Below are positions 1 through 64,000 of a stretch of 64,000 nucleotides of DNA, in pieces. The notes below the pieces were generated by a model. That model was not told the DNA's origin and made no database searches. It saw only the letters and a list, made by a program, of their open reading frames with translations. A program made the position numbers and the translations under genes. The stretch spans positions 1 to 64,000 of IMG/VR virus record IMGVR_UViG_3300030329_006193. One strand, written 5' to 3'. This DNA comes from a virus. The first letter of the stretch is position 1, and every line of letters starts with the position of its first letter.

Positions 1-53
1 CTAGTATACAGGACGTGTAGGTGGTGTCAAGGATTATTTTAGTAATTTTGCTG

Positions 54-446
54 TCAAGATGTGTAATCTATAATCCGGGGGGGCTCGTCAAGCGCCGTAA
101 GTTCTCCGGTATCAAGATTGTAATTGGCGGTAATTTGGATGGACTCGGGCGGACCTTCCTCAAGCCACCGGGCCCTAAGTCCCGTGAACCCCAACTCTTC
201 CATAAATTCTGGCTTTAATTCAAAGAATCTTTCCGGGCTGCGGTAGCCATCTTCTTTGTGGCTAACATAGCTTGATGTGTCTATCTTGTCGAGAGGCACA
301 CCGGTCACATACGCCACCGGACGCGAGCGGTCGCCCCTGTGGTGACCTGCGGAGTATATTAGAAAGTCGTAGGTGCCACCAAGACCTTCCACTTCTTCCA
401 GTTCTTCTCTAATGATTTGCTTTAGTTTTGCTTTTGTTAGTTTCAT
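54..446 (-). CDS. Small tagged phage protein, 130 aa, unknown function
   Basis: The protein opens with MKLTKAKLKQIIREEL, the lysine-rich N-terminal module shared by six neighbouring genes between 54 and 2979. The rest is acidic and unrelated to most of them. However, its TYDF segment (about residue 25), a VP pair around residue 50 and a GF pair near residue 86 recur in the same order in the C-terminal half of the product of 1112..1873, so these two look like diverged paralogues. The ATG at 446 lies four bases beyond the stop of the preceding gene (451..1110). An AGGG-type ribosome binding site sits about 11 bases upstream. There is no signal peptide, membrane segment or catalytic motif. The function is unknown; the module suggests co-localisation with the other tagged proteins. 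Confidence 0.75.
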   Translation of the reverse strand: MKLTKAKLKQIIREELEEVEGLGGTYDFLIYSAGHHRGDRSRPVAYVTGVPLDKIDTSSYVSHKEDGYRSPERFFELKPEFMEELGFTGLRARWLEEGPPESIQITANYNLDTGELTALDEPPRIIDYTS

Positions 447-450
447 TTTA

Positions 451-1110
451 TTATGCCCTGGGTGCCTTGTCTTCGAGCGCCCTTAGGAGCGCCGATGCCG
501 GGTCGAGGCCGTCGGCGACGTACTTATCCACCAGCTTCACGCCATTTCCCAACTGGGAAACGAGGCCCGGATAGAGTCCCCGAAGCTCCTCTACCGCGTC
601 GGCGCCTGATGAGGCGAGTCCGGTCTTGAGGGGATATGCACCAGTGCGAGCATCAAATTTGTCCTTCCGGCGCCAATACCTTATTCCCGACTTGGTGTCG
701 ATTTCCTCGTCGTAGTACCTGGGATCGGGGTAATCATTTTCACTGGCGTCGAGCATCTGCTGTAATTGCTCTAGGCTCGGCTGACCACGATTCGGCTCAC
801 CGCCATAACTCCAAATTATTTTGGGCAAGTCAGCAGTATGTTCAACTTCCAGATTTGCCAGGTGCCTCGCCCTTTTCTTGAAGAACCTGTTCACATCATC
901 TGGACCAGCGATGTGGGGTTGGTCGGTGCCATAGAGGCGAGAGACTTTGTCAAAAAGTTCCAGAGCCTCGTCATCCGGATAAGGAGCCCCCTTAACAATG
1001 ATCTTTTCTTCTTCCCAGGCGCCCGGGTCCTGGGGACGAAGTCTTTTACTTCGCGCTTCGTTAAGCTCTTCCTTGATAATCTGTCGTAGCTTTGCTTTTG
1101 AAATCTTCAT
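451..1110 (-). CDS. Small tagged phage protein, 219 aa, unknown function
   Basis: The product begins MKISKAKLRQIIKEEL followed by NEA. This is the clearest copy of the shared N-terminal module: a basic stretch, then an amphipathic helix with hydrophobic residues at L8, I11, I12 and L16. The remaining 200 residues are hydrophilic and rich in Asp, Glu, Arg and Pro. I recognise no fold in them. A strong AAAGGAG ribosome binding site sits 7 bases before the ATG at 1110, so the start is secure. The sequence LNE followed by Ala at residues 16-19 would fit the L-x-E/A type of site cut by T4-like prohead proteases. That is pattern matching only. The first 52 coding and leader bases are nearly identical to those at 1577-1628. 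Confidence 0.75.
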   Translation of the reverse strand: MKISKAKLRQIIKEELNEARSKRLRPQDPGAWEEEKIIVKGAPYPDDEALELFDKVSRLYGTDQPHIAGPDDVNRFFKKRARHLANLEVEHTADLPKIIWSYGGEPNRGQPSLEQLQQMLDASENDYPDPRYYDEEIDTKSGIRYWRRKDKFDARTGAYPLKTGLASSGADAVEELRGLYPGLVSQLGNGVKLVDKYVADGLDPASALLRALEDKAPRA

Positions 1111-1114
1111 TTTA
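1063..1114 (-). repeat. 52-base repeat, copy A, encoding the N-terminal module
   Basis: These 52 bases match 1577-1628 at 51 positions; the single difference is T versus G in the stretch coding for the fifth residue. The repeat covers the last bases before the ATG and codons 1 to about 16 of the gene 451..1110. The similarity drops away sharply on both sides, although the genes downstream differ completely. Confidence 0.85.
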
Positions 1115-1873
1115 TTCTCCTTTGCCGCGGCCGGTATAGCGGTGGTTGATTGTCATGATCAATTTTTGCTTCTGATTTTCATATTGCCTATCGGCATTTT
1201 TACTTGGATAGTCAGCGTTCTGGTACATACGCCAGAGGTACTCCATCCCGTCCAGGGCAGTGAGAATATCATCATAACTCGCTCCGGTAGGGTGGTCTCC
1301 TGCGGCAAAGTCGTGTACCTCGGCGTCGCTGCCGGGTTCTCCCTCTAGGGGGCGCACGGCGTGCTCGTAACGATCGAAGCCATATCTCTTCAGGAGTGAA
1401 GATTTTGGTTGTCGCTCGTCCTTGTAGCCCGAGAACTCCGTCGCAGACTTCGGTACATTCACTAAATAGAAAAGTGTCTCCCCGAGTTCGCCGCGACTGT
1501 CTGTCACGAAAACCTGAAAGTCGTAGGTTTCGTCGGAATCCGCATCTCTCGGGTCCCACTCCTCGTTAAGATTTCCAAGCTCTTCCTTGATAATCTGTCG
1601 TAGCTTTGCTTTGGAAATCTTCATTTTACTATTCTTTTTTTTAGACTCCTGTAAAGAGTTCATTATATCTATCAGCTCTTCAGAACTATAAACATCCCCC
1701 AAAGTCAGAGCTTCATACTCCGGATCACCTACGTCACCGACCACATCTCTCAGGGTAATGGCTTCAATGTCCACACTTCCCAAGTCGTCTCCCGTCACCC
1801 GAGCCGCTTGCAGTTCTGATGCAAGGTGGTCGCGGACATAGTGTTCGATCTCCTCTTTGTCGACGGGTTCCAT
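1112..1873 (-). CDS. Two-part tagged protein with an internal copy of the N-terminal module, 253 aa
   Basis: Residues 1-83 form an acidic segment starting MEPVDKEE. Residues 84-99 are a complete copy of the module (MKISKAKLRQIIKEEL), followed by a body resembling the product of 54..446 (TYDF, VP and GF in order). In every other tagged gene the module is at the extreme N-terminus. Here it is internal, directly after an eight-A run (1635-1642 on the plus strand as T). The frame start at 1873 has a good AGGAT ribosome binding site. The internal ATG at 1624 has AGGAG only about 21 bases upstream. Both other reading frames reach a stop right at the internal ATG, as expected if these were once, or still are, two genes (1873 to about 1622, and 1624 to 1112). 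The fused form may be real, may arise by slippage, or may be a one-base sequence error. Confidence 0.6.
   Translation of the reverse strand: MEPVDKEEIEHYVRDHLASELQAARVTGDDLGSVDIEAITLRDVVGDVGDPEYEALTLGDVYSSEELIDIMNSLQESKKKNSKMKISKAKLRQIIKEELGNLNEEWDPRDADSDETYDFQVFVTDSRGELGETLFYLVNVPKSATEFSGYKDERQPKSSLLKRYGFDRYEHAVRPLEGEPGSDAEVHDFAAGDHPTGASYDDILTALDGMEYLWRMYQNADYPSKNADRQYENQKQKLIMTINHRYTGRGKGE
1577..1628 (-). repeat. 52-base repeat, copy B, encoding the internal module
   Basis: This is the second copy of the repeat at 1063-1114, with one mismatch. It spans the leader and first codons of the putative internal gene starting at 1624. Flanking sequence is dissimilar, which suggests recombination or gene conversion of just this 5' segment, or strong selection on it. 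Confidence 0.85.
1635..1642 (-). other. A8 homopolymer at an ORF junction, possible slippage site
   Basis: Eight consecutive A residues on the minus strand (T on the plus strand) lie about 11 bases before the internal ATG at 1624. In the frame as given the upstream segment reads through into the module. One alternative frame stops at TAG just before the ATG. The other stops at a TGA that overlaps the ATG. Runs of this length are known to provoke transcriptional slippage and are also a common source of sequencing indels. Confidence 0.5.
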
Positions 1874-1877
1874 TTTT

Positions 1878-2366
1878 TTATCCTAATCCTAGGCGCTGAG
1901 CTACCTGATAAGATGAGACTGCACCCTGCGCAGCTTTCTGAACCTGCTGGGGGCTAACCCTCTTCTGACGGAGTGCATCAGCAACCCGATTGCGAAGTCC
2001 ATGCATCTCTGCGTGCTTACCCAAAAGCTGGGTAGCCTGCTGATACGCCCTATCGCCTTGTCCCCAACCTTCTTGCATCGGAGCATACATCGGGTTGGCG
2101 AGGATGTGCTGAAGCGTGGCAAACATCGGAGCATCCAAACTCATGCTAAGGTCTTTTAACTCATCGCGAGTCATGTTGCCCAGAGCCTCTCTAGCCTTTA
2201 TAAGAATGAGAAGTCGCTCTTCAGGGGATCCGAATGCTCGGTCAATAACCTCCTCTTCCTCGGACGCAGCAATATCTTCGATACCAGCGCCTGGTCGCTC
2301 AGCGCCGCGCATGGCATCCAGCTCTTCCTTAATAATATCTTTTAGTCTTTGTTTGGTGATTTTCAT
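1878..2366 (-). CDS. Small tagged phage protein, 162 aa, helical body
   Basis: I start this gene at the ATG at 2366 rather than 12 bases earlier, because GGAG lies 7 bases before it and it puts the module first (MKITKQRLKDIIKEEL). The stop of the preceding gene overlaps this start as TAATG, which suggests translational coupling. The body (residues 17-162) is rich in Ala, Gln, Leu and Met, looks almost wholly helical, and ends in a Gln- and Ala-rich stretch. I see no catalytic residues or membrane segment. It could be a scaffold-like or DNA-binding protein; nothing visible decides. Confidence 0.75.
   Translation of the reverse strand: MKITKQRLKDIIKEELDAMRGAERPGAGIEDIAASEEEEVIDRAFGSPEERLLILIKAREALGNMTRDELKDLSMSLDAPMFATLQHILANPMYAPMQEGWGQGDRAYQQATQLLGKHAEMHGLRNRVADALRQKRVSPQQVQKAAQGAVSSYQVAQRLGLG
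2321..2366 (-). repeat. 46-base repeat encoding the N-terminal module, copy C
   Basis: This 5' coding segment matches 2686-2731 at about 41 of 46 positions. The two flanking genes encode MKITKQRLKDIIKEEL and MKITKQRLKEIIKEEL respectively and then diverge completely. Confidence 0.75.
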
Positions 2367-2731
2367 TACTTTCTCCATCTCCCTGTTCTCGCTCCATAGG
2401 CTAGCCTATCGATTTCTTTCTGTGAAGGGTCGCCTTTCAGACGTAAGGTTGCCGCGGGCTCGACTTCGGCAAGACCGTCGCCATCGGCTTTGAGGGCGCT
2501 TTGGCGATTCATCGCTTTGTCAATGCTACTATACTCGTGCGCGCCATCTCGGGGGCCAAACTTAGGGCGACCGCCGGAGTCGAGGCCGTGAAGGTAAGCC
2601 TCTTCGGCACCCTTTCCGGACATCCTCAATACAAACGGCCCATCTTCATCATCCATCATCAGAGCTTCGCGCTCATACTTGGTAAGTTCTTCCTTGATGA
2701 TCTCTTTTAGTCTTTGTTTGGTGATTTTCAC
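2366..2731 (-). CDS. Small tagged phage protein, 121 aa, GTG start
   Basis: The start is a GTG at 2731 with TAGGAG 8 bases upstream, overlapping the TGA of the preceding gene. The module (MKITKQRLKEIIKEEL) is followed by an acidic patch, then a Gly- and Arg-rich body with a short basic tail (RTGRWRK). The segment from about residue 45 to 80, with Gly, Lys, Tyr and Arg-Asp-Gly pattern, looks like a small globular fold, but I do not recognise it. Function unknown. Confidence 0.75.
   Translation of the reverse strand: MKITKQRLKEIIKEELTKYEREALMMDDEDGPFVLRMSGKGAEEAYLHGLDSGGRPKFGPRDGAHEYSSIDKAMNRQSALKADGDGLAEVEPAATLRLKGDPSQKEIDRLAYGARTGRWRK
2686..2731 (-). repeat. 46-base repeat encoding the N-terminal module, copy D
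   Basis: This is the partner of 2321-2366, with about five mismatches. One of them changes the start codon from ATG to GTG. Confidence 0.75.
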
Positions 2732-2979
2732 TTTAGTTCTCCTACCTTGCGCATTGCGGCGGCCACATACCCTTCGGGGTTTTTGATCTTGGGCTTATTT
2801 GTTTTGACCCACGCAACCTTCGCGTCGAAGGTGGGCTGAGACATCATGTCCTCTAATAGCCCCTTCTCAATGTCTTCTAGCAACTCGTCGCCCATCTGAC
2901 GTATCTCGTGAACCATCTTGTACCTCTTGTAGGTCTCTTCGTGGATGATCTGTTTTAAGCGGGCGCTTGAGATTTTCAT
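2728..2979 (-). CDS. Small tagged phage protein, 83 aa
   Basis: The open frame extends to 3057, but the ATG at 2979 has TAGGAG five bases upstream and places a variant module (MKISSARLKQIIHEET) at the N-terminus, so that is the start. This is the first of the six tagged genes in transcription order and its module is the most divergent. The body is helical and charged, ending with GYVAAAMRKVGELK. It lies nine bases after the primase gene. Function unknown. Confidence 0.75.
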   Translation of the reverse strand: MKISSARLKQIIHEETYKRYKMVHEIRQMGDELLEDIEKGLLEDMMSQPTFDAKVAWVKTNKPKIKNPEGYVAAAMRKVGELK

Positions 2980-2987
2980 ATCAACTC

Positions 2988-3923
2988 CTATAACGACATC
3001 GTGAGTGTCAACAATAAATAGTTGTCCGGTGTTATAAGGGTCGCCTTTTCCAGGCATTTTCGGAAATGATCCTTTTTCATTGAGCCAACATCCTCGTTGT
3101 CTCCGATATCAACCTTCCAAACCTCAATATCAAAATCGAGCAACGTCTTTATAATCTCAAGCTCTTTCTTCTTCGCGTCAGGATCCAGAGCAACATAAAC
3201 TCCGGCATCCTCTTTTACGATCCTACGGAGCAAAACAGAGTTCTGATTTAGTGTAGATCCCAGAATGGGTACTGCGTTTCTGCCCGCGGTGATGGCATCG
3301 AAAACACCCTCCACCAGAATAATATCGGAACTCCAATCCACAAACAAATCATTGAAGACAATGTTCTTGCTCACTGGTGGGTTCTTGTACTTGGGATAGA
3401 ACTTCTTGTCGTAAGAGCGAGACACAAAATAGGTCAGATCGCCCTCTTCGTCAAATGACGGAATGATGATGCGCCCCTCATACTCGCCACTGGCGCAGTA
3501 TCCCATCTTCCACCACATGATATCTTTCTTGTCGATACCACGCTTGCGCAGATAGTTACGGGCCGCGAAACCGGTGGGGGGAACGTCTTTGCTGGCCAGA
3601 GAAACAAACCCCTCCGGCATCTCAACTACTTGTTTTTCTTCGACTTTCTCTTCGAAAAGATCTTCGAGCTTGTCGTATTCAACAGCGTCAGTAAACTCTC
3701 GCCACTGTCCTTTATCATGATTCGTACCGAATCTTCTAATAACACGGTAAATGTTCTTGCCACGCGTATCGCAGACCCAACACTTGTAGTAACCTTTGTC
3801 GATGTTAACAGAAAACTTGCGCTTGTGATGGTTGCAATAAGGGCAAGAAAATAAATATTCATTGTTGGATCTGTAAGCAGGTCCGAGAACATTAGTGAGA
3901 ATCTTGAGTTTCTTGGTTTTCAC
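2988..3923 (-). CDS. DnaG-type DNA primase (zinc ribbon plus TOPRIM)
   Basis: This enzyme would make RNA primers at the phage replication fork, the role of T4 gp61 or bacterial DnaG. A zinc ribbon is visible as C27-P-Y-C30 and C48-W-V-C51. A TOPRIM domain follows around residues 198-280, with the metal-binding glutamate in VEG (E205), the acidic DPD at 247-249 and further acids at 273-278. The length of 311 residues is short for DnaG but normal for phage primases of this type; no helicase domain is attached. The start is a GTG, and the gene overlaps the end of the RuvC gene by 32 bases, so a slightly shorter N-terminus is possible. No replicative helicase is in this window. Confidence 0.88.
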   Translation of the reverse strand: MKTKKLKILTNVLGPAYRSNNEYLFSCPYCNHHKRKFSVNIDKGYYKCWVCDTRGKNIYRVIRRFGTNHDKGQWREFTDAVEYDKLEDLFEEKVEEKQVVEMPEGFVSLASKDVPPTGFAARNYLRKRGIDKKDIMWWKMGYCASGEYEGRIIIPSFDEEGDLTYFVSRSYDKKFYPKYKNPPVSKNIVFNDLFVDWSSDIILVEGVFDAITAGRNAVPILGSTLNQNSVLLRRIVKEDAGVYVALDPDAKKKELEIIKTLLDFDIEVWKVDIGDNEDVGSMKKDHFRKCLEKATLITPDNYLLLTLTMSL

Positions 3924-4425
3924 AGATAAGCCCAGCCTTTGCTACAACGTAACTGTCGGCTCGGTCAGCATAACCGGGGCGAGGATTACCTTGTCTAGTG
4001 TATTCTACATCAAAGTCGGGCACGTTGTCAATGATAAAATCCATGACAACCTTCTTTGCCTTCTGGCCGCGGGGGACCTTAATAGAGCAAAGCTTTCGCG
4101 CTTCCTGGGCCTTCAAGTACTTGGGCTCAAGGTCAAATAAATTATAGCATATCCACGACACAACGCCATTAAATTTTTGCAGCGCGGCCATCGTCGCGGC
4201 GGAAGAGCCGCCGGACTTGAAAAATAAAAACGGCTGCTCGATGTATACCGCGTGAATGGTGGCGTAGCTCGTGATGCGTGCGAGGGCATCCTCCACAAGT
4301 GCCACCTTCTTAAAGAAGTTCTTCTCTTTGCGCATATCCACATGGCCGCACTCTACAATTTTGCCTGTTTCATCTAGCAGAGTATAGCCTGTAATACTAG
4401 TGGAGACATCTATTCCTAAAATCAT
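3892..4425 (-). CDS. RuvC-like Holliday junction resolvase
   Basis: The product has an RNase H-fold resolvase layout: D6 in the first strand (MILGIDVSTS), E63 in VYIEQP, and the pair D154/D157 in GYADRADSYVVA. These match the four acidic residues of RuvC. At 177 residues it is the usual size. It would cut branched replication and recombination intermediates before packaging, a job done in T4 by the unrelated endonuclease VII. The ATG at 4425 has GAGG upstream. It is followed directly by the primase and preceded by a membrane protein gene with a four-base overlap. Confidence 0.85.
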   Translation of the reverse strand: MILGIDVSTSITGYTLLDETGKIVECGHVDMRKEKNFFKKVALVEDALARITSYATIHAVYIEQPFLFFKSGGSSAATMAALQKFNGVVSWICYNLFDLEPKYLKAQEARKLCSIKVPRGQKAKKVVMDFIIDNVPDFDVEYTRQGNPRPGYADRADSYVVAKAGLICENQETQDSH

Positions 4426-4646
4426 TTATTCCTCTTTACTCCAAAGTCTATCTTATACCACACCCGCTCGTGAGCATAGTACAATATCATCTTTGTGACG
4501 ACCTCTAGAGAGCCAATGGTGAGCCCCACCGTCGGATCTCCGGATACAAGCCACCCAAGTGCAATCGTATCTAGGGTTCCTACGGTGCGCCACGTAAAGG
4601 TTTTCAACAGATGGCGCGAACGATTAATCGACGGTTTTGAGGTCAT
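4422..4646 (-). CDS. Small DUF2061-type membrane protein, 74 aa
   Basis: The pattern K-x-FTWRTVGTLDT, then a hydrophobic segment, then SLEVVTKMILYYAHERVWYK is the signature of DUF2061 proteins. These are small two-helix inner-membrane proteins of unknown function found in bacteria and some phages. The two hydrophobic stretches lie at about residues 25-45 and 48-60. AGGAG sits 7 bases before the ATG. Its place between replication genes does not explain its role. Confidence 0.75.
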   Translation of the reverse strand: MTSKPSINRSRHLLKTFTWRTVGTLDTIALGWLVSGDPTVGLTIGSLEVVTKMILYYAHERVWYKIDFGVKRNK

Positions 4647-4872
4647 CTAAATCTCCTAGTCCTTCCAGGGCATAAATCGGCTTAATATCGGATTCTTCTA
4701 TTTTTATGCGAAACGAAACAGTCACTTTTTTCATCTCCCACTCTCCCGGGGCAATCGGTATTCGTTTATAAAAAACCACAGTATTCCCGGAGCGCTCGAT
4801 CCACAAAAAACTATTAATAGCGTCACGGATAGAGCGATATAACTCTCCAAGAATTTCATCCCGGAACGACAT
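4624..4872 (-). CDS. Hypothetical protein, 82 aa
   Basis: This short acidic protein has a likely helix at residues 1-25 and then alternating hydrophobic strands (VVFYKRIPIAP and KKVTVSFRIKIEE). It overlaps the DUF2061 gene start by 23 bases, and its own start abuts the stop of the TTG-initiated gene upstream. The ribosome binding site is weak (GATCTAA), so translation may be coupled. No family is recognised. Confidence 0.6.
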   Translation of the reverse strand: MSFRDEILGELYRSIRDAINSFLWIERSGNTVVFYKRIPIAPGEWEMKKVTVSFRIKIEESDIKPIYALEGLGDLDDLKTVD

Positions 4873-5052
4873 TTAGATCTTTTCGTTCATCGCCCACTTG
4901 GCAGAGTGTGCAAAAACATAATCATAATGTTCAGTGTCCTCTAAAACATTGTGAGCCCTCTGAAGAGCAATTTGCAACGTGTCCACCAAGGCTCGGAGGT
5001 CGGAGGCTTTTTTCTCCAGATCTCTAATCCGTCGTCGTGTTTCTTTATCCAA
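4873..5052 (-). CDS. Short coiled-coil protein with TTG start, 59 aa
   Basis: I read a 59-codon frame in the 200 bases between two neighbouring genes. It starts with TTG at 5052, six bases after a GAGAGG ribosome binding site, and ends at the TAA at 4873-4875, directly against the next ATG. The product (starting LDKETRRRIRDLEKKASD) has regular leucine spacing through about residue 40, consistent with a coiled coil, followed by an aromatic and histidine-containing tail. No other frame fills this space, and an uncoded gap of 200 bases would be unusual here. Function unknown. Confidence 0.6.
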   Translation of the reverse strand: MDKETRRRIRDLEKKASDLRALVDTLQIALQRAHNVLEDTEHYDYVFAHSAKWAMNEKI

Positions 5053-5073
5053 TTGGGGCCTCTCTTCTCTAAG

Positions 5074-6330
5074 TTAGATATCGGTCTTAATTTTGACTGT
5101 AAAGCCTCTTTCGACCGTCTTTTTGACTGGCATTGCCAACTTAGCAATTCCAATAAGATTCTTTTCATCATCGTATATTCCCACCCGCGAAACATAGGTA
5201 GTTTTTTGAAATGAACCTGTGGGGTCATTATACGATGAGGATACAATATTTTTAATATGAATATTGGAATTTTCAAGGTAGGTCTTACTAGTGGCTGAAG
5301 CAAAGCTCCCCGTAGAGTACTCGCGGTAGGTGGGGTTGTTGGACTGATTAAGATCCCCCTTTGGTGCCTTTGCAAACATAGTAAGAGTTTGAGTTTCTTG
5401 AGTCCCGCTCATTTCCATGATAAAAGCAGACTGGGGTGCCCAGACCGACCCCGAGATGGACTGAGCATAGTAGATCCACTTAGGGTTGTCGGCTACCAGA
5501 AGATCACTAGTATTGCGATAGTACTTGTCTGTCTGCGCGACCGGACCTAGGCGATAGGAGGCTGTAAGAATTAGAATCCCTTCCCCATAGAGGGCAAAAC
5601 CCACCGCACTACCACTGCGGACCCCCGTAGTAGTATAAAGCACCCCATTACGCTTGGTGTCTTGGGCGCGTGCGAGGAGGGAACCTGTATAGTAGAATTT
5701 AAGATCAATAGTGCCAGGCTTGATGTTCGATCCATAGAAAATAGTAGGAACACTCACCAAACCCACCTCCACATCATCAAGGTCGCGACCACTAGTGGAA
5801 GAGGAGTAAACTATAAGAGGGTTGACATAAGTGTAGCTATTGATAGTATTCTTGAGCGCGCGCAAATGGGATACAAACCCGTTAGTGAGGGTAGGGTTAG
5901 CATTAAAGCGCGGCGTAGTACTTAAATACAGCTCCTTACTGATAGAAGAAGTGAGGGGGTAAGTGCCCTGGATGACATCTCCATAGTTGAGAGCATTGAA
6001 CGAGCCCTGGGTCGTTGAACGGAACCCAATGCTGGTACCGTTCTTTACCACCCAGGGATATATCAGTCCGTTGTCGATAGTAGTGGTGCCTGCAGGGCCG
6101 GCGGGGCCAATAAGCCTAGTGGACGACCCAAAATACTGCCTATCAACATTTAGTTCATAGAGAGAGATGTTTCCGGCATTGGTGCGCAAGATAGGGTCGC
6201 TATGGGCCCCAGAAAGATTTGGCCTGTTATTATAATAGGCTGAGCCACTATAAATTAAAAATTTAACACTCGGATACGTCTTTAACGTATTGTGGTAAAC
6301 GTCATTGGTGCTAAACTTGTAATAAGGCAT
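5074..6330 (-). CDS. Probable virion structural protein, 418 aa, paralogue of 6349..7452
   Basis: The protein is rich in Ser, Thr, Gly and Tyr with many short SGS/TGS turns, typical of beta-rich tail appendage proteins. Its last 40 residues (TTYVSRVGIYDDEKN... then AKLAMPVKK) match the C-terminus of the next protein (TYVTTVGLYSGDNE... then AKLSEPLKK). Upstream both have an NPTY motif and a pair of hydrophobic strands. They are therefore diverged paralogues. No clear ribosome binding site precedes the ATG at 6330. It is the last of the structural block in transcription order. Confidence 0.7.
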   Translation of the reverse strand: MPYYKFSTNDVYHNTLKTYPSVKFLIYSGSAYYNNRPNLSGAHSDPILRTNAGNISLYELNVDRQYFGSSTRLIGPAGPAGTTTIDNGLIYPWVVKNGTSIGFRSTTQGSFNALNYGDVIQGTYPLTSSISKELYLSTTPRFNANPTLTNGFVSHLRALKNTINSYTYVNPLIVYSSSTSGRDLDDVEVGLVSVPTIFYGSNIKPGTIDLKFYYTGSLLARAQDTKRNGVLYTTTGVRSGSAVGFALYGEGILILTASYRLGPVAQTDKYYRNTSDLLVADNPKWIYYAQSISGSVWAPQSAFIMEMSGTQETQTLTMFAKAPKGDLNQSNNPTYREYSTGSFASATSKTYLENSNIHIKNIVSSSYNDPTGSFQKTTYVSRVGIYDDEKNLIGIAKLAMPVKKTVERGFTVKIKTDI

Positions 6331-6348
6331 GACATGACCGTTGAACCA

Positions 6349-7452
6349 TTAGTAATCGAGCCGGACTCGTAACGTAAACTCCGTAGTAGGATCTTTCTTG
6401 AGAGGCTCCGAAAGCTTCGCCACTGCTAACAACTCGTTATCCCCCGAATACAAGCCGACTGTTGTAACATAGGTCACCGGAAGATCATTAGCATTGTTCT
6501 TCACCACAAGTTTGCTACTACTCAGATAGGTCGGATTACCGGAGTAATTAAAGTCCGTATTATTTACTCGACAGAAGTACACCGAGGAGTTAAGCTCGGT
6601 CGTGTTGTTGAAAGAAATATTATTAATGCGATGACGTAGAGCGGTGCAGTTGGCATTAATGGTAGATCCGGTTAGGACGGCTTCCACACCATAGTTAGCA
6701 GCGCTGGAGCCATCCTTCAGCTGAACTGTGCCTCCTACGAGAGGGCCGAAGACTGAAGAGGTAATCACCGCAATACCCGCCTGATAATAAATCAGGCCGA
6801 CCTTTGGGTGACTTCCAGACAGGGGATCAGGGTTAAGCAGAGCGGAGTTGCCGCTGCCCGATGCACGCAGAATACCGTATTCCCCAGCAGGAGAGTTAAC
6901 TTTGTAGCTTGTCGAGCCACTGCCGTCAGTGATAAGAAGGCGCTGGCGGAAACCGCCGTTGGGGTAGGCTTGGCCGACGCCCAGCGTCAGTGAGAAGCTC
7001 CCCTTCTTAATCTCGTCTTTAGACAGGAGGCGAGTAAAGTTAAAGAAATAAGCTTCATCGATCTTAGTTCCCCCCGTAAAATCGCCATCGCTATCAAAAC
7101 GACGAATGGTATTTGTCTCATCATAGCCAACTAAAACCTGAGCCATCTCGTTATAGATATTGATCTTCTTGGGCTGCATATTGTAGTTTGCAGCGCTCGA
7201 CTGGGAGAGCCCGGACTGTGCAGCATATCCCACAGTAAGATCAAAAATATGGTTAGCCGAAGAACTCAGATAAGGATAATCATACACCGACTGAAACATT
7301 CCGTGGCTATAAGTTTTAATGTTGTATTCGGTCCCTCTCTTGTTGGTATATGTACCGGAGACAATGGTACCCGTAATGGGAATAGCCTCATGTAGGAGAT
7401 TCCGCGTAACAACTGAATCTTGGTCATTGAAAGTTTTATACGAAGTAGCCAT
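6349..7452 (-). CDS. Probable virion structural protein, 367 aa, paralogue of 5074..6330
   Basis: This protein has the same Ser/Thr/Gly-rich composition as its neighbour and the same C-terminal block: NPTY near residue 310, then TYVTTVGLY and AVAKLSEPLKK. The first 60 residues (MATSYKTFNDQDSVV...) do not match the paralogue, so the N-termini may bind different partners. AAGGAT lies 8 bases upstream of the ATG. The position at the end of the baseplate operon suggests a tail or fibre accessory protein. I cannot say which. Confidence 0.7.
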   Translation of the reverse strand: MATSYKTFNDQDSVVTRNLLHEAIPITGTIVSGTYTNKRGTEYNIKTYSHGMFQSVYDYPYLSSSANHIFDLTVGYAAQSGLSQSSAANYNMQPKKINIYNEMAQVLVGYDETNTIRRFDSDGDFTGGTKIDEAYFFNFTRLLSKDEIKKGSFSLTLGVGQAYPNGGFRQRLLITDGSGSTSYKVNSPAGEYGILRASGSGNSALLNPDPLSGSHPKVGLIYYQAGIAVITSSVFGPLVGGTVQLKDGSSAANYGVEAVLTGSTINANCTALRHRINNISFNNTTELNSSVYFCRVNNTDFNYSGNPTYLSSSKLVVKNNANDLPVTYVTTVGLYSGDNELLAVAKLSEPLKKDPTTEFTLRVRLDY

Positions 7453-7467
7453 TTTCTAATCCTTATC

Positions 7468-8415
7468 CTAATTCTTTTTCACTAAACGAATGGGTACGTC
7501 GAGTGTATATCCCGTCGAAACTCCGGAGATTCTCACCGTCGAATCAATAAATTTGTAAGTGCCAGCAGCAAGAGTAAGTGACCCCTCGCCAGTGATGGCA
7601 GTTGTACCCACGGTTCCCAGTTGCGTAAACAAGAAGCCCGAGGTCTTAGCATCCAAGCTGCTCCCAATTTTGAAAGATACCTTAGTTCCCCGGGGACCAC
7701 GAATGGATGAAGCATCTCCTTCGGGGATACGCGTCACTACATCAGACTCATCATTAAGAGTAAAGATATAGGTAGCAATGTTATCATCATCAATTGTGGT
7801 GGGGGTAAAGCTCAAAGAAGCATTAGTGTTGGCATCCGTCGTAGGAGAAGCAATAAAGCCCAAACGATTGTCCATCTGAATAAAATATTGGGTTTCAAGC
7901 AGGTCTTGATTAATAACACTGTTGGCCGAGAGTTCTAGGGTATCTAAACCCTGATCAACTCGAACCATCTTACTTCCCTGCTGGGGGATGTTGCCGTTGA
8001 GTTGGCCGGCAACAAGGGTATTGCCACCAGTTGACTTTAGAGCGTTAACCGTAGTCTCATCAACAAGAACCACATAATTCGTAAACTGAGAATTGAGGGC
8101 CGAGGCATCCTGATTGAATATCTTTACCACGGGCAAGTAAAGTAAGTCTTTTCGCGCCACTGAAAGTAATCGCGATTTCATGCTCGACATATTGTTTGTA
8201 AAGGCTTCTAGGACGGGGGTCTGAAGAATATTAATATCATAGTACGCCGATCCGCTCGTGTTATTCTTGTCATAAAGAGCGTAGTCAATCTCGTCGTCAG
8301 CTAATGCAAACTTGGAAACCTTAAAGCTTCCATTTCCTTCTGCGAGCCTTTTGCGCCCCAAATCAGTCAAAACGGCGTCCAAAATAATGTCGCCCGAATT
8401 ATCTAGAAATCCCAT
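7468..8415 (-). CDS. Probable tail appendage or adaptor protein, 315 aa
   Basis: The N-terminus MGFLDNSGDIILDAVLTDLG followed by RKRLAEG has a helix-turn pattern (LD-x2-LT-x2-G-x3-L-x2-G). It recurs in the 327-residue product of 14005..14988, and I associate it with appendage proteins of large aquatic phages. The rest is beta-rich with an Ig-like C-terminus (about residues 215-315, alternating hydrophobic strands ending YTLDVPIRLVKKN). A GAGGACAC site precedes the ATG by a few bases. It is probably a virion component; the exact role is unknown. Confidence 0.7.
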   Translation of the reverse strand: MGFLDNSGDIILDAVLTDLGRKRLAEGNGSFKVSKFALADDEIDYALYDKNNTSGSAYYDINILQTPVLEAFTNNMSSMKSRLLSVARKDLLYLPVVKIFNQDASALNSQFTNYVVLVDETTVNALKSTGGNTLVAGQLNGNIPQQGSKMVRVDQGLDTLELSANSVINQDLLETQYFIQMDNRLGFIASPTTDANTNASLSFTPTTIDDDNIATYIFTLNDESDVVTRIPEGDASSIRGPRGTKVSFKIGSSLDAKTSGFLFTQLGTVGTTAITGEGSLTLAAGTYKFIDSTVRISGVSTGYTLDVPIRLVKKN

Positions 8416-8452
8416 AATAGTGTCCTCTTCATATAAATAGTCTTAAATATCA

Positions 8453-11179
8453 TTATTCGCTTCCTTTTACAATACCGGAATTCTTAAAGTTTAGATTCAA
8501 ATCTATTTTCCTTCCTGTTTTTTTGCTTACTAAGCGAACCTTGAAATCCTTATTCCAAATACTGTCTGCAATATTGGCCTCCCCTAAATGCACTGTAGGG
8601 GTGTCGTTCGTTGTGACAGGAAGCGGCTGCGCATCACTCTGATATTCAACTTGCCGCGCTGCCGGCTCTATCAGTATATACTTCCTTCCCGAAATTGTTA
8701 ACGGTTGTTTTACAGTTTCAAAAACATAGGGCTTCTGTCGCAAGTAAATTTGGCCGGCGTTATCTACCATCTCCACCTCAATAATGGGGCTAGGATTGGA
8801 AATGTTGTCATGCACATCCACGGAGCGCACACAATAATAATACGTCACATTTGGTTCTATAGTGTCCATAAAATCTGCGGGCGTTCCGTACGTTGGATCT
8901 AAATCCGGGGAAATTCGCTCCGCATCAACAAAACTCTCATAACCGGTTGGCGGTGTTGATGTGCGGAACACCTGATATCTATCCACTGGGTCATCACTCC
9001 TAAAGTGAATGGTTTTCTTCTGCTCTCGAATCTGTTCATATGTGAGTGTGGCCCCCTGCTGAGAGGCATACTCCATCTCAAAGAAGGCTGGATCCGTATC
9101 CTGAATTGCGATAGGAGGCATATGATAGTCCCCGGTGCTGGAATTCAAGAGGAGGCGCACTCGATTGGCTACGCCTTGATGAGCATAAAACGAAACCTCG
9201 GGGGGTACGGGAGGAGAATCTACAATTAGGCTTTCGAGACCTTGATCTTCGGGGTCTGGGCCCGCTGTATAAGGCAATAATATCACCTTTAGGTTACCCA
9301 TATTTTGGACCTCTACGGGAACAGCGGCGGGTTCGCTGAGGTCCAAAACGACACTTGTGTCGTAGCTGTAAGCATTTCCAAAAATGGCAACCATCTTTTG
9401 GATCTTATAGCGATACTTCTTTTCATATTTTACCTGAGAATCGTAAAACGTAATAGCACGACCTAAGGTATCAGTTCGGAAGCGATTAGTGAGATAGAAC
9501 TTCTGTACTAAGGCGCCATCTGATCCATTCTCATTGACTTCGTGCTTGCTCACTACATACATCAGGGTCTCCGTGTGGCACCACTGTCCTTGAAGAATTT
9601 CTATATAGGTTCTCATGAAAGCGGGGTAGTCATTTAAAATTTGAGCGTAGGCTGCTTGAGCGGTTCCAGGAGGGATCTCAAGGCGCGCGGAGGGGTCTGA
9701 GGAAAAACCGTTTCCAGCAGAGTCAAGGCAGCGCGCATAATCTCGGATGAACCGATAGGGAGGGCCTCCCGCGGGGAGGACCGTCGGGTCGACGTACTCA
9801 TTAATAATATCTTGGGCTTTAGCGATTGCAGTCTGAGCTTGCAGGTTCGGATGTATCGCATTAACATAGTTATTAAGTTCCAACATCATATTTACCAAAT
9901 AAGAATAAGAATTTTGGGCAGTTTCGTACTGAATATCCGAGGCGTCGGTGGCACTTAAAACATTTTTGGTAGTTACCCTATACTCTCCCGAAGAGTCACC
10001 CGGAGCGCGATATCCCTCTAGGGTATTAATGCACATTACCTGAAGAATATCTATAAATGCCGCGGTGTCGGGCTTATCAGCCATCCAAGTGAACAAAGAT
10101 TGTCCACTATTGAGCCCCGTCCGCGCTTGCGGATCCTGAGGGATTTGGATTTCATTTACGAACGGAACCAGGGTGTCGGAAATATATTCTCCCAATAGGG
10201 CCTTCTCATCGCTACTAAGCACCACAAATGTTGAATTATTTTGGGCAGCAGTCGCCAGTTGGCCCGCAGGGATAGAGGAGATACCCGTGAAGGTCTGGGC
10301 ATATACCTCATAAGCAGTCTTAGTGGTTTCTTCGGTAACGGCTGTGCCGTCCTGTAACATATAGGCTGCGGCTCCGCCCACATTCAGAGTGTCGACATGC
10401 CACATCGTGAGTGGAGTTGCGCTTTCATTATGCATCTCCGATTGCATAATATAAATATTAGGAAGATAGGTTTCGGACACCTCTGACGGGGCAATTGCAC
10501 TCTCATAGGGTCCTACATAATAATTGTATTTAGGGAGCACCCCAAGAGACGTTCCAATGGCTTCTCTCTTGTCTTTTTTGCCTGAGATGGAGTAAACACA
10601 GCATGCATAATCCTCATGGGGAGAAACCAGAGAGTCATCATTGAGGAGGCTCTTATAGTCTTGCGTCACAACAGTGAAAGAATCAGGGTTTGCTATATAG
10701 TTATAAAAGTTCTGCCGGCTGGACTGTAGGGTCGCCAGGGGCGGTCGCAACGTGTTCCCCTCCCAGGATCCGATCCAATTCATGGCTCCCGGAACCATGT
10801 TGTTATAGTAATTCCAGGCGCTACTCTTAGGAACAACCTGTAGGGTGGGGTTTATCTGTGCGGACCGAGAGCTATTTTCTATCTGTTCCATATTGGAGAT
10901 TTGAATAACGAGGTTTTCAGTCTGGAATTCCAGCCGGCCTAGAGATGGAGACTCGTGGTCCGTCGCGTTCCCCGGATTAGGATAGGGCCACAGTGTGTAT
11001 CCTCTAGAAGATTTATAGACGGTTTGATATCTCCCTAAGACTGCGCGCAGGCGATCGCTCATATTCCAGTTTTGGCGCAGCATGGGATGGAAGCCATTAG
11101 GATTATTGAGCCTCTCAGTGGGACCTACGAGTGCCTCGTTAACAATCTTATATAAGGTTTTGAAACTACTATCTGTCAT
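8453..11179 (-). CDS. Large virion protein with a fibronectin III-like domain, 908 aa
   Basis: The first 650 residues are a mixed, aromatic- and asparagine-rich sequence that I do not recognise. Around residues 680-840 there is a fibronectin III-like segment: KTIHFRSDDPVDRYQVFRT, then VTYYYCVRSVDVHDNISNPSPI, with the usual tyrosine and Ser-Pro turn. The last 60 residues are beta-rich. Such domains are common in tail and baseplate periphery proteins that touch carbohydrate. The neighbours are all large structural genes. A baseplate or fibre-attachment role is inferred from context. Confidence 0.7.
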   Translation of the reverse strand: MTDSSFKTLYKIVNEALVGPTERLNNPNGFHPMLRQNWNMSDRLRAVLGRYQTVYKSSRGYTLWPYPNPGNATDHESPSLGRLEFQTENLVIQISNMEQIENSSRSAQINPTLQVVPKSSAWNYYNNMVPGAMNWIGSWEGNTLRPPLATLQSSRQNFYNYIANPDSFTVVTQDYKSLLNDDSLVSPHEDYACCVYSISGKKDKREAIGTSLGVLPKYNYYVGPYESAIAPSEVSETYLPNIYIMQSEMHNESATPLTMWHVDTLNVGGAAAYMLQDGTAVTEETTKTAYEVYAQTFTGISSIPAGQLATAAQNNSTFVVLSSDEKALLGEYISDTLVPFVNEIQIPQDPQARTGLNSGQSLFTWMADKPDTAAFIDILQVMCINTLEGYRAPGDSSGEYRVTTKNVLSATDASDIQYETAQNSYSYLVNMMLELNNYVNAIHPNLQAQTAIAKAQDIINEYVDPTVLPAGGPPYRFIRDYARCLDSAGNGFSSDPSARLEIPPGTAQAAYAQILNDYPAFMRTYIEILQGQWCHTETLMYVVSKHEVNENGSDGALVQKFYLTNRFRTDTLGRAITFYDSQVKYEKKYRYKIQKMVAIFGNAYSYDTSVVLDLSEPAAVPVEVQNMGNLKVILLPYTAGPDPEDQGLESLIVDSPPVPPEVSFYAHQGVANRVRLLLNSSTGDYHMPPIAIQDTDPAFFEMEYASQQGATLTYEQIREQKKTIHFRSDDPVDRYQVFRTSTPPTGYESFVDAERISPDLDPTYGTPADFMDTIEPNVTYYYCVRSVDVHDNISNPSPIIEVEMVDNAGQIYLRQKPYVFETVKQPLTISGRKYILIEPAARQVEYQSDAQPLPVTTNDTPTVHLGEANIADSIWNKDFKVRLVSKKTGRKIDLNLNFKNSGIVKGSE

Positions 11180-11182
11180 TGT

Positions 11183-14005
11183 CTAGTATCCCGTTAGGAT
11201 GGAATCCTCCAGCGACATCCTTCCCCCTGCAGAAGTACGACTTAGCGAGGGGGGCGAAGGACTATGGGGCACCAAGGGGATGTTACTGGCGTAATAAATC
11301 TCAACGTGACCTCTCATTTCTTTATTAGCGCTCGCATCTACGTTCCTAACATAATCATAAATGTTCTTTAGAACGCTAGTGTAAGTAGACCGACCAGTAG
11401 CATTTTGGGCCGGGCCGAGACTAAACAGAGTCCCGAGAGACTCCAGATCCAAAATATTATTAGCTGTGATGGTTTGTTCGATCCGATTTAAGCGACACAG
11501 TAATGGTCGACCGGCGTCAAGAGCGGTTTTGAAAATTTCTTCATTCAACGCTGCCCACTCTGGTGCTAAGACGCCTAAGCGCTGATCATAAGATTTCAAA
11601 TACTCCACCCGAACCAGAGAATCAAAGTTAATAACCTTGGAAACATCATCTATCTTGGCCTCTATAGTGGGAGCAGCGTTATCGGCTGCCACCGCTAAGG
11701 CCCCCGGCAGAATGGTGCGATTAGTCATCTTAACAACCGGCTGAAATTGAACCATCTGCTTATTGAAAACCGCACGAGCTAGGGGTGCAGCGAAAATCCT
11801 TCGAGAACGTGCCGTACTTTTACGCAAAATGCTATCGAAAGACCCCGAAACCCTGGCCCGTACATAAGTATCGTCATCTACAAACCTAGAGGTACGTGAG
11901 AGATAGTTAGCTGATGACACGCCCTCTGACAACTTCTGAGCATCCGGGAATAGCAGTTCCCGTAAACTCTCCTGTAGAGGCTCCACTGCGATTCCGGCCA
12001 TGGCTAGGGACTCTTGAATATCGGTCGTGGCCGACTTCTGCTCTTCCATGGCTAACTCAATAGTAGGGGACACACGGTCTCGGAGCAATCCTGTGAGTGC
12101 TTCAGTGTCCACTTGAACACTCATGGTAGAAATAGGGTGGTCTTTGCGACCTGTTCTGATCTGGATGGGGGACATATACCCGTAGGTATTAATCGAAGCA
12201 GCGTTAGGATTAGGAACGGCATACTTGGTAACTTCCTGGCTTACCCTCTCCGACATTGCCTCATAAGAAACAGTCGGTAGAAGACCAGAGGACGGAGAGA
12301 AGTAATCTCCCACATAATCAAAACCAACCTGTTTGCGATTTTTTAAAGTATAGCGTTGTCTAAAGGTATGAACCCCAGAGAGTACGCCGGGTTGGACCGG
12401 ATGATAAATAGTAGAATAATTTTTACTCGACAGAGAAGTGGTCGCTTGTCCCACCTTTAGAACATTGGATATCTGAGCGGCGAAGGTTTCTACTATGTTG
12501 CTCACCAACAAATGGTCCGCCTGATTAGTATTGGCGGCAGCACCCAAGGCAACTAAATTTTTCTTCCACGAAAGCATTGAGAATTCCGCAAAAGGGAGCG
12601 AGCCGAAAATAAAATTAACGGTGGCCAGGTAGGCATCGATAAGCTGCTCTAAAATTTTATCCCCGTTGCCGCGGCCAGTGAGATGAGCTGTGTAATCCCT
12701 CAGTCCCGCCTGAAGCATGTCGCGAAGATTTCCTAAAACCTCTGCTGTGTTATCGGCTATCAAAACTTCTGCACGATATTCTGCTACGCCCATATCCAAC
12801 TGGGCGGCTGCTTTATCCGAAAAAACAATATTCAATATATCCTCGTTCTCTAGATTAGGAACTTGAATCAATTGGACGTCTCCCTTTTTGAAGGAGGCGA
12901 AATATTCAAAAGGTGCCGGTGTCACCTCGCTCAAGTTCATGTCCGTCCCTGGGGTGAGGGCATTACTGTTAGCTCCCCCCGAAGCCACGCGGCGGTACAG
13001 TTTAATATCATCGAGTTGAACGCTGCTTAAGAGAGCCTGAGGGTTCTTCATCAGTCCGCCGAAGCGCGCGTTTTGAACTACATAAGAGCGCAGATCGAAA
13101 GCAAACATTCCTAAGATTTCTCCCGACGGATTCCGCGAAAGAGTCACGGGAGAAAAATAAGGCTTGTCTTCATAAGGGGCCGGGACATTTTCAAAACTTA
13201 ACTGACGAGCAGATGACAAAAAGCGCAAATCCTGAATCTTAAGGTTTTCCACCACCGACGGGGTAAGGGCGGGGTGCTCCTCGTCGGTATGATAATCGCC
13301 TGCCATGATAAGATTGTGGTGAGTATGAATAGGGCCAGGCCAGACATCTCCCTGCTGACCATAGCCTTCCATGGTAGTAGTAAGACGATAAAGGTGGGAC
13401 GTGGCCGCACTGACGTTATTCTCTAAGAGAGTTTCCCGAGAAACATTTCCTATAAAGCACATCTCCCCCACTATACGATAGGAGGCGACCAGAACATAGA
13501 GAGAGGAGACCTCCCTAGAGTCAAGACCCAATATCTCATCATCCTGCGTATGGGCAGCGACGAGGAGGCCGGTAGTAGCGGACCCACCCTTCGTGTCACG
13601 CAGTACACTTTCTTCGCTATAGACATACTGGTGGATCTTCCTCTCAGTATCGTGAGAGGACATGAGAGTTTTGAAGTGAAAGTCTTGTGCGGTCAGCAAA
13701 AACTCTTTATTGCGCACTTGAGAGGTGCTAAGTTTGGTTCCCTTGATGAGTGTTTTAAGGCGCGACATGTCCGGGTGTCCGGTGTCATCATAAAGCATTG
13801 CATCCAGGGTGCCCTTTTCAGTACTCAAAAACACAAAATTACCAAACCCAATATTCTGCTCGGGTGAAGGAAGCTTTGCTAACTCGTTAGATATCTGTAG
13901 CTTGACTACCGCCTCGTTCTCGGCGTTGTAAGATAGCGTAGCCTGTTGAAGATTAGCAAAAGGAATCTGTTGAGAAGATTCGAACATCAAAGGGGAGATA
14001 GCCAT
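11183..14005 (-). CDS. Large virion protein, 940 aa, no recognised family
   Basis: The start overlaps the stop of the preceding gene as TGATG, with GAGGAG 8 bases upstream. The protein has a mixed composition with long Ala/Leu/Gln helical stretches in the middle (about residues 400-560) and a Ser/Pro-rich C-terminal tail. I see no membrane segment, signal peptide or enzyme motif. Size, location and tight coupling to its neighbours point to a virion protein, probably of the baseplate or its appendages. Confidence 0.65.
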   Translation of the reverse strand: MAISPLMFESSQQIPFANLQQATLSYNAENEAVVKLQISNELAKLPSPEQNIGFGNFVFLSTEKGTLDAMLYDDTGHPDMSRLKTLIKGTKLSTSQVRNKEFLLTAQDFHFKTLMSSHDTERKIHQYVYSEESVLRDTKGGSATTGLLVAAHTQDDEILGLDSREVSSLYVLVASYRIVGEMCFIGNVSRETLLENNVSAATSHLYRLTTTMEGYGQQGDVWPGPIHTHHNLIMAGDYHTDEEHPALTPSVVENLKIQDLRFLSSARQLSFENVPAPYEDKPYFSPVTLSRNPSGEILGMFAFDLRSYVVQNARFGGLMKNPQALLSSVQLDDIKLYRRVASGGANSNALTPGTDMNLSEVTPAPFEYFASFKKGDVQLIQVPNLENEDILNIVFSDKAAAQLDMGVAEYRAEVLIADNTAEVLGNLRDMLQAGLRDYTAHLTGRGNGDKILEQLIDAYLATVNFIFGSLPFAEFSMLSWKKNLVALGAAANTNQADHLLVSNIVETFAAQISNVLKVGQATTSLSSKNYSTIYHPVQPGVLSGVHTFRQRYTLKNRKQVGFDYVGDYFSPSSGLLPTVSYEAMSERVSQEVTKYAVPNPNAASINTYGYMSPIQIRTGRKDHPISTMSVQVDTEALTGLLRDRVSPTIELAMEEQKSATTDIQESLAMAGIAVEPLQESLRELLFPDAQKLSEGVSSANYLSRTSRFVDDDTYVRARVSGSFDSILRKSTARSRRIFAAPLARAVFNKQMVQFQPVVKMTNRTILPGALAVAADNAAPTIEAKIDDVSKVINFDSLVRVEYLKSYDQRLGVLAPEWAALNEEIFKTALDAGRPLLCRLNRIEQTITANNILDLESLGTLFSLGPAQNATGRSTYTSVLKNIYDYVRNVDASANKEMRGHVEIYYASNIPLVPHSPSPPSLSRTSAGGRMSLEDSILTGY

Positions 14006-14988
14006 CAGCAGGGCTCCTCGTTATCGGATTCATAGATATCTCGGACAAGGCCGGGGCGGTCGGCGGTGTCGACCGGCACATTCCATTCAGCATAAGTAGA
14101 CTGAGCGATGTCGTCATCCATAAGAATGTTTATATAATATTCTACATTCCCCGGCAGATTTAAATCATTTTCGATTGGTCTTTCTGGAGCAAACATAGAA
14201 CTTCCTGTAGGAGTGAATGCAAGTTGAGTATAATTGCCGTCTGAACCAGACGCGTAGACTTCGATATCGAAATTGTCTTTATCAAAGGGGGTGTTCTGTT
14301 CAGTTATCTCCAACAATAAATAGTTGTTTTCTACAGTTAGATAAAGGTCCCCTCCGGGAATAGTAAAAATGGTCTCACGAGGATTCTCAAAGTTAACACT
14401 ATCCACATCACTATAGAACATTTGATAATCTATGTTGATGTTGAGTTGGGGAATATTTTCTACACCCCCCTCGGAGCCCGTAGCATAAAAACGGACAGGA
14501 CCATCTGCGCCCGGAGCGACCGTATAGCCCGTATTAAGATAAGTAGTACTTGAAGCTATCTCAGGGGTGGAATGCAGTTGAACATCCCACGCGGCGTCGT
14601 GTCGGGAATCTAAGGAGGAGCGCCCAATAGCATGAGCATTTAAGCGGCCCTTTTCAGCAAAAGGCTCCACCTGACTAAAAACCTGCAAGTCATCCGCCAC
14701 ATCAGTGTTGGGTCCTACCAGATCGGTAATCTCCTGAACAAATGAAGCGACGCGTTGTTCGGCGCCCGTGCGAGTAGGAATCACTTTAAGATTGGGGGTG
14801 TTAGACTGTATGCGGGGCTCGGCCTCGTTCTGATTCTCGGTAAAGCCCGCACAGTTGGTATCATAGACTACATCGTCATCAAAAAACGCATAGTAGACAG
14901 GCTTAAGGCGCCCGAGGGACAGAAGATATTTGCCGTACTCTGTAAGTTGAAAGTCTAAAACTTCTTCTTTCTTATTAAAGAATTCCAT
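14005..14988 (-). CDS. Probable tail appendage or adaptor protein, 327 aa
   Basis: The N-terminus MEFFNKKEEVLDFQLTEYG followed by KYLLSLG, and then a DDD patch, parallels the start of the product of 7468..8415 (LD-x2-LT-x2-G-x3-L-x2-G, then DDE). The remainder is acidic and beta-rich, with few lysines. It sits between the 3951- and 940-residue proteins and is coupled to both by overlapping stop and start codons. It could be an adaptor that docks onto the giant protein; that is inferred from position only. Confidence 0.7.
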   Translation of the reverse strand: MEFFNKKEEVLDFQLTEYGKYLLSLGRLKPVYYAFFDDDVVYDTNCAGFTENQNEAEPRIQSNTPNLKVIPTRTGAEQRVASFVQEITDLVGPNTDVADDLQVFSQVEPFAEKGRLNAHAIGRSSLDSRHDAAWDVQLHSTPEIASSTTYLNTGYTVAPGADGPVRFYATGSEGGVENIPQLNINIDYQMFYSDVDSVNFENPRETIFTIPGGDLYLTVENNYLLLEITEQNTPFDKDNFDIEVYASGSDGNYTQLAFTPTGSSMFAPERPIENDLNLPGNVEYYINILMDDDIAQSTYAEWNVPVDTADRPGLVRDIYESDNEEPC

Positions 14989-17900
14989 TAGGATTCATCT
15001 CCTCTCGTTCTCCTCGGATCGCGGCGGAGACGACGGAGGAAGTCTTCGGGCCGCGGGAGGTCGGGGCCGCGTCTCCTTGGCACCTCCTCCACTCTCGGAG
15101 TTTGCGCGCGCATTTGGCGATTAGGTTCCGGTGGCGCTTGGCGGTTACTAGCGTTCGGAATTGAGGCAATCTCCATTCTTCCGGCCGTAGGCGGCCGGCC
15201 GTCGAGGTCTCCGGCATCGTTGTCCGAGATTTCGTATTGCATGTCCTTCGATGTCCATTGAGCTGTCGCCTCGATGTTGGCCAACTCGACCAAAGAGAAG
15301 TAGTCGTAAGGCCAATTGTAAGTGTAGTCCGGAATTGTCTCCGGGAACGCGTCGGTATTGTCAGTAACTAAGGAGCGCCGATACTTTTCATAATCCTTCT
15401 TGGCTCGCTTCTTCACCTTGAAAACCATCCACTCGATTTTATCCGTAGTAGAGGCCATCAGATTCAAAAGTTCGCGGTCCTCGACAATAACTTCCTGTTC
15501 TGTCATGCGCGACTCAATATCCGGCGGCAAGTTCTGCCACATATCGGCGATATCTTGTTGAGTGATATCCACCGAGAACTCAAAGACATATGTCAAAACA
15601 GGATTGACTGTATTATGACGCAAGAAATCAAACTTGGGCGGGAAGATATATTTATCCATAGCGGCCGTTAAGTTTCGGAACATCGCTGTATTGCGCATTC
15701 TCTTGTTGACTTTAAAGAATTTACGTTTATTTTTACTAACCTTATAAGGAATAGCAATAACTGCTTCTTCGAGTTTCGCCTCTTTTTTCAAAGAACCGAC
15801 GCGGCGGGGAGAGCTGGTGCCAAACCCAACAATGTCTGCCAACGAGAAGGAGCCAACAGTAGACGTAGTAGACGGAGGAGGTCCATCTCGCAGCTGAGCA
15901 AACACTCCCGTAGATCCCGTGGGGATGACTCCGTACTGTTGCCACATCCCCTTGTGAATAAGCTCATTAGGTGCCGTTGTTCTGGTCCTCCCGGCAATAG
16001 GTCCCGAGGGCACATAAGGCACGGAAGAACTTACACTCACCGAGTAAGTAGCGTTGGCAAAATTAAGAATCGGGGTCTCAAACTTAGACTGAATAAGCCA
16101 CCTTTTCTTTTGTGCGGTGGTTTGATCAGGCACCTCCGATAAAATCTGAGTTAAGTTAAACTGACTATCTATTTGCTGGCGGGGGTCCGTTCCTTCAGCC
16201 CAGGTTTGGGAAAAGGGTGTATATTCATCGCGTTCGTAGGTTATGATAGTTTGGGCTAAAATTTCATCTAAGGTTGGAACCCCAGTATACCTCGCTGTAA
16301 AGCTAAAGGTGGCGGCTCCTACTCCCGCATAATAAGCGGGGGTAAGATGGGCAAACGCCCCCTTATAATTAACATCCTCGGTTGAAGCTATGGGGAATCC
16401 AAAAGCCGAGATCCGGTTGAACATCTCAAATTTGGTGCGATCTGGTTTAAGTTCGGTGGCGCTCGATCCACTCCGCATAGTTCGATAGAGGTCCAGTTTC
16501 ATTGTGTAAGTCGACCCACTCACCACCGGCATAAACTCTTCTTCTCGGGCGGACTGGAAGGATGTCAGAGAGTCCATGAAAAAGTTGGTGGTTTCGCATA
16601 AGAAATTATCGGCGGCTAATTCATACAACCTAGTGGCACTTGCAAGGCCTTGGCCGAACTGAACAACGGCCGGCCTACAATAGGCACAACCGCCGAGGAC
16701 GCTACCACCAGCATAAATCTTCTGATATGAAGCATAGGTGGTAGCGGTGTCGTACAGCACCTTACGATCGTTGGACTCGCCGGACTTGCCGGTTCTAACT
16801 GTCAAATTAAGAATATAATCATCATTATAATATTGAGCCGGCTTATAAATAGCCTCAAAAGGCAATTGCTTTATCACATAACCGCGGCGTGGCTCAGAGC
16901 CAGTAAGGGTAAGCATATTCTGAAACGCCAACCCGGAGGGGGCGGCCGGGTCGGGAGTGGGGCCTGACCGGCCTCCGGTGCCGAAAGCCGAAGGGACGTC
17001 AACGTTAGCCATATATCGCGGGGAGGCTGGGCTAACGGAGCCTGTGTTTATCAAAATAGGATAGCTGACCGCAATGCCGGATTTCACTGTATTGAACAAG
17101 ATTCCCGGAGCGAACAAGGGCTCGAACGCAATACGACACATTCCCACGCGAGGCGCCGTAGATGGAGGGAAGTGCTGAGGATATAGAAGAAAAGGCTCCA
17201 CCGAAGCAGAGAACTTATTGGCCAAATACAGACCCCGTTCGGCCGGATAGAAACCCTTGTAGGGTAAAAATTTCAAAAGTGCGGAAGCCTTCAGTTTTAT
17301 GCGGTCGCGAGAAATTTTCAAGTCCCCCGAGCGTTCATCATTAAGATCCCCATCGATAGCCCCGAAATATTTCATGAAATCACTATTGCTATAGGTACGG
17401 AAAAACTTAGGATGTGAACTATTAGCAAGCACAGTACCCGAAATCTCATATAAGCCCGGGACATCGGCCAAGAAATCACTCTCTTTCTTTCCAATAAACG
17501 TCTCTAGGTGTTCGGAAATTCTAAACTCTGGAATGATACTACTGTTCTGCGCGGCCAGTCGAATCTGTTCGGACCAGCTAGAATAGTTTTCATAGGGATG
17601 CTTGCCGGCGGCGGCAGGGGCATCCCATTTTGAATCTCCCCCGAAAATGGGATAAAATTGAGTATTATCGTTATAACCCTGCCAAATTCGATATACATAG
17701 GCCGGTCCACCAGCAATATCAAAGCCCGCGGGGGTGGATCCTGCATATCCAAAACGAGTAAATGCCGTTTGTAATTCGCCGGATCCATCCCACCATATTT
17801 GAGAGGCCGTAGTCTCAAAATTAAGATGACCATCAAGGGGCCATACACTAGCCGTGGTATAGGTTCCCGGGTTTTTATACATCATCGACGCAACCTGGAG

Positions 17901-20900
17901 GCCCTTCCTATATCCCATATTCCTATAGCCACCGGTTAAAAACTCACTTCTCTTCTGGCGATTGTCATTCCAAATATTGTCGATATTATACTTTGCGCGT
18001 CCACGAATCTGTTCACTATACATGTTCCGGGCAGCGGGATACATGCTTTCAGTATAGGTCACCACCGTGCTGAGGTCACTGTCCACCAAGTAGTTGCGTA
18101 CTGTGTCGAAGGCCATCGGCTTGTCCAGGTCAATCTGGAGACCTAGGCGGTTATTTAACGCATCATTGTTAAAGTACTCAAGATCATTACCGTAAGTCGT
18201 CCGCAATGTAACATTATTGTCCGGATTGGAATCCGTGGTGTTGTCTTCAAAATAAAACTGCACGGCCCCATACTTGCTATTAACGGGTGGCTCGTAATAA
18301 TCCACAAAACTATTGGCCTGAAGCGCTGGTACACTTCCCACTTGCACATTGTTGATAATATTCGGAACGGGAGAAGGGGGCACGATCTGACCGATCAAGT
18401 TCTTGGACCGTAGCTTTCGAGCCACGGGTGATTCGCCGGCTCGGATTTGCTTCCACGTAGGCCAACCATAGGGGCCCTGCCGATGTAGTATCATAGAGTT
18501 AAAGGAGTAGTTCATCGATGCAGGGGGCACCGAAGAGGTGGCCCTAATGACTCCTGTTCCGTTGGTCTCCAAATGACCGTCGAACTGGCCGCCCTTGTAA
18601 AGCGTATGGTTGACCGCCGCATTATGAATATTGCCGCCGCTACCCAGACTATCGCCCGGGGCATCACCCATCCGATACCATGCCACCAACTTGTCACTTG
18701 GGAAAGTAGAATCATTAGATTTGAGACGATAGGGCTCTGCCGGTGCTCCATAGTTATACAAAGCATGTACATTGCGAGCTGTCAATTCGGTATCGTAGAT
18801 CTGAAACTCATTCATATTTCCAACCCAGTTTCGATCGCCAAGGCCGCGTTCGCCAATATAAGAATCTCCACTAATAGAAGCTGGATTATCCAGCTCCTGT
18901 GTTACCGAGCTAGTGCCGATACCATTTATATAAAGCCTCATGAAGTTTCGTGTACTACTGCCGTCAGGATCTCCTCCCTTAAACGTCACCACCACATGAT
19001 ACCATTTACCGTAGGAAAGCGGGGGGCCCGTGATTTGGCCGTCTGTGGTCAGACCGTTGATTACAAACGTATGCTTAAAGCGATTACCCCCATAATCAGT
19101 TTGCAGCAAGGCCCGATCACCGCTTCCCATATCAAACACGCGAGGGGAATAGGTTCCCGGTGAGCCCGTAGGGGCCATTATCCAGGTCGCCACACTGAAA
19201 GCCTTAGCGCTGGCGCCGCTACCGCCCACTATAGGATTCCACTCAGCGGTGGGCCCTATATCCACCCGAGCATAGTTCGAGGTGTCGCTTCCCAGGGTAC
19301 CACTCATATACAGGGACTCTGAGTCAAAGGCACCTAGCGAGCGCTCAAGGGTGTGTGTCGCTAAGTTGACCGGAGATGCAACGGCCGGCCCAATAAGATT
19401 GGCGCCTACGAATGCAGGCTTTACAGGCCCCGTGCGGGGGTTCAAGGGGAACGGCGCTAACCCAGAGGGATAACCCTTAGTTCCGACGGTATAGTCCGCC
19501 TCTATGGCTAACGGCCACGTTGAGGCAGTCACACTAGCCGGAGCATTCAGTCCCAGAATTCTTCGATTCTGTGCCGGGAGGAGCCCTCGCTGCAGCGACG
19601 CTGTCACCCACGCATACTGTTGTTCTGAACGCGGGATCTGATGCTGCACAAAGAGGTTGTCATAAACTGATGCTGTGTAGTACTGTCCCTTAGTAGCTGA
19701 ACTGAACATGAAGCGCTTGCGGTTGCTGTTTGTCTTGTGCCAAGAAGGCAGCGCTGGGTAAGATGAAGACGGTTGGACTCCTGGGCCGAAAGCAGCGTCT
19801 GCGCCGAACTTACCACAGCGAAGTGAGGCGCGTTGGTCGAGGCCTCGGTTCTTTCCGATCTGATCCACAACTGTGATTGTTTGTGCAGCGATTGGGTCGG
19901 CCGGGACGTTACCCGAGAGGCCATGATCAATAATAGCTAAGTTATGATAAGGCGCAGCGTTATAGACCGACATCTCGGTGTGAGCCGGGTCCATATAACC
20001 CAAAGACATGACTTCATAACCAGAGCCGGCATAACGGTTAACGATCACTGTCTCTTGAGAGTCCGAGCCGGTTCGCTGGGGAACTAAAAAGTTAAGGTTG
20101 CCTCCACAGTTGGCGGTTTGGCCAGTTGTGGTTTTACTCCATGTACCGCCCCCATAAGCGGCAAGCTCTGAAGCCGAGAAGGCGTTACGTGTATAGTTCG
20201 TCTCGGCGGATGCCGAGATCGCCAGGGTGTCCCACCCTCCCTGGAAGTCTTGAGAAGCAGGGCCCTTGTCATACACACGACCCACATCTGGGTTAGGTCC
20301 AAATTTCCACCAGTTCTTTATGTTCAAAGAATAATTAAAGCCCGCATGAGGAGTAGAGGAGGTAAGGTCTGTCCACCCTCGATTTTTTCCTCCTGACGGG
20401 GTTCCACTCGAAGCGCCAAGCGTACATGGGGCGGTGGCTGGATCTTGATAAGACGAAGTCGTCTTGGCTGTCATGAAGTTGTTAACCCACGCGGAACTGG
20501 TCGCATGAGCGGCACCAACCGGCGCGTGGGGAGACGGAGTATAGACGTCGCGCCAAACAGCAATCTGTCCTATGCCTACGCCGGCGGCTCCGTGAGGGGC
20601 TCCGAAGAGGTTTGTGGCGATCACTCCTCCATAAATGGGAGCGAATGCCGTCATTGCAGCCTTCTCACCGCCGATAGCCTGATTGGAGCCTGTGCGGGCC
20701 GTTCCGTGGTTACTGCCGCTCAGGAAAGCTGAACTAGTGGCCGCGGAGATACCGTTCACATAGATGGTGGAGCCCTTCCGGCCGGTTCCTGATCTATAGA
20801 CCAAGTAGCGCTGATGGGTTCCATGTCCATTCAAATTCCCGGTCGATGCCGACATGAACGCCGGGCCCTGTTCGCGAGTCATGTCCGCGAGTTCAAAATT

Positions 20901-23900
20901 GGAGCAAGACAGGGCCAATTCATTCTTCGCAAGAGCGCGGCAGCGGGCTTTATTATAAAGCAGGCCGGCGGCCCAGGGTGGTGCCGACTGCAGATCGTTA
21001 GTAGTGGTGTTGGTTCCGTCCGTCCCGAAAGTCATAGGCCAGAAGGAGATGAGATTACCGGCGGATGGGGCGCCGATGAACGTGGCAGTGGAGGTGGGCA
21101 CCAATGCATTGAGATCGGAACGGAGGGGGCCCTCGTAAGCGCCTCCGCGCCAGCCCGATACGCCGCGAATCTCCGCATGGGTCAATACCCGGTCCCAAAT
21201 AGCAAAATCACATAGAGCACCAGTAAGATACGTACCGCCTGCAGGCGCCTGACCTATTCTACATGGTCCGTCAATTGTATAGGCGTTCTTCCCGCCTCCT
21301 GCGCCGCCGGCGGCGAACTTGCTCACAAATACCCCATTGCGATACATCTTAACCTGAGAACCGGCGCCGCCCGAAACCGCATAAGTTACGGTATAGTGGT
21401 GCCACCCCGTGCCCGTGCGAGCTTCGGGCTGGGAGCCAGCGGGGGGGCTACCGGTCATGTTAGAGCTGTAATAGGTGATATATCGGCTATCATCAACGTA
21501 CCCAATTCCATGCACGAGATTTCCTGAGGAATCCTCAAGACTAATAATCTGGGTGCCGCCTGTCGCGTTCTGGATGTCTTGAGGTGGTCGGTACCAAAAA
21601 CTGATACTCCAGTCTTGTGGGCTAGCGCCGAACTCGCTGCTCATCTTTGTTTGCCACGTAGCGGCGGTAGTGGCGCCATTAATCATGTTAAGATAAGAGT
21701 TATTACTGCTGTTAAAGGATAAACTCTCTCGGTTCGCTTTGGAGTAACTCCCTAAGAAGTCTTCCCTCTTCCAGTTAAGCTGGTCGGCGCTGAACACCAC
21801 ATGGTACCAGCCTGGGCTCGTGAAAATATCGTCTTCCGATATCCAATAGTAGGCATTAATCGTAGTCCCTCGCATGAAAGAAATGCCCAGGCGAGGACCC
21901 TTGGAGCCATCCGACGGGGAGGCGTTGGAGCCGGACTTCAGGAAGACACGCCGAGTGATATCCTGATTGTAACACCCACCCCACGCAAAGAGTGTGCGCT
22001 CCTCGCCATTATATTGTGCGGGGAAGCCTAGGCCTCCGTAGCCAGTAGCTTGCCAAGGAGGGCCGGCTTGCTGCACAGTGTTCTTGGACGCAGAGAACCA
22101 CACAGAGATGGTCTGCTGAGGATGACTCCCCAGGTCGTCGTCGGCGCTATTGGAGCCGGAGGTGATGTAGGCCACACCATCGACGCCCGGTTTGCCCTTG
22201 AGGAAAGTATAGTCAGTCTGCACTCGGGTGGTGGTGTCGGTAGAGGTTTCAACCACCAGCGGGAAGCGACCACGAGTAGCGAGAGTTTCTGGATAGGGAG
22301 CAAAGTTAAACGACTGATCCTTGAAGAAGGGATCATTCTTCATGCGCGAGTTCGAATTTACAACCTGATAGTTCTTTTCATAGTTACCGAGAATAGTGGA
22401 GCCAGTTTTCATCTGGATATTCTTGATGTTGACAGGGCGCTTGGCGGTGACATCGCGGAAACGATAGGCAGTGGGGAGCGCTGTATCGATTACGCCATGA
22501 GGAGCGTTCGGCGGCAAGACAACCAGCGACTTCTTATTAACTCCCTCAACATTTTCGCTGCCGCGATTGTCAAAATCAATCCGGAACCCTTCTCCCCGGG
22601 TAGTATTAGAATCAGTGCCCTTTTGATTAATCCGTGTGTGGCGATAAAAACGACCACCTACGTACTCTTGCGTAAAAGGACCCTGCATAGGAATATCGGT
22701 GCCCACCACAAAATCATTATGTAGGTTAGTAATCATAACACCCGACACATAGTTAGCGACCACTTGAGCGTTGTATCCATCAGTTACAGAGGAACTATAA
22801 AGACTAAAAGGCGCATGGCGCGGGCCGGATACAGCATCCTGATTTGCGTCATCACTGCCAGACAGCGCAAACCCTAAGCGCTGTTTAAAGGTGGGGTAGA
22901 ATTCTTCGCTAGTCTCGATAAGCGTCTCGACAGTACTGCCGGAGGAAACCAAGATTTTCTGAGCCTGATTGGTGCTCCCTGCCACTTTGCCACCCCAGGC
23001 GCGAGCAGCTTCGAAAACATAATTAACCACCGCATTATGATGCTTGGCTACCCCGCCAACAGCGGTAGTGCCCTCTACGCCGAACTTAACCGGGGATTTG
23101 GATCTGCGCTCAAAGGTGCTTTCTACGGCATCAAAAATAGCTTGGCGCGAGGATTCAGTTCTTTTAGCCAGATAACGCTCCCAATAAAGCTGAGTATTGT
23201 TGTCGCTGGTGGTTCGGGGATACGCCACGGGCGCTCGGAACTTGGCCCATGGGCGCCCATCAGGAGGATTAGAAGATCCAATTTGTCTCTTTGTGAAAGC
23301 GGTATTGGTAAAGAAAGCGGAGCCCTGAGGAAACTCTTCCGGGGAGCCCTGGGCTGTCTCGGCAATCGTCATCTCTCCTGCAATGGAGCCAGAGATGTCG
23401 GACTGCCCAACATTGTCGAGGAAGGGGAACTTACGCTGGTACTTCGGTCGCTCTAAGATGTGGCTTTCAATAACAGTACGCACCTCTTCAGCCACGTCGG
23501 CTGAGGCTGGTACCAACTGTTGGAGCATCGCCGACAAAGATGTATCAAACCATTTATAAAATTCATAGAACTTATCAAAATCTAATTCTTCAACCTCATC
23601 CTTCTCAAAGAACTTCTGTCGCATGAACGCCAAGTCTTTATACTCGGGGCGCCACTTGTTCACCGGGTTGCCAATTAAGTTGTTAAAGTCGCGTAAATTG
23701 GCAAAATAATTAATCATCTCTTCGGAGATTACCTGATACATACTCTTCTCGAAAGCAAAGAAGTAATTAACCGGGCGAGCTGTCGCACCGAAGATTTCTT
23801 GATCCATAGCTCCGAGCACTTGCACCATATCCGCCGAATAGATATTCTCCGGCAGATTCAGCTTAGAAGAAATAACGAAATCTTTATCGATAGCGCTGGT

Positions 23901-26843
23901 CGAAGACGGCGCAAATAAGCTACCACTCCCCGGATACTGCGGACGGAGTATGGCGCCTAGGCTGCCAAAGGAGGCCGTATTAGCGTTTGTAGCGGAGGTC
24001 GCTGACCCCGAACTGAGATCGGCTACTACAAAGCCTCCTGCGGCGTTAGAGCCCGTATTCTGGAGGAACTCCCAGTTAAAGACCAAAGTGTCAAATTTGG
24101 TGACATCTCCGTATGAAGAACTAGGCTTGAAGGGGTAAGCATAATAGTGGGGGTGCAGGGAGCCGTAATTTTCCGTATCCAGAATGTGCGCGTTGAGGGC
24201 GCTGTTAGGCAGGTCATCCAACCAGAAGCGACATGCATTTACCTTCACATCACTAGTTTGGAGAATGGTTCCGCTAAAATTAGTACGGTGCGCGCCGATA
24301 TAACAGCGCCGAGCTTGCGTCACAAAACTGGTCGGGGCTGAGATAGTCTTTGAAACGCTGAACTCGTTTAAAATCTCCCCCGAGTCCGCTTCAACCCCAT
24401 GAAGTTCGATAGTATAGCTACCGGTTAGGCGCGCAGGGTCAAGTTCTGCCCCGTCTACCAAGGAGGTGAGGGGATATTTTTCGGGTCGGACCTTAACTGC
24501 TAAATTCCACCGCGAGTTGTCATAAACATTCTCATAAAGCTGGGAGGTTAAATAGGGAACCTTTGCGCGGGCTCCAGAGCTGGTAACCACAAAGCGTACA
24601 CTGGTCGAATCTATTTCATTCCGAACTGCATAAACCTGGAAGTTGATATTATCGTTGGTGCCCCAGGTGGGGTTCGTGCCGGGGGTGCGGATTCCCACGC
24701 TATGAACTCCGAACAATGAAGCCGAAATGGTGTTTGTGGTGATATACCCGGCCTCGCCCGGAGCTGGCTTACGAGGGAACAAGATCTCCGTTTCCATTGT
24801 GGTGGCATGCCCATCCTTTAGAGTGGCACTTGAGGTAATAAAACCAACCGCATTAGGGTTACCGGGAGGCTGGGCATTGTAAATAACTGCGTTCTGATTG
24901 GTTAAGGTGTTGAAGTTGACAAATCGGTCGGCCACCGTCACATTACGGCGGTCGTTGCGCATCTCATATTCAACATTGTTCGCATACAAGCTGAGCTTGA
25001 CTAGTTCATCATCGATGCCAAAGCACCGAATGAGGTTGCGGAAAGCCTTCTCAGTTCCCTTAGACTTATAAATATAAGTTAAATTGTTATAGATGTTCTT
25101 ATAGATTATGTCCTTAATTTCGCTCAGCGACTTCTCGTAAACTTTTTTCTCACTTCTATCCGCTAATTTTTCGAGGACGTCAGCATCCACAAAGATTTCG
25201 GGGGCTACAAAGCCAGCAGAGCTTAAAAGCCGATCAGCAAAAGGTAGAGGCTTATCACTTCCTGAGACGTATGACACGTCTTTAAGTCGATTAAGGTCTC
25301 GGATCTGCATATGAAGAGTGTCGAAGTAGCTCCCCATCACTTGGGTAAGTTTGCGCAGCTCTCCTGTTCCTTCGTCGTCCTCTTCAATAATCCATGCAGG
25401 CATCGTGTTGTAGATCGCTGAAGTGTTGCTGGCATCATATGCGGAGCCCGACTCTTGGAGGCCGCCCAGCAGGGCCTGCACCTGCGGGTGTTTAGGATAA
25501 ATGATCGGATCCTTGTACTCCTTAATCGCTGCCTTGGAGAGGACAATGGCCGATCCCGTATTTCGCGAATTGGCCGTATATCCCGTCCATGCCCCGTTGG
25601 AAGCGCGGCCAGAGAAATCTAAAACCGTGCTATCGGTAATGCTATTCCCGGTGATTCCCTCATTAAACTTGTAGTAAACTCCGAGATCCACGTTTGAACT
25701 GAGAGGTGTGTCTATAAATGGCTCGGGATCCGAGTTAACGCCCCCACCCACCTGAGTAAACCAGTAGCGCCCAATCTGTTGAGATGTACGTTGTGTCTTC
25801 CAGAAACGGAACTCATCTAGTGAAGCGGAGAGTTTGCCGGCGTATGCGGTCGCAGCAGAGCTTCGAGGGGAGCCCACAAGGGCGCCCATGTTAGCACGCA
25901 AATTAAGGCCCGAAATATCGCCGACCGTGCCGAGGCCGCTAGCGGAGAGTTCCTGTGTTTGGTTTAATCGGCCGTCAATATAAAAACGCGTATTAAGGGT
26001 GGAATCTCCTTGTTTGAAGGTTACTGCGTAGTGGTGCCATTTTCCGTCGGCCACAGAAGCCATCGTGGAGGCAGCAGTTCCCAATCGTTGCTCGAAAACC
26101 CCAGTATTTCCCGACAATACCGTCAGCATAAATGGGCGTAGACCCGTAACTGAGGCGGTTAATTCAAGACGTACGCGACCATAAGTCTTATCTGGGTGAG
26201 TAACTCCGTTCCAGAGATCCAGAATAACTTCTTTTCGTGTGTTAGTAGCATCAAAGGCGTCTTTCTTAAGCCAAAATTCGACGGATGCCCCGTGACTAGC
26301 CACATTTGTAGCAAAGTTGGACTCCCGATTCATAGAGGGTTCGTAATAGTTTGAGCCCGTGAACTGCTGACGATAGGGGGTCATCCCGTTGGGATTATTG
26401 TTGGGACCTCCTTTAACAAAAATGTATTCATAATCGTCTGAGGATGCCGGGATACCATAACCATCCACCAGCGCTGTGGGAGTTCCCCAGCCGTCTGCCG
26501 AAAAAATAATATAACCGTTAGTGCGCGGATAATCGTTCTCGAAGAGATGGAGGTCAATATAGGTGGATTCGTTTTCCCACTCTAGGCGTTCCTTTAGAGA
26601 GCCGTCGTAAGGATAAGTCGTGTAAATACGCTTAATAGCTTGGGTATAGTACTCTTCGGCGCTTCCGTAACGTGCAAAGTTTTCTGGTTTTGACAGGTCG
26701 ACCTGGGGGAGATATCGTTCCTCTTTGATGATGTCCTGTTCGTGATAACCAACAGACTCAACTTGGGATGATATCTCGGCCGCCGACATGTCTGCGAGGG
26801 ACTGGGCCTCTGACTTTACATCAAAGTACTTCTTTATGCTCAT
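14988..26843 (-). CDS. Giant virion protein, 3951 aa, with several LamG-like domains and a possible wedge (gpI-like) segment
   Basis: This is the largest gene in the window, 11.9 kb. Jelly-roll lectin-like (LamG/concanavalin) segments are recognisable by their FW/ISFW strand, WHHY/WYHVV and FYIDG/MYRNG/LYING motifs. They lie at about residues 180-370, 1575-1700, 1740-1900 and 2540-2720, with a partial one near 2050-2200. Residues 480-630 are helical, and the segment IYKSKGTEKAFRNLIRCFGI resembles the KGT-x-A signature of P2 tail protein I wedge proteins. The gp25-like, gp6/J-like and this gene occur in the W-J-I order of other contractile tails, with one extra gene between. The last 45 residues are Arg/Pro-rich. 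I infer a baseplate-anchored receptor-binding or fibre protein. No frameshift was seen along its length. Confidence 0.8.
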   Translation of the reverse strand: MSIKKYFDVKSEAQSLADMSAAEISSQVESVGYHEQDIIKEERYLPQVDLSKPENFARYGSAEEYYTQAIKRIYTTYPYDGSLKERLEWENESTYIDLHLFENDYPRTNGYIIFSADGWGTPTALVDGYGIPASSDDYEYIFVKGGPNNNPNGMTPYRQQFTGSNYYEPSMNRESNFATNVASHGASVEFWLKKDAFDATNTRKEVILDLWNGVTHPDKTYGRVRLELTASVTGLRPFMLTVLSGNTGVFEQRLGTAASTMASVADGKWHHYAVTFKQGDSTLNTRFYIDGRLNQTQELSASGLGTVGDISGLNLRANMGALVGSPRSSAATAYAGKLSASLDEFRFWKTQRTSQQIGRYWFTQVGGGVNSDPEPFIDTPLSSNVDLGVYYKFNEGITGNSITDSTVLDFSGRASNGAWTGYTANSRNTGSAIVLSKAAIKEYKDPIIYPKHPQVQALLGGLQESGSAYDASNTSAIYNTMPAWIIEEDDEGTGELRKLTQVMGSYFDTLHMQIRDLNRLKDVSYVSGSDKPLPFADRLLSSAGFVAPEIFVDADVLEKLADRSEKKVYEKSLSEIKDIIYKNIYNNLTYIYKSKGTEKAFRNLIRCFGIDDELVKLSLYANNVEYEMRNDRRNVTVADRFVNFNTLTNQNAVIYNAQPPGNPNAVGFITSSATLKDGHATTMETEILFPRKPAPGEAGYITTNTISASLFGVHSVGIRTPGTNPTWGTNDNINFQVYAVRNEIDSTSVRFVVTSSGARAKVPYLTSQLYENVYDNSRWNLAVKVRPEKYPLTSLVDGAELDPARLTGSYTIELHGVEADSGEILNEFSVSKTISAPTSFVTQARRCYIGAHRTNFSGTILQTSDVKVNACRFWLDDLPNSALNAHILDTENYGSLHPHYYAYPFKPSSSYGDVTKFDTLVFNWEFLQNTGSNAAGGFVVADLSSGSATSATNANTASFGSLGAILRPQYPGSGSLFAPSSTSAIDKDFVISSKLNLPENIYSADMVQVLGAMDQEIFGATARPVNYFFAFEKSMYQVISEEMINYFANLRDFNNLIGNPVNKWRPEYKDLAFMRQKFFEKDEVEELDFDKFYEFYKWFDTSLSAMLQQLVPASADVAEEVRTVIESHILERPKYQRKFPFLDNVGQSDISGSIAGEMTIAETAQGSPEEFPQGSAFFTNTAFTKRQIGSSNPPDGRPWAKFRAPVAYPRTTSDNNTQLYWERYLAKRTESSRQAIFDAVESTFERRSKSPVKFGVEGTTAVGGVAKHHNAVVNYVFEAARAWGGKVAGSTNQAQKILVSSGSTVETLIETSEEFYPTFKQRLGFALSGSDDANQDAVSGPRHAPFSLYSSSVTDGYNAQVVANYVSGVMITNLHNDFVVGTDIPMQGPFTQEYVGGRFYRHTRINQKGTDSNTTRGEGFRIDFDNRGSENVEGVNKKSLVVLPPNAPHGVIDTALPTAYRFRDVTAKRPVNIKNIQMKTGSTILGNYEKNYQVVNSNSRMKNDPFFKDQSFNFAPYPETLATRGRFPLVVETSTDTTTRVQTDYTFLKGKPGVDGVAYITSGSNSADDDLGSHPQQTISVWFSASKNTVQQAGPPWQATGYGGLGFPAQYNGEERTLFAWGGCYNQDITRRVFLKSGSNASPSDGSKGPRLGISFMRGTTINAYYWISEDDIFTSPGWYHVVFSADQLNWKREDFLGSYSKANRESLSFNSSNNSYLNMINGATTAATWQTKMSSEFGASPQDWSISFWYRPPQDIQNATGGTQIISLEDSSGNLVHGIGYVDDSRYITYYSSNMTGSPPAGSQPEARTGTGWHHYTVTYAVSGGAGSQVKMYRNGVFVSKFAAGGAGGGKNAYTIDGPCRIGQAPAGGTYLTGALCDFAIWDRVLTHAEIRGVSGWRGGAYEGPLRSDLNALVPTSTATFIGAPSAGNLISFWPMTFGTDGTNTTTNDLQSAPPWAAGLLYNKARCRALAKNELALSCSNFELADMTREQGPAFMSASTGNLNGHGTHQRYLVYRSGTGRKGSTIYVNGISAATSSAFLSGSNHGTARTGSNQAIGGEKAAMTAFAPIYGGVIATNLFGAPHGAAGVGIGQIAVWRDVYTPSPHAPVGAAHATSSAWVNNFMTAKTTSSYQDPATAPCTLGASSGTPSGGKNRGWTDLTSSTPHAGFNYSLNIKNWWKFGPNPDVGRVYDKGPASQDFQGGWDTLAISASAETNYTRNAFSASELAAYGGGTWSKTTTGQTANCGGNLNFLVPQRTGSDSQETVIVNRYAGSGYEVMSLGYMDPAHTEMSVYNAAPYHNLAIIDHGLSGNVPADPIAAQTITVVDQIGKNRGLDQRASLRCGKFGADAAFGPGVQPSSSYPALPSWHKTNSNRKRFMFSSATKGQYYTASVYDNLFVQHQIPRSEQQYAWVTASLQRGLLPAQNRRILGLNAPASVTASTWPLAIEADYTVGTKGYPSGLAPFPLNPRTGPVKPAFVGANLIGPAVASPVNLATHTLERSLGAFDSESLYMSGTLGSDTSNYARVDIGPTAEWNPIVGGSGASAKAFSVATWIMAPTGSPGTYSPRVFDMGSGDRALLQTDYGGNRFKHTFVINGLTTDGQITGPPLSYGKWYHVVVTFKGGDPDGSSTRNFMRLYINGIGTSSVTQELDNPASISGDSYIGERGLGDRNWVGNMNEFQIYDTELTARNVHALYNYGAPAEPYRLKSNDSTFPSDKLVAWYRMGDAPGDSLGSGGNIHNAAVNHTLYKGGQFDGHLETNGTGVIRATSSVPPASMNYSFNSMILHRQGPYGWPTWKQIRAGESPVARKLRSKNLIGQIVPPSPVPNIINNVQVGSVPALQANSFVDYYEPPVNSKYGAVQFYFEDNTTDSNPDNNVTLRTTYGNDLEYFNNDALNNRLGLQIDLDKPMAFDTVRNYLVDSDLSTVVTYTESMYPAARNMYSEQIRGRAKYNIDNIWNDNRQKRSEFLTGGYRNMGYRKGLQVASMMYKNPGTYTTASVWPLDGHLNFETTASQIWWDGSGELQTAFTRFGYAGSTPAGFDIAGGPAYVYRIWQGYNDNTQFYPIFGGDSKWDAPAAAGKHPYENYSSWSEQIRLAAQNSSIIPEFRISEHLETFIGKKESDFLADVPGLYEISGTVLANSSHPKFFRTYSNSDFMKYFGAIDGDLNDERSGDLKISRDRIKLKASALLKFLPYKGFYPAERGLYLANKFSASVEPFLLYPQHFPPSTAPRVGMCRIAFEPLFAPGILFNTVKSGIAVSYPILINTGSVSPASPRYMANVDVPSAFGTGGRSGPTPDPAAPSGLAFQNMLTLTGSEPRRGYVIKQLPFEAIYKPAQYYNDDYILNLTVRTGKSGESNDRKVLYDTATTYASYQKIYAGGSVLGGCAYCRPAVVQFGQGLASATRLYELAADNFLCETTNFFMDSLTSFQSAREEEFMPVVSGSTYTMKLDLYRTMRSGSSATELKPDRTKFEMFNRISAFGFPIASTEDVNYKGAFAHLTPAYYAGVGAATFSFTARYTGVPTLDEILAQTIITYERDEYTPFSQTWAEGTDPRQQIDSQFNLTQILSEVPDQTTAQKKRWLIQSKFETPILNFANATYSVSVSSSVPYVPSGPIAGRTRTTAPNELIHKGMWQQYGVIPTGSTGVFAQLRDGPPPSTTSTVGSFSLADIVGFGTSSPRRVGSLKKEAKLEEAVIAIPYKVSKNKRKFFKVNKRMRNTAMFRNLTAAMDKYIFPPKFDFLRHNTVNPVLTYVFEFSVDITQQDIADMWQNLPPDIESRMTEQEVIVEDRELLNLMASTTDKIEWMVFKVKKRAKKDYEKYRRSLVTDNTDAFPETIPDYTYNWPYDYFSLVELANIEATAQWTSKDMQYEISDNDAGDLDGRPPTAGRMEIASIPNASNRQAPPEPNRQMRAQTPRVEEVPRRRGPDLPRPEDFLRRLRRDPRRTRGDES

Positions 26844-26850
26844 AACCTAA

Positions 26851-28362
26851 TTATTCTTCAACTCTAAATTTAAACGTTTGAGGTTGCTCCTGCCAGTCGC
26901 CTATGCTGGCGTTATAATACGACAAATTAATTTCATACATATAACCCGCTTCGAGCAGCGACATATCAAAATCAAAATAGTTACCGTCCTTGTCGTAAGA
27001 AAGATAAGTGCTAAGGTCGGACCCTGTACCATAAGGAATGGCGTTATAGCCATCAGTTACGCGTCGAATGTTATAAGACGCACTGGGAATAATCTCCGTG
27101 GGATTATTGGTAGTGGATACCACATAGACGGTGGGACTCCAATTTTTATTGCGCACAAAAAAGCGGAAGCGCGAGGTGTCTTGACGCGAATACTTTTTCT
27201 TTAAATTAGTGCAACTAGTTACCCGATTAAATGTCGGGGCGGCCTCATAGGTAGGCATCAGCTCAGGGTAAAAGGACCCAGTAAAATACTGAAGGGCACT
27301 CCCGCTATGCCATACATCGTACACCTTATCTAGCGGGGTCGACGCGGCGGTCAAGGCCACCTGACAACTATAGAGTCCGGTGCTCACATAGCTAGCTGTA
27401 GCATTAATGGCGCCCCCTTGAATCTTAATCTTTGCGCCGGTAGGTTTTGTGGCTGAGCCAGAGTAAAACGAAACCCGCAAGTTACCGGTTCCCACTTTGG
27501 GAATGTTCACGAGTCGGCCGCGGATGTAGTTGTAAAGATAGAGTGTGTTTAAATTATCCGCTGCGGGGGCCAAGGAGCTGGAATAAAAGAAGTTCTCCCG
27601 ATCGTCCATAACCCTATCATCCCACCGCGCTTCGATCGACGGACGCTTGAAAAAGAATTCGCTTGATCGAGCAAAAAACATTTTGGTGTAATAAGAGCTT
27701 TTGGCCCCTTGGGTATTCTGGAGTACACTCCCCGACTGGCCTGACCCGAGACCGCCGAGCGAACTAGAAAAGTACGCTTCTTGGCTTCCTGTCAGATGAA
27801 TTCCTACACCGTAGTTGGTGGTTGCGCCGGCGATCCACTTTTCTACTAAGTTGGTGATGTTTACTTCCATGTTTTCGTAGCCCTGAGGGAATAAAGTCTT
27901 ATACACGTTGTTGGAGCGGTAATCTCCTCCCACCTGTGTCCACGAAGAAGTGGCATTGGGCCTCATCCAGTTGGCCTTTCCCAGATCTTGGTAGTTAGCC
28001 ATATCTAGACCCACACCCTCATCCCAAGGGCGTGCCACCGGAGCGGTTACTAAAGTAAAATTTTGTGGAAGTGTATAGGGGGTCCGGGCATTGTGAAGCT
28101 TAAGATAGAAGGAGGTGCTCCCCGAGGCACCGAGACGATTTGCGACGCGATCCGCAGACATCTTGCTGGTGTCGAATTTGAGAAGAAGACGGGACAATTC
28201 TTGAGATTGACCGTTGGATCCCGACTCTTGACCATAAATAGAAAAAACTTCTAAGGCATCCGCATACCCCATATTGGATCCCGTACCGCGGGTGACTAGG
28301 TCAGCCTCATAGGCATTGGTGATGGTAGTGTCTGCACTAGCAGAATAGCGAGCGATGGCCAT
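26851..28362 (-). CDS. DNRLRE-like structural protein, 503 aa
   Basis: The opening (MAIARYSASADTTITNAYE, then SRLLLKFDTSKM) has the pattern of DNRLRE-type beta-sandwich domains: an initial decorated strand, an asparagine/glycine loop and an LLKFD strand. The second half holds two or three immunoglobulin-like strands sets with many Tyr and Ser. The start overlaps the gp6-like gene stop as TAATG. It lies between the wedge protein and the giant LamG protein, so it may link the two. An appendage role is inferred. Confidence 0.65.
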   Translation of the reverse strand: MAIARYSASADTTITNAYEADLVTRGTGSNMGYADALEVFSIYGQESGSNGQSQELSRLLLKFDTSKMSADRVANRLGASGSTSFYLKLHNARTPYTLPQNFTLVTAPVARPWDEGVGLDMANYQDLGKANWMRPNATSSWTQVGGDYRSNNVYKTLFPQGYENMEVNITNLVEKWIAGATTNYGVGIHLTGSQEAYFSSSLGGLGSGQSGSVLQNTQGAKSSYYTKMFFARSSEFFFKRPSIEARWDDRVMDDRENFFYSSSLAPAADNLNTLYLYNYIRGRLVNIPKVGTGNLRVSFYSGSATKPTGAKIKIQGGAINATASYVSTGLYSCQVALTAASTPLDKVYDVWHSGSALQYFTGSFYPELMPTYEAAPTFNRVTSCTNLKKKYSRQDTSRFRFFVRNKNWSPTVYVVSTTNNPTEIIPSASYNIRRVTDGYNAIPYGTGSDLSTYLSYDKDGNYFDFDMSLLEAGYMYEINLSYYNASIGDWQEQPQTFKFRVEE

Positions 28363-30164
28363 TATTTAATAGACCCCTTAATATCAACATTAGGAAACTT
28401 GAGTTCAAAAATCATGTTCTTGGAGGCCTGAACAAAGAGGCCGTCCGAACTAAGATTCTTCTTGAAGTCATAACTTACCTGAGAATAGGAAGCTCCAACC
28501 TGCGATACAGCTTCCACGTTTATAACCGACACCACTCCCTCAACTTTCTGGAGGATGCGGTAAAACTCAGAAAGGTGTATGCCTTCTCCAATATCATACG
28601 AGTTGCGCTCCAAATGATTAGTAAGTGCCGTATTAGCGCGGGACATCACAGTAAAGCGATTAGAATTCATATCGATAGAAATGGTATACTTCAGCCCAAA
28701 ATTTACAATGGCCGCATCTAAAATGTCGACGGTATCATTGACCATTCTATACTGAGAAATCCACGTTTTTAAATTATTCTTTAGAGTTCTGTTGGCCGTA
28801 GCTAGTTTGCCGCTGGCGTCCTCCGATACCACATACAGATTAAGATTGCGCTTCAAGGCGTCCGTGTCTTTCATACAGGCAGCGCGCTTGATAGCGCCGT
28901 ATTGACCCGGCATGCCGTAACAGATGGCCTGATAGTCGGCCGCTGTCACCGCGCGGTTCTGAGTCGCAAAGTAACCAAAAACCCGCTGCTTGATATCATC
29001 GGAAGAGGGAAGTTGAACATCTCCCACAAATGGCTCCTCGTTAGTAAGCTCTAGCGAACCCATTACCGTACTCCGTGTTGCTTGGGAAAGGGATCCCTGA
29101 TTCTTAAACCTAAATACCGGGCGTTGAACGGTTACCACCGTGTTCGATGCCGCATTAACATCACTTACAGTATTAACGCGATACCCTATACGCAGGGTGG
29201 TATTGGCGGGAGCTATGCCAAACTTATCCGTACTGATGAGCTTCGTGGGATCGAATCCCGTATCCGTAGTATAGTTGCGCCCGTTAAGCTTCAGAACCAA
29301 GTTGGAGGGGTCCAGTACCGACTCGGACAATAGTTCCGAATCTGAGCCGTATCCGAACTGCAGAAATGCTTGATCGCCCTCTCGTTCCAATACAAAACGC
29401 CGGGCGACGGGGACCGCTTTAAGAACGCTCTTCACCGTATTATTGGTGGAATTATTAACATTCCGGATGCCTTTATAGATAATATTCTGCGAAAGATGGT
29501 CCACCTCAAAGTACTCATGACTTTCTGTATCCGTAACACTCAGAATTTCAGCTACATTAGAACTATCCAGACGAACCCTTAAGAAGCGCTGAAAGTTACC
29601 CACCTTTACCTCTTGAAAGTTTGTACGACCGGAGACAGCGCGACCAAAGGACCGAATAATATACGAGGTAGGGGTTCCGGTCACAGTATTCACCTGGCCC
29701 GCCACAACCTGATTGGTAGTACGCGCGAAGTCGACATCTTCCAGAAGAGTATAACTGCCTCCCCCTAAGGAGGAGAAAACCGAGCCGGCCGTAAGGACCG
29801 GTGCATAAGCGAGATCTGGCCCAATAGTAACCGACTGAGCTGGAACTTCAATATAGAAGGTCAAGGTTCCATAAGATGAGGGGCTGCTATCGAGCTTGAA
29901 TCCCATCTGACGCGCAAGGCGCACAACATTGGTATATTCGATAGCGCTGTCTAAAAAGCTCTCGTTAGTTTGATAATCGAGATAGAACGATAAGATGTCT
30001 CCAACATAGGAAACCGTATCAAGCATCAGGGAACCAAAAGAGGCTTCGTTAAAGTCCCGATAAGTGTTGGGGTAATATCGTTTCGCGTAATTCTCTAAGT
30101 CCCGGCGGATAGAGGCGAAGTCTCGGCTAGTGTAATCAATTGGTTGTAGTTTTTTACTGCTCAT
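28362..30164 (-). CDS. Baseplate wedge protein, gp6 / Baseplate_J type
   Basis: The start is taken as the ATG at 30164 (MSSKKLQPIDYTSRDF); the open frame has a TTG two codons earlier. The N-terminal YTSRDFASIRRDLENYAK, then NEASFGSLMLDTVSYVGDIL and YQTNESFLDSA, match the conserved start of phage gp6/J proteins of this size class. These form the dimeric inner ring of the baseplate wedge and trigger sheath contraction. The C-terminal third (QLPSSDDIKQRVFGYFATQN, AVTAADY) carries the expected Baseplate_J helix. About 600 residues, similar to T4 gp6 (660). It directly follows the gp25-like gene. Confidence 0.85.
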   Translation of the reverse strand: MSSKKLQPIDYTSRDFASIRRDLENYAKRYYPNTYRDFNEASFGSLMLDTVSYVGDILSFYLDYQTNESFLDSAIEYTNVVRLARQMGFKLDSSPSSYGTLTFYIEVPAQSVTIGPDLAYAPVLTAGSVFSSLGGGSYTLLEDVDFARTTNQVVAGQVNTVTGTPTSYIIRSFGRAVSGRTNFQEVKVGNFQRFLRVRLDSSNVAEILSVTDTESHEYFEVDHLSQNIIYKGIRNVNNSTNNTVKSVLKAVPVARRFVLEREGDQAFLQFGYGSDSELLSESVLDPSNLVLKLNGRNYTTDTGFDPTKLISTDKFGIAPANTTLRIGYRVNTVSDVNAASNTVVTVQRPVFRFKNQGSLSQATRSTVMGSLELTNEEPFVGDVQLPSSDDIKQRVFGYFATQNRAVTAADYQAICYGMPGQYGAIKRAACMKDTDALKRNLNLYVVSEDASGKLATANRTLKNNLKTWISQYRMVNDTVDILDAAIVNFGLKYTISIDMNSNRFTVMSRANTALTNHLERNSYDIGEGIHLSEFYRILQKVEGVVSVINVEAVSQVGASYSQVSYDFKKNLSSDGLFVQASKNMIFELKFPNVDIKGSIK

Positions 30165-30181
30165 CGTCAAATCTCGTTACC

Positions 30182-30577
30182 TTATATGCTATCCACACTT
30201 ACACTCAAATTCTCCATAATCTGAAGGGGCTTGATAGTGAAAGCAATGTCGACACTTAGTGTGTGGGGATACAAGTCCGGATTGCTCTCTGGAATCTTAA
30301 ATTTAATGTCATCAATCCTCAGATATGGTAAATAGGTACGAACTTGGCTAAGAATCTTCGAAGATATAGCAGAATAGGTGGCCTGTTCATTAAACTCGAA
30401 AAGATAGTTACGTAGACCCACTCCAAAATTAGGATCCATAATCCGCTCTCCGGGGGCGGTAAGCACCAACATCTTCAAGTTCTGCAGAGCTACTTGATTG
30501 AAGCTGGTGTTAAGATTGTAAGCCCCAAAAACATCACTAGTATTAAGGGGAAGCATTGGCGAAAGCCCCGAACTCAT
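30182..30577 (-). CDS. Baseplate wedge protein, gp25/W-like
   Basis: The 131-residue product carries the GPW/gp25 core: LKMLVLTAPGERIMDPNFGV, then GLRNYLFEF and a long amphipathic segment to the C-terminus. The EGERxMxPxFG-type loop is the hallmark of the family, which nucleates sheath assembly on the baseplate. GGAGG precedes the ATG by 8 bases. The gene order gp25-like then gp6-like is that of most contractile tail systems. Confidence 0.88.
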   Translation of the reverse strand: MSSGLSPMLPLNTSDVFGAYNLNTSFNQVALQNLKMLVLTAPGERIMDPNFGVGLRNYLFEFNEQATYSAISSKILSQVRTYLPYLRIDDIKFKIPESNPDLYPHTLSVDIAFTIKPLQIMENLSVSVDSI

Positions 30578-30580
30578 GTC

Positions 30581-32347
30581 TTATTCCTCCCCGTTAGTGG
30601 CAGCATCTGAGCCTTCGGATGTGTTGTCATCGCATTCCTCACCCGTCGGCGTCACATCGATCACGTCTTCAGTGGTCTCTAATTCATTATTCTTAATTAG
30701 TCCCAATAACAAATAAATCAAACCAATCGGACTGGGAGGAATCATAAACATTCCCATAATTGTGCCAGTAAAGTCGATACCCTTTTCACCGATGCGGGGA
30801 TAGAAGTTATCCGGCCGCGGGTCGGGAGGTAGCGGAACGCCGTTCTCATCGTATGGACCCCACGGCGGACCAGGGACTGGTACTTGTTCCTGCAGACTTA
30901 GGTCGATCAAGCAAAGGATTAATTTTAACAGGTCGTTTCCGCTTGGGCCCGTGAACGCCTCCAACTCCTCCTCGGACGCTCCCAGTTCTTCCATCACTGC
31001 CTTTTGGGCTTCGGTGATACCTTCCGCTGCAGGGTCCAGGGCCAACTCCAACTGATTGAATGCAAAGCCTGAGCCAGTTTTAATTAACTTAGACAACGCC
31101 ACGTGGGGGTCAATGAGTTCGGCTAGGCCTTTAAGGATATTGACAGGAGTCATCAAGATCATCTTCAAAATAAAGTCTTTAGCCTGAACCCCAAAATTCT
31201 CGGCATCGGGTAGCCCCCCGGTGTTAAACCCTTGGGTGGCTGCAGTGCGTCCTGTCTGGGGCTCTTTCTTATAGTCATCATTATTTCGAATAGTAGAAAG
31301 AAGGATTTCCAAGATCAAATTGTTGGTATTCTCAAACGAATCACTAATGTTTTGAAAATATTTGGTAGTTAAATAAAAGTTTTGCAGGATAGGAATGGTT
31401 ACGATGGCTTCCTTGTTGAAGGTAGTGGTGAAATACTGTTGGTAATCAGATTGATTCATAATCGCTCGGCGCTCACGGGCAGTAAGGGGCTCTAAGACGA
31501 AGCCACCGACTCCCTCCGCCAGCTCCGTTTCCTCTAATGTTTCCTCAATAGCATCATCGATGGCGCTCCCCTCAGCTCCGTACGCAGTTTCAATGAGTTG
31601 ATTCAGTGCAGTCAGGCCCGCCTGAACATTATCCATAATCGCTGTAAAGGTGCCGCGTTCGATTCGGAGAGCTACCCTATCCGCAGTAATGGGAGCTATG
31701 TTGCTTCCAAAAAGCTTGTTGTGAAGCATCACCACTCGCGTAACGATGCTGTAAGGGAGGGCAAACAAATCAGCCGGATCCAACATAAAAAGGTCCGGCG
31801 TATGGTTGCCGCCGTATTTTCGCGTCGGGCTGGCCGGTCGGGCGGCGGCCTTAAAAACAGTCTTCGAGACACTATTAAATTCGGTGCGAGGCTTATAAAT
31901 GGAGGTTCCCCATCCATTCGCACTGTTGTCAAGGTCGTCAAGGAAGGGATTATCTAAGATGTCGGCCCCATTCGCGCGCTTCAACAGCTCATACCAGCTC
32001 TCGCGCATCGAGGAATTCTTACCTCCAATGTTTCCTATATCTCCGTTCAGACGACTATTGGGGTCTTTATAGGTGTACATAGGGGATTTAGGAACCGTCT
32101 CCACCAGCGAAGGGCCACCACCCGTGCTGGAGTTTACCTCAAAGCCAGCAAGTCGGACGCGTAATTTAAAGGCCGAGTCGTCCATAGAAATATCAAAGTT
32201 GGTGCCGCTTTCCCCAAAGATCGTGGCTTTATAGAGTTCGGTTACCTGTACCTGGGTGGGGTCCCCTTCCAGGAGTTGGACCCAATGGATGGACTCATCC
32301 AGGGGAAGCAACTCGGATACAACTAAATTTATTTCTTCGTCTGCCAT
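30581..32347 (-). CDS. Probable baseplate protein, 588 aa, unknown family
   Basis: GAGGATT lies close before the ATG. The first 250 residues are mixed alpha/beta. Residues 330-470 are strongly helical (MILMTPVNILKGLAELIDPH). Around residue 540 a hydrophobic run occurs (GMFMIPPSPIGLIYLLLGLI), followed by a very acidic tail. The hydrophobic run could be a membrane-active or buried assembly segment. The gene sits between the 1673-residue protein and the gp25-like wedge, so a baseplate or tail-tube-related role is likely, but I recognise no family. Confidence 0.65.
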   Translation of the reverse strand: MADEEINLVVSELLPLDESIHWVQLLEGDPTQVQVTELYKATIFGESGTNFDISMDDSAFKLRVRLAGFEVNSSTGGGPSLVETVPKSPMYTYKDPNSRLNGDIGNIGGKNSSMRESWYELLKRANGADILDNPFLDDLDNSANGWGTSIYKPRTEFNSVSKTVFKAAARPASPTRKYGGNHTPDLFMLDPADLFALPYSIVTRVVMLHNKLFGSNIAPITADRVALRIERGTFTAIMDNVQAGLTALNQLIETAYGAEGSAIDDAIEETLEETELAEGVGGFVLEPLTARERRAIMNQSDYQQYFTTTFNKEAIVTIPILQNFYLTTKYFQNISDSFENTNNLILEILLSTIRNNDDYKKEPQTGRTAATQGFNTGGLPDAENFGVQAKDFILKMILMTPVNILKGLAELIDPHVALSKLIKTGSGFAFNQLELALDPAAEGITEAQKAVMEELGASEEELEAFTGPSGNDLLKLILCLIDLSLQEQVPVPGPPWGPYDENGVPLPPDPRPDNFYPRIGEKGIDFTGTIMGMFMIPPSPIGLIYLLLGLIKNNELETTEDVIDVTPTGEECDDNTSEGSDAATNGEE

Positions 32348-32350
32348 CTT

Positions 32351-35300
32351 TTAATCCTCACTTGGGGGCCAGTTTAATGCTGGTGGCCCACTCGGCGCGT
32401 CGCCGGGGTCCGCCTCCTCTTGGCCTCCCGTTGGTGGAGGCGGCTCGCCTTCCGGACATATGCGGGACGGATCCACGGTCACCCCTAGACTTTCCATAAC
32501 TGATGCTGTAGATCTATCAATACAATCAGTTCGAATGCCTTCGGTGGTAGCGCTTTCAGCAAGCTCCTGGCTTACCAGCGGGGAAAGCGGGTTGCCATCG
32601 GGGTCGAAGGTGTTGGGGCACCCACGGCCACGAGGGACGGTGCCCCCAAATGCATAGATTTGATCAATTTGTGACTGATCTAGGCAATCCGGGCGCTCTT
32701 CGGCGGTCACCACTATCTCCCCAGATCGGATGCGATCGAACATCGAAGGTTGGGGTTCCCCCACTGGAATAGAATTCTGAAGAGAGAAGATTGGCGCAAG
32801 AGTGCCATCCGCATGATAGTACCACACCTTAATCCGGGCGCGGGGGCGACTGAGTGGTCCGTCAATTAGCTTCCGGGTTACAAAGACCTGACAGGTGTCA
32901 TTCCCCTCCGTGAAGACATTGTTAGCGAGGGGCGCAATAAAGTCTATGGTGTCATAATCCGCGGTATATGTCGGTAGACTCGCCAAAAAGGCTTCGTCCA
33001 TGGGGAGAGGGGAATTGTCAGGAAGGGCATTGCGCAAAACATTATTGATGGCGGTGCCCCCAATGACCAAACGATCCTCGATCAGGTAGTTGATAATATC
33101 GTTAAAACTAGCAGAATTCTCCTCGCCATGAATAGTAAACCTCGTGCCTGGTAAAAAGGCGACTCTACCATCTCCATAACGGATGCCTCCCTGGCTTACC
33201 ACCAGTTGCCGCTGAATTTTACGATTAAAATACGCGACAAGGTCCTGTTGAATTGTCAATTCATTCTGGCGAGCTTGCGCATCTACAAGGCGATCAATGG
33301 CCATCACCAATTGGGAACGCAAAAATGCAAAAATAAAGCCGTCGCGATTGGTAAGAATCGTATCGACGCGGAAAGCTGTAAGGACAAAAATGTTCTTCAC
33401 AATGATCTCCGCAATATTAGACTGCACAAACATCAAATATAAGCCGTACTTAATGATATTCCGCACCGTCTCACGAAGCGGAGGCTTTGGCGAATCGTTA
33501 CTGCACCGGGCTTCGACATATTCTGCTCGCATTTGCTCGAAGATCCCCTCGATATCTAATAGGTCTCCCGATTCCGACGGCGGGCAATTAGGCGGTGACG
33601 GCAGAAGATTAAGTTGCTGCATAGTGGCCGCATCAAAAACGCCGTTACGCACCGTATAATCAAACATGCGATCCACCAAGCTGGCATAAGCAGCCGGAAA
33701 GTGTTTAGCCTCAACGAGGCGCTTCTCTTCGATAGTGAGAGGGGTCTCTTCCTGCGTGAACGAATTGTAATTGGTAAACTTGTCTACAAACTGCTTAACA
33801 TAGACATTCTGAAAATCTTGAGTCACCTGCTCAAATTCTTGTTCCGCCACGCTGGTAGTAATAAAATTGGCAACTTTTTGCTCCGGAATGAAATCTCCAT
33901 CCGATTGAAACTCTAACGCCAGATTAGGAATATCGGGGGCCTCGCGCGGATAACTCAGGCGCATATAGCTACGGGTTATTTCCAGGTCACTGTCGGCAAA
34001 CTGCGCCACCGAATCGCGTACGTACCCCACGATATCCTCAGTGAAGGTGATAGTACAGTTATGCACGTCTTCGTAAAGTTTTGCAGCCTCTGCAATTATT
34101 CCCCCTAACTGCAAACGGTCGCCCTCTGCGCCAAAGTAATCCTGAACCGCTATCAGAAGCTGTGGAGTTAACTGTTTCAGAGGTATGGAGGTGCTGGCCT
34201 GGCCCGCGAAGCGTAACTGATTGTAGGCCACCGGGGCATACTCCAAAAACGTGGGGAGGGTCGCAAGCACCGAGGTGGAAGTAGCACCCCGTTCGGCCAT
34301 GAAAGTCTGGTAATTATACCCTGGCTCCTGGCGGAAGGTAACCATTAAAATATTCCACAAAATGCGAGAAAGAATCTTCTCGGGATCTAAGCAGCCGCTG
34401 GTGGCAACAATGTTGCCTCCTACGTCAAGTTGGCCGATACTAGTCACCTGCTCCGTCATCTGTTCTGCCAGCGTCATATCGCGAGCGCCAAAATTAAAAG
34501 GAGTTAAAAACGGAAAATTAAACTCTAGGTGGATGGGGCGATAAGAAGCGTCGGCCAGCTCTAGAGCGGAAAAACCAGCATCAGGGTTCTGAGTGGCCTT
34601 GGAGTTAAAGTAAAGAGGAATAGAGACGCGCCCGTTAGCGTAAGACATTTCTCTCATATCAATATAATTCACGTAATCTTGTAAGAAGTTGAGATTAAAT
34701 CGATAACTACTAAAAGCAGTGAGGCTATTGGGGCCGAGGGCGGCCATATCCTCCGGGCTCAGTTCTTCCAGTTGGCTCCTAATTCCCTCAATAGCCCCTT
34801 GAAATTCCGGATTAGCTAAAGTGCTAGTTACAGCTTCGATAGCTGCCTGGGCGGCCTCGGTTCCGGCTGCGGCATCGAAGCCCAAAATCTGAGACAAGTC
34901 GATAGGGCACGAACTCAAATCAAAACTTGCTATCTGATCAAGAACATCAATTACCTTATTAAGCACCTCGGGATTGATCTCGCCTAACTCGTCGGTGGAA
35001 ACCTCAGCGTATTCCATGTTATTGAATACATCTGACCCCCCATCGCCACTTACTAAGCGCGGCTCTAAAAGACTCTCGCGCACCGAAGTTACAGATTCGA
35101 GAAATTGAAGTTCCACAACCTGTGTCAGGGTAGAGAATACTTCCGGGATTGACACGGTGATAGTGCGATCGCTCAAGAACCCAGCCTTGTCCGGGCAATC
35201 CATGTTTATCTCAGGCAATTCTATTTGGAGGCCGTTATCGATAAGATCTACCAAAGTTAACGCATCGGCGGATAAAGGGTCGTAGGGAGTCAAGCACACT

Positions 35301-37372
35301 TCAATACTATCGCGATTGATAACATACACCTCGTTCGCAATGGCATTACACAATTCCCCTACGTTCATAAACTTGCTGATTTGAGTAAAGAAGGTGAGGA
35401 CTTGGGATGGAGTGACCATCCCTGTGTTGACGTACTCCAGAGGGTAAGCCGCATTAAAAGCGATGATCTTATCTATTAGCTCGTCGGACGCTTGAGGGCG
35501 AACAGAGTCCTGCAAGAGAATGCATACATCCATGGAACTCAAAATCGAAGATAGCGCAGTTAAATAAGCGAGGAACTCTTCTAACGTCAGATTGAAAGCT
35601 AGCGCAGCTTGATTGGCGGCGTTGCCGGCGCCGCCCAACCGATCGGGGAGAGAGTTATCAAAAAGATCCGCCAAATCATTTGCTCCATGATCCTGAGATC
35701 TGGGATTATTAAGTGGACACGAAAACTTAATCATTTCTGCGAGCTTTTGAATCATTTCCAGAGCTGTCTGCTGGAGCGTATCCACAATAACCCGGAGCAC
35801 AGCCTTGTGCAAATCTCCATCAATGCTGAACACCTTCATCATGTCGAGATCGATCTTGGGTTTGGTAATGTCGCCCCCGGCTCGAGGCATGGGAGGAGGA
35901 TAGTAAAGAGAAGAACCTAACTCCGCTAACGACTTCTGAACCGCTTTGGTGATCCGGCTCATTTCAAAGTTAAGCCCAAAGGTCACACATAACATTGCCT
36001 CTTTGGCCAAATCAGTGAGCCCTAATTCCCGAAAGAGCAACTCGATGATAGGATTCTTACTAATAAAGCCCATGGGCCCCTGTTGAAGAATATTATCCAG
36101 CTTTTGAGTGATCTCCACCCCTTTTTTCAGGGCCTTTTCCATGTTTGCTTTCTGAACGCGCTGATACACTTCGGGATTGTCGGCAACTTGCATCTTCAGC
36201 TTTGTCAACTCTTCCGAAGTAAAGGCCGTTTTAAACCCTTTTTCTAGCTGTTCGGTATTGTTGACGTCAATAAGGCCGAACTCTTTGGCCGCATTAATGA
36301 AAAGGTTTTCTGCTTCCTCTTTAGGATTCATCTGGGACAATTCATTGATAAACCCACCGAGAGGACCATCTTTAAATTCTTCTCCTAGGGCGCCCTGTAC
36401 ATCCGGGTTATCTAGAAAATTAAAAAACGAAAAGTTAGTGGGGCCCTCCGGAGTACTCATACCATCGAGAATAGACTGATAGTTTTTAAGAGTAGCCAGC
36501 GTAAGAGGATCTCCGAGCTGCTTATTGTACTTAATATTAGAGAGATAACCTACTTTGAGAGGGCGTGATCCTAGGCCGTCTTCAACCAGGAGGTAATCAA
36601 TGCGTGTAATGGCAATCCGGGGTATCTTCCCCTCTTCTTCCTTCGTTCCAAAATAAACAGTTAATTGATCTGCTTCTGTAAACTGGAAAGAGGGGCGCCC
36701 TACCATTAACTGCGTGGTTAAAAGAGAGACTACCAAGTTGAGCGCGTTCTGAGTTCCCATCTGAACCCCGGTGAAGTCCACACCGAGGGGGCCAGGCAAC
36801 TGTCCCTCATAGCCTACCATCTGATCATTGAAGGCTTTAAGGCCGTCATTCAACGCATTATTGGTTTGACCCATTGTACCCACCGCAAACGAGGCCGCGG
36901 AATTGGTGTCCCCAATAGACTGTTGTTCATTAAAGAAGGTCAACGTCTGTTCAAACGCAGGAAGTTTGTTGTCCTCTAGCAAGCTTCTGCGCTTGTTGTC
37001 CACACTGTAGGAAGTAAGCTTACACACCACTGCAGCATTCTGAGGATTAATTGGATCCTGGAAGGCACCCTCGATAGATATGCGGCGGCGTACGCTACCC
37101 AGCAGGTCGTCGGCTGCATCTGTGTCAGCGTTCTCATAGGTAGAGAAAGTGCCCGGGCTATAGAGATAAGTATAAAATTCCGGAAAGAAGTAAGTGATAA
37201 AGCGATTGAGGGCGCGTTGCTCAATCATCTCCTCATCGACCGATGTATAAAGGCGCGGGACAAGGGGGGACCCCGCAAAGTCCGCCTTAGGAAAAGATAG
37301 CTTCACTCGGTAAATGTCATCACCAGATTGGTAGAAGGGGATATTAAATTTTTTACCAGGATACTTTTTCAT
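32351..37372 (-). CDS. Very large baseplate-region protein, 1673 aa, unknown family
   Basis: The start ATG at 37372 has only a weak AGGG upstream. The N-terminal 300 residues are beta-rich (FNIPFYQSGDDIYRVKLSFP). Most of the rest is helical with long acidic and Gln/Leu-rich stretches, including possible amphipathic helices near residues 480-570 and 1330-1390. The C-terminus is Pro/Gly-rich with PPPPTGGQ. It does not look like a classical tape measure protein, which would be Ala/Gln-rich helix throughout and lie beside tail tube genes. Its place between spike and wedge genes suggests a hub or wedge component. Confidence 0.65.
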   Translation of the reverse strand: MKKYPGKKFNIPFYQSGDDIYRVKLSFPKADFAGSPLVPRLYTSVDEEMIEQRALNRFITYFFPEFYTYLYSPGTFSTYENADTDAADDLLGSVRRRISIEGAFQDPINPQNAAVVCKLTSYSVDNKRRSLLEDNKLPAFEQTLTFFNEQQSIGDTNSAASFAVGTMGQTNNALNDGLKAFNDQMVGYEGQLPGPLGVDFTGVQMGTQNALNLVVSLLTTQLMVGRPSFQFTEADQLTVYFGTKEEEGKIPRIAITRIDYLLVEDGLGSRPLKVGYLSNIKYNKQLGDPLTLATLKNYQSILDGMSTPEGPTNFSFFNFLDNPDVQGALGEEFKDGPLGGFINELSQMNPKEEAENLFINAAKEFGLIDVNNTEQLEKGFKTAFTSEELTKLKMQVADNPEVYQRVQKANMEKALKKGVEITQKLDNILQQGPMGFISKNPIIELLFRELGLTDLAKEAMLCVTFGLNFEMSRITKAVQKSLAELGSSLYYPPPMPRAGGDITKPKIDLDMMKVFSIDGDLHKAVLRVIVDTLQQTALEMIQKLAEMIKFSCPLNNPRSQDHGANDLADLFDNSLPDRLGGAGNAANQAALAFNLTLEEFLAYLTALSSILSSMDVCILLQDSVRPQASDELIDKIIAFNAAYPLEYVNTGMVTPSQVLTFFTQISKFMNVGELCNAIANEVYVINRDSIEVCLTPYDPLSADALTLVDLIDNGLQIELPEINMDCPDKAGFLSDRTITVSIPEVFSTLTQVVELQFLESVTSVRESLLEPRLVSGDGGSDVFNNMEYAEVSTDELGEINPEVLNKVIDVLDQIASFDLSSCPIDLSQILGFDAAAGTEAAQAAIEAVTSTLANPEFQGAIEGIRSQLEELSPEDMAALGPNSLTAFSSYRFNLNFLQDYVNYIDMREMSYANGRVSIPLYFNSKATQNPDAGFSALELADASYRPIHLEFNFPFLTPFNFGARDMTLAEQMTEQVTSIGQLDVGGNIVATSGCLDPEKILSRILWNILMVTFRQEPGYNYQTFMAERGATSTSVLATLPTFLEYAPVAYNQLRFAGQASTSIPLKQLTPQLLIAVQDYFGAEGDRLQLGGIIAEAAKLYEDVHNCTITFTEDIVGYVRDSVAQFADSDLEITRSYMRLSYPREAPDIPNLALEFQSDGDFIPEQKVANFITTSVAEQEFEQVTQDFQNVYVKQFVDKFTNYNSFTQEETPLTIEEKRLVEAKHFPAAYASLVDRMFDYTVRNGVFDAATMQQLNLLPSPPNCPPSESGDLLDIEGIFEQMRAEYVEARCSNDSPKPPLRETVRNIIKYGLYLMFVQSNIAEIIVKNIFVLTAFRVDTILTNRDGFIFAFLRSQLVMAIDRLVDAQARQNELTIQQDLVAYFNRKIQRQLVVSQGGIRYGDGRVAFLPGTRFTIHGEENSASFNDIINYLIEDRLVIGGTAINNVLRNALPDNSPLPMDEAFLASLPTYTADYDTIDFIAPLANNVFTEGNDTCQVFVTRKLIDGPLSRPRARIKVWYYHADGTLAPIFSLQNSIPVGEPQPSMFDRIRSGEIVVTAEERPDCLDQSQIDQIYAFGGTVPRGRGCPNTFDPDGNPLSPLVSQELAESATTEGIRTDCIDRSTASVMESLGVTVDPSRICPEGEPPPPTGGQEEADPGDAPSGPPALNWPPSED

Positions 37373-37385
37373 AACATTCTGTGCC

Positions 37386-38378
37386 CTAATTGGCGTGGTT
37401 ATATTTGCTTAAAATATAAAGACTTTTACCATCTTCAACAGTCTCGGCTCCTCCCGGCGCTTCTAAATAATTGTTTTGTAACATTGCTAGTGACTGTACG
37501 TGGGACTGTAGTTGCACTTCCACATTTGTAAGCTTATTAACCAAGCTTTCTGTTCCTTTGGGAAGCAAGTCATCCAAAGCGGGAGACGTTTTGATTCCAT
37601 AAAAAGGAGAATAATGTGTGTGAGTGAGCAAAGCCTGGGTTAACTCGCGATCATAGGTAACAAAGTTTTTAAACAAGGTCCTAAGTTCGGCAATCTGATC
37701 AATGAGGCCCTTAAGAAACTCATTGAGATTGTCTCCCTTCACCATAGGCTGTACCATTCCCGGCCTATCATCGTTCATGGCAATCAGATTAATCCCGTAC
37801 ACCGCCTGATCAATCCCGTCAAGATTGGCTCCCTGCGAATTCTTACGATCGGTTTTTGTCACCAGTTTAATGTTTTCCCGTGCTACAAAACGCAACGTAT
37901 CGGCTTTAAGAGCAACGGTGCTGCGTGGGCTGTCCTTTGTGGTGTTGCCCACAGTGCCCGCCGCGAGGCCGAAGTCATAATCGGGGTTCGAACGTTGGGA
38001 GAGATACATACGAGCGGCATCCAGCTTAAAGTTGGGATCTACCAAATTTTCTCCACCGCGGTCGTTATGACGTTTTGCTAAATAGCCTAGGTGGCCTGCC
38101 ACAATATCAACGGCCGCGCAGTGAGAATTTCGCTGGCCGCCGTAGCCGGAGAGTATATTACTCGGCCGATCGAGACCCAGAACGATGGAGGCATTTCCTT
38201 TGTGTTGGTACCACTCTACATTGGTGGAGATATAGGTAGGAGTATCCCATTCATTACGTCCCCCTTTTCCAAACCCAAAAAAATGGGCTTTCCCCTCATC
38301 ATCCAAGCCATCATAAAAGGCCCGCGTCTGAGCGGGGAGGCGACTGATATCAATGGCTAAACTGGTTTTACTGGTCAT
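37386..38378 (-). CDS. Probable baseplate central spike (gp5C-like) with HxH tip motif, 330 aa
   Basis: Residues 150-180 contain a beta-helix type repeat (STVALKADTLRFVARENIKL), the pattern seen in gp5 and VgrG spikes. Residues 209-260 read VQPMVKGDNLNEFLKGLIDQ and later LLTHTHYSPFYGIKTSP. The H253-T-H255 motif matches the HxH iron-binding tip of P2 gpV-like spikes. The gene directly follows the hub lysozyme gene, so the T4 gp5 arrangement (OB-fold, lysozyme, beta-helix in one chain) seems to be divided between two genes here. GGGA lies 8 bases before the ATG. A C-terminal helical tail of about 60 residues is unusual for a spike tip. Confidence 0.6.
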   Translation of the reverse strand: MTSKTSLAIDISRLPAQTRAFYDGLDDEGKAHFFGFGKGGRNEWDTPTYISTNVEWYQHKGNASIVLGLDRPSNILSGYGGQRNSHCAAVDIVAGHLGYLAKRHNDRGGENLVDPNFKLDAARMYLSQRSNPDYDFGLAAGTVGNTTKDSPRSTVALKADTLRFVARENIKLVTKTDRKNSQGANLDGIDQAVYGINLIAMNDDRPGMVQPMVKGDNLNEFLKGLIDQIAELRTLFKNFVTYDRELTQALLTHTHYSPFYGIKTSPALDDLLPKGTESLVNKLTNVEVQLQSHVQSLAMLQNNYLEAPGGAETVEDGKSLYILSKYNHAN

Positions 38379-38427
38379 GGTCTAGTCCCTTTCCCCTATC
38401 TCGCAACAGATGAGCAGAGTGCAGTCA

Positions 38428-39696
38428 TCAGGCATTCCACCTCTCCTTAACTCGGCGCCGAGTAATGAGTTTTTGAGGATGCTCCGGGTCGGCATAGCCG
38501 GGATTCATACGAGCTGTTGTGGCATTTCCTATAACATAACTGTCGGGCTTCCCGATAGCTTTGGGGTAAAAAACTATAAAGTACCAATCCACCTCTTCGG
38601 ACATGGTTCCCCTCTTGTTCTTCTGGAAGTATTTTTCTACGTAATCCAGTTGCTTCTCGGGGCCCATCTTCAGCAATTCTTCTACTGTTGTCCCCAAAGA
38701 ACCGGCCGTGCCAGCGGAGGAGAACTCTGGCATAAATTGTATGAGGCCGGTAGCCGAGGTGTTGTGATTTATGGCGTAGGGATCAAATGTGCCACTTTCT
38801 TTTTTAAAAATCTTTTCGAGCGTAGCCACGGACATCCCCAGGTTGGCGGCTACTTGATCAATCTTTGACTGATTTTTTCTCTTAAGGGTCTGCTGATCGG
38901 ATAGGGATAAGATGGCATTATCGTCCCAATCCCTATTTCTCTTTTTAGCGAGACTCTGATCGGTGAATATTTGTTTACGGATAGCTTTAAGGGATTTAGC
39001 ATGGTCCTTCATCCGCTTTTGAGCGGGCGTATCCTCTTGGGTCCCAGATCCAGGAGGGACAATTTGAGACACAGGAACCGGTGCGGCATTTCGATCTTGC
39101 CATTTCTGGGCTAACTGTCCCTTCCATTTTTTGCATCCACGATCATTTAAATTGGCCGCGTTGGTGGTTAAACCCTCAGTAACCACTCGAACTATAAGAG
39201 GGGCACCTAAATTCTTAGGATCTTGATATTGAACGGTCACTGCTGAACCCAGGGGAATGGGAGAAGTTAAACCAGCGATGTTAGCATAAACCTCGGGAAG
39301 TGACATGGTGACAGGATCCTCCAGATCCCCCATGCCTGGAACTGGACGAGGATCGATTTCGGGAATGAAGACCTTATAAGCGGTACGACGAGTCTTCTCT
39401 ATATCATCATAGGTGTCGGTAGCAACGTTGGGAGGCGGGTTCTGATATTGCCTTAAAAGACCCGCCTTGTCCGAAAACCCGGGGAAGTCGACTTCATATT
39501 GCGCGACCACGATCCCCACATATTCGGAGCGATTACCGATAGTATCGGGCGCATAGGCATTGGCCTGTGTACGACGTAAGGAGGCTACCGCTGTGGTGCG
39601 GCGCGGATCCCCGGTAGTTCCGGTAGCGTTAGAGTCCTGTAAGGTGTTAAGGCTTCCGTTCTGGAGGTCTCGAAGATCTAGGCCGGTACCACTCAT
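38428..39696 (-). CDS. Baseplate hub lysozyme: OB-fold plus SLT-type muramidase, 422 aa
   Basis: Residues 55-175 look like the gp5 OB-fold: EYVGIVVAQYEVD, then YKVFIPEIDPRP, LPLG and SAVTVQYQDP. After a basic linker, residues 275-390 form an SLT/goose-type lysozyme: E300 in KKESG, then DPYAINHNTSATGLIQFMP. E300 would be the catalytic acid. The enzyme would cut peptidoglycan during DNA entry. T4 gp5 uses a T4-lysozyme fold at the equivalent place, so this is a domain swap. The start overlaps the stop of the gene upstream as TAATG. No signal peptide is present, as expected for a virion lysozyme. Confidence 0.8.
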   Translation of the reverse strand: MSGTGLDLRDLQNGSLNTLQDSNATGTTGDPRRTTAVASLRRTQANAYAPDTIGNRSEYVGIVVAQYEVDFPGFSDKAGLLRQYQNPPPNVATDTYDDIEKTRRTAYKVFIPEIDPRPVPGMGDLEDPVTMSLPEVYANIAGLTSPIPLGSAVTVQYQDPKNLGAPLIVRVVTEGLTTNAANLNDRGCKKWKGQLAQKWQDRNAAPVPVSQIVPPGSGTQEDTPAQKRMKDHAKSLKAIRKQIFTDQSLAKKRNRDWDDNAILSLSDQQTLKRKNQSKIDQVAANLGMSVATLEKIFKKESGTFDPYAINHNTSATGLIQFMPEFSSAGTAGSLGTTVEELLKMGPEKQLDYVEKYFQKNKRGTMSEEVDWYFIVFYPKAIGKPDSYVIGNATTARMNPGYADPEHPQKLITRRRVKERWNA

Positions 39697-40004
39697 TATT
39701 CCGGCTCCGGATTGTCATTGAGGAGGTCAAAAAGGTGCTCCTTATCATCAGCAGTGAGACCAAATTCTTGCGACTTCTGTTTCTGGAGAAGCGCTGTGAG
39801 CTTAACAAGCTGCTCGTTAGAGCGTTGGAGGTTTTCTACGTACTTGGCTGCGATAGGGCCCATTTCTTTCCGGGCGGCATCCGACAATTTCATGTCGTTA
39901 ATAGTATCCATTAGGAGCGACTTGGCCATGGCGCGGTCTTCCCGAATGTTCGTTGTGGTTTCTGTTATGTAATCATCTAGAGTTAGATTTCGCCGTTTTC
40001 CCAT
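39696..40004 (-). CDS. Hypothetical protein, 102 aa, helical
   Basis: The product is mostly helical and charged: basic N-terminus (MGKRRNLTLDDYI), coiled-coil-like middle with leucines about every seven residues (residues 55-80), acidic C-terminus. It overlaps the sigma factor gene by 22 bases and the hub gene by one. Its location beside late-gene regulator and hub suggests an assembly factor or chaperone, but nothing in the sequence proves this. Confidence 0.6.
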   Translation of the reverse strand: MGKRRNLTLDDYITETTTNIREDRAMAKSLLMDTINDMKLSDAARKEMGPIAAKYVENLQRSNEQLVKLTALLQKQKSQEFGLTADDKEHLFDLLNDNPEPE

Positions 40005-40681
40005 TTTTGTTTAAAGGTCCTATACCGTTTTCGTAGTTTGTTGAGGTTATTCACCACCTGTTTGGTGTTTAAGCCTGTTATCTCCCGTAAGTACAAGTAA
40101 ATAGCTTTTTTGTTGAAAATTTCAATGGTATCCGCTGAATCTAGGAGGATCCTCACTGCCATCAAAACTTTTTTCTCGTTTTCTTTGAGCATAAAAGAAT
40201 CCCAGGTATCAATTTCATTATCCAAAGAGGTCCAGAATTCTACCTCAGTTCTCTTCTGTTCATACGTCGGATCGTGGGAAATTAAATCCTCTTCCAGCTC
40301 GTTGAGTAAATCTTCCATGAAGATTTCGGTCTGGTTTCTTTTCTGAGTTCTCTTAACCTTGTGAATAAACCAGTTTTTGGTTACCACAGAAAAATAAGAA
40401 AATGCTTTGGATCCCTTGCTCGGATCATATTTATTAAGGATGGTAGTGAGCCAAACTTTACAATCAGCTTTAAGATAATCAATATTAGGGAGCGTAGTGA
40501 ACCTATAGGTATAAATAATTTTGTCAACCATTTGGTCGAAAGCGGGTTGGATATATTCAATGTACAGTTTAGATCGTAATTCTATGTCGTCGGTGGACGC
40601 ATACTTAATGATTGCATCCTCGTGAACCGATGTAAAATAATGATTCTTAGTTGATTTTCTGCGCTTCTTCTTCGGCGGCAT
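39983..40681 (-). CDS. Late-transcription sigma factor, gp55-like
   Basis: The 232-residue product has a sigma-70 region 2-like core: IEYIQPAFDQMVDKIIYTYR, then GSKAFSYFSVVTKNWFIHKV. The last part fits the region 2.4 / core-binding pattern of T4 gp55. The N-terminus is basic (PPKKKRRKS), and the C-terminal helix (LKKRYRTFKQKWENGEI) could be the clamp-binding end. T4 gp55 directs host RNA polymerase to late promoters of the TATAAATA type. At 232 residues it is longer than gp55 (185). It lies just upstream of the baseplate block it would be expected to drive. It overlaps the gene upstream by 35 bases. Confidence 0.82.
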   Translation of the reverse strand: MPPKKKRRKSTKNHYFTSVHEDAIIKYASTDDIELRSKLYIEYIQPAFDQMVDKIIYTYRFTTLPNIDYLKADCKVWLTTILNKYDPSKGSKAFSYFSVVTKNWFIHKVKRTQKRNQTEIFMEDLLNELEEDLISHDPTYEQKRTEVEFWTSLDNEIDTWDSFMLKENEKKVLMAVRILLDSADTIEIFNKKAIYLYLREITGLNTKQVVNNLNKLRKRYRTFKQKWENGEI

Positions 40682-40973
40682 TCAATTCTTCCTCCAACTC
40701 TTCGTCTAGAGAGTATTCAAATATTTCTCTAAACCCATCTATCTCTTCGTTTACCTCTCTAATACGTACCACTAACTCTTGGATAATTGGCTCACCATGA
40801 TAACTCTCCATGCTGTAGAGACTCTTAACAAACACCCGGAAAGCCTTGGTAGTTAAAAATAAATCAGCCAAATTTTCCGAGATAAAATAAAATTTCTTTA
40901 AGAGCTTGCTAACGTACCAGATAAGCAGCGCGTTAACACACAATGAAAGACCCAATACAATATAAAGATCCAT
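40647..40973 (-). CDS. Small N-terminally anchored membrane protein, 108 aa
   Basis: Residues 3-23 form one clear membrane helix (LYIVLGLSLCVNALLIWYVS), followed by a basic stop (KLLKK), then a helical acidic domain. The topology would put the C-terminus in the cytoplasm. A GAGGAG site lies about 11 bases before the ATG. Small proteins of this layout are common beside the late sigma gene of T4-like marine phages as far as I recall, but their role is unknown. Confidence 0.65.
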   Translation of the reverse strand: MDLYIVLGLSLCVNALLIWYVSKLLKKFYFISENLADLFLTTKAFRVFVKSLYSMESYHGEPIIQELVVRIREVNEEIDGFREIFEYSLDEELEEELNAAEEEAQKIN

Positions 40974-40974
40974 C

Positions 40975-41223
40975 TTAGCGGCTCTCCTCTAGGTCTTCGT
41001 GCTGTTGGCGTAGCTCTTCCCGGGCGTCTTCGATGAACTCTTCGGTGACCTGTCCAATTTTAGGGGACTTTGTCTTCTTCAGAGAAGTAGAAAAGGTATT
41101 AAGCAATTTAATCCACGTATCGGACCGCAGACAAGTAGGGCACTCCTCTATCGTTTCATCGGATAGATGGAAGATTGTACTTACACTTTCACAAGTGTTA
41201 CAACGATATTGATATCGTGGCAT
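40975..41223 (-). CDS. FmdB-type zinc ribbon protein, 82 aa
   Basis: The pattern PRYQYRCNTC (C8, C11) and EECPTCLRS (C28, C31) is the regulatory zinc ribbon of the FmdB family. The C-terminal 45 residues are acidic and helical. Such proteins are widespread small adaptors of unknown mechanism in phages and bacteria. The gene abuts the small membrane protein gene, with TAA just before its ATG. Confidence 0.75.
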   Translation of the reverse strand: MPRYQYRCNTCESVSTIFHLSDETIEECPTCLRSDTWIKLLNTFSTSLKKTKSPKIGQVTEEFIEDAREELRQQHEDLEESR

Positions 41224-41229
41224 GAGAAC

Positions 41230-41418
41230 CTAAGAGCGGTTCTCTAACTCAGTAAGGCGCCGATTAATGTCGTTAAGATGCTTCTCTAATTCGCGAGAAT
41301 GGGATGTAAATGCTTCACGAAGCATCTGCCTTACCATGTCCCGTACAGTGGCGGCGGCCAAGGTCGAGCTGGGCGGGGGAGCCTCAGTAGTCTTACGTGT
41401 TTTGCGTGTAGTAGCCAT
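41230..41418 (-). CDS. Small basic coiled-coil protein, 62 aa
   Basis: The first 15 residues are basic and Thr-rich (MATTRKTRKTTEAPPP). Residues 25-60 form a heptad-like coiled coil ending in ELENRS. GGAGG lies before the ATG. It probably oligomerises and may bind nucleic acid through the basic head. No family recognised. Confidence 0.6.
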   Translation of the reverse strand: MATTRKTRKTTEAPPPSSTLAAATVRDMVRQMLREAFTSHSRELEKHLNDINRRLTELENRS

Positions 41419-41419
41419 T

Positions 41420-41641
41420 TTATTCTTCCTCCAGGTTTAGGGCTTCGGCGGTCTCAGTGACACTAACCCCGTCTAAAGACACCACCGGGGGGTTGGTCAC
41501 TACCAGGGTAGACTGACTTTGGTCGGCTGGGTCCACCTGTAGGTTCATATCCTTAAGAACCGGAACAATATCGCTCTGTTCCATTAAGGATTTCTGCAGC
41601 GCCATCATAAGGGCGCCAATCGCTTGATTTGACAATTTCAT
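41420..41641 (-). CDS. Small conserved phage protein, 73 aa
   Basis: The N-terminus MKLSNQAIGALMMALQKSLM followed by EQSDIVPVLKDM is a pattern I associate with a short protein of T4-like aquatic phages that has no assigned function. The C-terminal half is acidic and Thr/Val-rich. AAGGAG lies 7 bases before the ATG. It is the first gene after the glycan island in transcription order. Confidence 0.65.
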   Translation of the reverse strand: MKLSNQAIGALMMALQKSLMEQSDIVPVLKDMNLQVDPADQSQSTLVVTNPPVVSLDGVSVTETAEALNLEEE

Positions 41642-41650
41642 TTTTTCTCC

Positions 41651-42493
41651 TTATTCGGAAACTGCTCTGCCTTTAAGCAGCTCCCAATCTTTTTCTGGTC
41701 TAACTTCCAGATTCTTTTCCCACACCCCTTCAAGCACAGCTGGGGTCAGTCCGTTCATTTTAGCAAAATAAACCAATGCATTTAAGTCTTTTGGGAAACA
41801 AGAGCCTCCGAAGCCTCGACGGCCGTCCGGGCCTGGGGTAGATAAATGTGTGGGGCCGATACGAGTATCATAAAGAGCGTACTCCACGACCTTATCATAA
41901 TCCACCCCGCTCAATTCGCAAATTTGTTTAAACTCATTTGCAAAACTCACCTTGGTTGCTAGAAAACAATTAATAAAATATTTTACGGATTCTGCAGTCT
42001 TCGATCCTGTTTTAACGATAGGGGTTTGCTGGAATACTGTCCGGAACATGTTCTTAACCGTCGTGGTGGCCGGGCGCGGGCCCCCAATAATGATACGATT
42101 TTGATTCTTAAAGTCCTCGATAGAGTTCGCTTCCGTCAAGAACTCCGGATTAAAGACGATGTCGATATTCTCACATTCCGCGTTGAGTCTCTCAGTAGTA
42201 CCGGGGATGACGGTAGATTTGATGACCACAATGTTGTTTAATTTAAAACTATCAATTTGACGAACGGTGTCCTCCAAAATAGATAGGTCACACTCTCCAC
42301 TTTTTTTCATGGGGGTGGGCAAACAGGTAAATACAATCTCTACCTTTTCACAAACCTCTCTGAGCGAAGAACACGTAGAAAGCTCCCCTTTAAATTTGTC
42401 GTAAGTTTCAATGGTGAAATGATTTTTCATTCCTTCTCGAATCGCGGTTCCTACAAACCCTTGGCCAATTATGCCGATTGTTGAACTAGACAT
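41651..42493 (-). CDS. UDP-glucose/GDP-mannose dehydrogenase homologue lacking the C-terminal domain, 280 aa
   Basis: I start at the ATG at 42493 (MSSSTIGIIGQGFVG), not the longer frame, because it restores the Rossmann fold to the N-terminus and overlaps the previous stop by eight bases. Family marks are the NAD-binding GQGFVG, the KSTVIPGTT loop, NPEFLTEANSIEDF and the catalytic cysteine C232 in GFGGSCFPKD. Full enzymes have about 380-440 residues; this ends about 50 residues after the cysteine, so the C-terminal nucleotide-sugar-binding domain is absent. It may use a partner chain, act on another substrate, or be inactive. It ends the glycan island. Confidence 0.8.
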   Translation of the reverse strand: MSSSTIGIIGQGFVGTAIREGMKNHFTIETYDKFKGELSTCSSLREVCEKVEIVFTCLPTPMKKSGECDLSILEDTVRQIDSFKLNNIVVIKSTVIPGTTERLNAECENIDIVFNPEFLTEANSIEDFKNQNRIIIGGPRPATTTVKNMFRTVFQQTPIVKTGSKTAESVKYFINCFLATKVSFANEFKQICELSGVDYDKVVEYALYDTRIGPTHLSTPGPDGRRGFGGSCFPKDLNALVYFAKMNGLTPAVLEGVWEKNLEVRPEKDWELLKGRAVSE

Positions 42494-43370
42494 CTGCCCC
42501 CTTTGGGAAGTTAAAGCATCGATGCATTCCCTCCGGAATGGCGACAGAAGCCGTCCATCCATATTCGGCTAACTTCGCCGGGTTGGCGCGCGTAGTGGCC
42601 ACCTCGCCTGGGCGCGCGGCTACGTAGTCGAACTCCACATCATGGTAGGTCTCAACGATTTCCTTCACTTCATTGAGAGAAATGTTATCACCGGTGCCCA
42701 CATCGAAAACCTCACCATTAAAGGGCGCGTCGTACTGCATGCAATGAATATTAGCGGCCACTACATCGTCCACATACACCATGTCTCGCCGCTGCTCCCC
42801 ATCGCCAGTAATAAAGGGGCGCTCATCTTCCAATAACGCGCGGCGCCAATTAGCCACAGCCGTAGCATAAGGGCCGTCGGCGCGCTGGTCTTCAGAGTAG
42901 ACGTTAAAGTACCTCAAACATACCGTATCGAGATCATAAACGCCGGAATATATTCCACACTCCTTTTCCGTAATAAGTTTCTGCAGGGCATAGGGATTGG
43001 TGGGCCCTGCGCCGTTGCCCACCACTGACGATGAGGAGGAATAAATAACTCGCTTTACTGACTTATTCTTGCGGGCAAAATTCAACACAACGGATCCAGC
43101 CATGACGTTGTTACGCATCGTATCAACCGGCTTCTCTAGGCAAAGGCCGATTCGTGGCCAGCACGCAAGGTGAAAAATATACTCTGGCTCAAAGTCTGCA
43201 TAATGGGGATGAAACTTGCCATCCGCATCTTCAGCCAAACAGGTGATTATATCATGGGGAACCTCTTCATTGAGATCTATGCCCATAACCTCGTGGCCCA
43301 GTTCTTTCAATTTTGCATAAAGGCGCGAACCGATGTATCCTTTATGTCCGGTTACTAAACATTTAGCCAT
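42486..43370 (-). CDS. NAD-dependent sugar epimerase (extended SDR), 294 aa
   Basis: The fold is shown by the GHKGYIG glycine motif, the SSSSSVVG strand, the NPYALQKL catalytic Tyr-Lys pair, LRYFNVY and the GDGEQRRDMVYVDDV signature. These mark UDP-glucose 4-epimerase-like enzymes acting on nucleotide sugars. Epimerase, decarboxylase and dehydratase subtypes cannot be separated by eye. The start overlaps the preceding epimerase stop by eight bases. It is one of three SDR genes in the island. Confidence 0.8.
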   Translation of the reverse strand: MAKCLVTGHKGYIGSRLYAKLKELGHEVMGIDLNEEVPHDIITCLAEDADGKFHPHYADFEPEYIFHLACWPRIGLCLEKPVDTMRNNVMAGSVVLNFARKNKSVKRVIYSSSSSVVGNGAGPTNPYALQKLITEKECGIYSGVYDLDTVCLRYFNVYSEDQRADGPYATAVANWRRALLEDERPFITGDGEQRRDMVYVDDVVAANIHCMQYDAPFNGEVFDVGTGDNISLNEVKEIVETYHDVEFDYVAARPGEVATTRANPAKLAEYGWTASVAIPEGMHRCFNFPKGADV

Positions 43371-44367
43371 TCTTTACCTGCCCCTCAATCCAAGCATAAG
43401 TGCGTTCCATCCCCACTCGGAGAGCCTGTTCGTAGTCCCAACCAAGCTCCTCGCGAATGAGAGTATTGTCGGAGTTGCGGCCCCGTACACCCACTGGGCA
43501 TGGGAATCCATATTTCTCGTGGAAGCGATCTCCCTCAATGTTATCAATTGTAAGATTCTTTCCGGAAATGTCAATAGCCATCTCCGCAAACTTGTTGATC
43601 GCGATCATTTCTTCAGAGCCAATGTTTACGGGCCCCTCAAACGTAGGATGGTCCATAAGGCGCCTAGTGGCCTCTATACACTCATCAATATACAAGAAGG
43701 AACGCGTCTGTAGGCCGTCGCCCCAAACTTCAATCTCGTCGCCCTCAGCGGCTACAGCGACCTTTCTACAGAATGCAGCCGGGGCTTTTTCTCGGCCGCC
43801 GTCCCATGTCCCTTCGGGCCCAAAAATATTATGATAGCGAGCAACTCGAACCGTCAGGCCGTAGTTCCGCGCAAAAGCAAACCAGAGACGCTCACTGAAG
43901 AGTTTCTCCCAGCCATATTCCGAATCCGGCTGCGCAGGATATGCAGAGTCCTCGGTGCAGTTGGGGTTATCGGGATCCATCTGATTATGTTCAGGGTACA
44001 TACACGCCGACGATGAATAAAAGATTCGCGTGACGTCCTTGCGGACACACTGCTCGGCAATATTTAAATTAATCATCGCCGAGTTATGCATAATGTCCGC
44101 ATCGTTCTCCCCGGTGAAAACGAAGCCCGCTCCTCCCATGTCGGCGGCAAACTGGTAAATCTCGTCCAGGTCTTCGCTCACTACCTCATCACAGATAGTT
44201 GGGTCGCGTAGATCTCCCTGCACAAATTCATCCACTACCGCCGCTATATCAAAAAACTCATGGTACTTGAGATCGACTGCGCGGACCCAGTGGCCCTCTT
44301 CTTTGAGGCGCTTAGCCATGGCGCCGCCAATAAAACCGCCGGCTCCGCATACTAAAATTCTTTTCAT
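43363..44367 (-). CDS. GDP-mannose 3,5-epimerase-like enzyme, 334 aa
   Basis: I start at the ATG at 44367, five bases after GTGAGGA, giving MKRILVCGAGGFIGG. The protein follows plant GDP-mannose 3,5-epimerase motif by motif: QFAADMGGAGF, SSACMYPE (catalytic C122), YGWEK (Y151, K155), GTWDGGREKAPAAFCRK (K194), EVWGDGLQTRSFLYIDEC, PVNIGSEEM and GVRGRNSDN. All four catalytic residues of the Arabidopsis enzyme are present. The reaction is GDP-mannose to GDP-L-galactose, with GDP-L-gulose as by-product. It sits in the same operon as GT11- and GT15-like transferases that also use GDP-sugars. An exact substrate is inferred. Confidence 0.85.
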   Translation of the reverse strand: MKRILVCGAGGFIGGAMAKRLKEEGHWVRAVDLKYHEFFDIAAVVDEFVQGDLRDPTICDEVVSEDLDEIYQFAADMGGAGFVFTGENDADIMHNSAMINLNIAEQCVRKDVTRIFYSSSACMYPEHNQMDPDNPNCTEDSAYPAQPDSEYGWEKLFSERLWFAFARNYGLTVRVARYHNIFGPEGTWDGGREKAPAAFCRKVAVAAEGDEIEVWGDGLQTRSFLYIDECIEATRRLMDHPTFEGPVNIGSEEMIAINKFAEMAIDISGKNLTIDNIEGDRFHEKYGFPCPVGVRGRNSDNTLIREELGWDYEQALRVGMERTYAWIEGQVKNG

Positions 44368-44378
44368 ATTTTCCTCAC

Positions 44379-45107
44379 TTAAGCTTTTGTCATAAAGCAA
44401 ATGCCCTTATAAAAGTCCATTTGCGTAATATCGGGGCGCCCTATCTTAAGGCGGCGGGCCCATTTCGGGTGATCGCCCAAATCTAGTCGGGACAACTGAT
44501 CATGAAAAAATGCCAGCATCTCACTGCGGCGATTTGTGTAAGAATAATCCTCTGGCATCAGATGCATTCCGAACCATCCTGATGTGGCCCCATCAACATT
44601 GGTAGCCGCACGTTCCCGTGCGCGACAGTATGGCCCGTCTAAATCCATATATGAGACTCCTAGATCTTCAATAATATAGAGTCCTCCGGACTTTAACGAG
44701 GGGAACAAACCCTCGAAGGATGCCAGGGTTAAACTATTCACATGACTGCCATCATCAATAATAATATCGAAATGGCCCGCACTATCAATGGCCGCCTGCA
44801 TCACCTCGGGATCGCCTTGACTCCCGATAAAAATTTCTAGCCGGTCTTGCTCATACTCTTTGGTCTTAGGATCGATATCAATCCCATAAACATTAGCCTG
44901 AGGGAAATACTCTTTCCAAGTACGATGAGATGCGGCGCCATGGGGATGGCGGCGCGTAGCTCGTTTTACTCCAATCTCTAGTATGTTTAATTTCTCGTCC
45001 CGGCGCGGTTCGAAATACTTTTCGTAATGGGCAATATATCCATTAGCAACTTTATCGGTACTCCACTTCATGGCAATATCTGTCAAATTATCAAAGGGTG
45101 CAGTCAT
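44379..45107 (-). CDS. Class I SAM methyltransferase, sugar O-methyltransferase-like, 242 aa
   Basis: The layout NLTDIAMKWSTDKV, then HYEKYF, LNILEIGVKR, YFPQANVYGIDIDP, DIIIDDGSHVN and GGLYIIEDL matches demethylmacrocin/TylE-type sugar O-methyltransferases. LEIGV is motif I and DIDP the acidic motif II. The DDGSHV region carries the likely metal-binding residues of this class. AGGAG lies 8 bases before the ATG. In an island full of glycosyltransferases it probably methylates a sugar hydroxyl. Confidence 0.78.
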   Translation of the reverse strand: MTAPFDNLTDIAMKWSTDKVANGYIAHYEKYFEPRRDEKLNILEIGVKRATRRHPHGAASHRTWKEYFPQANVYGIDIDPKTKEYEQDRLEIFIGSQGDPEVMQAAIDSAGHFDIIIDDGSHVNSLTLASFEGLFPSLKSGGLYIIEDLGVSYMDLDGPYCRARERAATNVDGATSGWFGMHLMPEDYSYTNRRSEMLAFFHDQLSRLDLGDHPKWARRLKIGRPDITQMDFYKGICFMTKA

Positions 45108-45877
45108 TTTTTATCTCCTAGTAAGCACACGGGTGGCATTTCAAGCTTATGTCGACTTTGCAGATGCCTCCCGATGTATATTTTTAAAACTTGATTCTCT
45201 CGATCGGTAAGGCCCGTAAAGTCCGAGCCTTTCTCATCATAATACTTTAATGCCCATTCTAATTCTTCGTAGGATGCTCCAATTTGATCTTCATCGGAAC
45301 GATCATCTTCCCAGAGTCCGTCGGTCGGGGTCGCACCCAGTATCTCTTCGCTGACTCCCAGCGCGGCAGCTAGGGAGCGGACTTCACTTTTAAGGAGGTC
45401 GGCAATGGGACTTACATCTACGCCGCCGTCGCCATATTTAGTAAAAAATCCAATACCATAATCCTCTACTTTATTGCCGGTGCCAGCCACCATCAGATTA
45501 TGAGTATTAGCGATCGCATATAGTGCTGCCATACGGAGGCGCGATCGCAGATTTACTAGAGCCAAGGGGGAATAATCATCTCCAACATCCCGAAAAGCCT
45601 CATACACATAGGTAAGGTCGTTAGTTTGTTGATACACATTAGAATAAGTATTAGTAAGCCACTGCATGTGATTGTCGGAGCGGTGTACGTGAGAGACCGG
45701 CTGGTGAATGGGGAGACCCACGACCACTACTTTTAAACCTGTGAGGGCGCACAACGTCGAGGTGAGGGCAGAATCGATTCCACCCGACACTCCTACCACA
45801 TATCCGTCCACTCCCGCAGAGCGGGCCTTCTTGGCCAACCAAGACACTATAGTTTTCTTTATTTCTTGCGTATCCAT
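45104..45877 (-). CDS. nadE: NH3-dependent NAD+ synthetase
   Basis: The start is placed at the ATG at 45877 (MDTQEIKKT), with the stop of the GT11 gene just before it; the longer frame reads through that gene. The PP-loop ATPase signature GVSGGIDSALTS is intact, and LPIHQP, RSRLRMAALYAIAN, GTGNKVEDY and the TPTDGLWEDDRSDEDQIG loop follow as in NadE. No glutaminase domain is present, so it would use ammonia to convert deamido-NAD to NAD. At 257 residues it is a normal ammonia-type enzyme. Its presence inside a glycan operon, next to several NAD-dependent dehydrogenases and epimerases, is discussed in the findings. Confidence 0.9.
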   Translation of the reverse strand: MDTQEIKKTIVSWLAKKARSAGVDGYVVGVSGGIDSALTSTLCALTGLKVVVVGLPIHQPVSHVHRSDNHMQWLTNTYSNVYQQTNDLTYVYEAFRDVGDDYSPLALVNLRSRLRMAALYAIANTHNLMVAGTGNKVEDYGIGFFTKYGDGGVDVSPIADLLKSEVRSLAAALGVSEEILGATPTDGLWEDDRSDEDQIGASYEELEWALKYYDEKGSDFTGLTDRENQVLKIYIGRHLQSRHKLEMPPVCLLGDKK

Positions 45878-45878
45878 T

Positions 45879-46724
45879 TTATTCCCACTTAAACCAGCCA
45901 TCCAAAGGAATCTGACTGAGATTCTTGTTGGAGGCCCCCTTCCAAGGGCGCCAAGGGCCATAGACTCCTACCTTTTCTGCATTACTCAAAACTGCCGCCC
46001 ACCACGATAGTGTACCATGTTCAAAGAGAATATTTTTGAACTTTCTGATAAAATTAAAATCTTCTCCCACCGTTCGTGTTTCCACATGGGGGTGGAACTG
46101 TGCAAAACCCTCAACTAGTTCATTAAAATAGGCTACTGACTCCTCGATAGGTACTCGGTTTTCAGGCGGAGTATCCACATGAAACTTCATATTTTGAAGC
46201 TCCGCGGCTGTCACCACATCCCACTTTGGCATATCCGTCACAATATGAAATTCGTCAAAATCAAACTTTTCTATGGCTCGTAAATAGTTTTCTACACGAG
46301 GTTTTGAATAAAATTCATTTTTCATAAAAAGACGATCCCCTGTCCTCATGTGAAGAACCAACGCATTATCTTCCCGTGATTCGACCGACGGATACCAATC
46401 TCGGATGAGTTCTAGATTATTGAAATAATACCGGTAGTCTTCAAAGTATCCGCTTAAATGTACGCGCGCATAGCCCTTCGACCGGTTGAATTTCTCGACA
46501 TAGTTGGCATCATTCATGTAGAGAGTATCGGAGCGGACAAAAAAGTCCTTCTCCACGAATTCTATCCCCAGCGCCTCCAAATCGGGAATGGCGTAATAAT
46601 CAGCATGAGGCGGTAGACAGCGAATGGGAACGCCCTTGGTATGTGCCACCAATTTAGCCGCTGTATGTTGAAAAATATTGTTTCCAAAGCCATTGGTCAA
46701 CTGCACCGTAACAAGATTATTCAT
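45879..46724 (-). CDS. GT11-type (fucosyltransferase-like) glycosyltransferase, 281 aa
   Basis: The start is the ATG at 46724, overlapping the sulfotransferase stop by eight bases. GT11 marks are the N-terminal VQLTNGFGNNIFQHTAAKLV, close to the family GGLGNQLFQYA pattern, the donor-binding LHMRTGDR (HxRxGD), and SWWAAVLSNAEKV near the end. GT11 enzymes normally transfer L-fucose from GDP-L-fucose. Because the same operon encodes a GDP-mannose 3,5-epimerase-like enzyme, L-galactose (a 6-hydroxy analogue of L-fucose) is a plausible substrate. No membrane segment was seen, so it would act in the cytoplasm. Confidence 0.75.
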   Translation of the reverse strand: MNNLVTVQLTNGFGNNIFQHTAAKLVAHTKGVPIRCLPPHADYYAIPDLEALGIEFVEKDFFVRSDTLYMNDANYVEKFNRSKGYARVHLSGYFEDYRYYFNNLELIRDWYPSVESREDNALVLHMRTGDRLFMKNEFYSKPRVENYLRAIEKFDFDEFHIVTDMPKWDVVTAAELQNMKFHVDTPPENRVPIEESVAYFNELVEGFAQFHPHVETRTVGEDFNFIRKFKNILFEHGTLSWWAAVLSNAEKVGVYGPWRPWKGASNKNLSQIPLDGWFKWE

Positions 46725-47427
46725 CTGACTTCTCCTCATACGTATAGCCGAAAGCCTCAATATCCGCCTTACACCGCGAGGCAACGATGTCTCTCAACTC
46801 TGAGGTATAATAAGTAGAATAGTGAGGTTCTGGTTTAATATCTTCCCCCGCATGATAACCTACGTGGTTAAGATGTGGTAACTCGATGTCTGGAACTCCC
46901 ATTTCTTGACATGCATAAGCAAAGTCTTCCACTATGTTCTCCACACGGCCTACAAAATCTACCATAAGAGTACCCGAGCGATCGCTAATATGTTCGATCT
47001 GGTTGCGCATATGCCACTTATCATGTTGATATTGATTAATCGGCATATCATAACAGGCTCCAATCTGGTGGACAAAGTCGTGAAATGAAACATTGCCGTC
47101 TTCTCCCTGCCACCCTCGATCTACCCAGCCGGTGCGCTGGCCAGTTCGAGTCAACCAATGCCAGTTAGAAATATACCTATCCCATGGATTCCTTACAAAA
47201 CAAAATTTAAATGTTTCATCCCAGCGTACACTTCCTATTACACTTTTCATCACTTCGGCCCGAGAGATATCAAAATTAAACATCGCCAACAGGGGTAAGG
47301 GGAGCATGGGATGTTGCAAGAATGAAGTCTTTTCCGTGATAAGACCTTCTTCTTGATAAGGTTCAAAAGCCGTCATCATGCTGGTGCCAGCGGCTTTGGG
47401 GACGTGAATAAAAATACCCTTATACAT
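46717..47427 (-). CDS. PAPS-dependent sulfotransferase, 236 aa
   Basis: The 5'-phosphosulfate loop is visible as FIHVPKAAGTS (K11) and the 3'-phosphate motif as FCFVRNPWDRYISNW (R79, S87). These are the two defining motifs of carbohydrate sulfotransferases. It probably transfers sulfate from host PAPS to a sugar hydroxyl. AAGGAAG lies before the ATG. A second, more divergent sulfotransferase is at 50964..51626, which suggests two different positions or sugars are sulfated. Confidence 0.82.
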   Translation of the reverse strand: MYKGIFIHVPKAAGTSMMTAFEPYQEEGLITEKTSFLQHPMLPLPLLAMFNFDISRAEVMKSVIGSVRWDETFKFCFVRNPWDRYISNWHWLTRTGQRTGWVDRGWQGEDGNVSFHDFVHQIGACYDMPINQYQHDKWHMRNQIEHISDRSGTLMVDFVGRVENIVEDFAYACQEMGVPDIELPHLNHVGYHAGEDIKPEPHYSTYYTSELRDIVASRCKADIEAFGYTYEEKSDE

Positions 47428-48118
47428 TTTTCTTCCTTAAAAACAGTAAATCCCCGGCGGTCCCTTGAGATGAAAATTTCTCTACGGCGGCGAAGCCGCG
47501 GGCAGCCATGTAGTCTACGGTCTCTTGTCGAGTCATCGCGTCGTCGTAGCTCGTCTCGCCATATTCCATCCAAAATAATTGGATATTTCTTATAGCGTCG
47601 CCCATTCCATCCAGCACATCTTTTTCCGCGCCCTGGACGTCTATCCAAACAAAGTCGACGTCGCCTATGGAGTTTTTGATGGCCCAATTTAAGTACGTGT
47701 CTGTGGGGACGGTTATAGTTTCATCGAGGGTGTGGGCGTATCCTTTCTTCAGGGAGGATGATCCCGAATTGTTTAATTTTTCTTCTTCGTAGGTAGCCGG
47801 ATCAATCCAATCATATTTGGGAGGAGTGGGCGCCGCGTTATGCTCTTGATAACTTTGGTAAAACTGCGCTGTCCCTTTTTCGTTTGAGAGGGCTATCTCA
47901 TAAAGATGAACGCGGTCATCGTCTACATATTGTTTGAATACTTTAATATTGCGGGGGTCCGGCTCAAAACAGTGAAGGGTAATATGCGGAAATGTCTCCA
48001 AGAAGCGTAAAGAATCTTCCCCATAATGTGCGCCTATCTCTACTACCACCGGGTTATCTTTACCTAAAATTTTTCTTAGGAACTCAAACTTCGCTCCATA
48101 ATGCTTCATGACCTCCAT
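47420..48118 (-). CDS. FkbM-family methyltransferase, 232 aa
   Basis: The FkbM pattern is clear: NPVVVEIGAHYGEDSLRF (SAM-binding motif I), TLHCFEPDPRNI (acidic motif), ALSNEKGTAQFY, then SIGDVDFVWIDVQGAEKDVL. Family members methylate sugar hydroxyls in polysaccharides and macrolides. The start at 48118 (MEVMKHYG) is not certain; a second ATG three codons on has GGAGG only two bases upstream. It lies between the dehydrogenase and the sulfotransferase in one tightly packed operon. Confidence 0.8.
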   Translation of the reverse strand: MEVMKHYGAKFEFLRKILGKDNPVVVEIGAHYGEDSLRFLETFPHITLHCFEPDPRNIKVFKQYVDDDRVHLYEIALSNEKGTAQFYQSYQEHNAAPTPPKYDWIDPATYEEEKLNNSGSSSLKKGYAHTLDETITVPTDTYLNWAIKNSIGDVDFVWIDVQGAEKDVLDGMGDAIRNIQLFWMEYGETSYDDAMTRQETVDYMAARGFAAVEKFSSQGTAGDLLFLRKKNV

Positions 48119-48121
48119 GAC

Positions 48122-49282
48122 TTACTTCTTTCGCACTTCGTACAGAAATAGATCGCCGTAGAGGGCTTGAACGGTTTCTATGACCTCTTGCACATCCGAA
48201 ATAAGAACTTCATAACCCCCATAAGCGAGGCCGACAGCAAACTCTAGCTGTTGGGATTCCTCAATCATGGTGGACCCCTCCTTGTATGTCACTGACTCGA
48301 ACCATACCGTAATTTTATCACTGTAATTAGACTTGTCGTGCTGCCCAAAAGCTAAGGTCGCACTATCCTCCTTGGGATTGTTAAGCATGTAATCCTTGAG
48401 TTGGAACTCCAGATGTTTCTTGTTACTGTCATCGGTAGCTCGTGAGATGTCGGCGGCTACATTGATGTCGGCTGCGAAAATCCCTAGTGCGCGGTTGTCG
48501 CGAGGAAAACAGGGTCCTCCATAACCAAACCCATAACGGGTCAGTTTCTTGCCTACTCGACTATCGGCGCCGATTGCATCCAATACCACCTGCGGCGTGC
48601 CTCCTGCTTTCTTCACAATGTCACCGATCATATTGGTGTAGGCAATCTTAGTTGTCAAGAAACAGTTAAGAGAGATTTTAGTTATTTCAGCTTCGGTAGG
48701 GCTCATCCGACACACACGCGGCTCATTATCCGTCATACGTTCGTATAGCTCCTCCAATAGATTACCCACCATGGGGTTGGCCTCACCGATCAATACCATG
48801 TCTGGATTTTCTTGATCGCGGATGATAGTACCCTGTGCGATAAACTCGGGATTATATGTAACGGTCCAATTATAGTCTTCTAGGCGTTTTCCTAGTTCCT
48901 CGCAATAGCCGGGCATCGTAGTACAATTCATTACCAAGTGTTTGGTCTCGTTCTGAACCCCTCTCTCGACAAGGTTGGATACCAGACCTTCAATCTGAGA
49001 GTGATCATAGCGTCCGTTAGGAAGCGAAGGCGTTGCTACCACAACAAACAGGACATTAGAGTGGGCCAGCGCCTTGTCCAGGCTAGTGGTCGCTTCGAAA
49101 TTCTTGCTAGCTGCTAGGCGTACGTTTACCCGCGCCTCAGAGCTGTTAAAAGTCTTATCGTTGATGCTCTTCACATACGGCTCGTTAACATCCACGCCGA
49201 CCACGCGGTAGCCTGCGCGCTCCAGGCTTAGACTAAAGCAAAGCCCTAATTTTCCAATTCCTATAACACTAATATTATCCAT
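48122..49282 (-). CDS. UDP-glucose/GDP-mannose 6-dehydrogenase, full length, 386 aa
   Basis: Unlike the homologue at 41651..42493, this one has all three domains. The Rossmann motif is GIGKLG (8-13), followed by VATPS, the NPEFIAQGT loop and the catalytic cysteine C258 in GFGYGGPCFPRDN; the C-terminal nucleotide-sugar domain continues to residue 386. It would oxidise a UDP- or GDP-sugar to the uronic acid with two NAD per turnover. By the GDP-sugar context a GDP-mannose substrate is as likely as UDP-glucose. The catalytic mechanism of the family is established; the substrate is inferred. Confidence 0.82.
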   Translation of the reverse strand: MDNISVIGIGKLGLCFSLSLERAGYRVVGVDVNEPYVKSINDKTFNSSEARVNVRLAASKNFEATTSLDKALAHSNVLFVVVATPSLPNGRYDHSQIEGLVSNLVERGVQNETKHLVMNCTTMPGYCEELGKRLEDYNWTVTYNPEFIAQGTIIRDQENPDMVLIGEANPMVGNLLEELYERMTDNEPRVCRMSPTEAEITKISLNCFLTTKIAYTNMIGDIVKKAGGTPQVVLDAIGADSRVGKKLTRYGFGYGGPCFPRDNRALGIFAADINVAADISRATDDSNKKHLEFQLKDYMLNNPKEDSATLAFGQHDKSNYSDKITVWFESVTYKEGSTMIEESQQLEFAVGLAYGGYEVLISDVQEVIETVQALYGDLFLYEVRKK

Positions 49283-50243
49283 TGATCAAATCTTCCATAT
49301 AAGTTTTTAGCAGTTCGGCCCGGTGGGCCCAGGTGTGCTTAGCATGAAAGTCGTCATGCGCGCGTTGGATAATCTTCTCCGACTCATCCCAGTTGTTAAG
49401 ATAGTAATAAAACTTCTCCAGGAAATCGCTTAAATCATCCTTGAACTCTACACAGTTTACACCATCTTGAAGATCCTTTTTATATTCTTCTTTAATTTCG
49501 CTACATAATAAAAGAGTTTTAGACATTCCAATTTCATAATAACGACCGGTGACTTCTTCGAATGGGGCCGGGGTGGCGAGCCATATGCGACACTGGTGAA
49601 TCTTTCGAGCATATTCGTCATAGCTGGGAATACGCGGAGCTGTGGAGTCCGAACCATTAAGAAAAGTTGTGATTCCTTCTTGTTCTTTCAAAAGCTCCTG
49701 CAGTCGAGAGCGAATATTGACAGTCTTAAAGGCGCCTTCAACATAGAGCTTATTGTCATGCAGGGCGCCGCTGAAGCCCACATCGTACTGTTTTTCTTCT
49801 TGGCGATCATAGAAAACGGCGGCGTCTGCAGCTTGGGGCAGCAGCTTGCACGGGATACCTGTGGCCTCTTGGTATTTTTTAGTAAGAGGGACAGAAGTGA
49901 CAATCTGACTAAACCCATTAGTTTTTAGAAAGTTAAGCTTCTCAGTAAGAAAGTTTTGAGGCTTAAACAAGTAGCCCATTGAGGGGATCCCCACCTTATC
50001 CAGATTGAAGTTCTTTTCAAAGGCCCGCTCTTTGAGGGCAAACCATCCCATCCCAAAATAAATAATATCCGGCTTCTCCGGGCAAAGCCGGAGTGCATCG
50101 AGAATCGATGTCATGTTTTCGTCTCGATAAAGATAGCACTCGGCTAAGGTACTGAATTGATCATATAAGTAATTGTAATGCTGGTATGTTTGACTCTTCG
50201 CCGAATGAACGGCGGGGTCGATGTAGAGTACTTTCACAGCCAT
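49275..50243 (-). CDS. GT-B glycosyltransferase, CgeB-like, 322 aa
   Basis: The layout resembles CgeB/Glyco_trans_1_2 proteins: an N-terminal alpha/beta half (VKVLYIDPAVHS), then a donor half with YDVGFSGALHDNK and the glutamate-containing ATPAPFEEVTGRYYEIGMS (E near residue 240). It ends in helical YMEDLI. The ATG at 50243 overlaps the methyltransferase gene. It is one of the island's eight transferases; acceptor and donor are unknown. Confidence 0.68.
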   Translation of the reverse strand: MAVKVLYIDPAVHSAKSQTYQHYNYLYDQFSTLAECYLYRDENMTSILDALRLCPEKPDIIYFGMGWFALKERAFEKNFNLDKVGIPSMGYLFKPQNFLTEKLNFLKTNGFSQIVTSVPLTKKYQEATGIPCKLLPQAADAAVFYDRQEEKQYDVGFSGALHDNKLYVEGAFKTVNIRSRLQELLKEQEGITTFLNGSDSTAPRIPSYDEYARKIHQCRIWLATPAPFEEVTGRYYEIGMSKTLLLCSEIKEEYKKDLQDGVNCVEFKDDLSDFLEKFYYYLNNWDESEKIIQRAHDDFHAKHTWAHRAELLKTYMEDLING

Positions 50244-50959
50244 TCTCTCAGGCGAGAAAGGTAATCATTGCGAACAAAGATAAGATTATAGGGATAAGCA
50301 ACGAGGGTATAGCCCTTTGCTTCTCCCAGAGCTTTCATGGGAGGAAAACAAGTGCTCCCACCTAGCTCATTATGTGCAATACCCGGTCGTTGGATGATGT
50401 CCAAATCTAAATTATCGGCCTCAATCACCACCACCTTCGGCTTATAACGCTTAAGAGCATCCCACACCTGATAGTCACAACTATCTATATCTATAGACAG
50501 CAAATCCAGGTCTTGGGGCACTTTCACTGAATCGAAGAAATCATCTAACAAGGTCCCCTGCAGAGGATCATAATGAATGAGAGTCTGAAAGGTTTTTACC
50601 TGCGGCCAGGAGCGAGCGTTTTGGCGAAGCGCCGCATAGCGCTCCGGCTCAATTTCTATTAAAACGGCGCTCCAGCCGTGGTCAACAATCAGGTTATATG
50701 TATTGCTGAACTTGATGCCGTCCCAGGCGCCGAACTCACAGCACACTCCTTTGTCAATTCCCAGGCGGTCAAATATTTCTTTAAGGATCCCATATTCTCC
50801 ATGACTTGATGTCCCCTTCTCTAACGCAAAACGATCGAGTCCATAACCACAGTCAATGCTTACGGGATCTATGCGAAAACGACTAAGGCGGGGGCCGCAC
50901 GACGTGCCTATTAATTCATACGCTTCTTCTTTGGATAACACTGGTCTCCCGTTACGCAT
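50234..50959 (-). CDS. FkbM-like methyltransferase, 241 aa
   Basis: The start is placed at the ATG at 50959, eight bases after GGATGG; the longer frame begins with TTG. Motifs CCEFGAWDGIKFSNTY, GWSAVLIEIEPERYAAL and DLLSIDIDSCDYQVWDAL follow the FkbM/methyltransferase pattern, with the second acidic motif replaced by EIEP. It is probably a sugar O-methyltransferase. It lies between a glycosyltransferase and the second sulfotransferase. Confidence 0.7.
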   Translation of the reverse strand: MRNGRPVLSKEEAYELIGTSCGPRLSRFRIDPVSIDCGYGLDRFALEKGTSSHGEYGILKEIFDRLGIDKGVCCEFGAWDGIKFSNTYNLIVDHGWSAVLIEIEPERYAALRQNARSWPQVKTFQTLIHYDPLQGTLLDDFFDSVKVPQDLDLLSIDIDSCDYQVWDALKRYKPKVVVIEADNLDLDIIQRPGIAHNELGGSTCFPPMKALGEAKGYTLVAYPYNLIFVRNDYLSRLREWL

Positions 50960-50963
50960 TTTT

Positions 50964-51626
50964 TTACCATCCAAAGTGAGCAAACTCTTCGGGAAATTTT
51001 GCTCTCAAGATATCAGCTAATTCGGGAGTGTAATATTCGTCTTTCTTGCTGCGGTCATAGTTCCCTGCGTTAACGTGAATCTGGGTATTTTCTACTCCCA
51101 GATGCTCACTAACTTTATTAAGGTCTTCGGTGTAGGTATTAAAGTGACCAATGAAATCAAAGAGGGGTTCACCGTCAATGTGAGTCAAATAATACTGGTC
51201 GATAAAACGATGGTACTGTACACGTTTGACTCTAGTATCAACGCACCGAACATGGTTGCGAATAAAATCCTCAAAACTCACCGAGGAATCTAGGGACCAC
51301 GGACCATTCAGCTGTCGATCATAATTATATAAGGATATAAGCAGATCAAACTTATTGCGAACAAACGTAAACTTATAATATTCGTCCCAGTGGGCAGCTA
51401 CATCGCGAAAATATGCTAACTTAGTTTCATAACTGTTGCGCTTATCCGACAACACATAATCATCGAACTCATTATTTTGCAGTAAGCGTACAATAGAGGA
51501 TCCTCCCGTTTTAGGTAAATGCAAATAAAGGGTCTTTTTTTCCTTCGACACCACCATCGGCGTCATCAGTTCCATACCGGCCTCGTCGCGGGCAGCAAAT
51601 CTTTGTACAATTTTTTCACTATTCAT
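50964..51626 (-). CDS. Second PAPS-dependent sulfotransferase, 220 aa
   Basis: The 5'-phosphosulfate loop LYLHLPKTGGSSI (K39, T40) and the 3'-phosphate motif FTFVRNKFDLLISLYNYD (R90, S98) are both present. This protein differs from the other sulfotransferase outside the motifs. It has an N-terminal extension of about 30 residues before the first motif. AAGGAAATAAGAAG precedes the ATG. It is likely to act on a different sugar position; that is inferred from the divergence. Confidence 0.8.
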   Translation of the reverse strand: MNSEKIVQRFAARDEAGMELMTPMVVSKEKKTLYLHLPKTGGSSIVRLLQNNEFDDYVLSDKRNSYETKLAYFRDVAAHWDEYYKFTFVRNKFDLLISLYNYDRQLNGPWSLDSSVSFEDFIRNHVRCVDTRVKRVQYHRFIDQYYLTHIDGEPLFDFIGHFNTYTEDLNKVSEHLGVENTQIHVNAGNYDRSKKDEYYTPELADILRAKFPEEFAHFGW

Positions 51627-51630
51627 CTTC

Positions 51631-52527
51631 TTATTTCCTTATATCTTTAATACTGGGGGCGTAATCTTCAATATCGCGGAGGGCGCCCTGGTCATGGTAT
51701 CCCTCATCAACGGTCTTAAAATCATATACAGTATAGCCGTAATGAATGAGAAAAAACAAGCTATTCAGAATGTGATCCCCCCACCGATACTTATAAATAC
51801 CTCCGGAGGCATTAAGGGCTGCATTCCACTGCTCCCATTCCGGAGTACGAAAAAGTTCCGTTTTAAATACATAAGAATCGGCATAAGTAAATTGATGAAA
51901 ATGGGTCTCCGCGTCCGGGTCGACTAAAAGGTCCTGCATAAACTGAGCCTTGGGGGTAATATGGTAAGTAGTCATGTAGGTTTTTAAAAATTCCCATAAG
52001 CCCACGCGGCAATCAAAGTTTCCCTGCTTCGGGGGCTTATCTTTAGCGTGGGTAACCTTGAGTGCCCCCGCCATCTCATGGCGCGACTGAATAATTTCAA
52101 AAAAATCATAAGGCACCTCCTTAGTAAAGAGAGCCTCATCATCAATGCTCATAATGTAGTCATGATTGTGGAGATCGGTACCAGGGTAACCATAAAGATT
52201 GTTGAAATAATGACACATATGCAGATACCCTTTACGGGCTATTGAAAAACGGGTACGAACATACCACAGGTCGCGGCGGTTATAGAATAGCTCTTCTTCG
52301 GGGATCCCCGGGGGAGTTTGATAGTTAATGGGGCGAAAATGGATGTTTTCACTTATATTTCTCCATAAAAGCTCTCTATAAGCCTCGGAGTCGTAGATGT
52401 CATCAAAATAGTGCACGTAAACCGGGTATTCATACCGATGATTCCACTTTTTCCAGAGGGAATCTAGGCAGATAGGAAGACATCGCTTGCGCGACGAAAG
52501 GATGTTGATACACCCATTGAGACTCAC
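51631..52527 (-). CDS. GT15-like (KRE2/MNT1-type) alpha-mannosyltransferase, 298 aa
   Basis: The start is a GTG overlapping the previous TGA (GTGA), eight bases after GGGAG. Family marks of GT15 are visible: RRDLWYVRTRFSIARKGYLH, then HDYIMSIDDEALF (the metal-binding acids at D129-D130), and GGIYKYRWGDHILNS (G242-D251) with EGYHDQG near the end. Fungal KRE2-type enzymes transfer mannose from GDP-mannose in alpha-1,2 linkage in the Golgi; they have membrane anchors, and this one does not. A GT15 member in a phage operon is unusual. Donor GDP-mannose fits the GDP-sugar theme of the island. Confidence 0.7.
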   Translation of the reverse strand: MSLNGCINILSSRKRCLPICLDSLWKKWNHRYEYPVYVHYFDDIYDSEAYRELLWRNISENIHFRPINYQTPPGIPEEELFYNRRDLWYVRTRFSIARKGYLHMCHYFNNLYGYPGTDLHNHDYIMSIDDEALFTKEVPYDFFEIIQSRHEMAGALKVTHAKDKPPKQGNFDCRVGLWEFLKTYMTTYHITPKAQFMQDLLVDPDAETHFHQFTYADSYVFKTELFRTPEWEQWNAALNASGGIYKYRWGDHILNSLFFLIHYGYTVYDFKTVDEGYHDQGALRDIEDYAPSIKDIRK

Positions 52528-53474
52528 TTCATGACTCCCAAACTATCTAAATCATACTTGCTTACCCATTGGATGTACTTTTCGAGGCCTGCACGAAGCG
52601 AGAAAGCATTAACATGCCCATAATCCTTAATCTTGTCCACATTACTCAGTAATTTCTTGACCTCGCCCGGTCGGGGATCCATATGGACAACTGTAGACTT
52701 AGAGTTGGAAATATCGATAATTTCCTGTGCAATGTCGTTAATCGTATGATCTTCTCCAAACCCTGTATTTACAATCTCTCCTGATGGAATCGTCTGCGCT
52801 ACGATGTAACCATTGACCGCATCCTCAATATACTGATAGTCTCGGGTCTGATCTCCGTCGCCGTACACCACCAGGGGCTTTCCATCTAGGGCGCGCCGGA
52901 CAAAAATCGCAATCACGGACCCATAGCCCGAAGACTTTTGTCGGGGGCCAAAGGTATTAAAGTTTCGGACAACACGGACGTCGGTGCCATAAGTGTGATG
53001 ATAAGATACGCATAACGATTCGGCCGCAACCTTAGAGGCCGCGTAAGGGGACTGCGGGTTCACGGGAGATCTTTCGGTATGTTCTCCCGGGGATTCCCCG
53101 TAGACCTCGGCAGACGAAGCCATAGTCATGGAGAGCTTACGATTCTGAGTACACAAATCTAACAGATTTTTAGTCCCTTGCAGGTTAATCTCTAGTGTTT
53201 CGTCGGGGCGAATAATAGATTTCTCCACGTGAATCTGAGCTGCTAGGTGGAAGATGTGATCGCAATCAGCGGTCAACTCCTTGAGTCGTGCGATGTTTAG
53301 GATACTATCTTCTACAAAATAAAAGCTTTTGTTATTGAATAGGCCTCGAATATTATTAAGATTGCCATTATAAAAGTTGTCTAAACACACAACTTCATGG
53401 CCATCTTTTATAAGGCGTTCACACAGGTGAGAGCCAATAAACCCGGCTCCTCCGGTTACAAGATATTTACGCAT
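52524..53474 (-). CDS. Extended SDR, 4,6-dehydratase or 4-epimerase-like, 316 aa
   Basis: The glycine motif GGAGFIG is followed by ASSAEVYGESPGE, SPYAASKVAAES (catalytic Tyr-Lys), RNFNTFGPRQ and GDGDQTRDYQYIEDA. The SAEVYG element resembles 4,6-dehydratases such as LegB, which carry an acid at this place, rather than plain 4-epimerases. It overlaps the aminotransferase gene by eight bases. A dehydratase plus aminotransferase pair would build a 4-amino-4,6-dideoxy sugar. The choice between dehydratase and epimerase is not settled. Confidence 0.75.
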   Translation of the reverse strand: MRKYLVTGGAGFIGSHLCERLIKDGHEVVCLDNFYNGNLNNIRGLFNNKSFYFVEDSILNIARLKELTADCDHIFHLAAQIHVEKSIIRPDETLEINLQGTKNLLDLCTQNRKLSMTMASSAEVYGESPGEHTERSPVNPQSPYAASKVAAESLCVSYHHTYGTDVRVVRNFNTFGPRQKSSGYGSVIAIFVRRALDGKPLVVYGDGDQTRDYQYIEDAVNGYIVAQTIPSGEIVNTGFGEDHTINDIAQEIIDISNSKSTVVHMDPRPGEVKKLLSNVDKIKDYGHVNAFSLRAGLEKYIQWVSKYDLDSLGVMK

Positions 53475-54279
53475 TTTTTGATATTCTCCTTACAGTACGT
53501 GCCGCCTCTTCAGCGACGGGGCAGTTGCCAGTAATCCCGCGGGCGATATAGGCTGGCTGCTCATACACCACTTTGGGATAATGACCTAGCTCGGGGCCAC
53601 GGAGGCCGAGTTCGGCTTCAATTCCAGCCATATGGAGCTTCATTTGTTCCAGGGCCATTAAGCACAATGGCTCAGCTAGGCGAAAGTTGAATCCCACATT
53701 AACGTGATTATATTTGCCGTCCTGACCTTGGTTGCACACCGAGCGAACCTTGGATCCATCTAATTTCGACCCATGGGGAACGCAAATCATTCCTCCCTCA
53801 AAGGTAGAAATATTCTTAGTTTTATAAAAACTAAAAGTTCCCGCATCCGACATCATTCCCGCATGGCGTCCATCGGCGGCGGTGGCCCCGAAAGCTTGGG
53901 CCGTATCCTCGATAACTACTAGATTATGCTTTTGAGCTATCTCGCAAATTTTTACCATGTCGCAGACTCGCCCATATAAATGAACGGGAATAATGGCCTT
54001 AGTTTTTTCGGTAATCGCTGCCTCGATTTTAGTCGGATCAATAAGATAAGTATCCGGATCAATATCTACAAAAACAGGCTTAGCCCCTGCAATGATGATA
54101 GCATTAGAAGTGGCTATAAAAGTAAAGGGAGTGGTAATGATTTCATCTCCGGGTTGGAGGTCCATGGCCCACAGCGGTGCTATAAGTGCAGACGTCCCGT
54201 TATTGACAGCAATACACTCCGCGAGATTAAACCTATCTCTCACATAATCTTCAAAAATTTCTCTCACAATAGCAGGCAT
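53467..54279 (-). CDS. Shortened DegT/DnrJ/EryC1-type sugar aminotransferase, 270 aa
   Basis: The PLP lysine K153 sits in SFYKTKN, D125 in VIEDTAQAFGA pairs with the pyridine nitrogen, and GFNFRLAEP is the third motif. Family members have about 370 residues. Here the N-terminal arm of about 25 residues is missing. The C-terminal small domain is collapsed: EQMKLHMAGIE runs almost directly into HYPKVVYEQPAY and CPVAEEAARTVRRI, which normally end the protein about 100 residues further on. GGAGG before the ATG supports the start. It may still be active as a dimer, or be a relic. It would add an amino group to a 4-keto sugar. Confidence 0.8.
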   Translation of the reverse strand: MPAIVREIFEDYVRDRFNLAECIAVNNGTSALIAPLWAMDLQPGDEIITTPFTFIATSNAIIIAGAKPVFVDIDPDTYLIDPTKIEAAITEKTKAIIPVHLYGRVCDMVKICEIAQKHNLVVIEDTAQAFGATAADGRHAGMMSDAGTFSFYKTKNISTFEGGMICVPHGSKLDGSKVRSVCNQGQDGKYNHVNVGFNFRLAEPLCLMALEQMKLHMAGIEAELGLRGPELGHYPKVVYEQPAYIARGITGNCPVAEEAARTVRRISKNA

Positions 54280-54981
54280 TTATTTTACCTCCACCATGTC
54301 AAGGTCGCCGAGGAATCGCCTAAGGGTCTCCAAATGAAAGGAAGACGAGGAAGTTAGCAGAGGGCTAGCCCCGGGCACAGTCACTCCCACATATCCCATC
54401 TCTGCAAGGAACTCATCTACTGCGGCGCGGACCCCAGTTGGACCCTCGCGCTCGGTGCGCGGAGTGGCTAAAGTATTATTTTCATACCCTTCTAGGTCAG
54501 CATAATAGGTATCAGTCATTGCGTGGCGATTATTATAATCATCGAATAGGATGATCGTTTCTTCATGAATTGTCGATTTAAGCAGCTCACACTCGGTCTT
54601 AACGGTTTCATAATTATGATCCCCATCAATCATAATGATATCAAGTAGTCCGAGGTGACTCTGTTGGGTGGCTTCAAGATTTTGGGCTCGGTGTTCTAAA
54701 TAGCTTAGACTATTGGCTTCGATGAGGCGTAAATTCTCTAGTCCCAGAATGCTGTTGTGCAATTCTCGAACGCCCTCTCTGATTTTTATATCAATGGCTT
54801 CGTAGACATACGGAACCCCTAAAAGTTGTAAGTTGACGGCGTACGGAATAGTACTTAAACCGTCCATTATCCCCACTTCTAACACACGTAGATAGGGCTC
54901 CTTTTCTCCGGACGCTCGGCGCTGGGCGACCGAATTCGCTCCTAACTCGGATAACAATGGAATAAATCCTCGATAAGACAT
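54280..54981 (-). CDS. Class I SAM methyltransferase-like protein, 233 aa
   Basis: The N-terminal LRVLEVGIMDGLSTIPYAV carries motif I, and LLDIIMIDGDHNYETVKTEC with IILFDDYNNR carries the second acidic site; these fit the Methyltransf_24 type. The DGDHNY segment is the usual metal- or substrate-binding loop of the class. GGAGG lies 10 bases upstream of the ATG. Located between a GT2 transferase and the aminotransferase, so a sugar or sugar-phosphate substrate is likely. Confidence 0.7.
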   Translation of the reverse strand: MSYRGFIPLLSELGANSVAQRRASGEKEPYLRVLEVGIMDGLSTIPYAVNLQLLGVPYVYEAIDIKIREGVRELHNSILGLENLRLIEANSLSYLEHRAQNLEATQQSHLGLLDIIMIDGDHNYETVKTECELLKSTIHEETIILFDDYNNRHAMTDTYYADLEGYENNTLATPRTEREGPTGVRAAVDEFLAEMGYVGVTVPGASPLLTSSSSFHLETLRRFLGDLDMVEVK

Positions 54982-54984
54982 AAC

Positions 54985-55692
54985 TTAAAACCTCCTGCAG
55001 TGTTTGTCGATCATGACAGCTTGTTCCATAGCCTGTTGATCCTTCATCTCGCGAGTAAGACCATTATCGCCTTCAAACTCCCGGTGGTGATACATCATAG
55101 CCTCAGGATTAAACTGATACTTGTATCCTAAATAAGCAAGCCGGGCGATGAATTCCTGTCCACACCCTCCATACCCGCGGAAGCGCTCTGAAAACATTCC
55201 GCAGCCTACCCAGTCATGACGATACATGCACGCGTTATTTTCTACAATTCTTTCCGTAATGGTATGAGGCTTACGAATCCCGTACTTGAGTAACGTCCTC
55301 TTCATCTTAGCATGGAGAGAGTCTTTAGGATCATGAGAATTTCGATAACCCCCTGTTAGAACACCCTGGGTGACTGATGCTTTATGTGCCGCCACAAAAC
55401 CGGGTGCAGGGAATGAATCGTCATCTAAGATCACCACAATTGGTCGGGTCGTCTCCACAATTCCCATATTACGAGCTTTAGCTAGACAATAAGTGTCATG
55501 CTCCAAAGTATCGACGGCCTTGATGGAGAAAGGAGCCTGATAGTTGGCAAGCATCTCAGGCGTATCGTCTGTGCCTCCATCTATCGCCACCACTACTTCA
55601 AAATCCATATCTGTCTGTTTCATAAAACAATCCAGATTTTGCTTTAAAACCGCTGAGCGATTATACGTGGTGATAACAACCGATAATGACAT
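54985..55692 (-). CDS. GT2 (GT-A) glycosyltransferase, 235 aa
   Basis: The N-terminal SVVITTYNRSAVLKQNLDCF and EVVVAIDGGTDD are the donor-binding core, and VVILDDDSFPAPGFV carries the DxD metal site. The later WVGCGMFSERFRGYGGCGQE resembles the C-terminal acceptor segment (Glyco_transf_7C type) with a glutamate near the expected base. It is an inverting GT2 by family. Sugar specificity cannot be read from sequence. Confidence 0.8.
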   Translation of the reverse strand: MSLSVVITTYNRSAVLKQNLDCFMKQTDMDFEVVVAIDGGTDDTPEMLANYQAPFSIKAVDTLEHDTYCLAKARNMGIVETTRPIVVILDDDSFPAPGFVAAHKASVTQGVLTGGYRNSHDPKDSLHAKMKRTLLKYGIRKPHTITERIVENNACMYRHDWVGCGMFSERFRGYGGCGQEFIARLAYLGYKYQFNPEAMMYHHREFEGDNGLTREMKDQQAMEQAVMIDKHCRRF

Positions 55693-56399
55693 TACAGATA
55701 CCTCTTACAGAACGCTGCGGCGTGGGGGAGCTTGAGACGCTGTTCTATTGTAACAGCATAATAGTCCGATTTTAAATGATAGATGCGAGAAGAAAGGTCA
55801 GGGAAAACCGCCGAAACAATCTGTTCGGGTGCTTCTTGTACCCTATAAGCGGGATTTTCTCCGATAGTTTTCGTAAGTGCTGGACTTTCGCAGTGCTTAA
55901 GGTCGGTATGAGCTTGTAAATAGGAGATGTTATTAATCCAGGCCCCTAAAAACGCCTTAGCCTTCTCCACATTCATCGCTCCAAAAAAGGAACCAATATG
56001 CTTTGAGAAGCCTTGACGGTCACGTGTACAAGCTATAATGTCCGCATTAAAATCAAGCACATCCTCAAAAGTAGAAGCAAAAATACAATCTGAATCAATC
56101 ATAAGAGTGGGCAGTCCCGTCTTCTCCAAGGTGTCCAGCAAATACGCAGTCTTGGAATAAGTATTCGCTGCCCAGCCTTCATCATGAATGGCGGCGGACT
56201 TAAAGTCAGATCCTGTCTTTACCACCTGGACTTTGGGAAAGTAGTTAAAATAAGTCACCGTCTCAGGACTTAGGCCGGTGTCATATATATAAATAGCGGA
56301 CACATTACGGAGGTTGACGTTTTCAAAAAGAGAATTAATAAAGAGTTTTCCAAAGGCCGCGTAACCCTCATTGATAACGGTTAAGATATTGTACTTCAT
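55692..56399 (-). CDS. GT-A-type glycosyltransferase, 235 aa
   Basis: The start is the ATG at 56399 (MKYNILTVINEGYAAF), with GGAG about 11 bases upstream. The GTG three codons earlier is less convincing. The fold is suggested by NILTVINEGY and LPTLMIDSDCIFASTF, where D-S-D is a DxD metal site. The GT subfamily cannot be fixed by eye. It overlaps the GT upstream and abuts the GT2 downstream. Confidence 0.65.
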   Translation of the reverse strand: MKYNILTVINEGYAAFGKLFINSLFENVNLRNVSAIYIYDTGLSPETVTYFNYFPKVQVVKTGSDFKSAAIHDEGWAANTYSKTAYLLDTLEKTGLPTLMIDSDCIFASTFEDVLDFNADIIACTRDRQGFSKHIGSFFGAMNVEKAKAFLGAWINNISYLQAHTDLKHCESPALTKTIGENPAYRVQEAPEQIVSAVFPDLSSRIYHLKSDYYAVTIEQRLKLPHAAAFCKRYL

Positions 56400-57244
56400 A
56401 AAAGCCACTTCTCCAGCTTAAGACATGCCTCATCCCGCATCGTGCGTACGGCAGCTATCAGTTCGTCGCCGTTTAAAGGAAACCAATCTTCGTGGGCGAC
56501 CCCAATTACTTCTTTCTGGGACAAGAACTTACAGTTAAGCATCTTAGCTTCAACCGCGACTCTCGGAGTGGGCTCCGGGTGTCCGGTCTGGAACACCAAT
56601 CCTTTGTATTGGGTGAGCACCCTCAAGAAGTCATGATGATTCGGGGCCTGAATAAGATCATATGGCAAATTTGCTTTCTCGCAAAAAGCTACTGTTTGTC
56701 GCGTTTTCTTAATGGGATTACTCGATTGAATCACAGCGTACTTCTCGTTCTTTGGGGTATTATTAAGGCTCTGAATTAAATTCAGATCAGTATCACTCCA
56801 CATGCTACAATTAATGTTTTGCAGATTGGGCAGAGTAAGGTTCTTGGCAAAAATGGATCTATGCATTTTGCTTAAACACACGACCGCAGCTGCGTTTTGG
56901 TAAAAAGTAAAATTATATTGATAAGTCTCGTCGGGAGCTAAAAACTCGGGGTATACGATAGGGTTCCTATTCTTCAAGAACTTATAGTCGTGTTCGTAAA
57001 TCAAGTAGCGACAATGTTTAGCTAACAGAGCCTTGCACACATTTTTGAGCGCCACAAAGTTACTTATGAACCACTTCTTGTCAGTGTTTTGGAGAATATA
57101 CTCAGGCGTGAGGCTGTAGGTATTGACCTTCGCGTACAATAACCCTTTAGATTCAAAATGTTGCGCTACAACATCATCATGTAGTTCGGCTCCCCCGAGG
57201 TGCTGAGACGCGAAGAAATCCTGGAGAAATATTACCTGGGTCAT
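56396..57244 (-). CDS. GT-B-like glycosyltransferase, 282 aa
   Basis: The first half (VIFLQDFFASQHLGGAELHD) and the second (IQSSNPIKKTRQTV, then FQTGHPEPTPRVAVEAKMLN) read like a GT-B enzyme with a shortened first domain. The glutamate pair in PEPTPRVAVEAK is the donor-binding E-x7-E of GT4 and related families. AGGATGT lies just before the ATG. No membrane segment was seen. Confidence 0.6.
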   Translation of the reverse strand: MTQVIFLQDFFASQHLGGAELHDDVVAQHFESKGLLYAKVNTYSLTPEYILQNTDKKWFISNFVALKNVCKALLAKHCRYLIYEHDYKFLKNRNPIVYPEFLAPDETYQYNFTFYQNAAAVVCLSKMHRSIFAKNLTLPNLQNINCSMWSDTDLNLIQSLNNTPKNEKYAVIQSSNPIKKTRQTVAFCEKANLPYDLIQAPNHHDFLRVLTQYKGLVFQTGHPEPTPRVAVEAKMLNCKFLSQKEVIGVAHEDWFPLNGDELIAAVRTMRDEACLKLEKWLL

Positions 57245-57252
57245 ACATCCTG

Positions 57253-58536
57253 CTAGAGTTCCGAGATCTCTTCAATCTTTTTAAGCCACTCTGCCACATC
57301 CTCATCTGGATCCTCATGAAGGATTGAAACAAACTTTTCATACAAATCCTCCGGCTGGAACTTCTCTCGAATTTCCTTGGCTAGAATCTTGGCACGAGAG
57401 CGATAATGATCCTGCTTTTCGATCGCCTCACGCAGACCTCTCTTGTAAGAAGATTCGCGCGCGAACGCCCACATGCTATCCGCCTGAATGACACCATCCC
57501 ACACGGCTGCCTTCTGCACTTGGCCTAGGCTAAAATCTACCGGAATAATATATGGGACTGCCTTCCCCTTCTTGTTGGTTTTGCAGATAAAGTCTAATTG
57601 ACCACTCCATGGAACCGTAATCAAGGGTACTTCATTCAGGGCGGCCTCATAGAGTGGGAGGCCCCACCCTTCTCCATGGGAAATATTAATATAAGCTTGG
57701 ACGGTAGGATGCTGATAGAGCCACGCAAGATTCCCTTCCGAGATCTCTCCATGGAGCAGATAAATCTTACACTTCCGCTCTTCCACCCCCCACGATGCAG
57801 CTTCGCCTAAGAGGGCCTCCAAGCGCCGGGTGGTATAGGCGCGGTCCATGATACTATCGCACACTGAGTTAGTCTTTAAAATGAGGCCAACATCTGGGTC
57901 ATCTTTGAATTCCTCGATAAACCATCGAATGGTATTATCCAGATTCTTGCGGGTTCCCCACTGAGATACGGCCAAAAAGTTCTTAGAAGTACTGAATTCA
58001 ATATCTAGTGCCTCGGGCGCCGCTTCGCGGATAGGATAGCCCACCACCTCGATAGGCTTATTAACCTTCCATCCCTTCACCATCTCGCCCGTCTTCGCGT
58101 TTTGAACTTCATAAGCGGTCTCTTCGAAACCCTTTTTAGAATGCTCCGAGATTGTAATCAATTTATCGACCACTTCATTAGTTTTCTCTATCCATGCAGG
58201 AGCAATCTTAGTAGTTTCAATTCCGGCAGTGTATCCTACATTGAAATGCGCCATGGGCTCAAACTCATTAGGTACCGTAACTTGCAAAGATATATCATAA
58301 GCGACATTTCCCTGATTAGCATGTATGTGGTGTTGGGTTTTGGTCATCGTCTCCAAAATCCATTTTACTAGCTCCGTATTGGCTGCTACGTGGCCGGTTC
58401 CGCCCCATGGGATATTAATAATATGAATATCAAATACATCGGGGCGGCTGCGGAGAGCTTCGAGAGCAAATCGTGTCTGCTCACCATAGCCGGACCGGGA
58501 GAGGGCCGGGCCCTTAACAATTATCGTTTTCATCAT
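57253..58536 (-). CDS. GT4 glycosyltransferase, 427 aa
   Basis: The N-terminal KGPALSRSGYGEQTRFALEA shows the glycine-rich acceptor-domain start. The C-terminal INISHGEGWGLPLYEAALNE carries the E-x7-E donor motif of GT4. At 427 residues it is a complete enzyme. The initiator could be either of two adjacent ATGs at 58534-58536 and 58531-58533. It is directly preceded by a second GT4 gene, so the two may act in sequence. Confidence 0.85.
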   Translation of the reverse strand: MMKTIIVKGPALSRSGYGEQTRFALEALRSRPDVFDIHIINIPWGGTGHVAANTELVKWILETMTKTQHHIHANQGNVAYDISLQVTVPNEFEPMAHFNVGYTAGIETTKIAPAWIEKTNEVVDKLITISEHSKKGFEETAYEVQNAKTGEMVKGWKVNKPIEVVGYPIREAAPEALDIEFSTSKNFLAVSQWGTRKNLDNTIRWFIEEFKDDPDVGLILKTNSVCDSIMDRAYTTRRLEALLGEAASWGVEERKCKIYLLHGEISEGNLAWLYQHPTVQAYINISHGEGWGLPLYEAALNEVPLITVPWSGQLDFICKTNKKGKAVPYIIPVDFSLGQVQKAAVWDGVIQADSMWAFARESSYKRGLREAIEKQDHYRSRAKILAKEIREKFQPEDLYEKFVSILHEDPDEDVAEWLKKIEEISEL

Positions 58537-58538
58537 TT

Positions 58539-59789
58539 TTAAAACACCTTCATTTCATAGCCTGTATAGCCACTACGGCTGTCCCAAGATCCTTGTTCCT
58601 CATGGATCCGCGTCAATAACTCATCCCAACTTTGAACAAACTTATCAAAAGAAAAATTAGTGCTGGCCCATTCGGCACATTCTTTGCCCAGCTTTTCGCG
58701 CTCTGTATCCTTCATATGGTACATCTGTGTTAAAGCGCTTAAGAAATCCTCTTTAGAAATCCTATCTTCATAAATATAAGGCACATCCTGGCTTCCGATA
58801 ATGGCCTTTGATGCAGGCTCTATGCCCACCCCATAAAATTTATCTCCATTGCGCACCTGGTCCTGGAGTCCCCCAGTCAGGGTAGCGATAACAGGAGTCC
58901 CACAATTCAAAGACTCCAATGCCGATAAACCAAATCCCTCCGCATCGGAAATGTTAATAGTCACATCAGCCATATTGTACATCATGCACAAATCCTGCGG
59001 AAGGACCTTGCTCTGAGAAAAGAGCACTTCTCCGTTCGTGAGCCCCAGTTCATGAATAATAGCCTCCAGGTCTTGACCATGAACGTCTTTAACATCCGTA
59101 TGCATAATAAGAACGGCTTTATCATGTCCAACCTTATCTAAAAACTCCTTAAACCACCAGATCAACGTCCCTGATTGTTTGCGGCGGGCGTTCCGGCTGT
59201 TCCAAAAACATATATATTTTTTGTCTAGGTTTTTCTCCTGGCGATACCCTTTCACCACACTGGAGGGGTGCATCTTAAAGATTTCCGGGTCCACTGCATG
59301 AGGAATATAAGAAGACTCTACCTCGGGGGCCACGGTCTGAACAATATCATGTGTGAGTTTAGAAATGCACGCCACATGATCATTGGAGCAATAATAGGGG
59401 CGGTTGAACTGAGGATAAGGATAATTATCCCACACATGATAATAGACCATCGGCACATGAGCACGGATCTCGTTCTCAATCTGCCACAACCACGTAAAAA
59501 ACCGAGGGTCGGTCATAAACCAAACTATATCGGGCTTTTGTTGGTGCAGCAGACCACGCACCATATCGGGGTTCCCGTAGCCATCAACTGGCCAAATAAT
59601 CCAATCATGGCCCCATTCTTCCGTATTCTGAGGCGTGTGATCCGCATGCTGGATGGCGCCCCCGAAAGATACAAACTGATATTTCCCCGTTCTCAGCATG
59701 CTCTCAATAACATATCGCGTTTGCGTTCCTACTCCGCTCGGAGACAGCGGGTGGTCACTAATCGTGAAAATCTTAATTTTTTTCGACAT
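58539..59789 (-). CDS. GT4 glycosyltransferase, 416 aa
   Basis: This enzyme opens the island in transcription order. Its first domain starts IFTISDHPLSPSGVGTQTRYV; its second carries ISDAEGFGLSALESLNCGTP, a canonical GT4 E-x7-E motif, and an intact LMMYNMADVTIN linker. AAGGAATTT precedes the ATG. It shares the overall layout of the neighbour 57253..58536 but little sequence identity by eye, so a recent duplication is unlikely. Confidence 0.85.
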   Translation of the reverse strand: MSKKIKIFTISDHPLSPSGVGTQTRYVIESMLRTGKYQFVSFGGAIQHADHTPQNTEEWGHDWIIWPVDGYGNPDMVRGLLHQQKPDIVWFMTDPRFFTWLWQIENEIRAHVPMVYYHVWDNYPYPQFNRPYYCSNDHVACISKLTHDIVQTVAPEVESSYIPHAVDPEIFKMHPSSVVKGYRQEKNLDKKYICFWNSRNARRKQSGTLIWWFKEFLDKVGHDKAVLIMHTDVKDVHGQDLEAIIHELGLTNGEVLFSQSKVLPQDLCMMYNMADVTINISDAEGFGLSALESLNCGTPVIATLTGGLQDQVRNGDKFYGVGIEPASKAIIGSQDVPYIYEDRISKEDFLSALTQMYHMKDTEREKLGKECAEWASTNFSFDKFVQSWDELLTRIHEEQGSWDSRSGYTGYEMKVF

Positions 59790-59798
59790 ATAAATTCC

Positions 59799-60581
59799 TT
59801 ATGGGCAATGTTCAGTATTAAGCAATTTACAGGGATACGGCTTGTGACAATGTAGCCGATTTTTAATCGTAAATTGTTTAGTGATATTATAAATGGCTTG
59901 ATAGAGAAGTTTAAGGGCGTTTTGTGTTTTCTTGGCGCCGCTTGTTACTCTAAATATTTCTACACGGTCTTTTTTAGCCGTTCTTTTCAATAATGCAAAG
60001 TGAGTTTCTACATTTTTGGGATCTATGCCATGCTTTTGACAAAAGAAATGCTTATAAAGTGTGAGTTGGTACGTTACCAATTTTTCAGCCTTTCTTCGGG
60101 AATCCCATCCCCAGGAACATGTTTTCCAGTCAAAGAGGTGATAAACATCCCCTACCTTAACCACCGCATCTACAAACCCCTTAAAATAAATATTAAAGTT
60201 TTCAATAGGTACGTAAAGCATCTCTTCCGATGAAAAAACTTCATACTCCCCAAAATATTCATGTAAGGCCTCATCTACTTCCGCGAGGATGGCTGGGCCG
60301 GCCGCCTTCATCTGTTGAACATTGGTCGGATTAAAGTCTATGTTTTTCTCTACTAATTCTTGAATACGCTTCGCAAACCCTAGCTGGAATAGTTGGGTGG
60401 GATTAATCTCCTCTTTGAGGAGCTTCTTCTCACACACGTCGTGGATGGCACTCCCAAAGGCTGTGTACTCATTCCCTTCAAAGGGAGCGACTTTTTCTAC
60501 CCATGCCTTTTTATGATAATGTGGGCAATGAGCCCAGTCTTTTAATTCTGAATATGATATATGTTCACGCTTTGTTGTCAT
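59799..60581 (-). CDS. PD-(D/E)XK nuclease, Cas4/AddB-like, with four possible Fe-S cysteines
   Basis: The N-terminus HISYSELKDWAHCPH and GSAIHDVCEKKL are the first Cas4/RecB motifs (H47). The catalytic acids and lysine are D138 in FVDAVV and D151-W-K153 in FDWKTC. Q172-x3-Y176 completes the PDDEXK_1 signature. C19, C245, C251 and C259 have the spacing of the AddB/Cas4 iron-sulfur cluster: one N-terminal and three C-terminal cysteines. It is probably a DNA exonuclease for recombination, replication or host DNA breakdown. The start overlaps the HExxH gene by 17 bases. Confidence 0.8.
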   Translation of the reverse strand: MTTKREHISYSELKDWAHCPHYHKKAWVEKVAPFEGNEYTAFGSAIHDVCEKKLLKEEINPTQLFQLGFAKRIQELVEKNIDFNPTNVQQMKAAGPAILAEVDEALHEYFGEYEVFSSEEMLYVPIENFNIYFKGFVDAVVKVGDVYHLFDWKTCSWGWDSRRKAEKLVTYQLTLYKHFFCQKHGIDPKNVETHFALLKRTAKKDRVEIFRVTSGAKKTQNALKLLYQAIYNITKQFTIKNRLHCHKPYPCKLLNTEHCP

Positions 60582-61185
60582 TTAAAATGTTTTCTATCTT
60601 TCTGTACAAAACCGGCGAGATATCTCTCACCTTTCGAGGGTTATCAAGAAAATATTTCTCAAACCCGTTAGCAAAATATTCTTGGATGGAGGTCGCCCCA
60701 TAAGGGGATGCAAACAACCCCATCGTCAGGGTCAGCAAAGTGGGATATCCTACCGTATCCGCCAAAAATTCATCAAATCGTTTGTTGTATTCCGTGAAAG
60801 AATACAACAGTGGATTAATGTGGAAGCCCTCGGCAGCTAAAAGATGATAGAGTCTGTGACGCTTAGCTTTAAACTCGTCTAGGAGATCCTCGTCATAGAT
60901 CTCCATTGCATAACGCACTTCGAGAGAGTGAGCCACTTCGTGAATAAAGTTCTCTAGCATATCAAAGTTGGTAGGTTCTGTCGCGGACATGTAAATACCG
61001 CCATGAATGTAAGCCGCGTTGCGCCCTGCTAGCTCTTTAAAATCCCCGATATATACTACTTCTACATTTTCTAAGAGCTGCGGTGGGAGGTAAGCTTCCA
61101 CCTCATCGCAAAAGGCCGGAAGATTCACGCTTGATGGAGGCTCATTTACTATGAAGAGTGGAATATCGTAAATATAATATTCCAT
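60565..61185 (-). CDS. Putative zinc metallopeptidase-like protein with HEVAH, 206 aa
   Basis: The motif IHEVAHSLEV places H82, E83 and H86 as an HExxH zinc site, and E139 in FDEFLADTVGY could be the third ligand. There is no signal peptide. A GGAAGAG site lies before the ATG. Such phage proteins may cleave a protein in the cytoplasm or be structural, but the target is unknown. The neighbours are a PIN-PhoH protein and a nuclease. Confidence 0.6.
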   Translation of the reverse strand: MEYYIYDIPLFIVNEPPSSVNLPAFCDEVEAYLPPQLLENVEVVYIGDFKELAGRNAAYIHGGIYMSATEPTNFDMLENFIHEVAHSLEVRYAMEIYDEDLLDEFKAKRHRLYHLLAAEGFHINPLLYSFTEYNKRFDEFLADTVGYPTLLTLTMGLFASPYGATSIQEYFANGFEKYFLDNPRKVRDISPVLYRKIENILNDNKA

Positions 61186-61442
61186 TACTCTTCCGTACTG
61201 AGAGCCAACTGCTTTTCGTGTTCTTCCACATCGGTAAGGGCTTGCTCGTAGCCTCGGAGAAAATTCTCTTGGGCCACAGCAATAAGAAACTCCGGGAACT
61301 CCGCAGCAAACACTTCTACAGCCATATCCACGGTAATATCTTCAGGTCCATCCAAAGTTTCGCCAATATAGTTAACGACTAAGGTCTTAAGCCCACTATC
61401 GGTTTCGAGCATCTCGTCTAATTCTGATTGTTCATTTTCCAT
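61185..61442 (-). CDS. Small acidic protein, 85 aa
   Basis: The start is the ATG at 61442 (MENEQSELDEML), close to a GAG-rich ribosome site, overlapping the end of the PhoH gene frame by few bases. The product is strongly acidic (Glu/Asp through most of its length) with no membrane segment. It could be a DNA mimic or a small regulator. Nothing in the sequence confirms either. Confidence 0.6.
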   Translation of the reverse strand: MENEQSELDEMLETDSGLKTLVVNYIGETLDGPEDITVDMAVEVFAAEFPEFLIAVAQENFLRGYEQALTDVEEHEKQLALSTEE

Positions 61443-61449
61443 CTTAATC

Positions 61450-62769
61450 TCACAAATTCTGTGCGGCGAAGGTAGCGACTTTCGAACGCTCACCCTTGAG
61501 AAGGGTGACATGCGAGGCTAACTCAAATTTCTTGAATTTTTCTACCGCATGTGTTAGACCATTTGATGTAGCATCTATGTAGACATTATCAATCTGTTCG
61601 ACGTCTCCAGTTAACACAATCTTTGTTCCTTCACCTACTCTCGTTATTATAGTCTTTAATTCGTGAGTTGTCAAGTTTTGTGCCTCATCGATAATGATAA
61701 AGGCGTTTGAGATCGAACGGCCACGAATATAAGTGAGAGCTTCTATTTCTATTGTACCCTTTTGCATGTAGATGTCAAGGGTAATTTTATCATTTCCCAT
61801 CAAAAACTGGAGATTATCCTGAATTGGCATCAACCACGGAGACATCTTCTCTTCCATAGTCCCGGGTAGGAAACCAATGTCCTTTCCAAGCGGCTGTACG
61901 GGCCGTGAGACGATTACACGGGTGTACTCCTGCCTCACCTCATCTATGGTCTGCTCAAGGCCTGCAGCGATCGCACAGATCGTCTTACCGCTGCCTGCTT
62001 TGCCGATGGCCGTCACAATCTGGATCTTGGGATCCATGAGGGCGTCCATAAGAAATTGTTGCTCTTTATTACGGGGCTTAATTCCCCACACCTTTTGTTT
62101 ACTCGATAGAAGCTGTCGAATTGGCATCGAATCGTTAATATAGCGCCCCAGAGCAGTCTTCTTTTCATTTGCGCTTGAAACCATCATCACATACTGATTT
62201 GGAAATAAGCCCTCATTATCCAAATAGACACTCTGTTTTTCATAAAAGCGATCAATCACCTGATCATCTACTAAGATGGTAGTGTACCCTTCAAAGATAC
62301 TCTCGCTATTGTCAACTATCTGATTATTTTGAAAGTCCTCGGAGGTTAGACCTACAGCATCAGCAATGACACGCATATTGATATCGCGAGAAACTAGAAT
62401 TACCTTACGAGTACTCTCTCGTTGTGCTTTTAACGCTGTTGCAATTATAAGATGATCCGGGATCGAGGTGTCTAGATCGGAAGGTAAATCTTCTCCTGTA
62501 ATGCCGGATGCGCTTATAGACTTGATTATACCGAGGCCTTTTCGTATCCGTACACCCTTATCGATAGAGCCGCGGCAGCGGAGTTCGTCCCATATACGAA
62601 TAATTTTGCGAGCTTGGGCCCCTACTGCATCCTGACGCTTTTTATGCTTATCAATCTCTTCAAACACCTTTAATGGTACGTGAATATCGTTATTTTCAAA
62701 AGCGTAGATACATTCAGCATTAGTTAGATACACACTGGTATCCAATACATACGTTTTTTTACGGCCCAT
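61450..62769 (-). CDS. phoH: PIN-PhoH protein (PhoH2-type)
   Basis: An N-terminal PIN nuclease domain (YVLDTSVYLT with D10, and acidic residues through about 130) is fused to a PhoH ATPase: P-loop at 256-263 (GKAGSGKT), then DEAQ at 361-364 and a TGDVEQ sensor element. PhoH2-type proteins are thought to unwind and cut RNA; they are common in marine phages. AGGG precedes the ATG. At 439 residues it is full length. Confidence 0.9.
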   Translation of the reverse strand: MGRKKTYVLDTSVYLTNAECIYAFENNDIHVPLKVFEEIDKHKKRQDAVGAQARKIIRIWDELRCRGSIDKGVRIRKGLGIIKSISASGITGEDLPSDLDTSIPDHLIIATALKAQRESTRKVILVSRDINMRVIADAVGLTSEDFQNNQIVDNSESIFEGYTTILVDDQVIDRFYEKQSVYLDNEGLFPNQYVMMVSSANEKKTALGRYINDSMPIRQLLSSKQKVWGIKPRNKEQQFLMDALMDPKIQIVTAIGKAGSGKTICAIAAGLEQTIDEVRQEYTRVIVSRPVQPLGKDIGFLPGTMEEKMSPWLMPIQDNLQFLMGNDKITLDIYMQKGTIEIEALTYIRGRSISNAFIIIDEAQNLTTHELKTIITRVGEGTKIVLTGDVEQIDNVYIDATSNGLTHAVEKFKKFELASHVTLLKGERSKVATFAAQNL

Positions 62770-62783
62770 AGAAACCCTATCTT

Positions 62784-62800
62784 TCTCTAGTAACTAGAGA
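62784..62800 (-). promoter_or_regulatory. Short perfect hairpin in the 38-base intergenic gap
   Basis: A 7-base stem (TCTCTAG with CTAGAGA) closes a 3-base loop between the nucleotidyltransferase stop at 62808 and the PhoH start at 62769. No U-run follows it on the transcribed strand, so it is not a classical terminator. It could influence mRNA processing or PhoH translation. Confidence 0.3.
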
Positions 62801-62807
62801 GTTTCGA

Positions 62808-63308
62808 CTAATAGTTTCCCTTCTTTGTTACAGAATCGCCTTGTACTACCTCCACCCGATCGGGCTTGGGAAGATCTTCGTCGTCTGGACTCTCCCATAC
62901 CATCCCTGCATCATTTACCAACGTAGAGGAGCTTTGGATCTTTCCCCCTCCCACGTTCCAAAGCAGCTGAATTCCCAGAGTTTCACACAGCTCCATTTCC
63001 GGAGTATTATCCGTTTTGCGATCGCCCCCATTTGCAAAATAATCCGGCTTAATACGCTGTAGCGCTTCACAGACGCTATTATCCGAGTCCTCCACGTACG
63101 ATGTTTCACCCGTAGCCTTGAAGCCCTGTAGAATCTCACAACGCTCTTCGAAGGGCATAAAAATGTAACCTTTTTTCCTCATGAGCCACTCATCCGAATT
63201 AACGATGACCACCACATGGCCATACCGGGAGGCTTCTTCAATCATCCTTAGGTGTCCAATATGAACCGGATCAAATCCCCCAGAGACGCATACAATTTTT
63301 TTCTTCAT
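62808..63308 (-). CDS. HIGH-motif nucleotidyltransferase (cytidylyl/adenylyltransferase-like), 166 aa
   Basis: The start at 63308 has GGAGAG six bases upstream; the longer frame has no such site. The protein begins KKIVCVSGGFDPVHIGHLRM, with the catalytic HIGH motif at 16-19 and GFDPVH typical of HldE/TagD-like transferases. Later KPDYFANGGDRKTDNTPE carries the second substrate loop. It would activate a phosphorylated sugar or alcohol with CTP or ATP. It lies outside the glycan island, so a link to it is uncertain; host lipid or heptose metabolism is another possibility. Confidence 0.78.
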   Translation of the reverse strand: MKKKIVCVSGGFDPVHIGHLRMIEEASRYGHVVVIVNSDEWLMRKKGYIFMPFEERCEILQGFKATGETSYVEDSDNSVCEALQRIKPDYFANGGDRKTDNTPEMELCETLGIQLLWNVGGGKIQSSSTLVNDAGMVWESPDDEDLPKPDRVEVVQGDSVTKKGNY

Positions 63309-63550
63309 TTTACTCTCCACTCACCTGATGTCTGCAGATGTACTGTAGCTATATATACACAACTGAACCGATCGGTATCCCAATATTGAGGCTCCACCAA
63401 GGAGATGAAAGTGGTACCGTCTGTCCGTTTGTAGAGATAATAGTCTTTTTCGATAAGAGGCTCCATACGACACTCCGCATTTGTAAGCCACGTACTCTCC
63501 ATAACCTCTTCCAAGACATCCATATCTTTCTGTTTCTTTTTCTTTACCAT
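63305..63550 (-). CDS. Hypothetical protein, 81 aa
   Basis: The ATG at 63550 has AAGGAT just upstream and overlaps the QueF-like gene by seven bases (ATGGTAA). The protein is basic at the N-terminus (MVKKKKQKDMD), then mixed, with TDGTTFISLVEPQYWDTD. No family is recognised. The overlap with the two neighbours suggests a single transcript. Confidence 0.6.
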   Translation of the reverse strand: MVKKKKQKDMDVLEEVMESTWLTNAECRMEPLIEKDYYLYKRTDGTTFISLVEPQYWDTDRFSCVYIATVHLQTSGEWRVK

Positions 63551-63951
63551 CGGTGATCCTTTCCCGCCCAATCATTAAATTTTTCTTCTCCCCCTCGAAT
63601 TGACCAATCGGAATCAATTGTCAATTTGGATGCGAGGCCGCCGCGCGGATTAAAGTCCATCTCAACACGCAGCCGGTGCGGCGCGTAAACTTCTCTTAAA
63701 TCCTCATAAATAACGTTAATTAAGCGCTCGTAAGACACCAATGTATTGCGAAAATCTTGAAAATATTTCTTGAGTGACTTAAGTTCTACGATAGTATCTT
63801 TGGGATAGATAACTATCCAAATAGTGGCGAAGTCCGGTTGATCCTTTACCCCAATAAAGGTAATCTCTGGATTTTTTATATTTATCTCATAACCGTCCCC
63901 CGAAGGGTTCGGAAGAGTCTTAAGAAGGGTCTTGTTGCTCCATTTTTTCAT
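63544..63951 (-). CDS. QueF-fold protein (preQ0 reductase homologue) without cysteine, 135 aa
   Basis: The T-fold QueF pattern is clear: QPDFATIWIVIYP, then VELKSLKKYFQDFRN (E56 near the nucleobase pocket), and a C-terminal FNPRGG. QueF reduces preQ0 to preQ1 through a thioimide with a cysteine seven residues before the D of QPD. Here that place is I33 or G34, the QPD aspartate is kept (D40), the catalytic His-Glu pair reads Y74-E75, and the protein contains no cysteine at all. It therefore cannot use the known QueF chemistry. The ribosome site GGAG lies directly after the tRNA CCA end. Length is close to the unimodular QueF type. Confidence 0.78.
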   Translation of the reverse strand: MKKWSNKTLLKTLPNPSGDGYEINIKNPEITFIGVKDQPDFATIWIVIYPKDTIVELKSLKKYFQDFRNTLVSYERLINVIYEDLREVYAPHRLRVEMDFNPRGGLASKLTIDSDWSIRGGEEKFNDWAGKDHRW

Positions 63952-63964
63952 TTCTTTAGCTCCA

Positions 63965-64000
63965 TGGTGCCGGCACCACGAATCGAACGCGGGACCTGCG
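63965..64000 (-). tRNA. tRNA gene, 3' half, encoded CCA, cut by the window edge
   Basis: Read on the minus strand, the segment has a T-stem CCGCG / CGTGG around the loop TTCGATT, then the 3' acceptor strand TGCCGGC, discriminator A and an encoded CCA ending at 63965. The predicted acceptor 5' strand GCCGGCA and the anticodon lie outside the window, so the amino acid cannot be named. T-stem pairing is complete with one G-U pair. Confidence 0.85.

What the first reader, a model, noticed from the sequence alone, without database searches (positions are those of the whole stretch)
54..2979. Six consecutive phage proteins with one shared N-terminal tag and unrelated bodies
Seen: MK(I/L)(S/T)K(A/Q)(K/R)LK/R(Q/E/D)II(K/R)EEL or a close variant opens each product of 54..446, 451..1110, 1878..2366, 2366..2731 and 2728..2979, and is internal in 1112..1873. 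The bodies differ. Known: T4 internal head proteins carry a short N-terminal capsid-targeting sequence removed by a protease; T4 uses a different sequence. Inference: this module is an address tag, perhaps for packaging into the head or binding a phage partner, so the block would be an arsenal of co-delivered effectors.
Basis: partly seen in the sequence, partly recalled or inferred. Interest (0 to 1): 0.82.

Follow-up and report, generated by a model that had tools for sequence, protein, structure and literature searches.

The report
Phage capsid-packaging leader on cargo proteins
Six neighbouring genes of an uncultured virus of bacteria start with the same 16-residue leader and then differ; the leader has the layout of the phage T4 signal that packs proteins into the virus head for injection into the host, so it probably marks a large, swappable arsenal of injected proteins that can now be found by sequence.

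Summary
In detail: six consecutive minus-strand genes open with MK(I/L)(S/T)xxxLxxIIxEE and their bodies are mostly unrelated. Best explanation: the tag is a capsid-targeting leader of the T4 internal-protein type, docking cargo in the prohead core and clipped after I-x-E by a gp21-type protease. The evidence is comparative, not experimental. (1) The most constrained tag residues L8, I11, I12 and E14 have the spacing of T4 IPIII residues 4/7 (targeting) and 8/10 (processing). (2) 19 of 30 large tagged contigs (mostly fragments) carry the gp21-type protease, often with tagged genes beside it. (3) A second leader, MKLLLENWRKYLxE, has the T4 aromatic pattern, occurs on the same contig, and replaces the first on homologous bodies. 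(4) All 14 related capsid proteins keep LL(R/K)E at the likely maturation site. (5) Near relatives keep the tag but exchange bodies; 300 tagged bodies form 224 clusters. (6) One metagenome bin has 26 tags, all on a 305-kb phage-like contig that also carries the protease. The kind is known (T-even internal proteins); the leader family and scale look new. Packaging, cleavage and injection are not shown.

The parts
54..446 (-). Tagged gene A, 130 aa; leader codons 1-16 at 399-446; predicted cut after residue 14 (IIRE|EL)
   Evidence: product identical in contig of L215
451..1110 (-). Tagged gene B, 219 aa; leader at 1063-1110; predicted cut IIKE|EL, possible second site LNE|A
1112..1624 (-). Tagged gene C, 170 aa from the tag's own ATG; leader at 1577-1624; open frame extends upstream to 1873
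1635..1642 (-). Run of eight A upstream of the tag of gene C; a one-base length change would separate the upstream 83-codon frame from gene C (inference)
   Evidence: sequence
1878..2366 (-). Tagged gene D, 162 aa; leader at 2319-2366; homologues at the same place in L215 (61%) and G013 (37%)
2366..2731 (-). Tagged gene E, 121 aa, GTG start; leader at 2684-2731
2728..2979 (-). Tagged gene F, 83 aa; weakest leader MKISSARLKQIIHEET at 2932-2979
2988..3923 (-). DNA primase, conserved upstream neighbour of the tagged block (93% in L215, 81% in G013)
3892..4425 (-). RuvC-like resolvase; the order RuvC-primase is shared with relatives that carry the head module

Best explanation
The shared N-terminus is a capsid-targeting leader of the T4 internal-protein type. 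During head assembly its amphipathic helix (L8, I11) docks each cargo protein on the prohead core. The gp21-type prohead protease then cuts after I12-x-E14 (in many relatives also after a second [LI]-x-E near residue 22) and frees the body inside the head. The bodies are packaged with the DNA and injected at infection, where they probably counter host defences or help takeover. The block is a cassette array: the leader is kept and the bodies are exchanged. Shown here: shared leader, residue pattern, linkage to a gp21-type head module in relatives, exchange with a T4-like leader on homologous bodies, body turnover. Inferred: docking, cleavage, packaging, injection and the role of the bodies.
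For: Residue spacing: 128 of 145 tags selected only by residues 1-5 fit phi8-xx-phi11-[LIV]12-x-E14 (shuffles 0.6; other registers 0-7), and L8, I11, I12, E14 carry the most information; T4 IPII and IPIII have YQEFIAE at 4-10, and gp23 and gp68 have sites of the same pattern; roles of residues 4/7 and 8/10 from PMC9026906. Protease: S77 in 19 of 30 tagged contigs, gp23 in 15 of 30; tagged genes of both classes flank the protease where T4 has 67/68 and 22. Capsid arm LL(R/K)E|A/S/Q/G/T in 14 of 14; a second [LI]xE site in 36% of tags against 2-5% in later windows. Leader swap on homologous bodies, e.g. L188 vs L074 at 75% identity, L112 vs L061 E 3e-42. Block turnover with leader retained. 224 body clusters among 300. 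In one metagenome bin all 26 tags lie on the contig that also carries the protease.
Against: No virion, cleavage or injection data. The window's own record is a fragment without protease or capsid gene. Class 1 has aliphatic residues where T4 has aromatic ones and is strongly basic. The six bodies are acidic to neutral (pI 4.7-6.8), whereas T4 internal proteins are basic. Enrichment of tags within 2 kb of the protease is modest (8 seen, about 3 expected) and tags cluster. Some large tagged contigs (G002, G004, G012) show no known head gene.
Confidence: 0.8

Rival explanations
1. The leader is a docking helix for another phage structure (portal, tail, or a replication or transcription complex) and is not cleaved; the proteins act inside the producing cell or in the tail.
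For: No cleavage has been shown; the window block lies beside primase and RuvC, not beside the protease; three tag-rich contigs show no head gene.
Against: I12-x-E14 is as constrained as the docking residues, as expected of a protease site; both leader classes occupy the slots beside the protease; they are exchangeable on homologous bodies and class 2 has the T4 pattern.
Confidence: 0.12
2. The leader is a general DNA-binding or self-association helix fused to functionally unrelated phage proteins.
For: The leader is basic (pI about 10) and modelled as a helix at low confidence.
Against: No DNA-binding homologue in the PDB; the alternative leader on homologous bodies is an aromatic peptide with little positive charge; the constrained I-x-E has no role in this reading.
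Confidence: 0.05
3. The shared segment is kept mainly as DNA: a homologous block of about 60 bases that promotes gene exchange or translation start, with no role for the peptide.
For: Among close relatives the tag DNA is 88-94% identical over 50-70 bases while bodies differ.
Against: Across phages the residues are kept while codons vary: all six leucine codons at L8, third positions 50% identical against 64% for amino acids. It may be a secondary effect.
Confidence: 0.03

Closest known systems
T4 / T-even internal proteins IPI-III with the capsid-targeting sequence (PMC9026906, PMC3012670, PMC12373910)
   Same: Short N-terminal leader shared by proteins with unrelated bodies; the same spacing of docking and processing residues; a gp21-type (S77) prohead protease in the same phages; variable gene block.
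   Different: Leader is MKITKxxLKQIIKEEL, aliphatic and basic, not MKTYQEFIAE; bodies acidic and not homologous to the T4 proteins; up to 26-30 tagged genes per contig against three in T4 and at least ten reported in relatives.
phiKZ-type SPN3US gp53/gp54 and other giant-phage ejection proteins (PMC5694885)
   Same: Paralogues with an identical N-terminal 15-mer but diverged bodies; the propeptide carries protease motifs ending in E.
   Different: S80-type protease with an A-x-E motif; here the site is I-x-E and the protease in relatives is of the T4 S77 family.
Class 2 leader MKLLLENWRKYLxE of the same phages (this work)
   Same: Sits in the same gene slots and on homologous bodies; has the T4 layout W/Y-xx-F/Y-[LI]-x-E.
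   Different: Aromatic docking residues and little positive charge.

Membership tests
T4-type capsid-targeting leader | Short N-terminal leader common to several proteins whose bodies are unrelated | tested here: met
T4-type capsid-targeting leader | Hydrophobic targeting residues and I/L + E processing residues at the spacing of T4 positions 4, 7, 8, 10 | tested here: met
   128 of 145 relatives and all six window tags; aliphatic instead of aromatic at the targeting positions
T4-type capsid-targeting leader | Phage encodes a gp21-type (S77) prohead protease | tested here: inconclusive
   Not in the window's own fragment; present in 19 of 30 tagged contigs, including the colinear relative G013
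T4-type capsid-targeting leader | Leader is cut off by the protease in the prohead | not testable with these tools
   Only the site pattern was tested
T4-type capsid-targeting leader | Leader is needed and sufficient for packaging into the head | not testable with these tools
   Needs a fusion assay
T-even internal protein families (IPI, IPII, IPIII) | Body homologous to a known internal protein | tested here: not met
   No PHROG family for the six window proteins
T-even internal protein families (IPI, IPII, IPIII) | Basic body | tested here: not met
   Body pI 4.7-6.8
phiKZ-type propeptides | A/S-x-E cleavage motif in the leader | tested here: not met
   Position 12 is I in 133 of 145 tags and A in one

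The most novel reading that the evidence does not exclude
A leader family not found in the searched literature, interchangeable with a T4-like one, addresses hundreds of unrelated small proteins into the heads of uncultured T4-superfamily and huge phages. Exchange of leader-headed cassettes would maintain open-ended arsenals of roughly 10-30 injected proteins per phage.
Probability: 0.6. Interest if true: 0.76.

Novelty: new variant of a known kind. Interest (0 to 1): 0.62.

Why it matters
If right, a 16-residue signature turns hundreds of unannotated phage genes into candidate injected proteins (the recognisable ones include kinase, phosphodiesterase, nuclease, acetyltransferase and cell-wall domains), readable straight from metagenomes. 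It also shows a second solution to cargo loading in T4-type heads and makes the question of what wild phages inject with their DNA testable by proteomics and leader fusions.

Tried and rejected
tblastn of the 20-residue tag against phage isolates gave nothing, probably because of low-complexity masking, so DNA patterns were used instead. No relative of the 451-1110 protein or of 1112-1873 was found in viral contigs. The conserved gene downstream of the protease has no match in isolates, and six isolate or reference records near the clade were searched for tags: only one 484-kb uncultured phage has them. Full-text search for tag strings found no paper about it; 'capsid targeting sequence' with 'metagenom' gave none. 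Single-sequence AlphaFold of 451-1110 was poor (pLDDT 46), so no fold search was made. PADLOC matched one DEDDh exonuclease among 120 tagged proteins. A tag profile run against the head regions hit the conserved protein downstream of the protease clearly only in L193 (E 2e-6) and weakly in L187 and L191 (0.002-0.003; best reversed control 0.011), so a shared origin of tag and that protein is only suggestive. My first regular expression for the tag was off by one residue; its count was discarded and redone.

Full report
What is there. The window is bases 1-64,000 of a 76,431-base IMG/VR virus fragment. Its genes mark a distant T4-type myovirus: baseplate wedge and hub, late-sigma-like protein, PhoH, RuvC, primase. 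Six consecutive minus-strand genes at 54-2979 open with MK(I/L)(S/T)(K/S)xxLxxIIxEE. Beyond the window the same contig carries two further tags of this type and two or three of a second type, MKLLLENWRKYLAE.

Is it chance? No. The tag pattern gives 166 matches in 30 large contigs and none when read backwards. These contigs were chosen because they contain a tag, so the contrast with the control matters, not the count alone. A stricter version of the pattern, present in 49 of those stretches, occurs in one contig among 84,980 cellular species genomes. That contig is a 305-kb phage-like contig in a metagenome bin; it carries all 26 tags found in the bin (looser pattern) and a gp21-type protease. 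In the fetched loci the motif lies within the first 30 residues 302 times and elsewhere 33 times, although 'elsewhere' holds about five times more residues. Conservation falls off sharply after residue 16. The peptide rather than the DNA is conserved across phages: all six leucine codons are used at L8, and third codon positions agree 50% against 64% for amino acids.

Bodies. Among the six window proteins only 54-446 and 1112-1624 look distantly related; 451-1110 vs 1112-1624 is borderline. In the wider set 300 bodies form 224 clusters, 189 of them single. The few recognisable domains are scattered: pentapeptide repeats, YkuD, AAA/polynucleotide kinase, 2H phosphodiesterase, exonuclease; GNAT on a class 2 body and a zeta-toxin-like kinase; peptidoglycan binding. 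In G012, 16 tagged genes (some with looser variants) with one interruption fill 10.7 kb (L209 1633-12296), and in the 305-kb phage contig 15 genes in a row are tagged (L226).

Block turnover. In the nearest relative found (L215) the primase is 93% identical. Its block has five tagged genes: one product identical to 54-446, one 61% identical to gene D, and three whose similarity to the window is largely confined to the tag region, about 50-70 bases of DNA. In G013 (primase 81%) five tagged genes sit at the same place and only one body is recognisably related. The leader persists while bodies are exchanged.

Why a capsid-targeting leader: residue pattern. In T4 IPIII the leader is ten residues; positions 4 and 7 drive targeting and 8 and 10 drive processing (PMC9026906). 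T4 IPII and IPIII read YQEFIAE at 4-10; sites in gp23 (FGSFLTE, 59-65) and gp68 (VEALIPE) fit the same pattern, while IPI does not. In the tag the positions with most information are I12, E14, L8 and I11, the same spacing. This was measured on tags chosen only by residues 1-5, after removing every row that could have matched the collection search: 128 of 145 fit, 0.6 expected from shuffles. All six window tags fit.

Why a capsid-targeting leader: protease linkage and site likeness. The S77 prohead protease is in 19 of 30 large tagged contigs and gp23 in 15. Two of the other contigs break off in or next to the portal gene. In these phages the order is terminase, portal, several small genes, a variable slot, protease, a variable slot, a conserved protein of about 140 residues, an S21-like protein, further genes, capsid protein; the variable slots, which correspond to T4 genes 67/68 and 22, often hold tagged genes of either class. 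The capsid-protein arm has LL(R/K)E followed by A, S, Q, G or T in 14 of 14, matching by context the T4 cut FLTE|A. Protease N-termini carry similar LLxE sequences. A second [LI]-x-E near residue 22 occurs in 36% of tags against 2-5% in later windows.

Why a capsid-targeting leader: exchangeability. Homologous bodies carry class 1 in one phage and class 2 in another: L074 2754-2978 vs L188 6083-6313, bodies 75% identical; L112 5023-5745 vs L061 2114-2833, E 3e-42; L021 4676-5431 vs L061, E 2e-26. A class 2 body of this contig (74140-74721) has an untagged relative (L021 5428-5907, 43%). Two different leaders that replace one another on the same cargo most simply share a destination, and one of them has the T4 pattern.

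Comparison with what is known. T-even internal proteins are described as a highly diverse set of defence proteins with only the leader conserved (PMC3012670). Ip1-3 inhibit distinct type IV restriction enzymes and share only the leader; at least ten such proteins are reported in related phages (PMC12373910). SPN3US gp53 and gp54 share an identical N-terminal 15-mer and are otherwise diverged, with an A-x-E protease motif (PMC5694885). The finding is therefore a known kind of system. What differs is the leader family, its scale, and its occurrence in a clade without a close isolate: the best capsid-protein matches in isolates are 33% (Rhodothermus phage RM378) and 46% over part of the length (Microcystis phage Mel-JY01). 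No paper found in the held library mentions the tag.

Limits. The window record holds no protease or capsid gene. There are no virion, cleavage or injection data. Enrichment of tags within 2 kb of the protease is modest (8 seen, about 3 expected) and tags cluster, so that alone proves little. The function of the six bodies is unknown; an anti-defence role is an analogy with T4. Tag selection by pattern biases the counts, which is why one search was made.

Verdict. A T4-type capsid-targeting leader on exchangeable internal (ejected) proteins, confidence about 0.8; new variant of a known kind.

Noticed in passing
contig positions 72921-76181, beyond the window (L006 12922-16182): A second run of tagged genes with both leader classes at the other end of the record; one of them (74140-74721) has a body that exists untagged in another phage.
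   Followed up: partly
L226 and L228 (NHDW01000006.1, 305,838 bases, in a Methylococcaceae metagenome bin): A huge-phage-like contig binned as bacterial: T4-type protease, portal and capsid genes, and at least 26 tagged genes, 15 of them in a row.
   Followed up: partly
L066, L025, L039, L103, L126 and others: Tagged proteins also share short C-terminal modules, e.g. KSKKAALKQLAAVEISK, KRYGxDAESVMYATATKIAK and AQKDKPASERADSLSAAEAEEMCTSKIEE: a second level of modular build.
   Followed up: no
L177 4079-4591 and 4588-5307: Adjacent tagged genes just upstream of the protease encode a 2H-phosphodiesterase-like and a polynucleotide-kinase-like protein, perhaps an RNA repair or cyclic-nucleotide countermeasure pair.
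   Followed up: no
L178 9912-10169 and the same place in most head regions: A ribosomal protein S21-like gene sits in the head module between the protease and the capsid gene.
   Followed up: no
window 41651-59789: Long run of sugar genes: UDP-glucose dehydrogenase, epimerase-like proteins, glycosyltransferases and a sulfotransferase-like protein, largely different in the relative G013.
   Followed up: no
window 14988-26843: A single 3951-residue ORF in the tail/baseplate region; in G013 the counterpart is two ORFs of 559 and 3498 residues.
   Followed up: no
window 8453-11179, 39696-40004, 41230-41418: Three other genes have a [LIV]-x-E site of the same layout in their first 40 residues (LYKIVNE|A, LDDYITE|T, VRQMLRE|A); 8 of 67 other ORFs have one, so this may be chance.
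   Followed up: no
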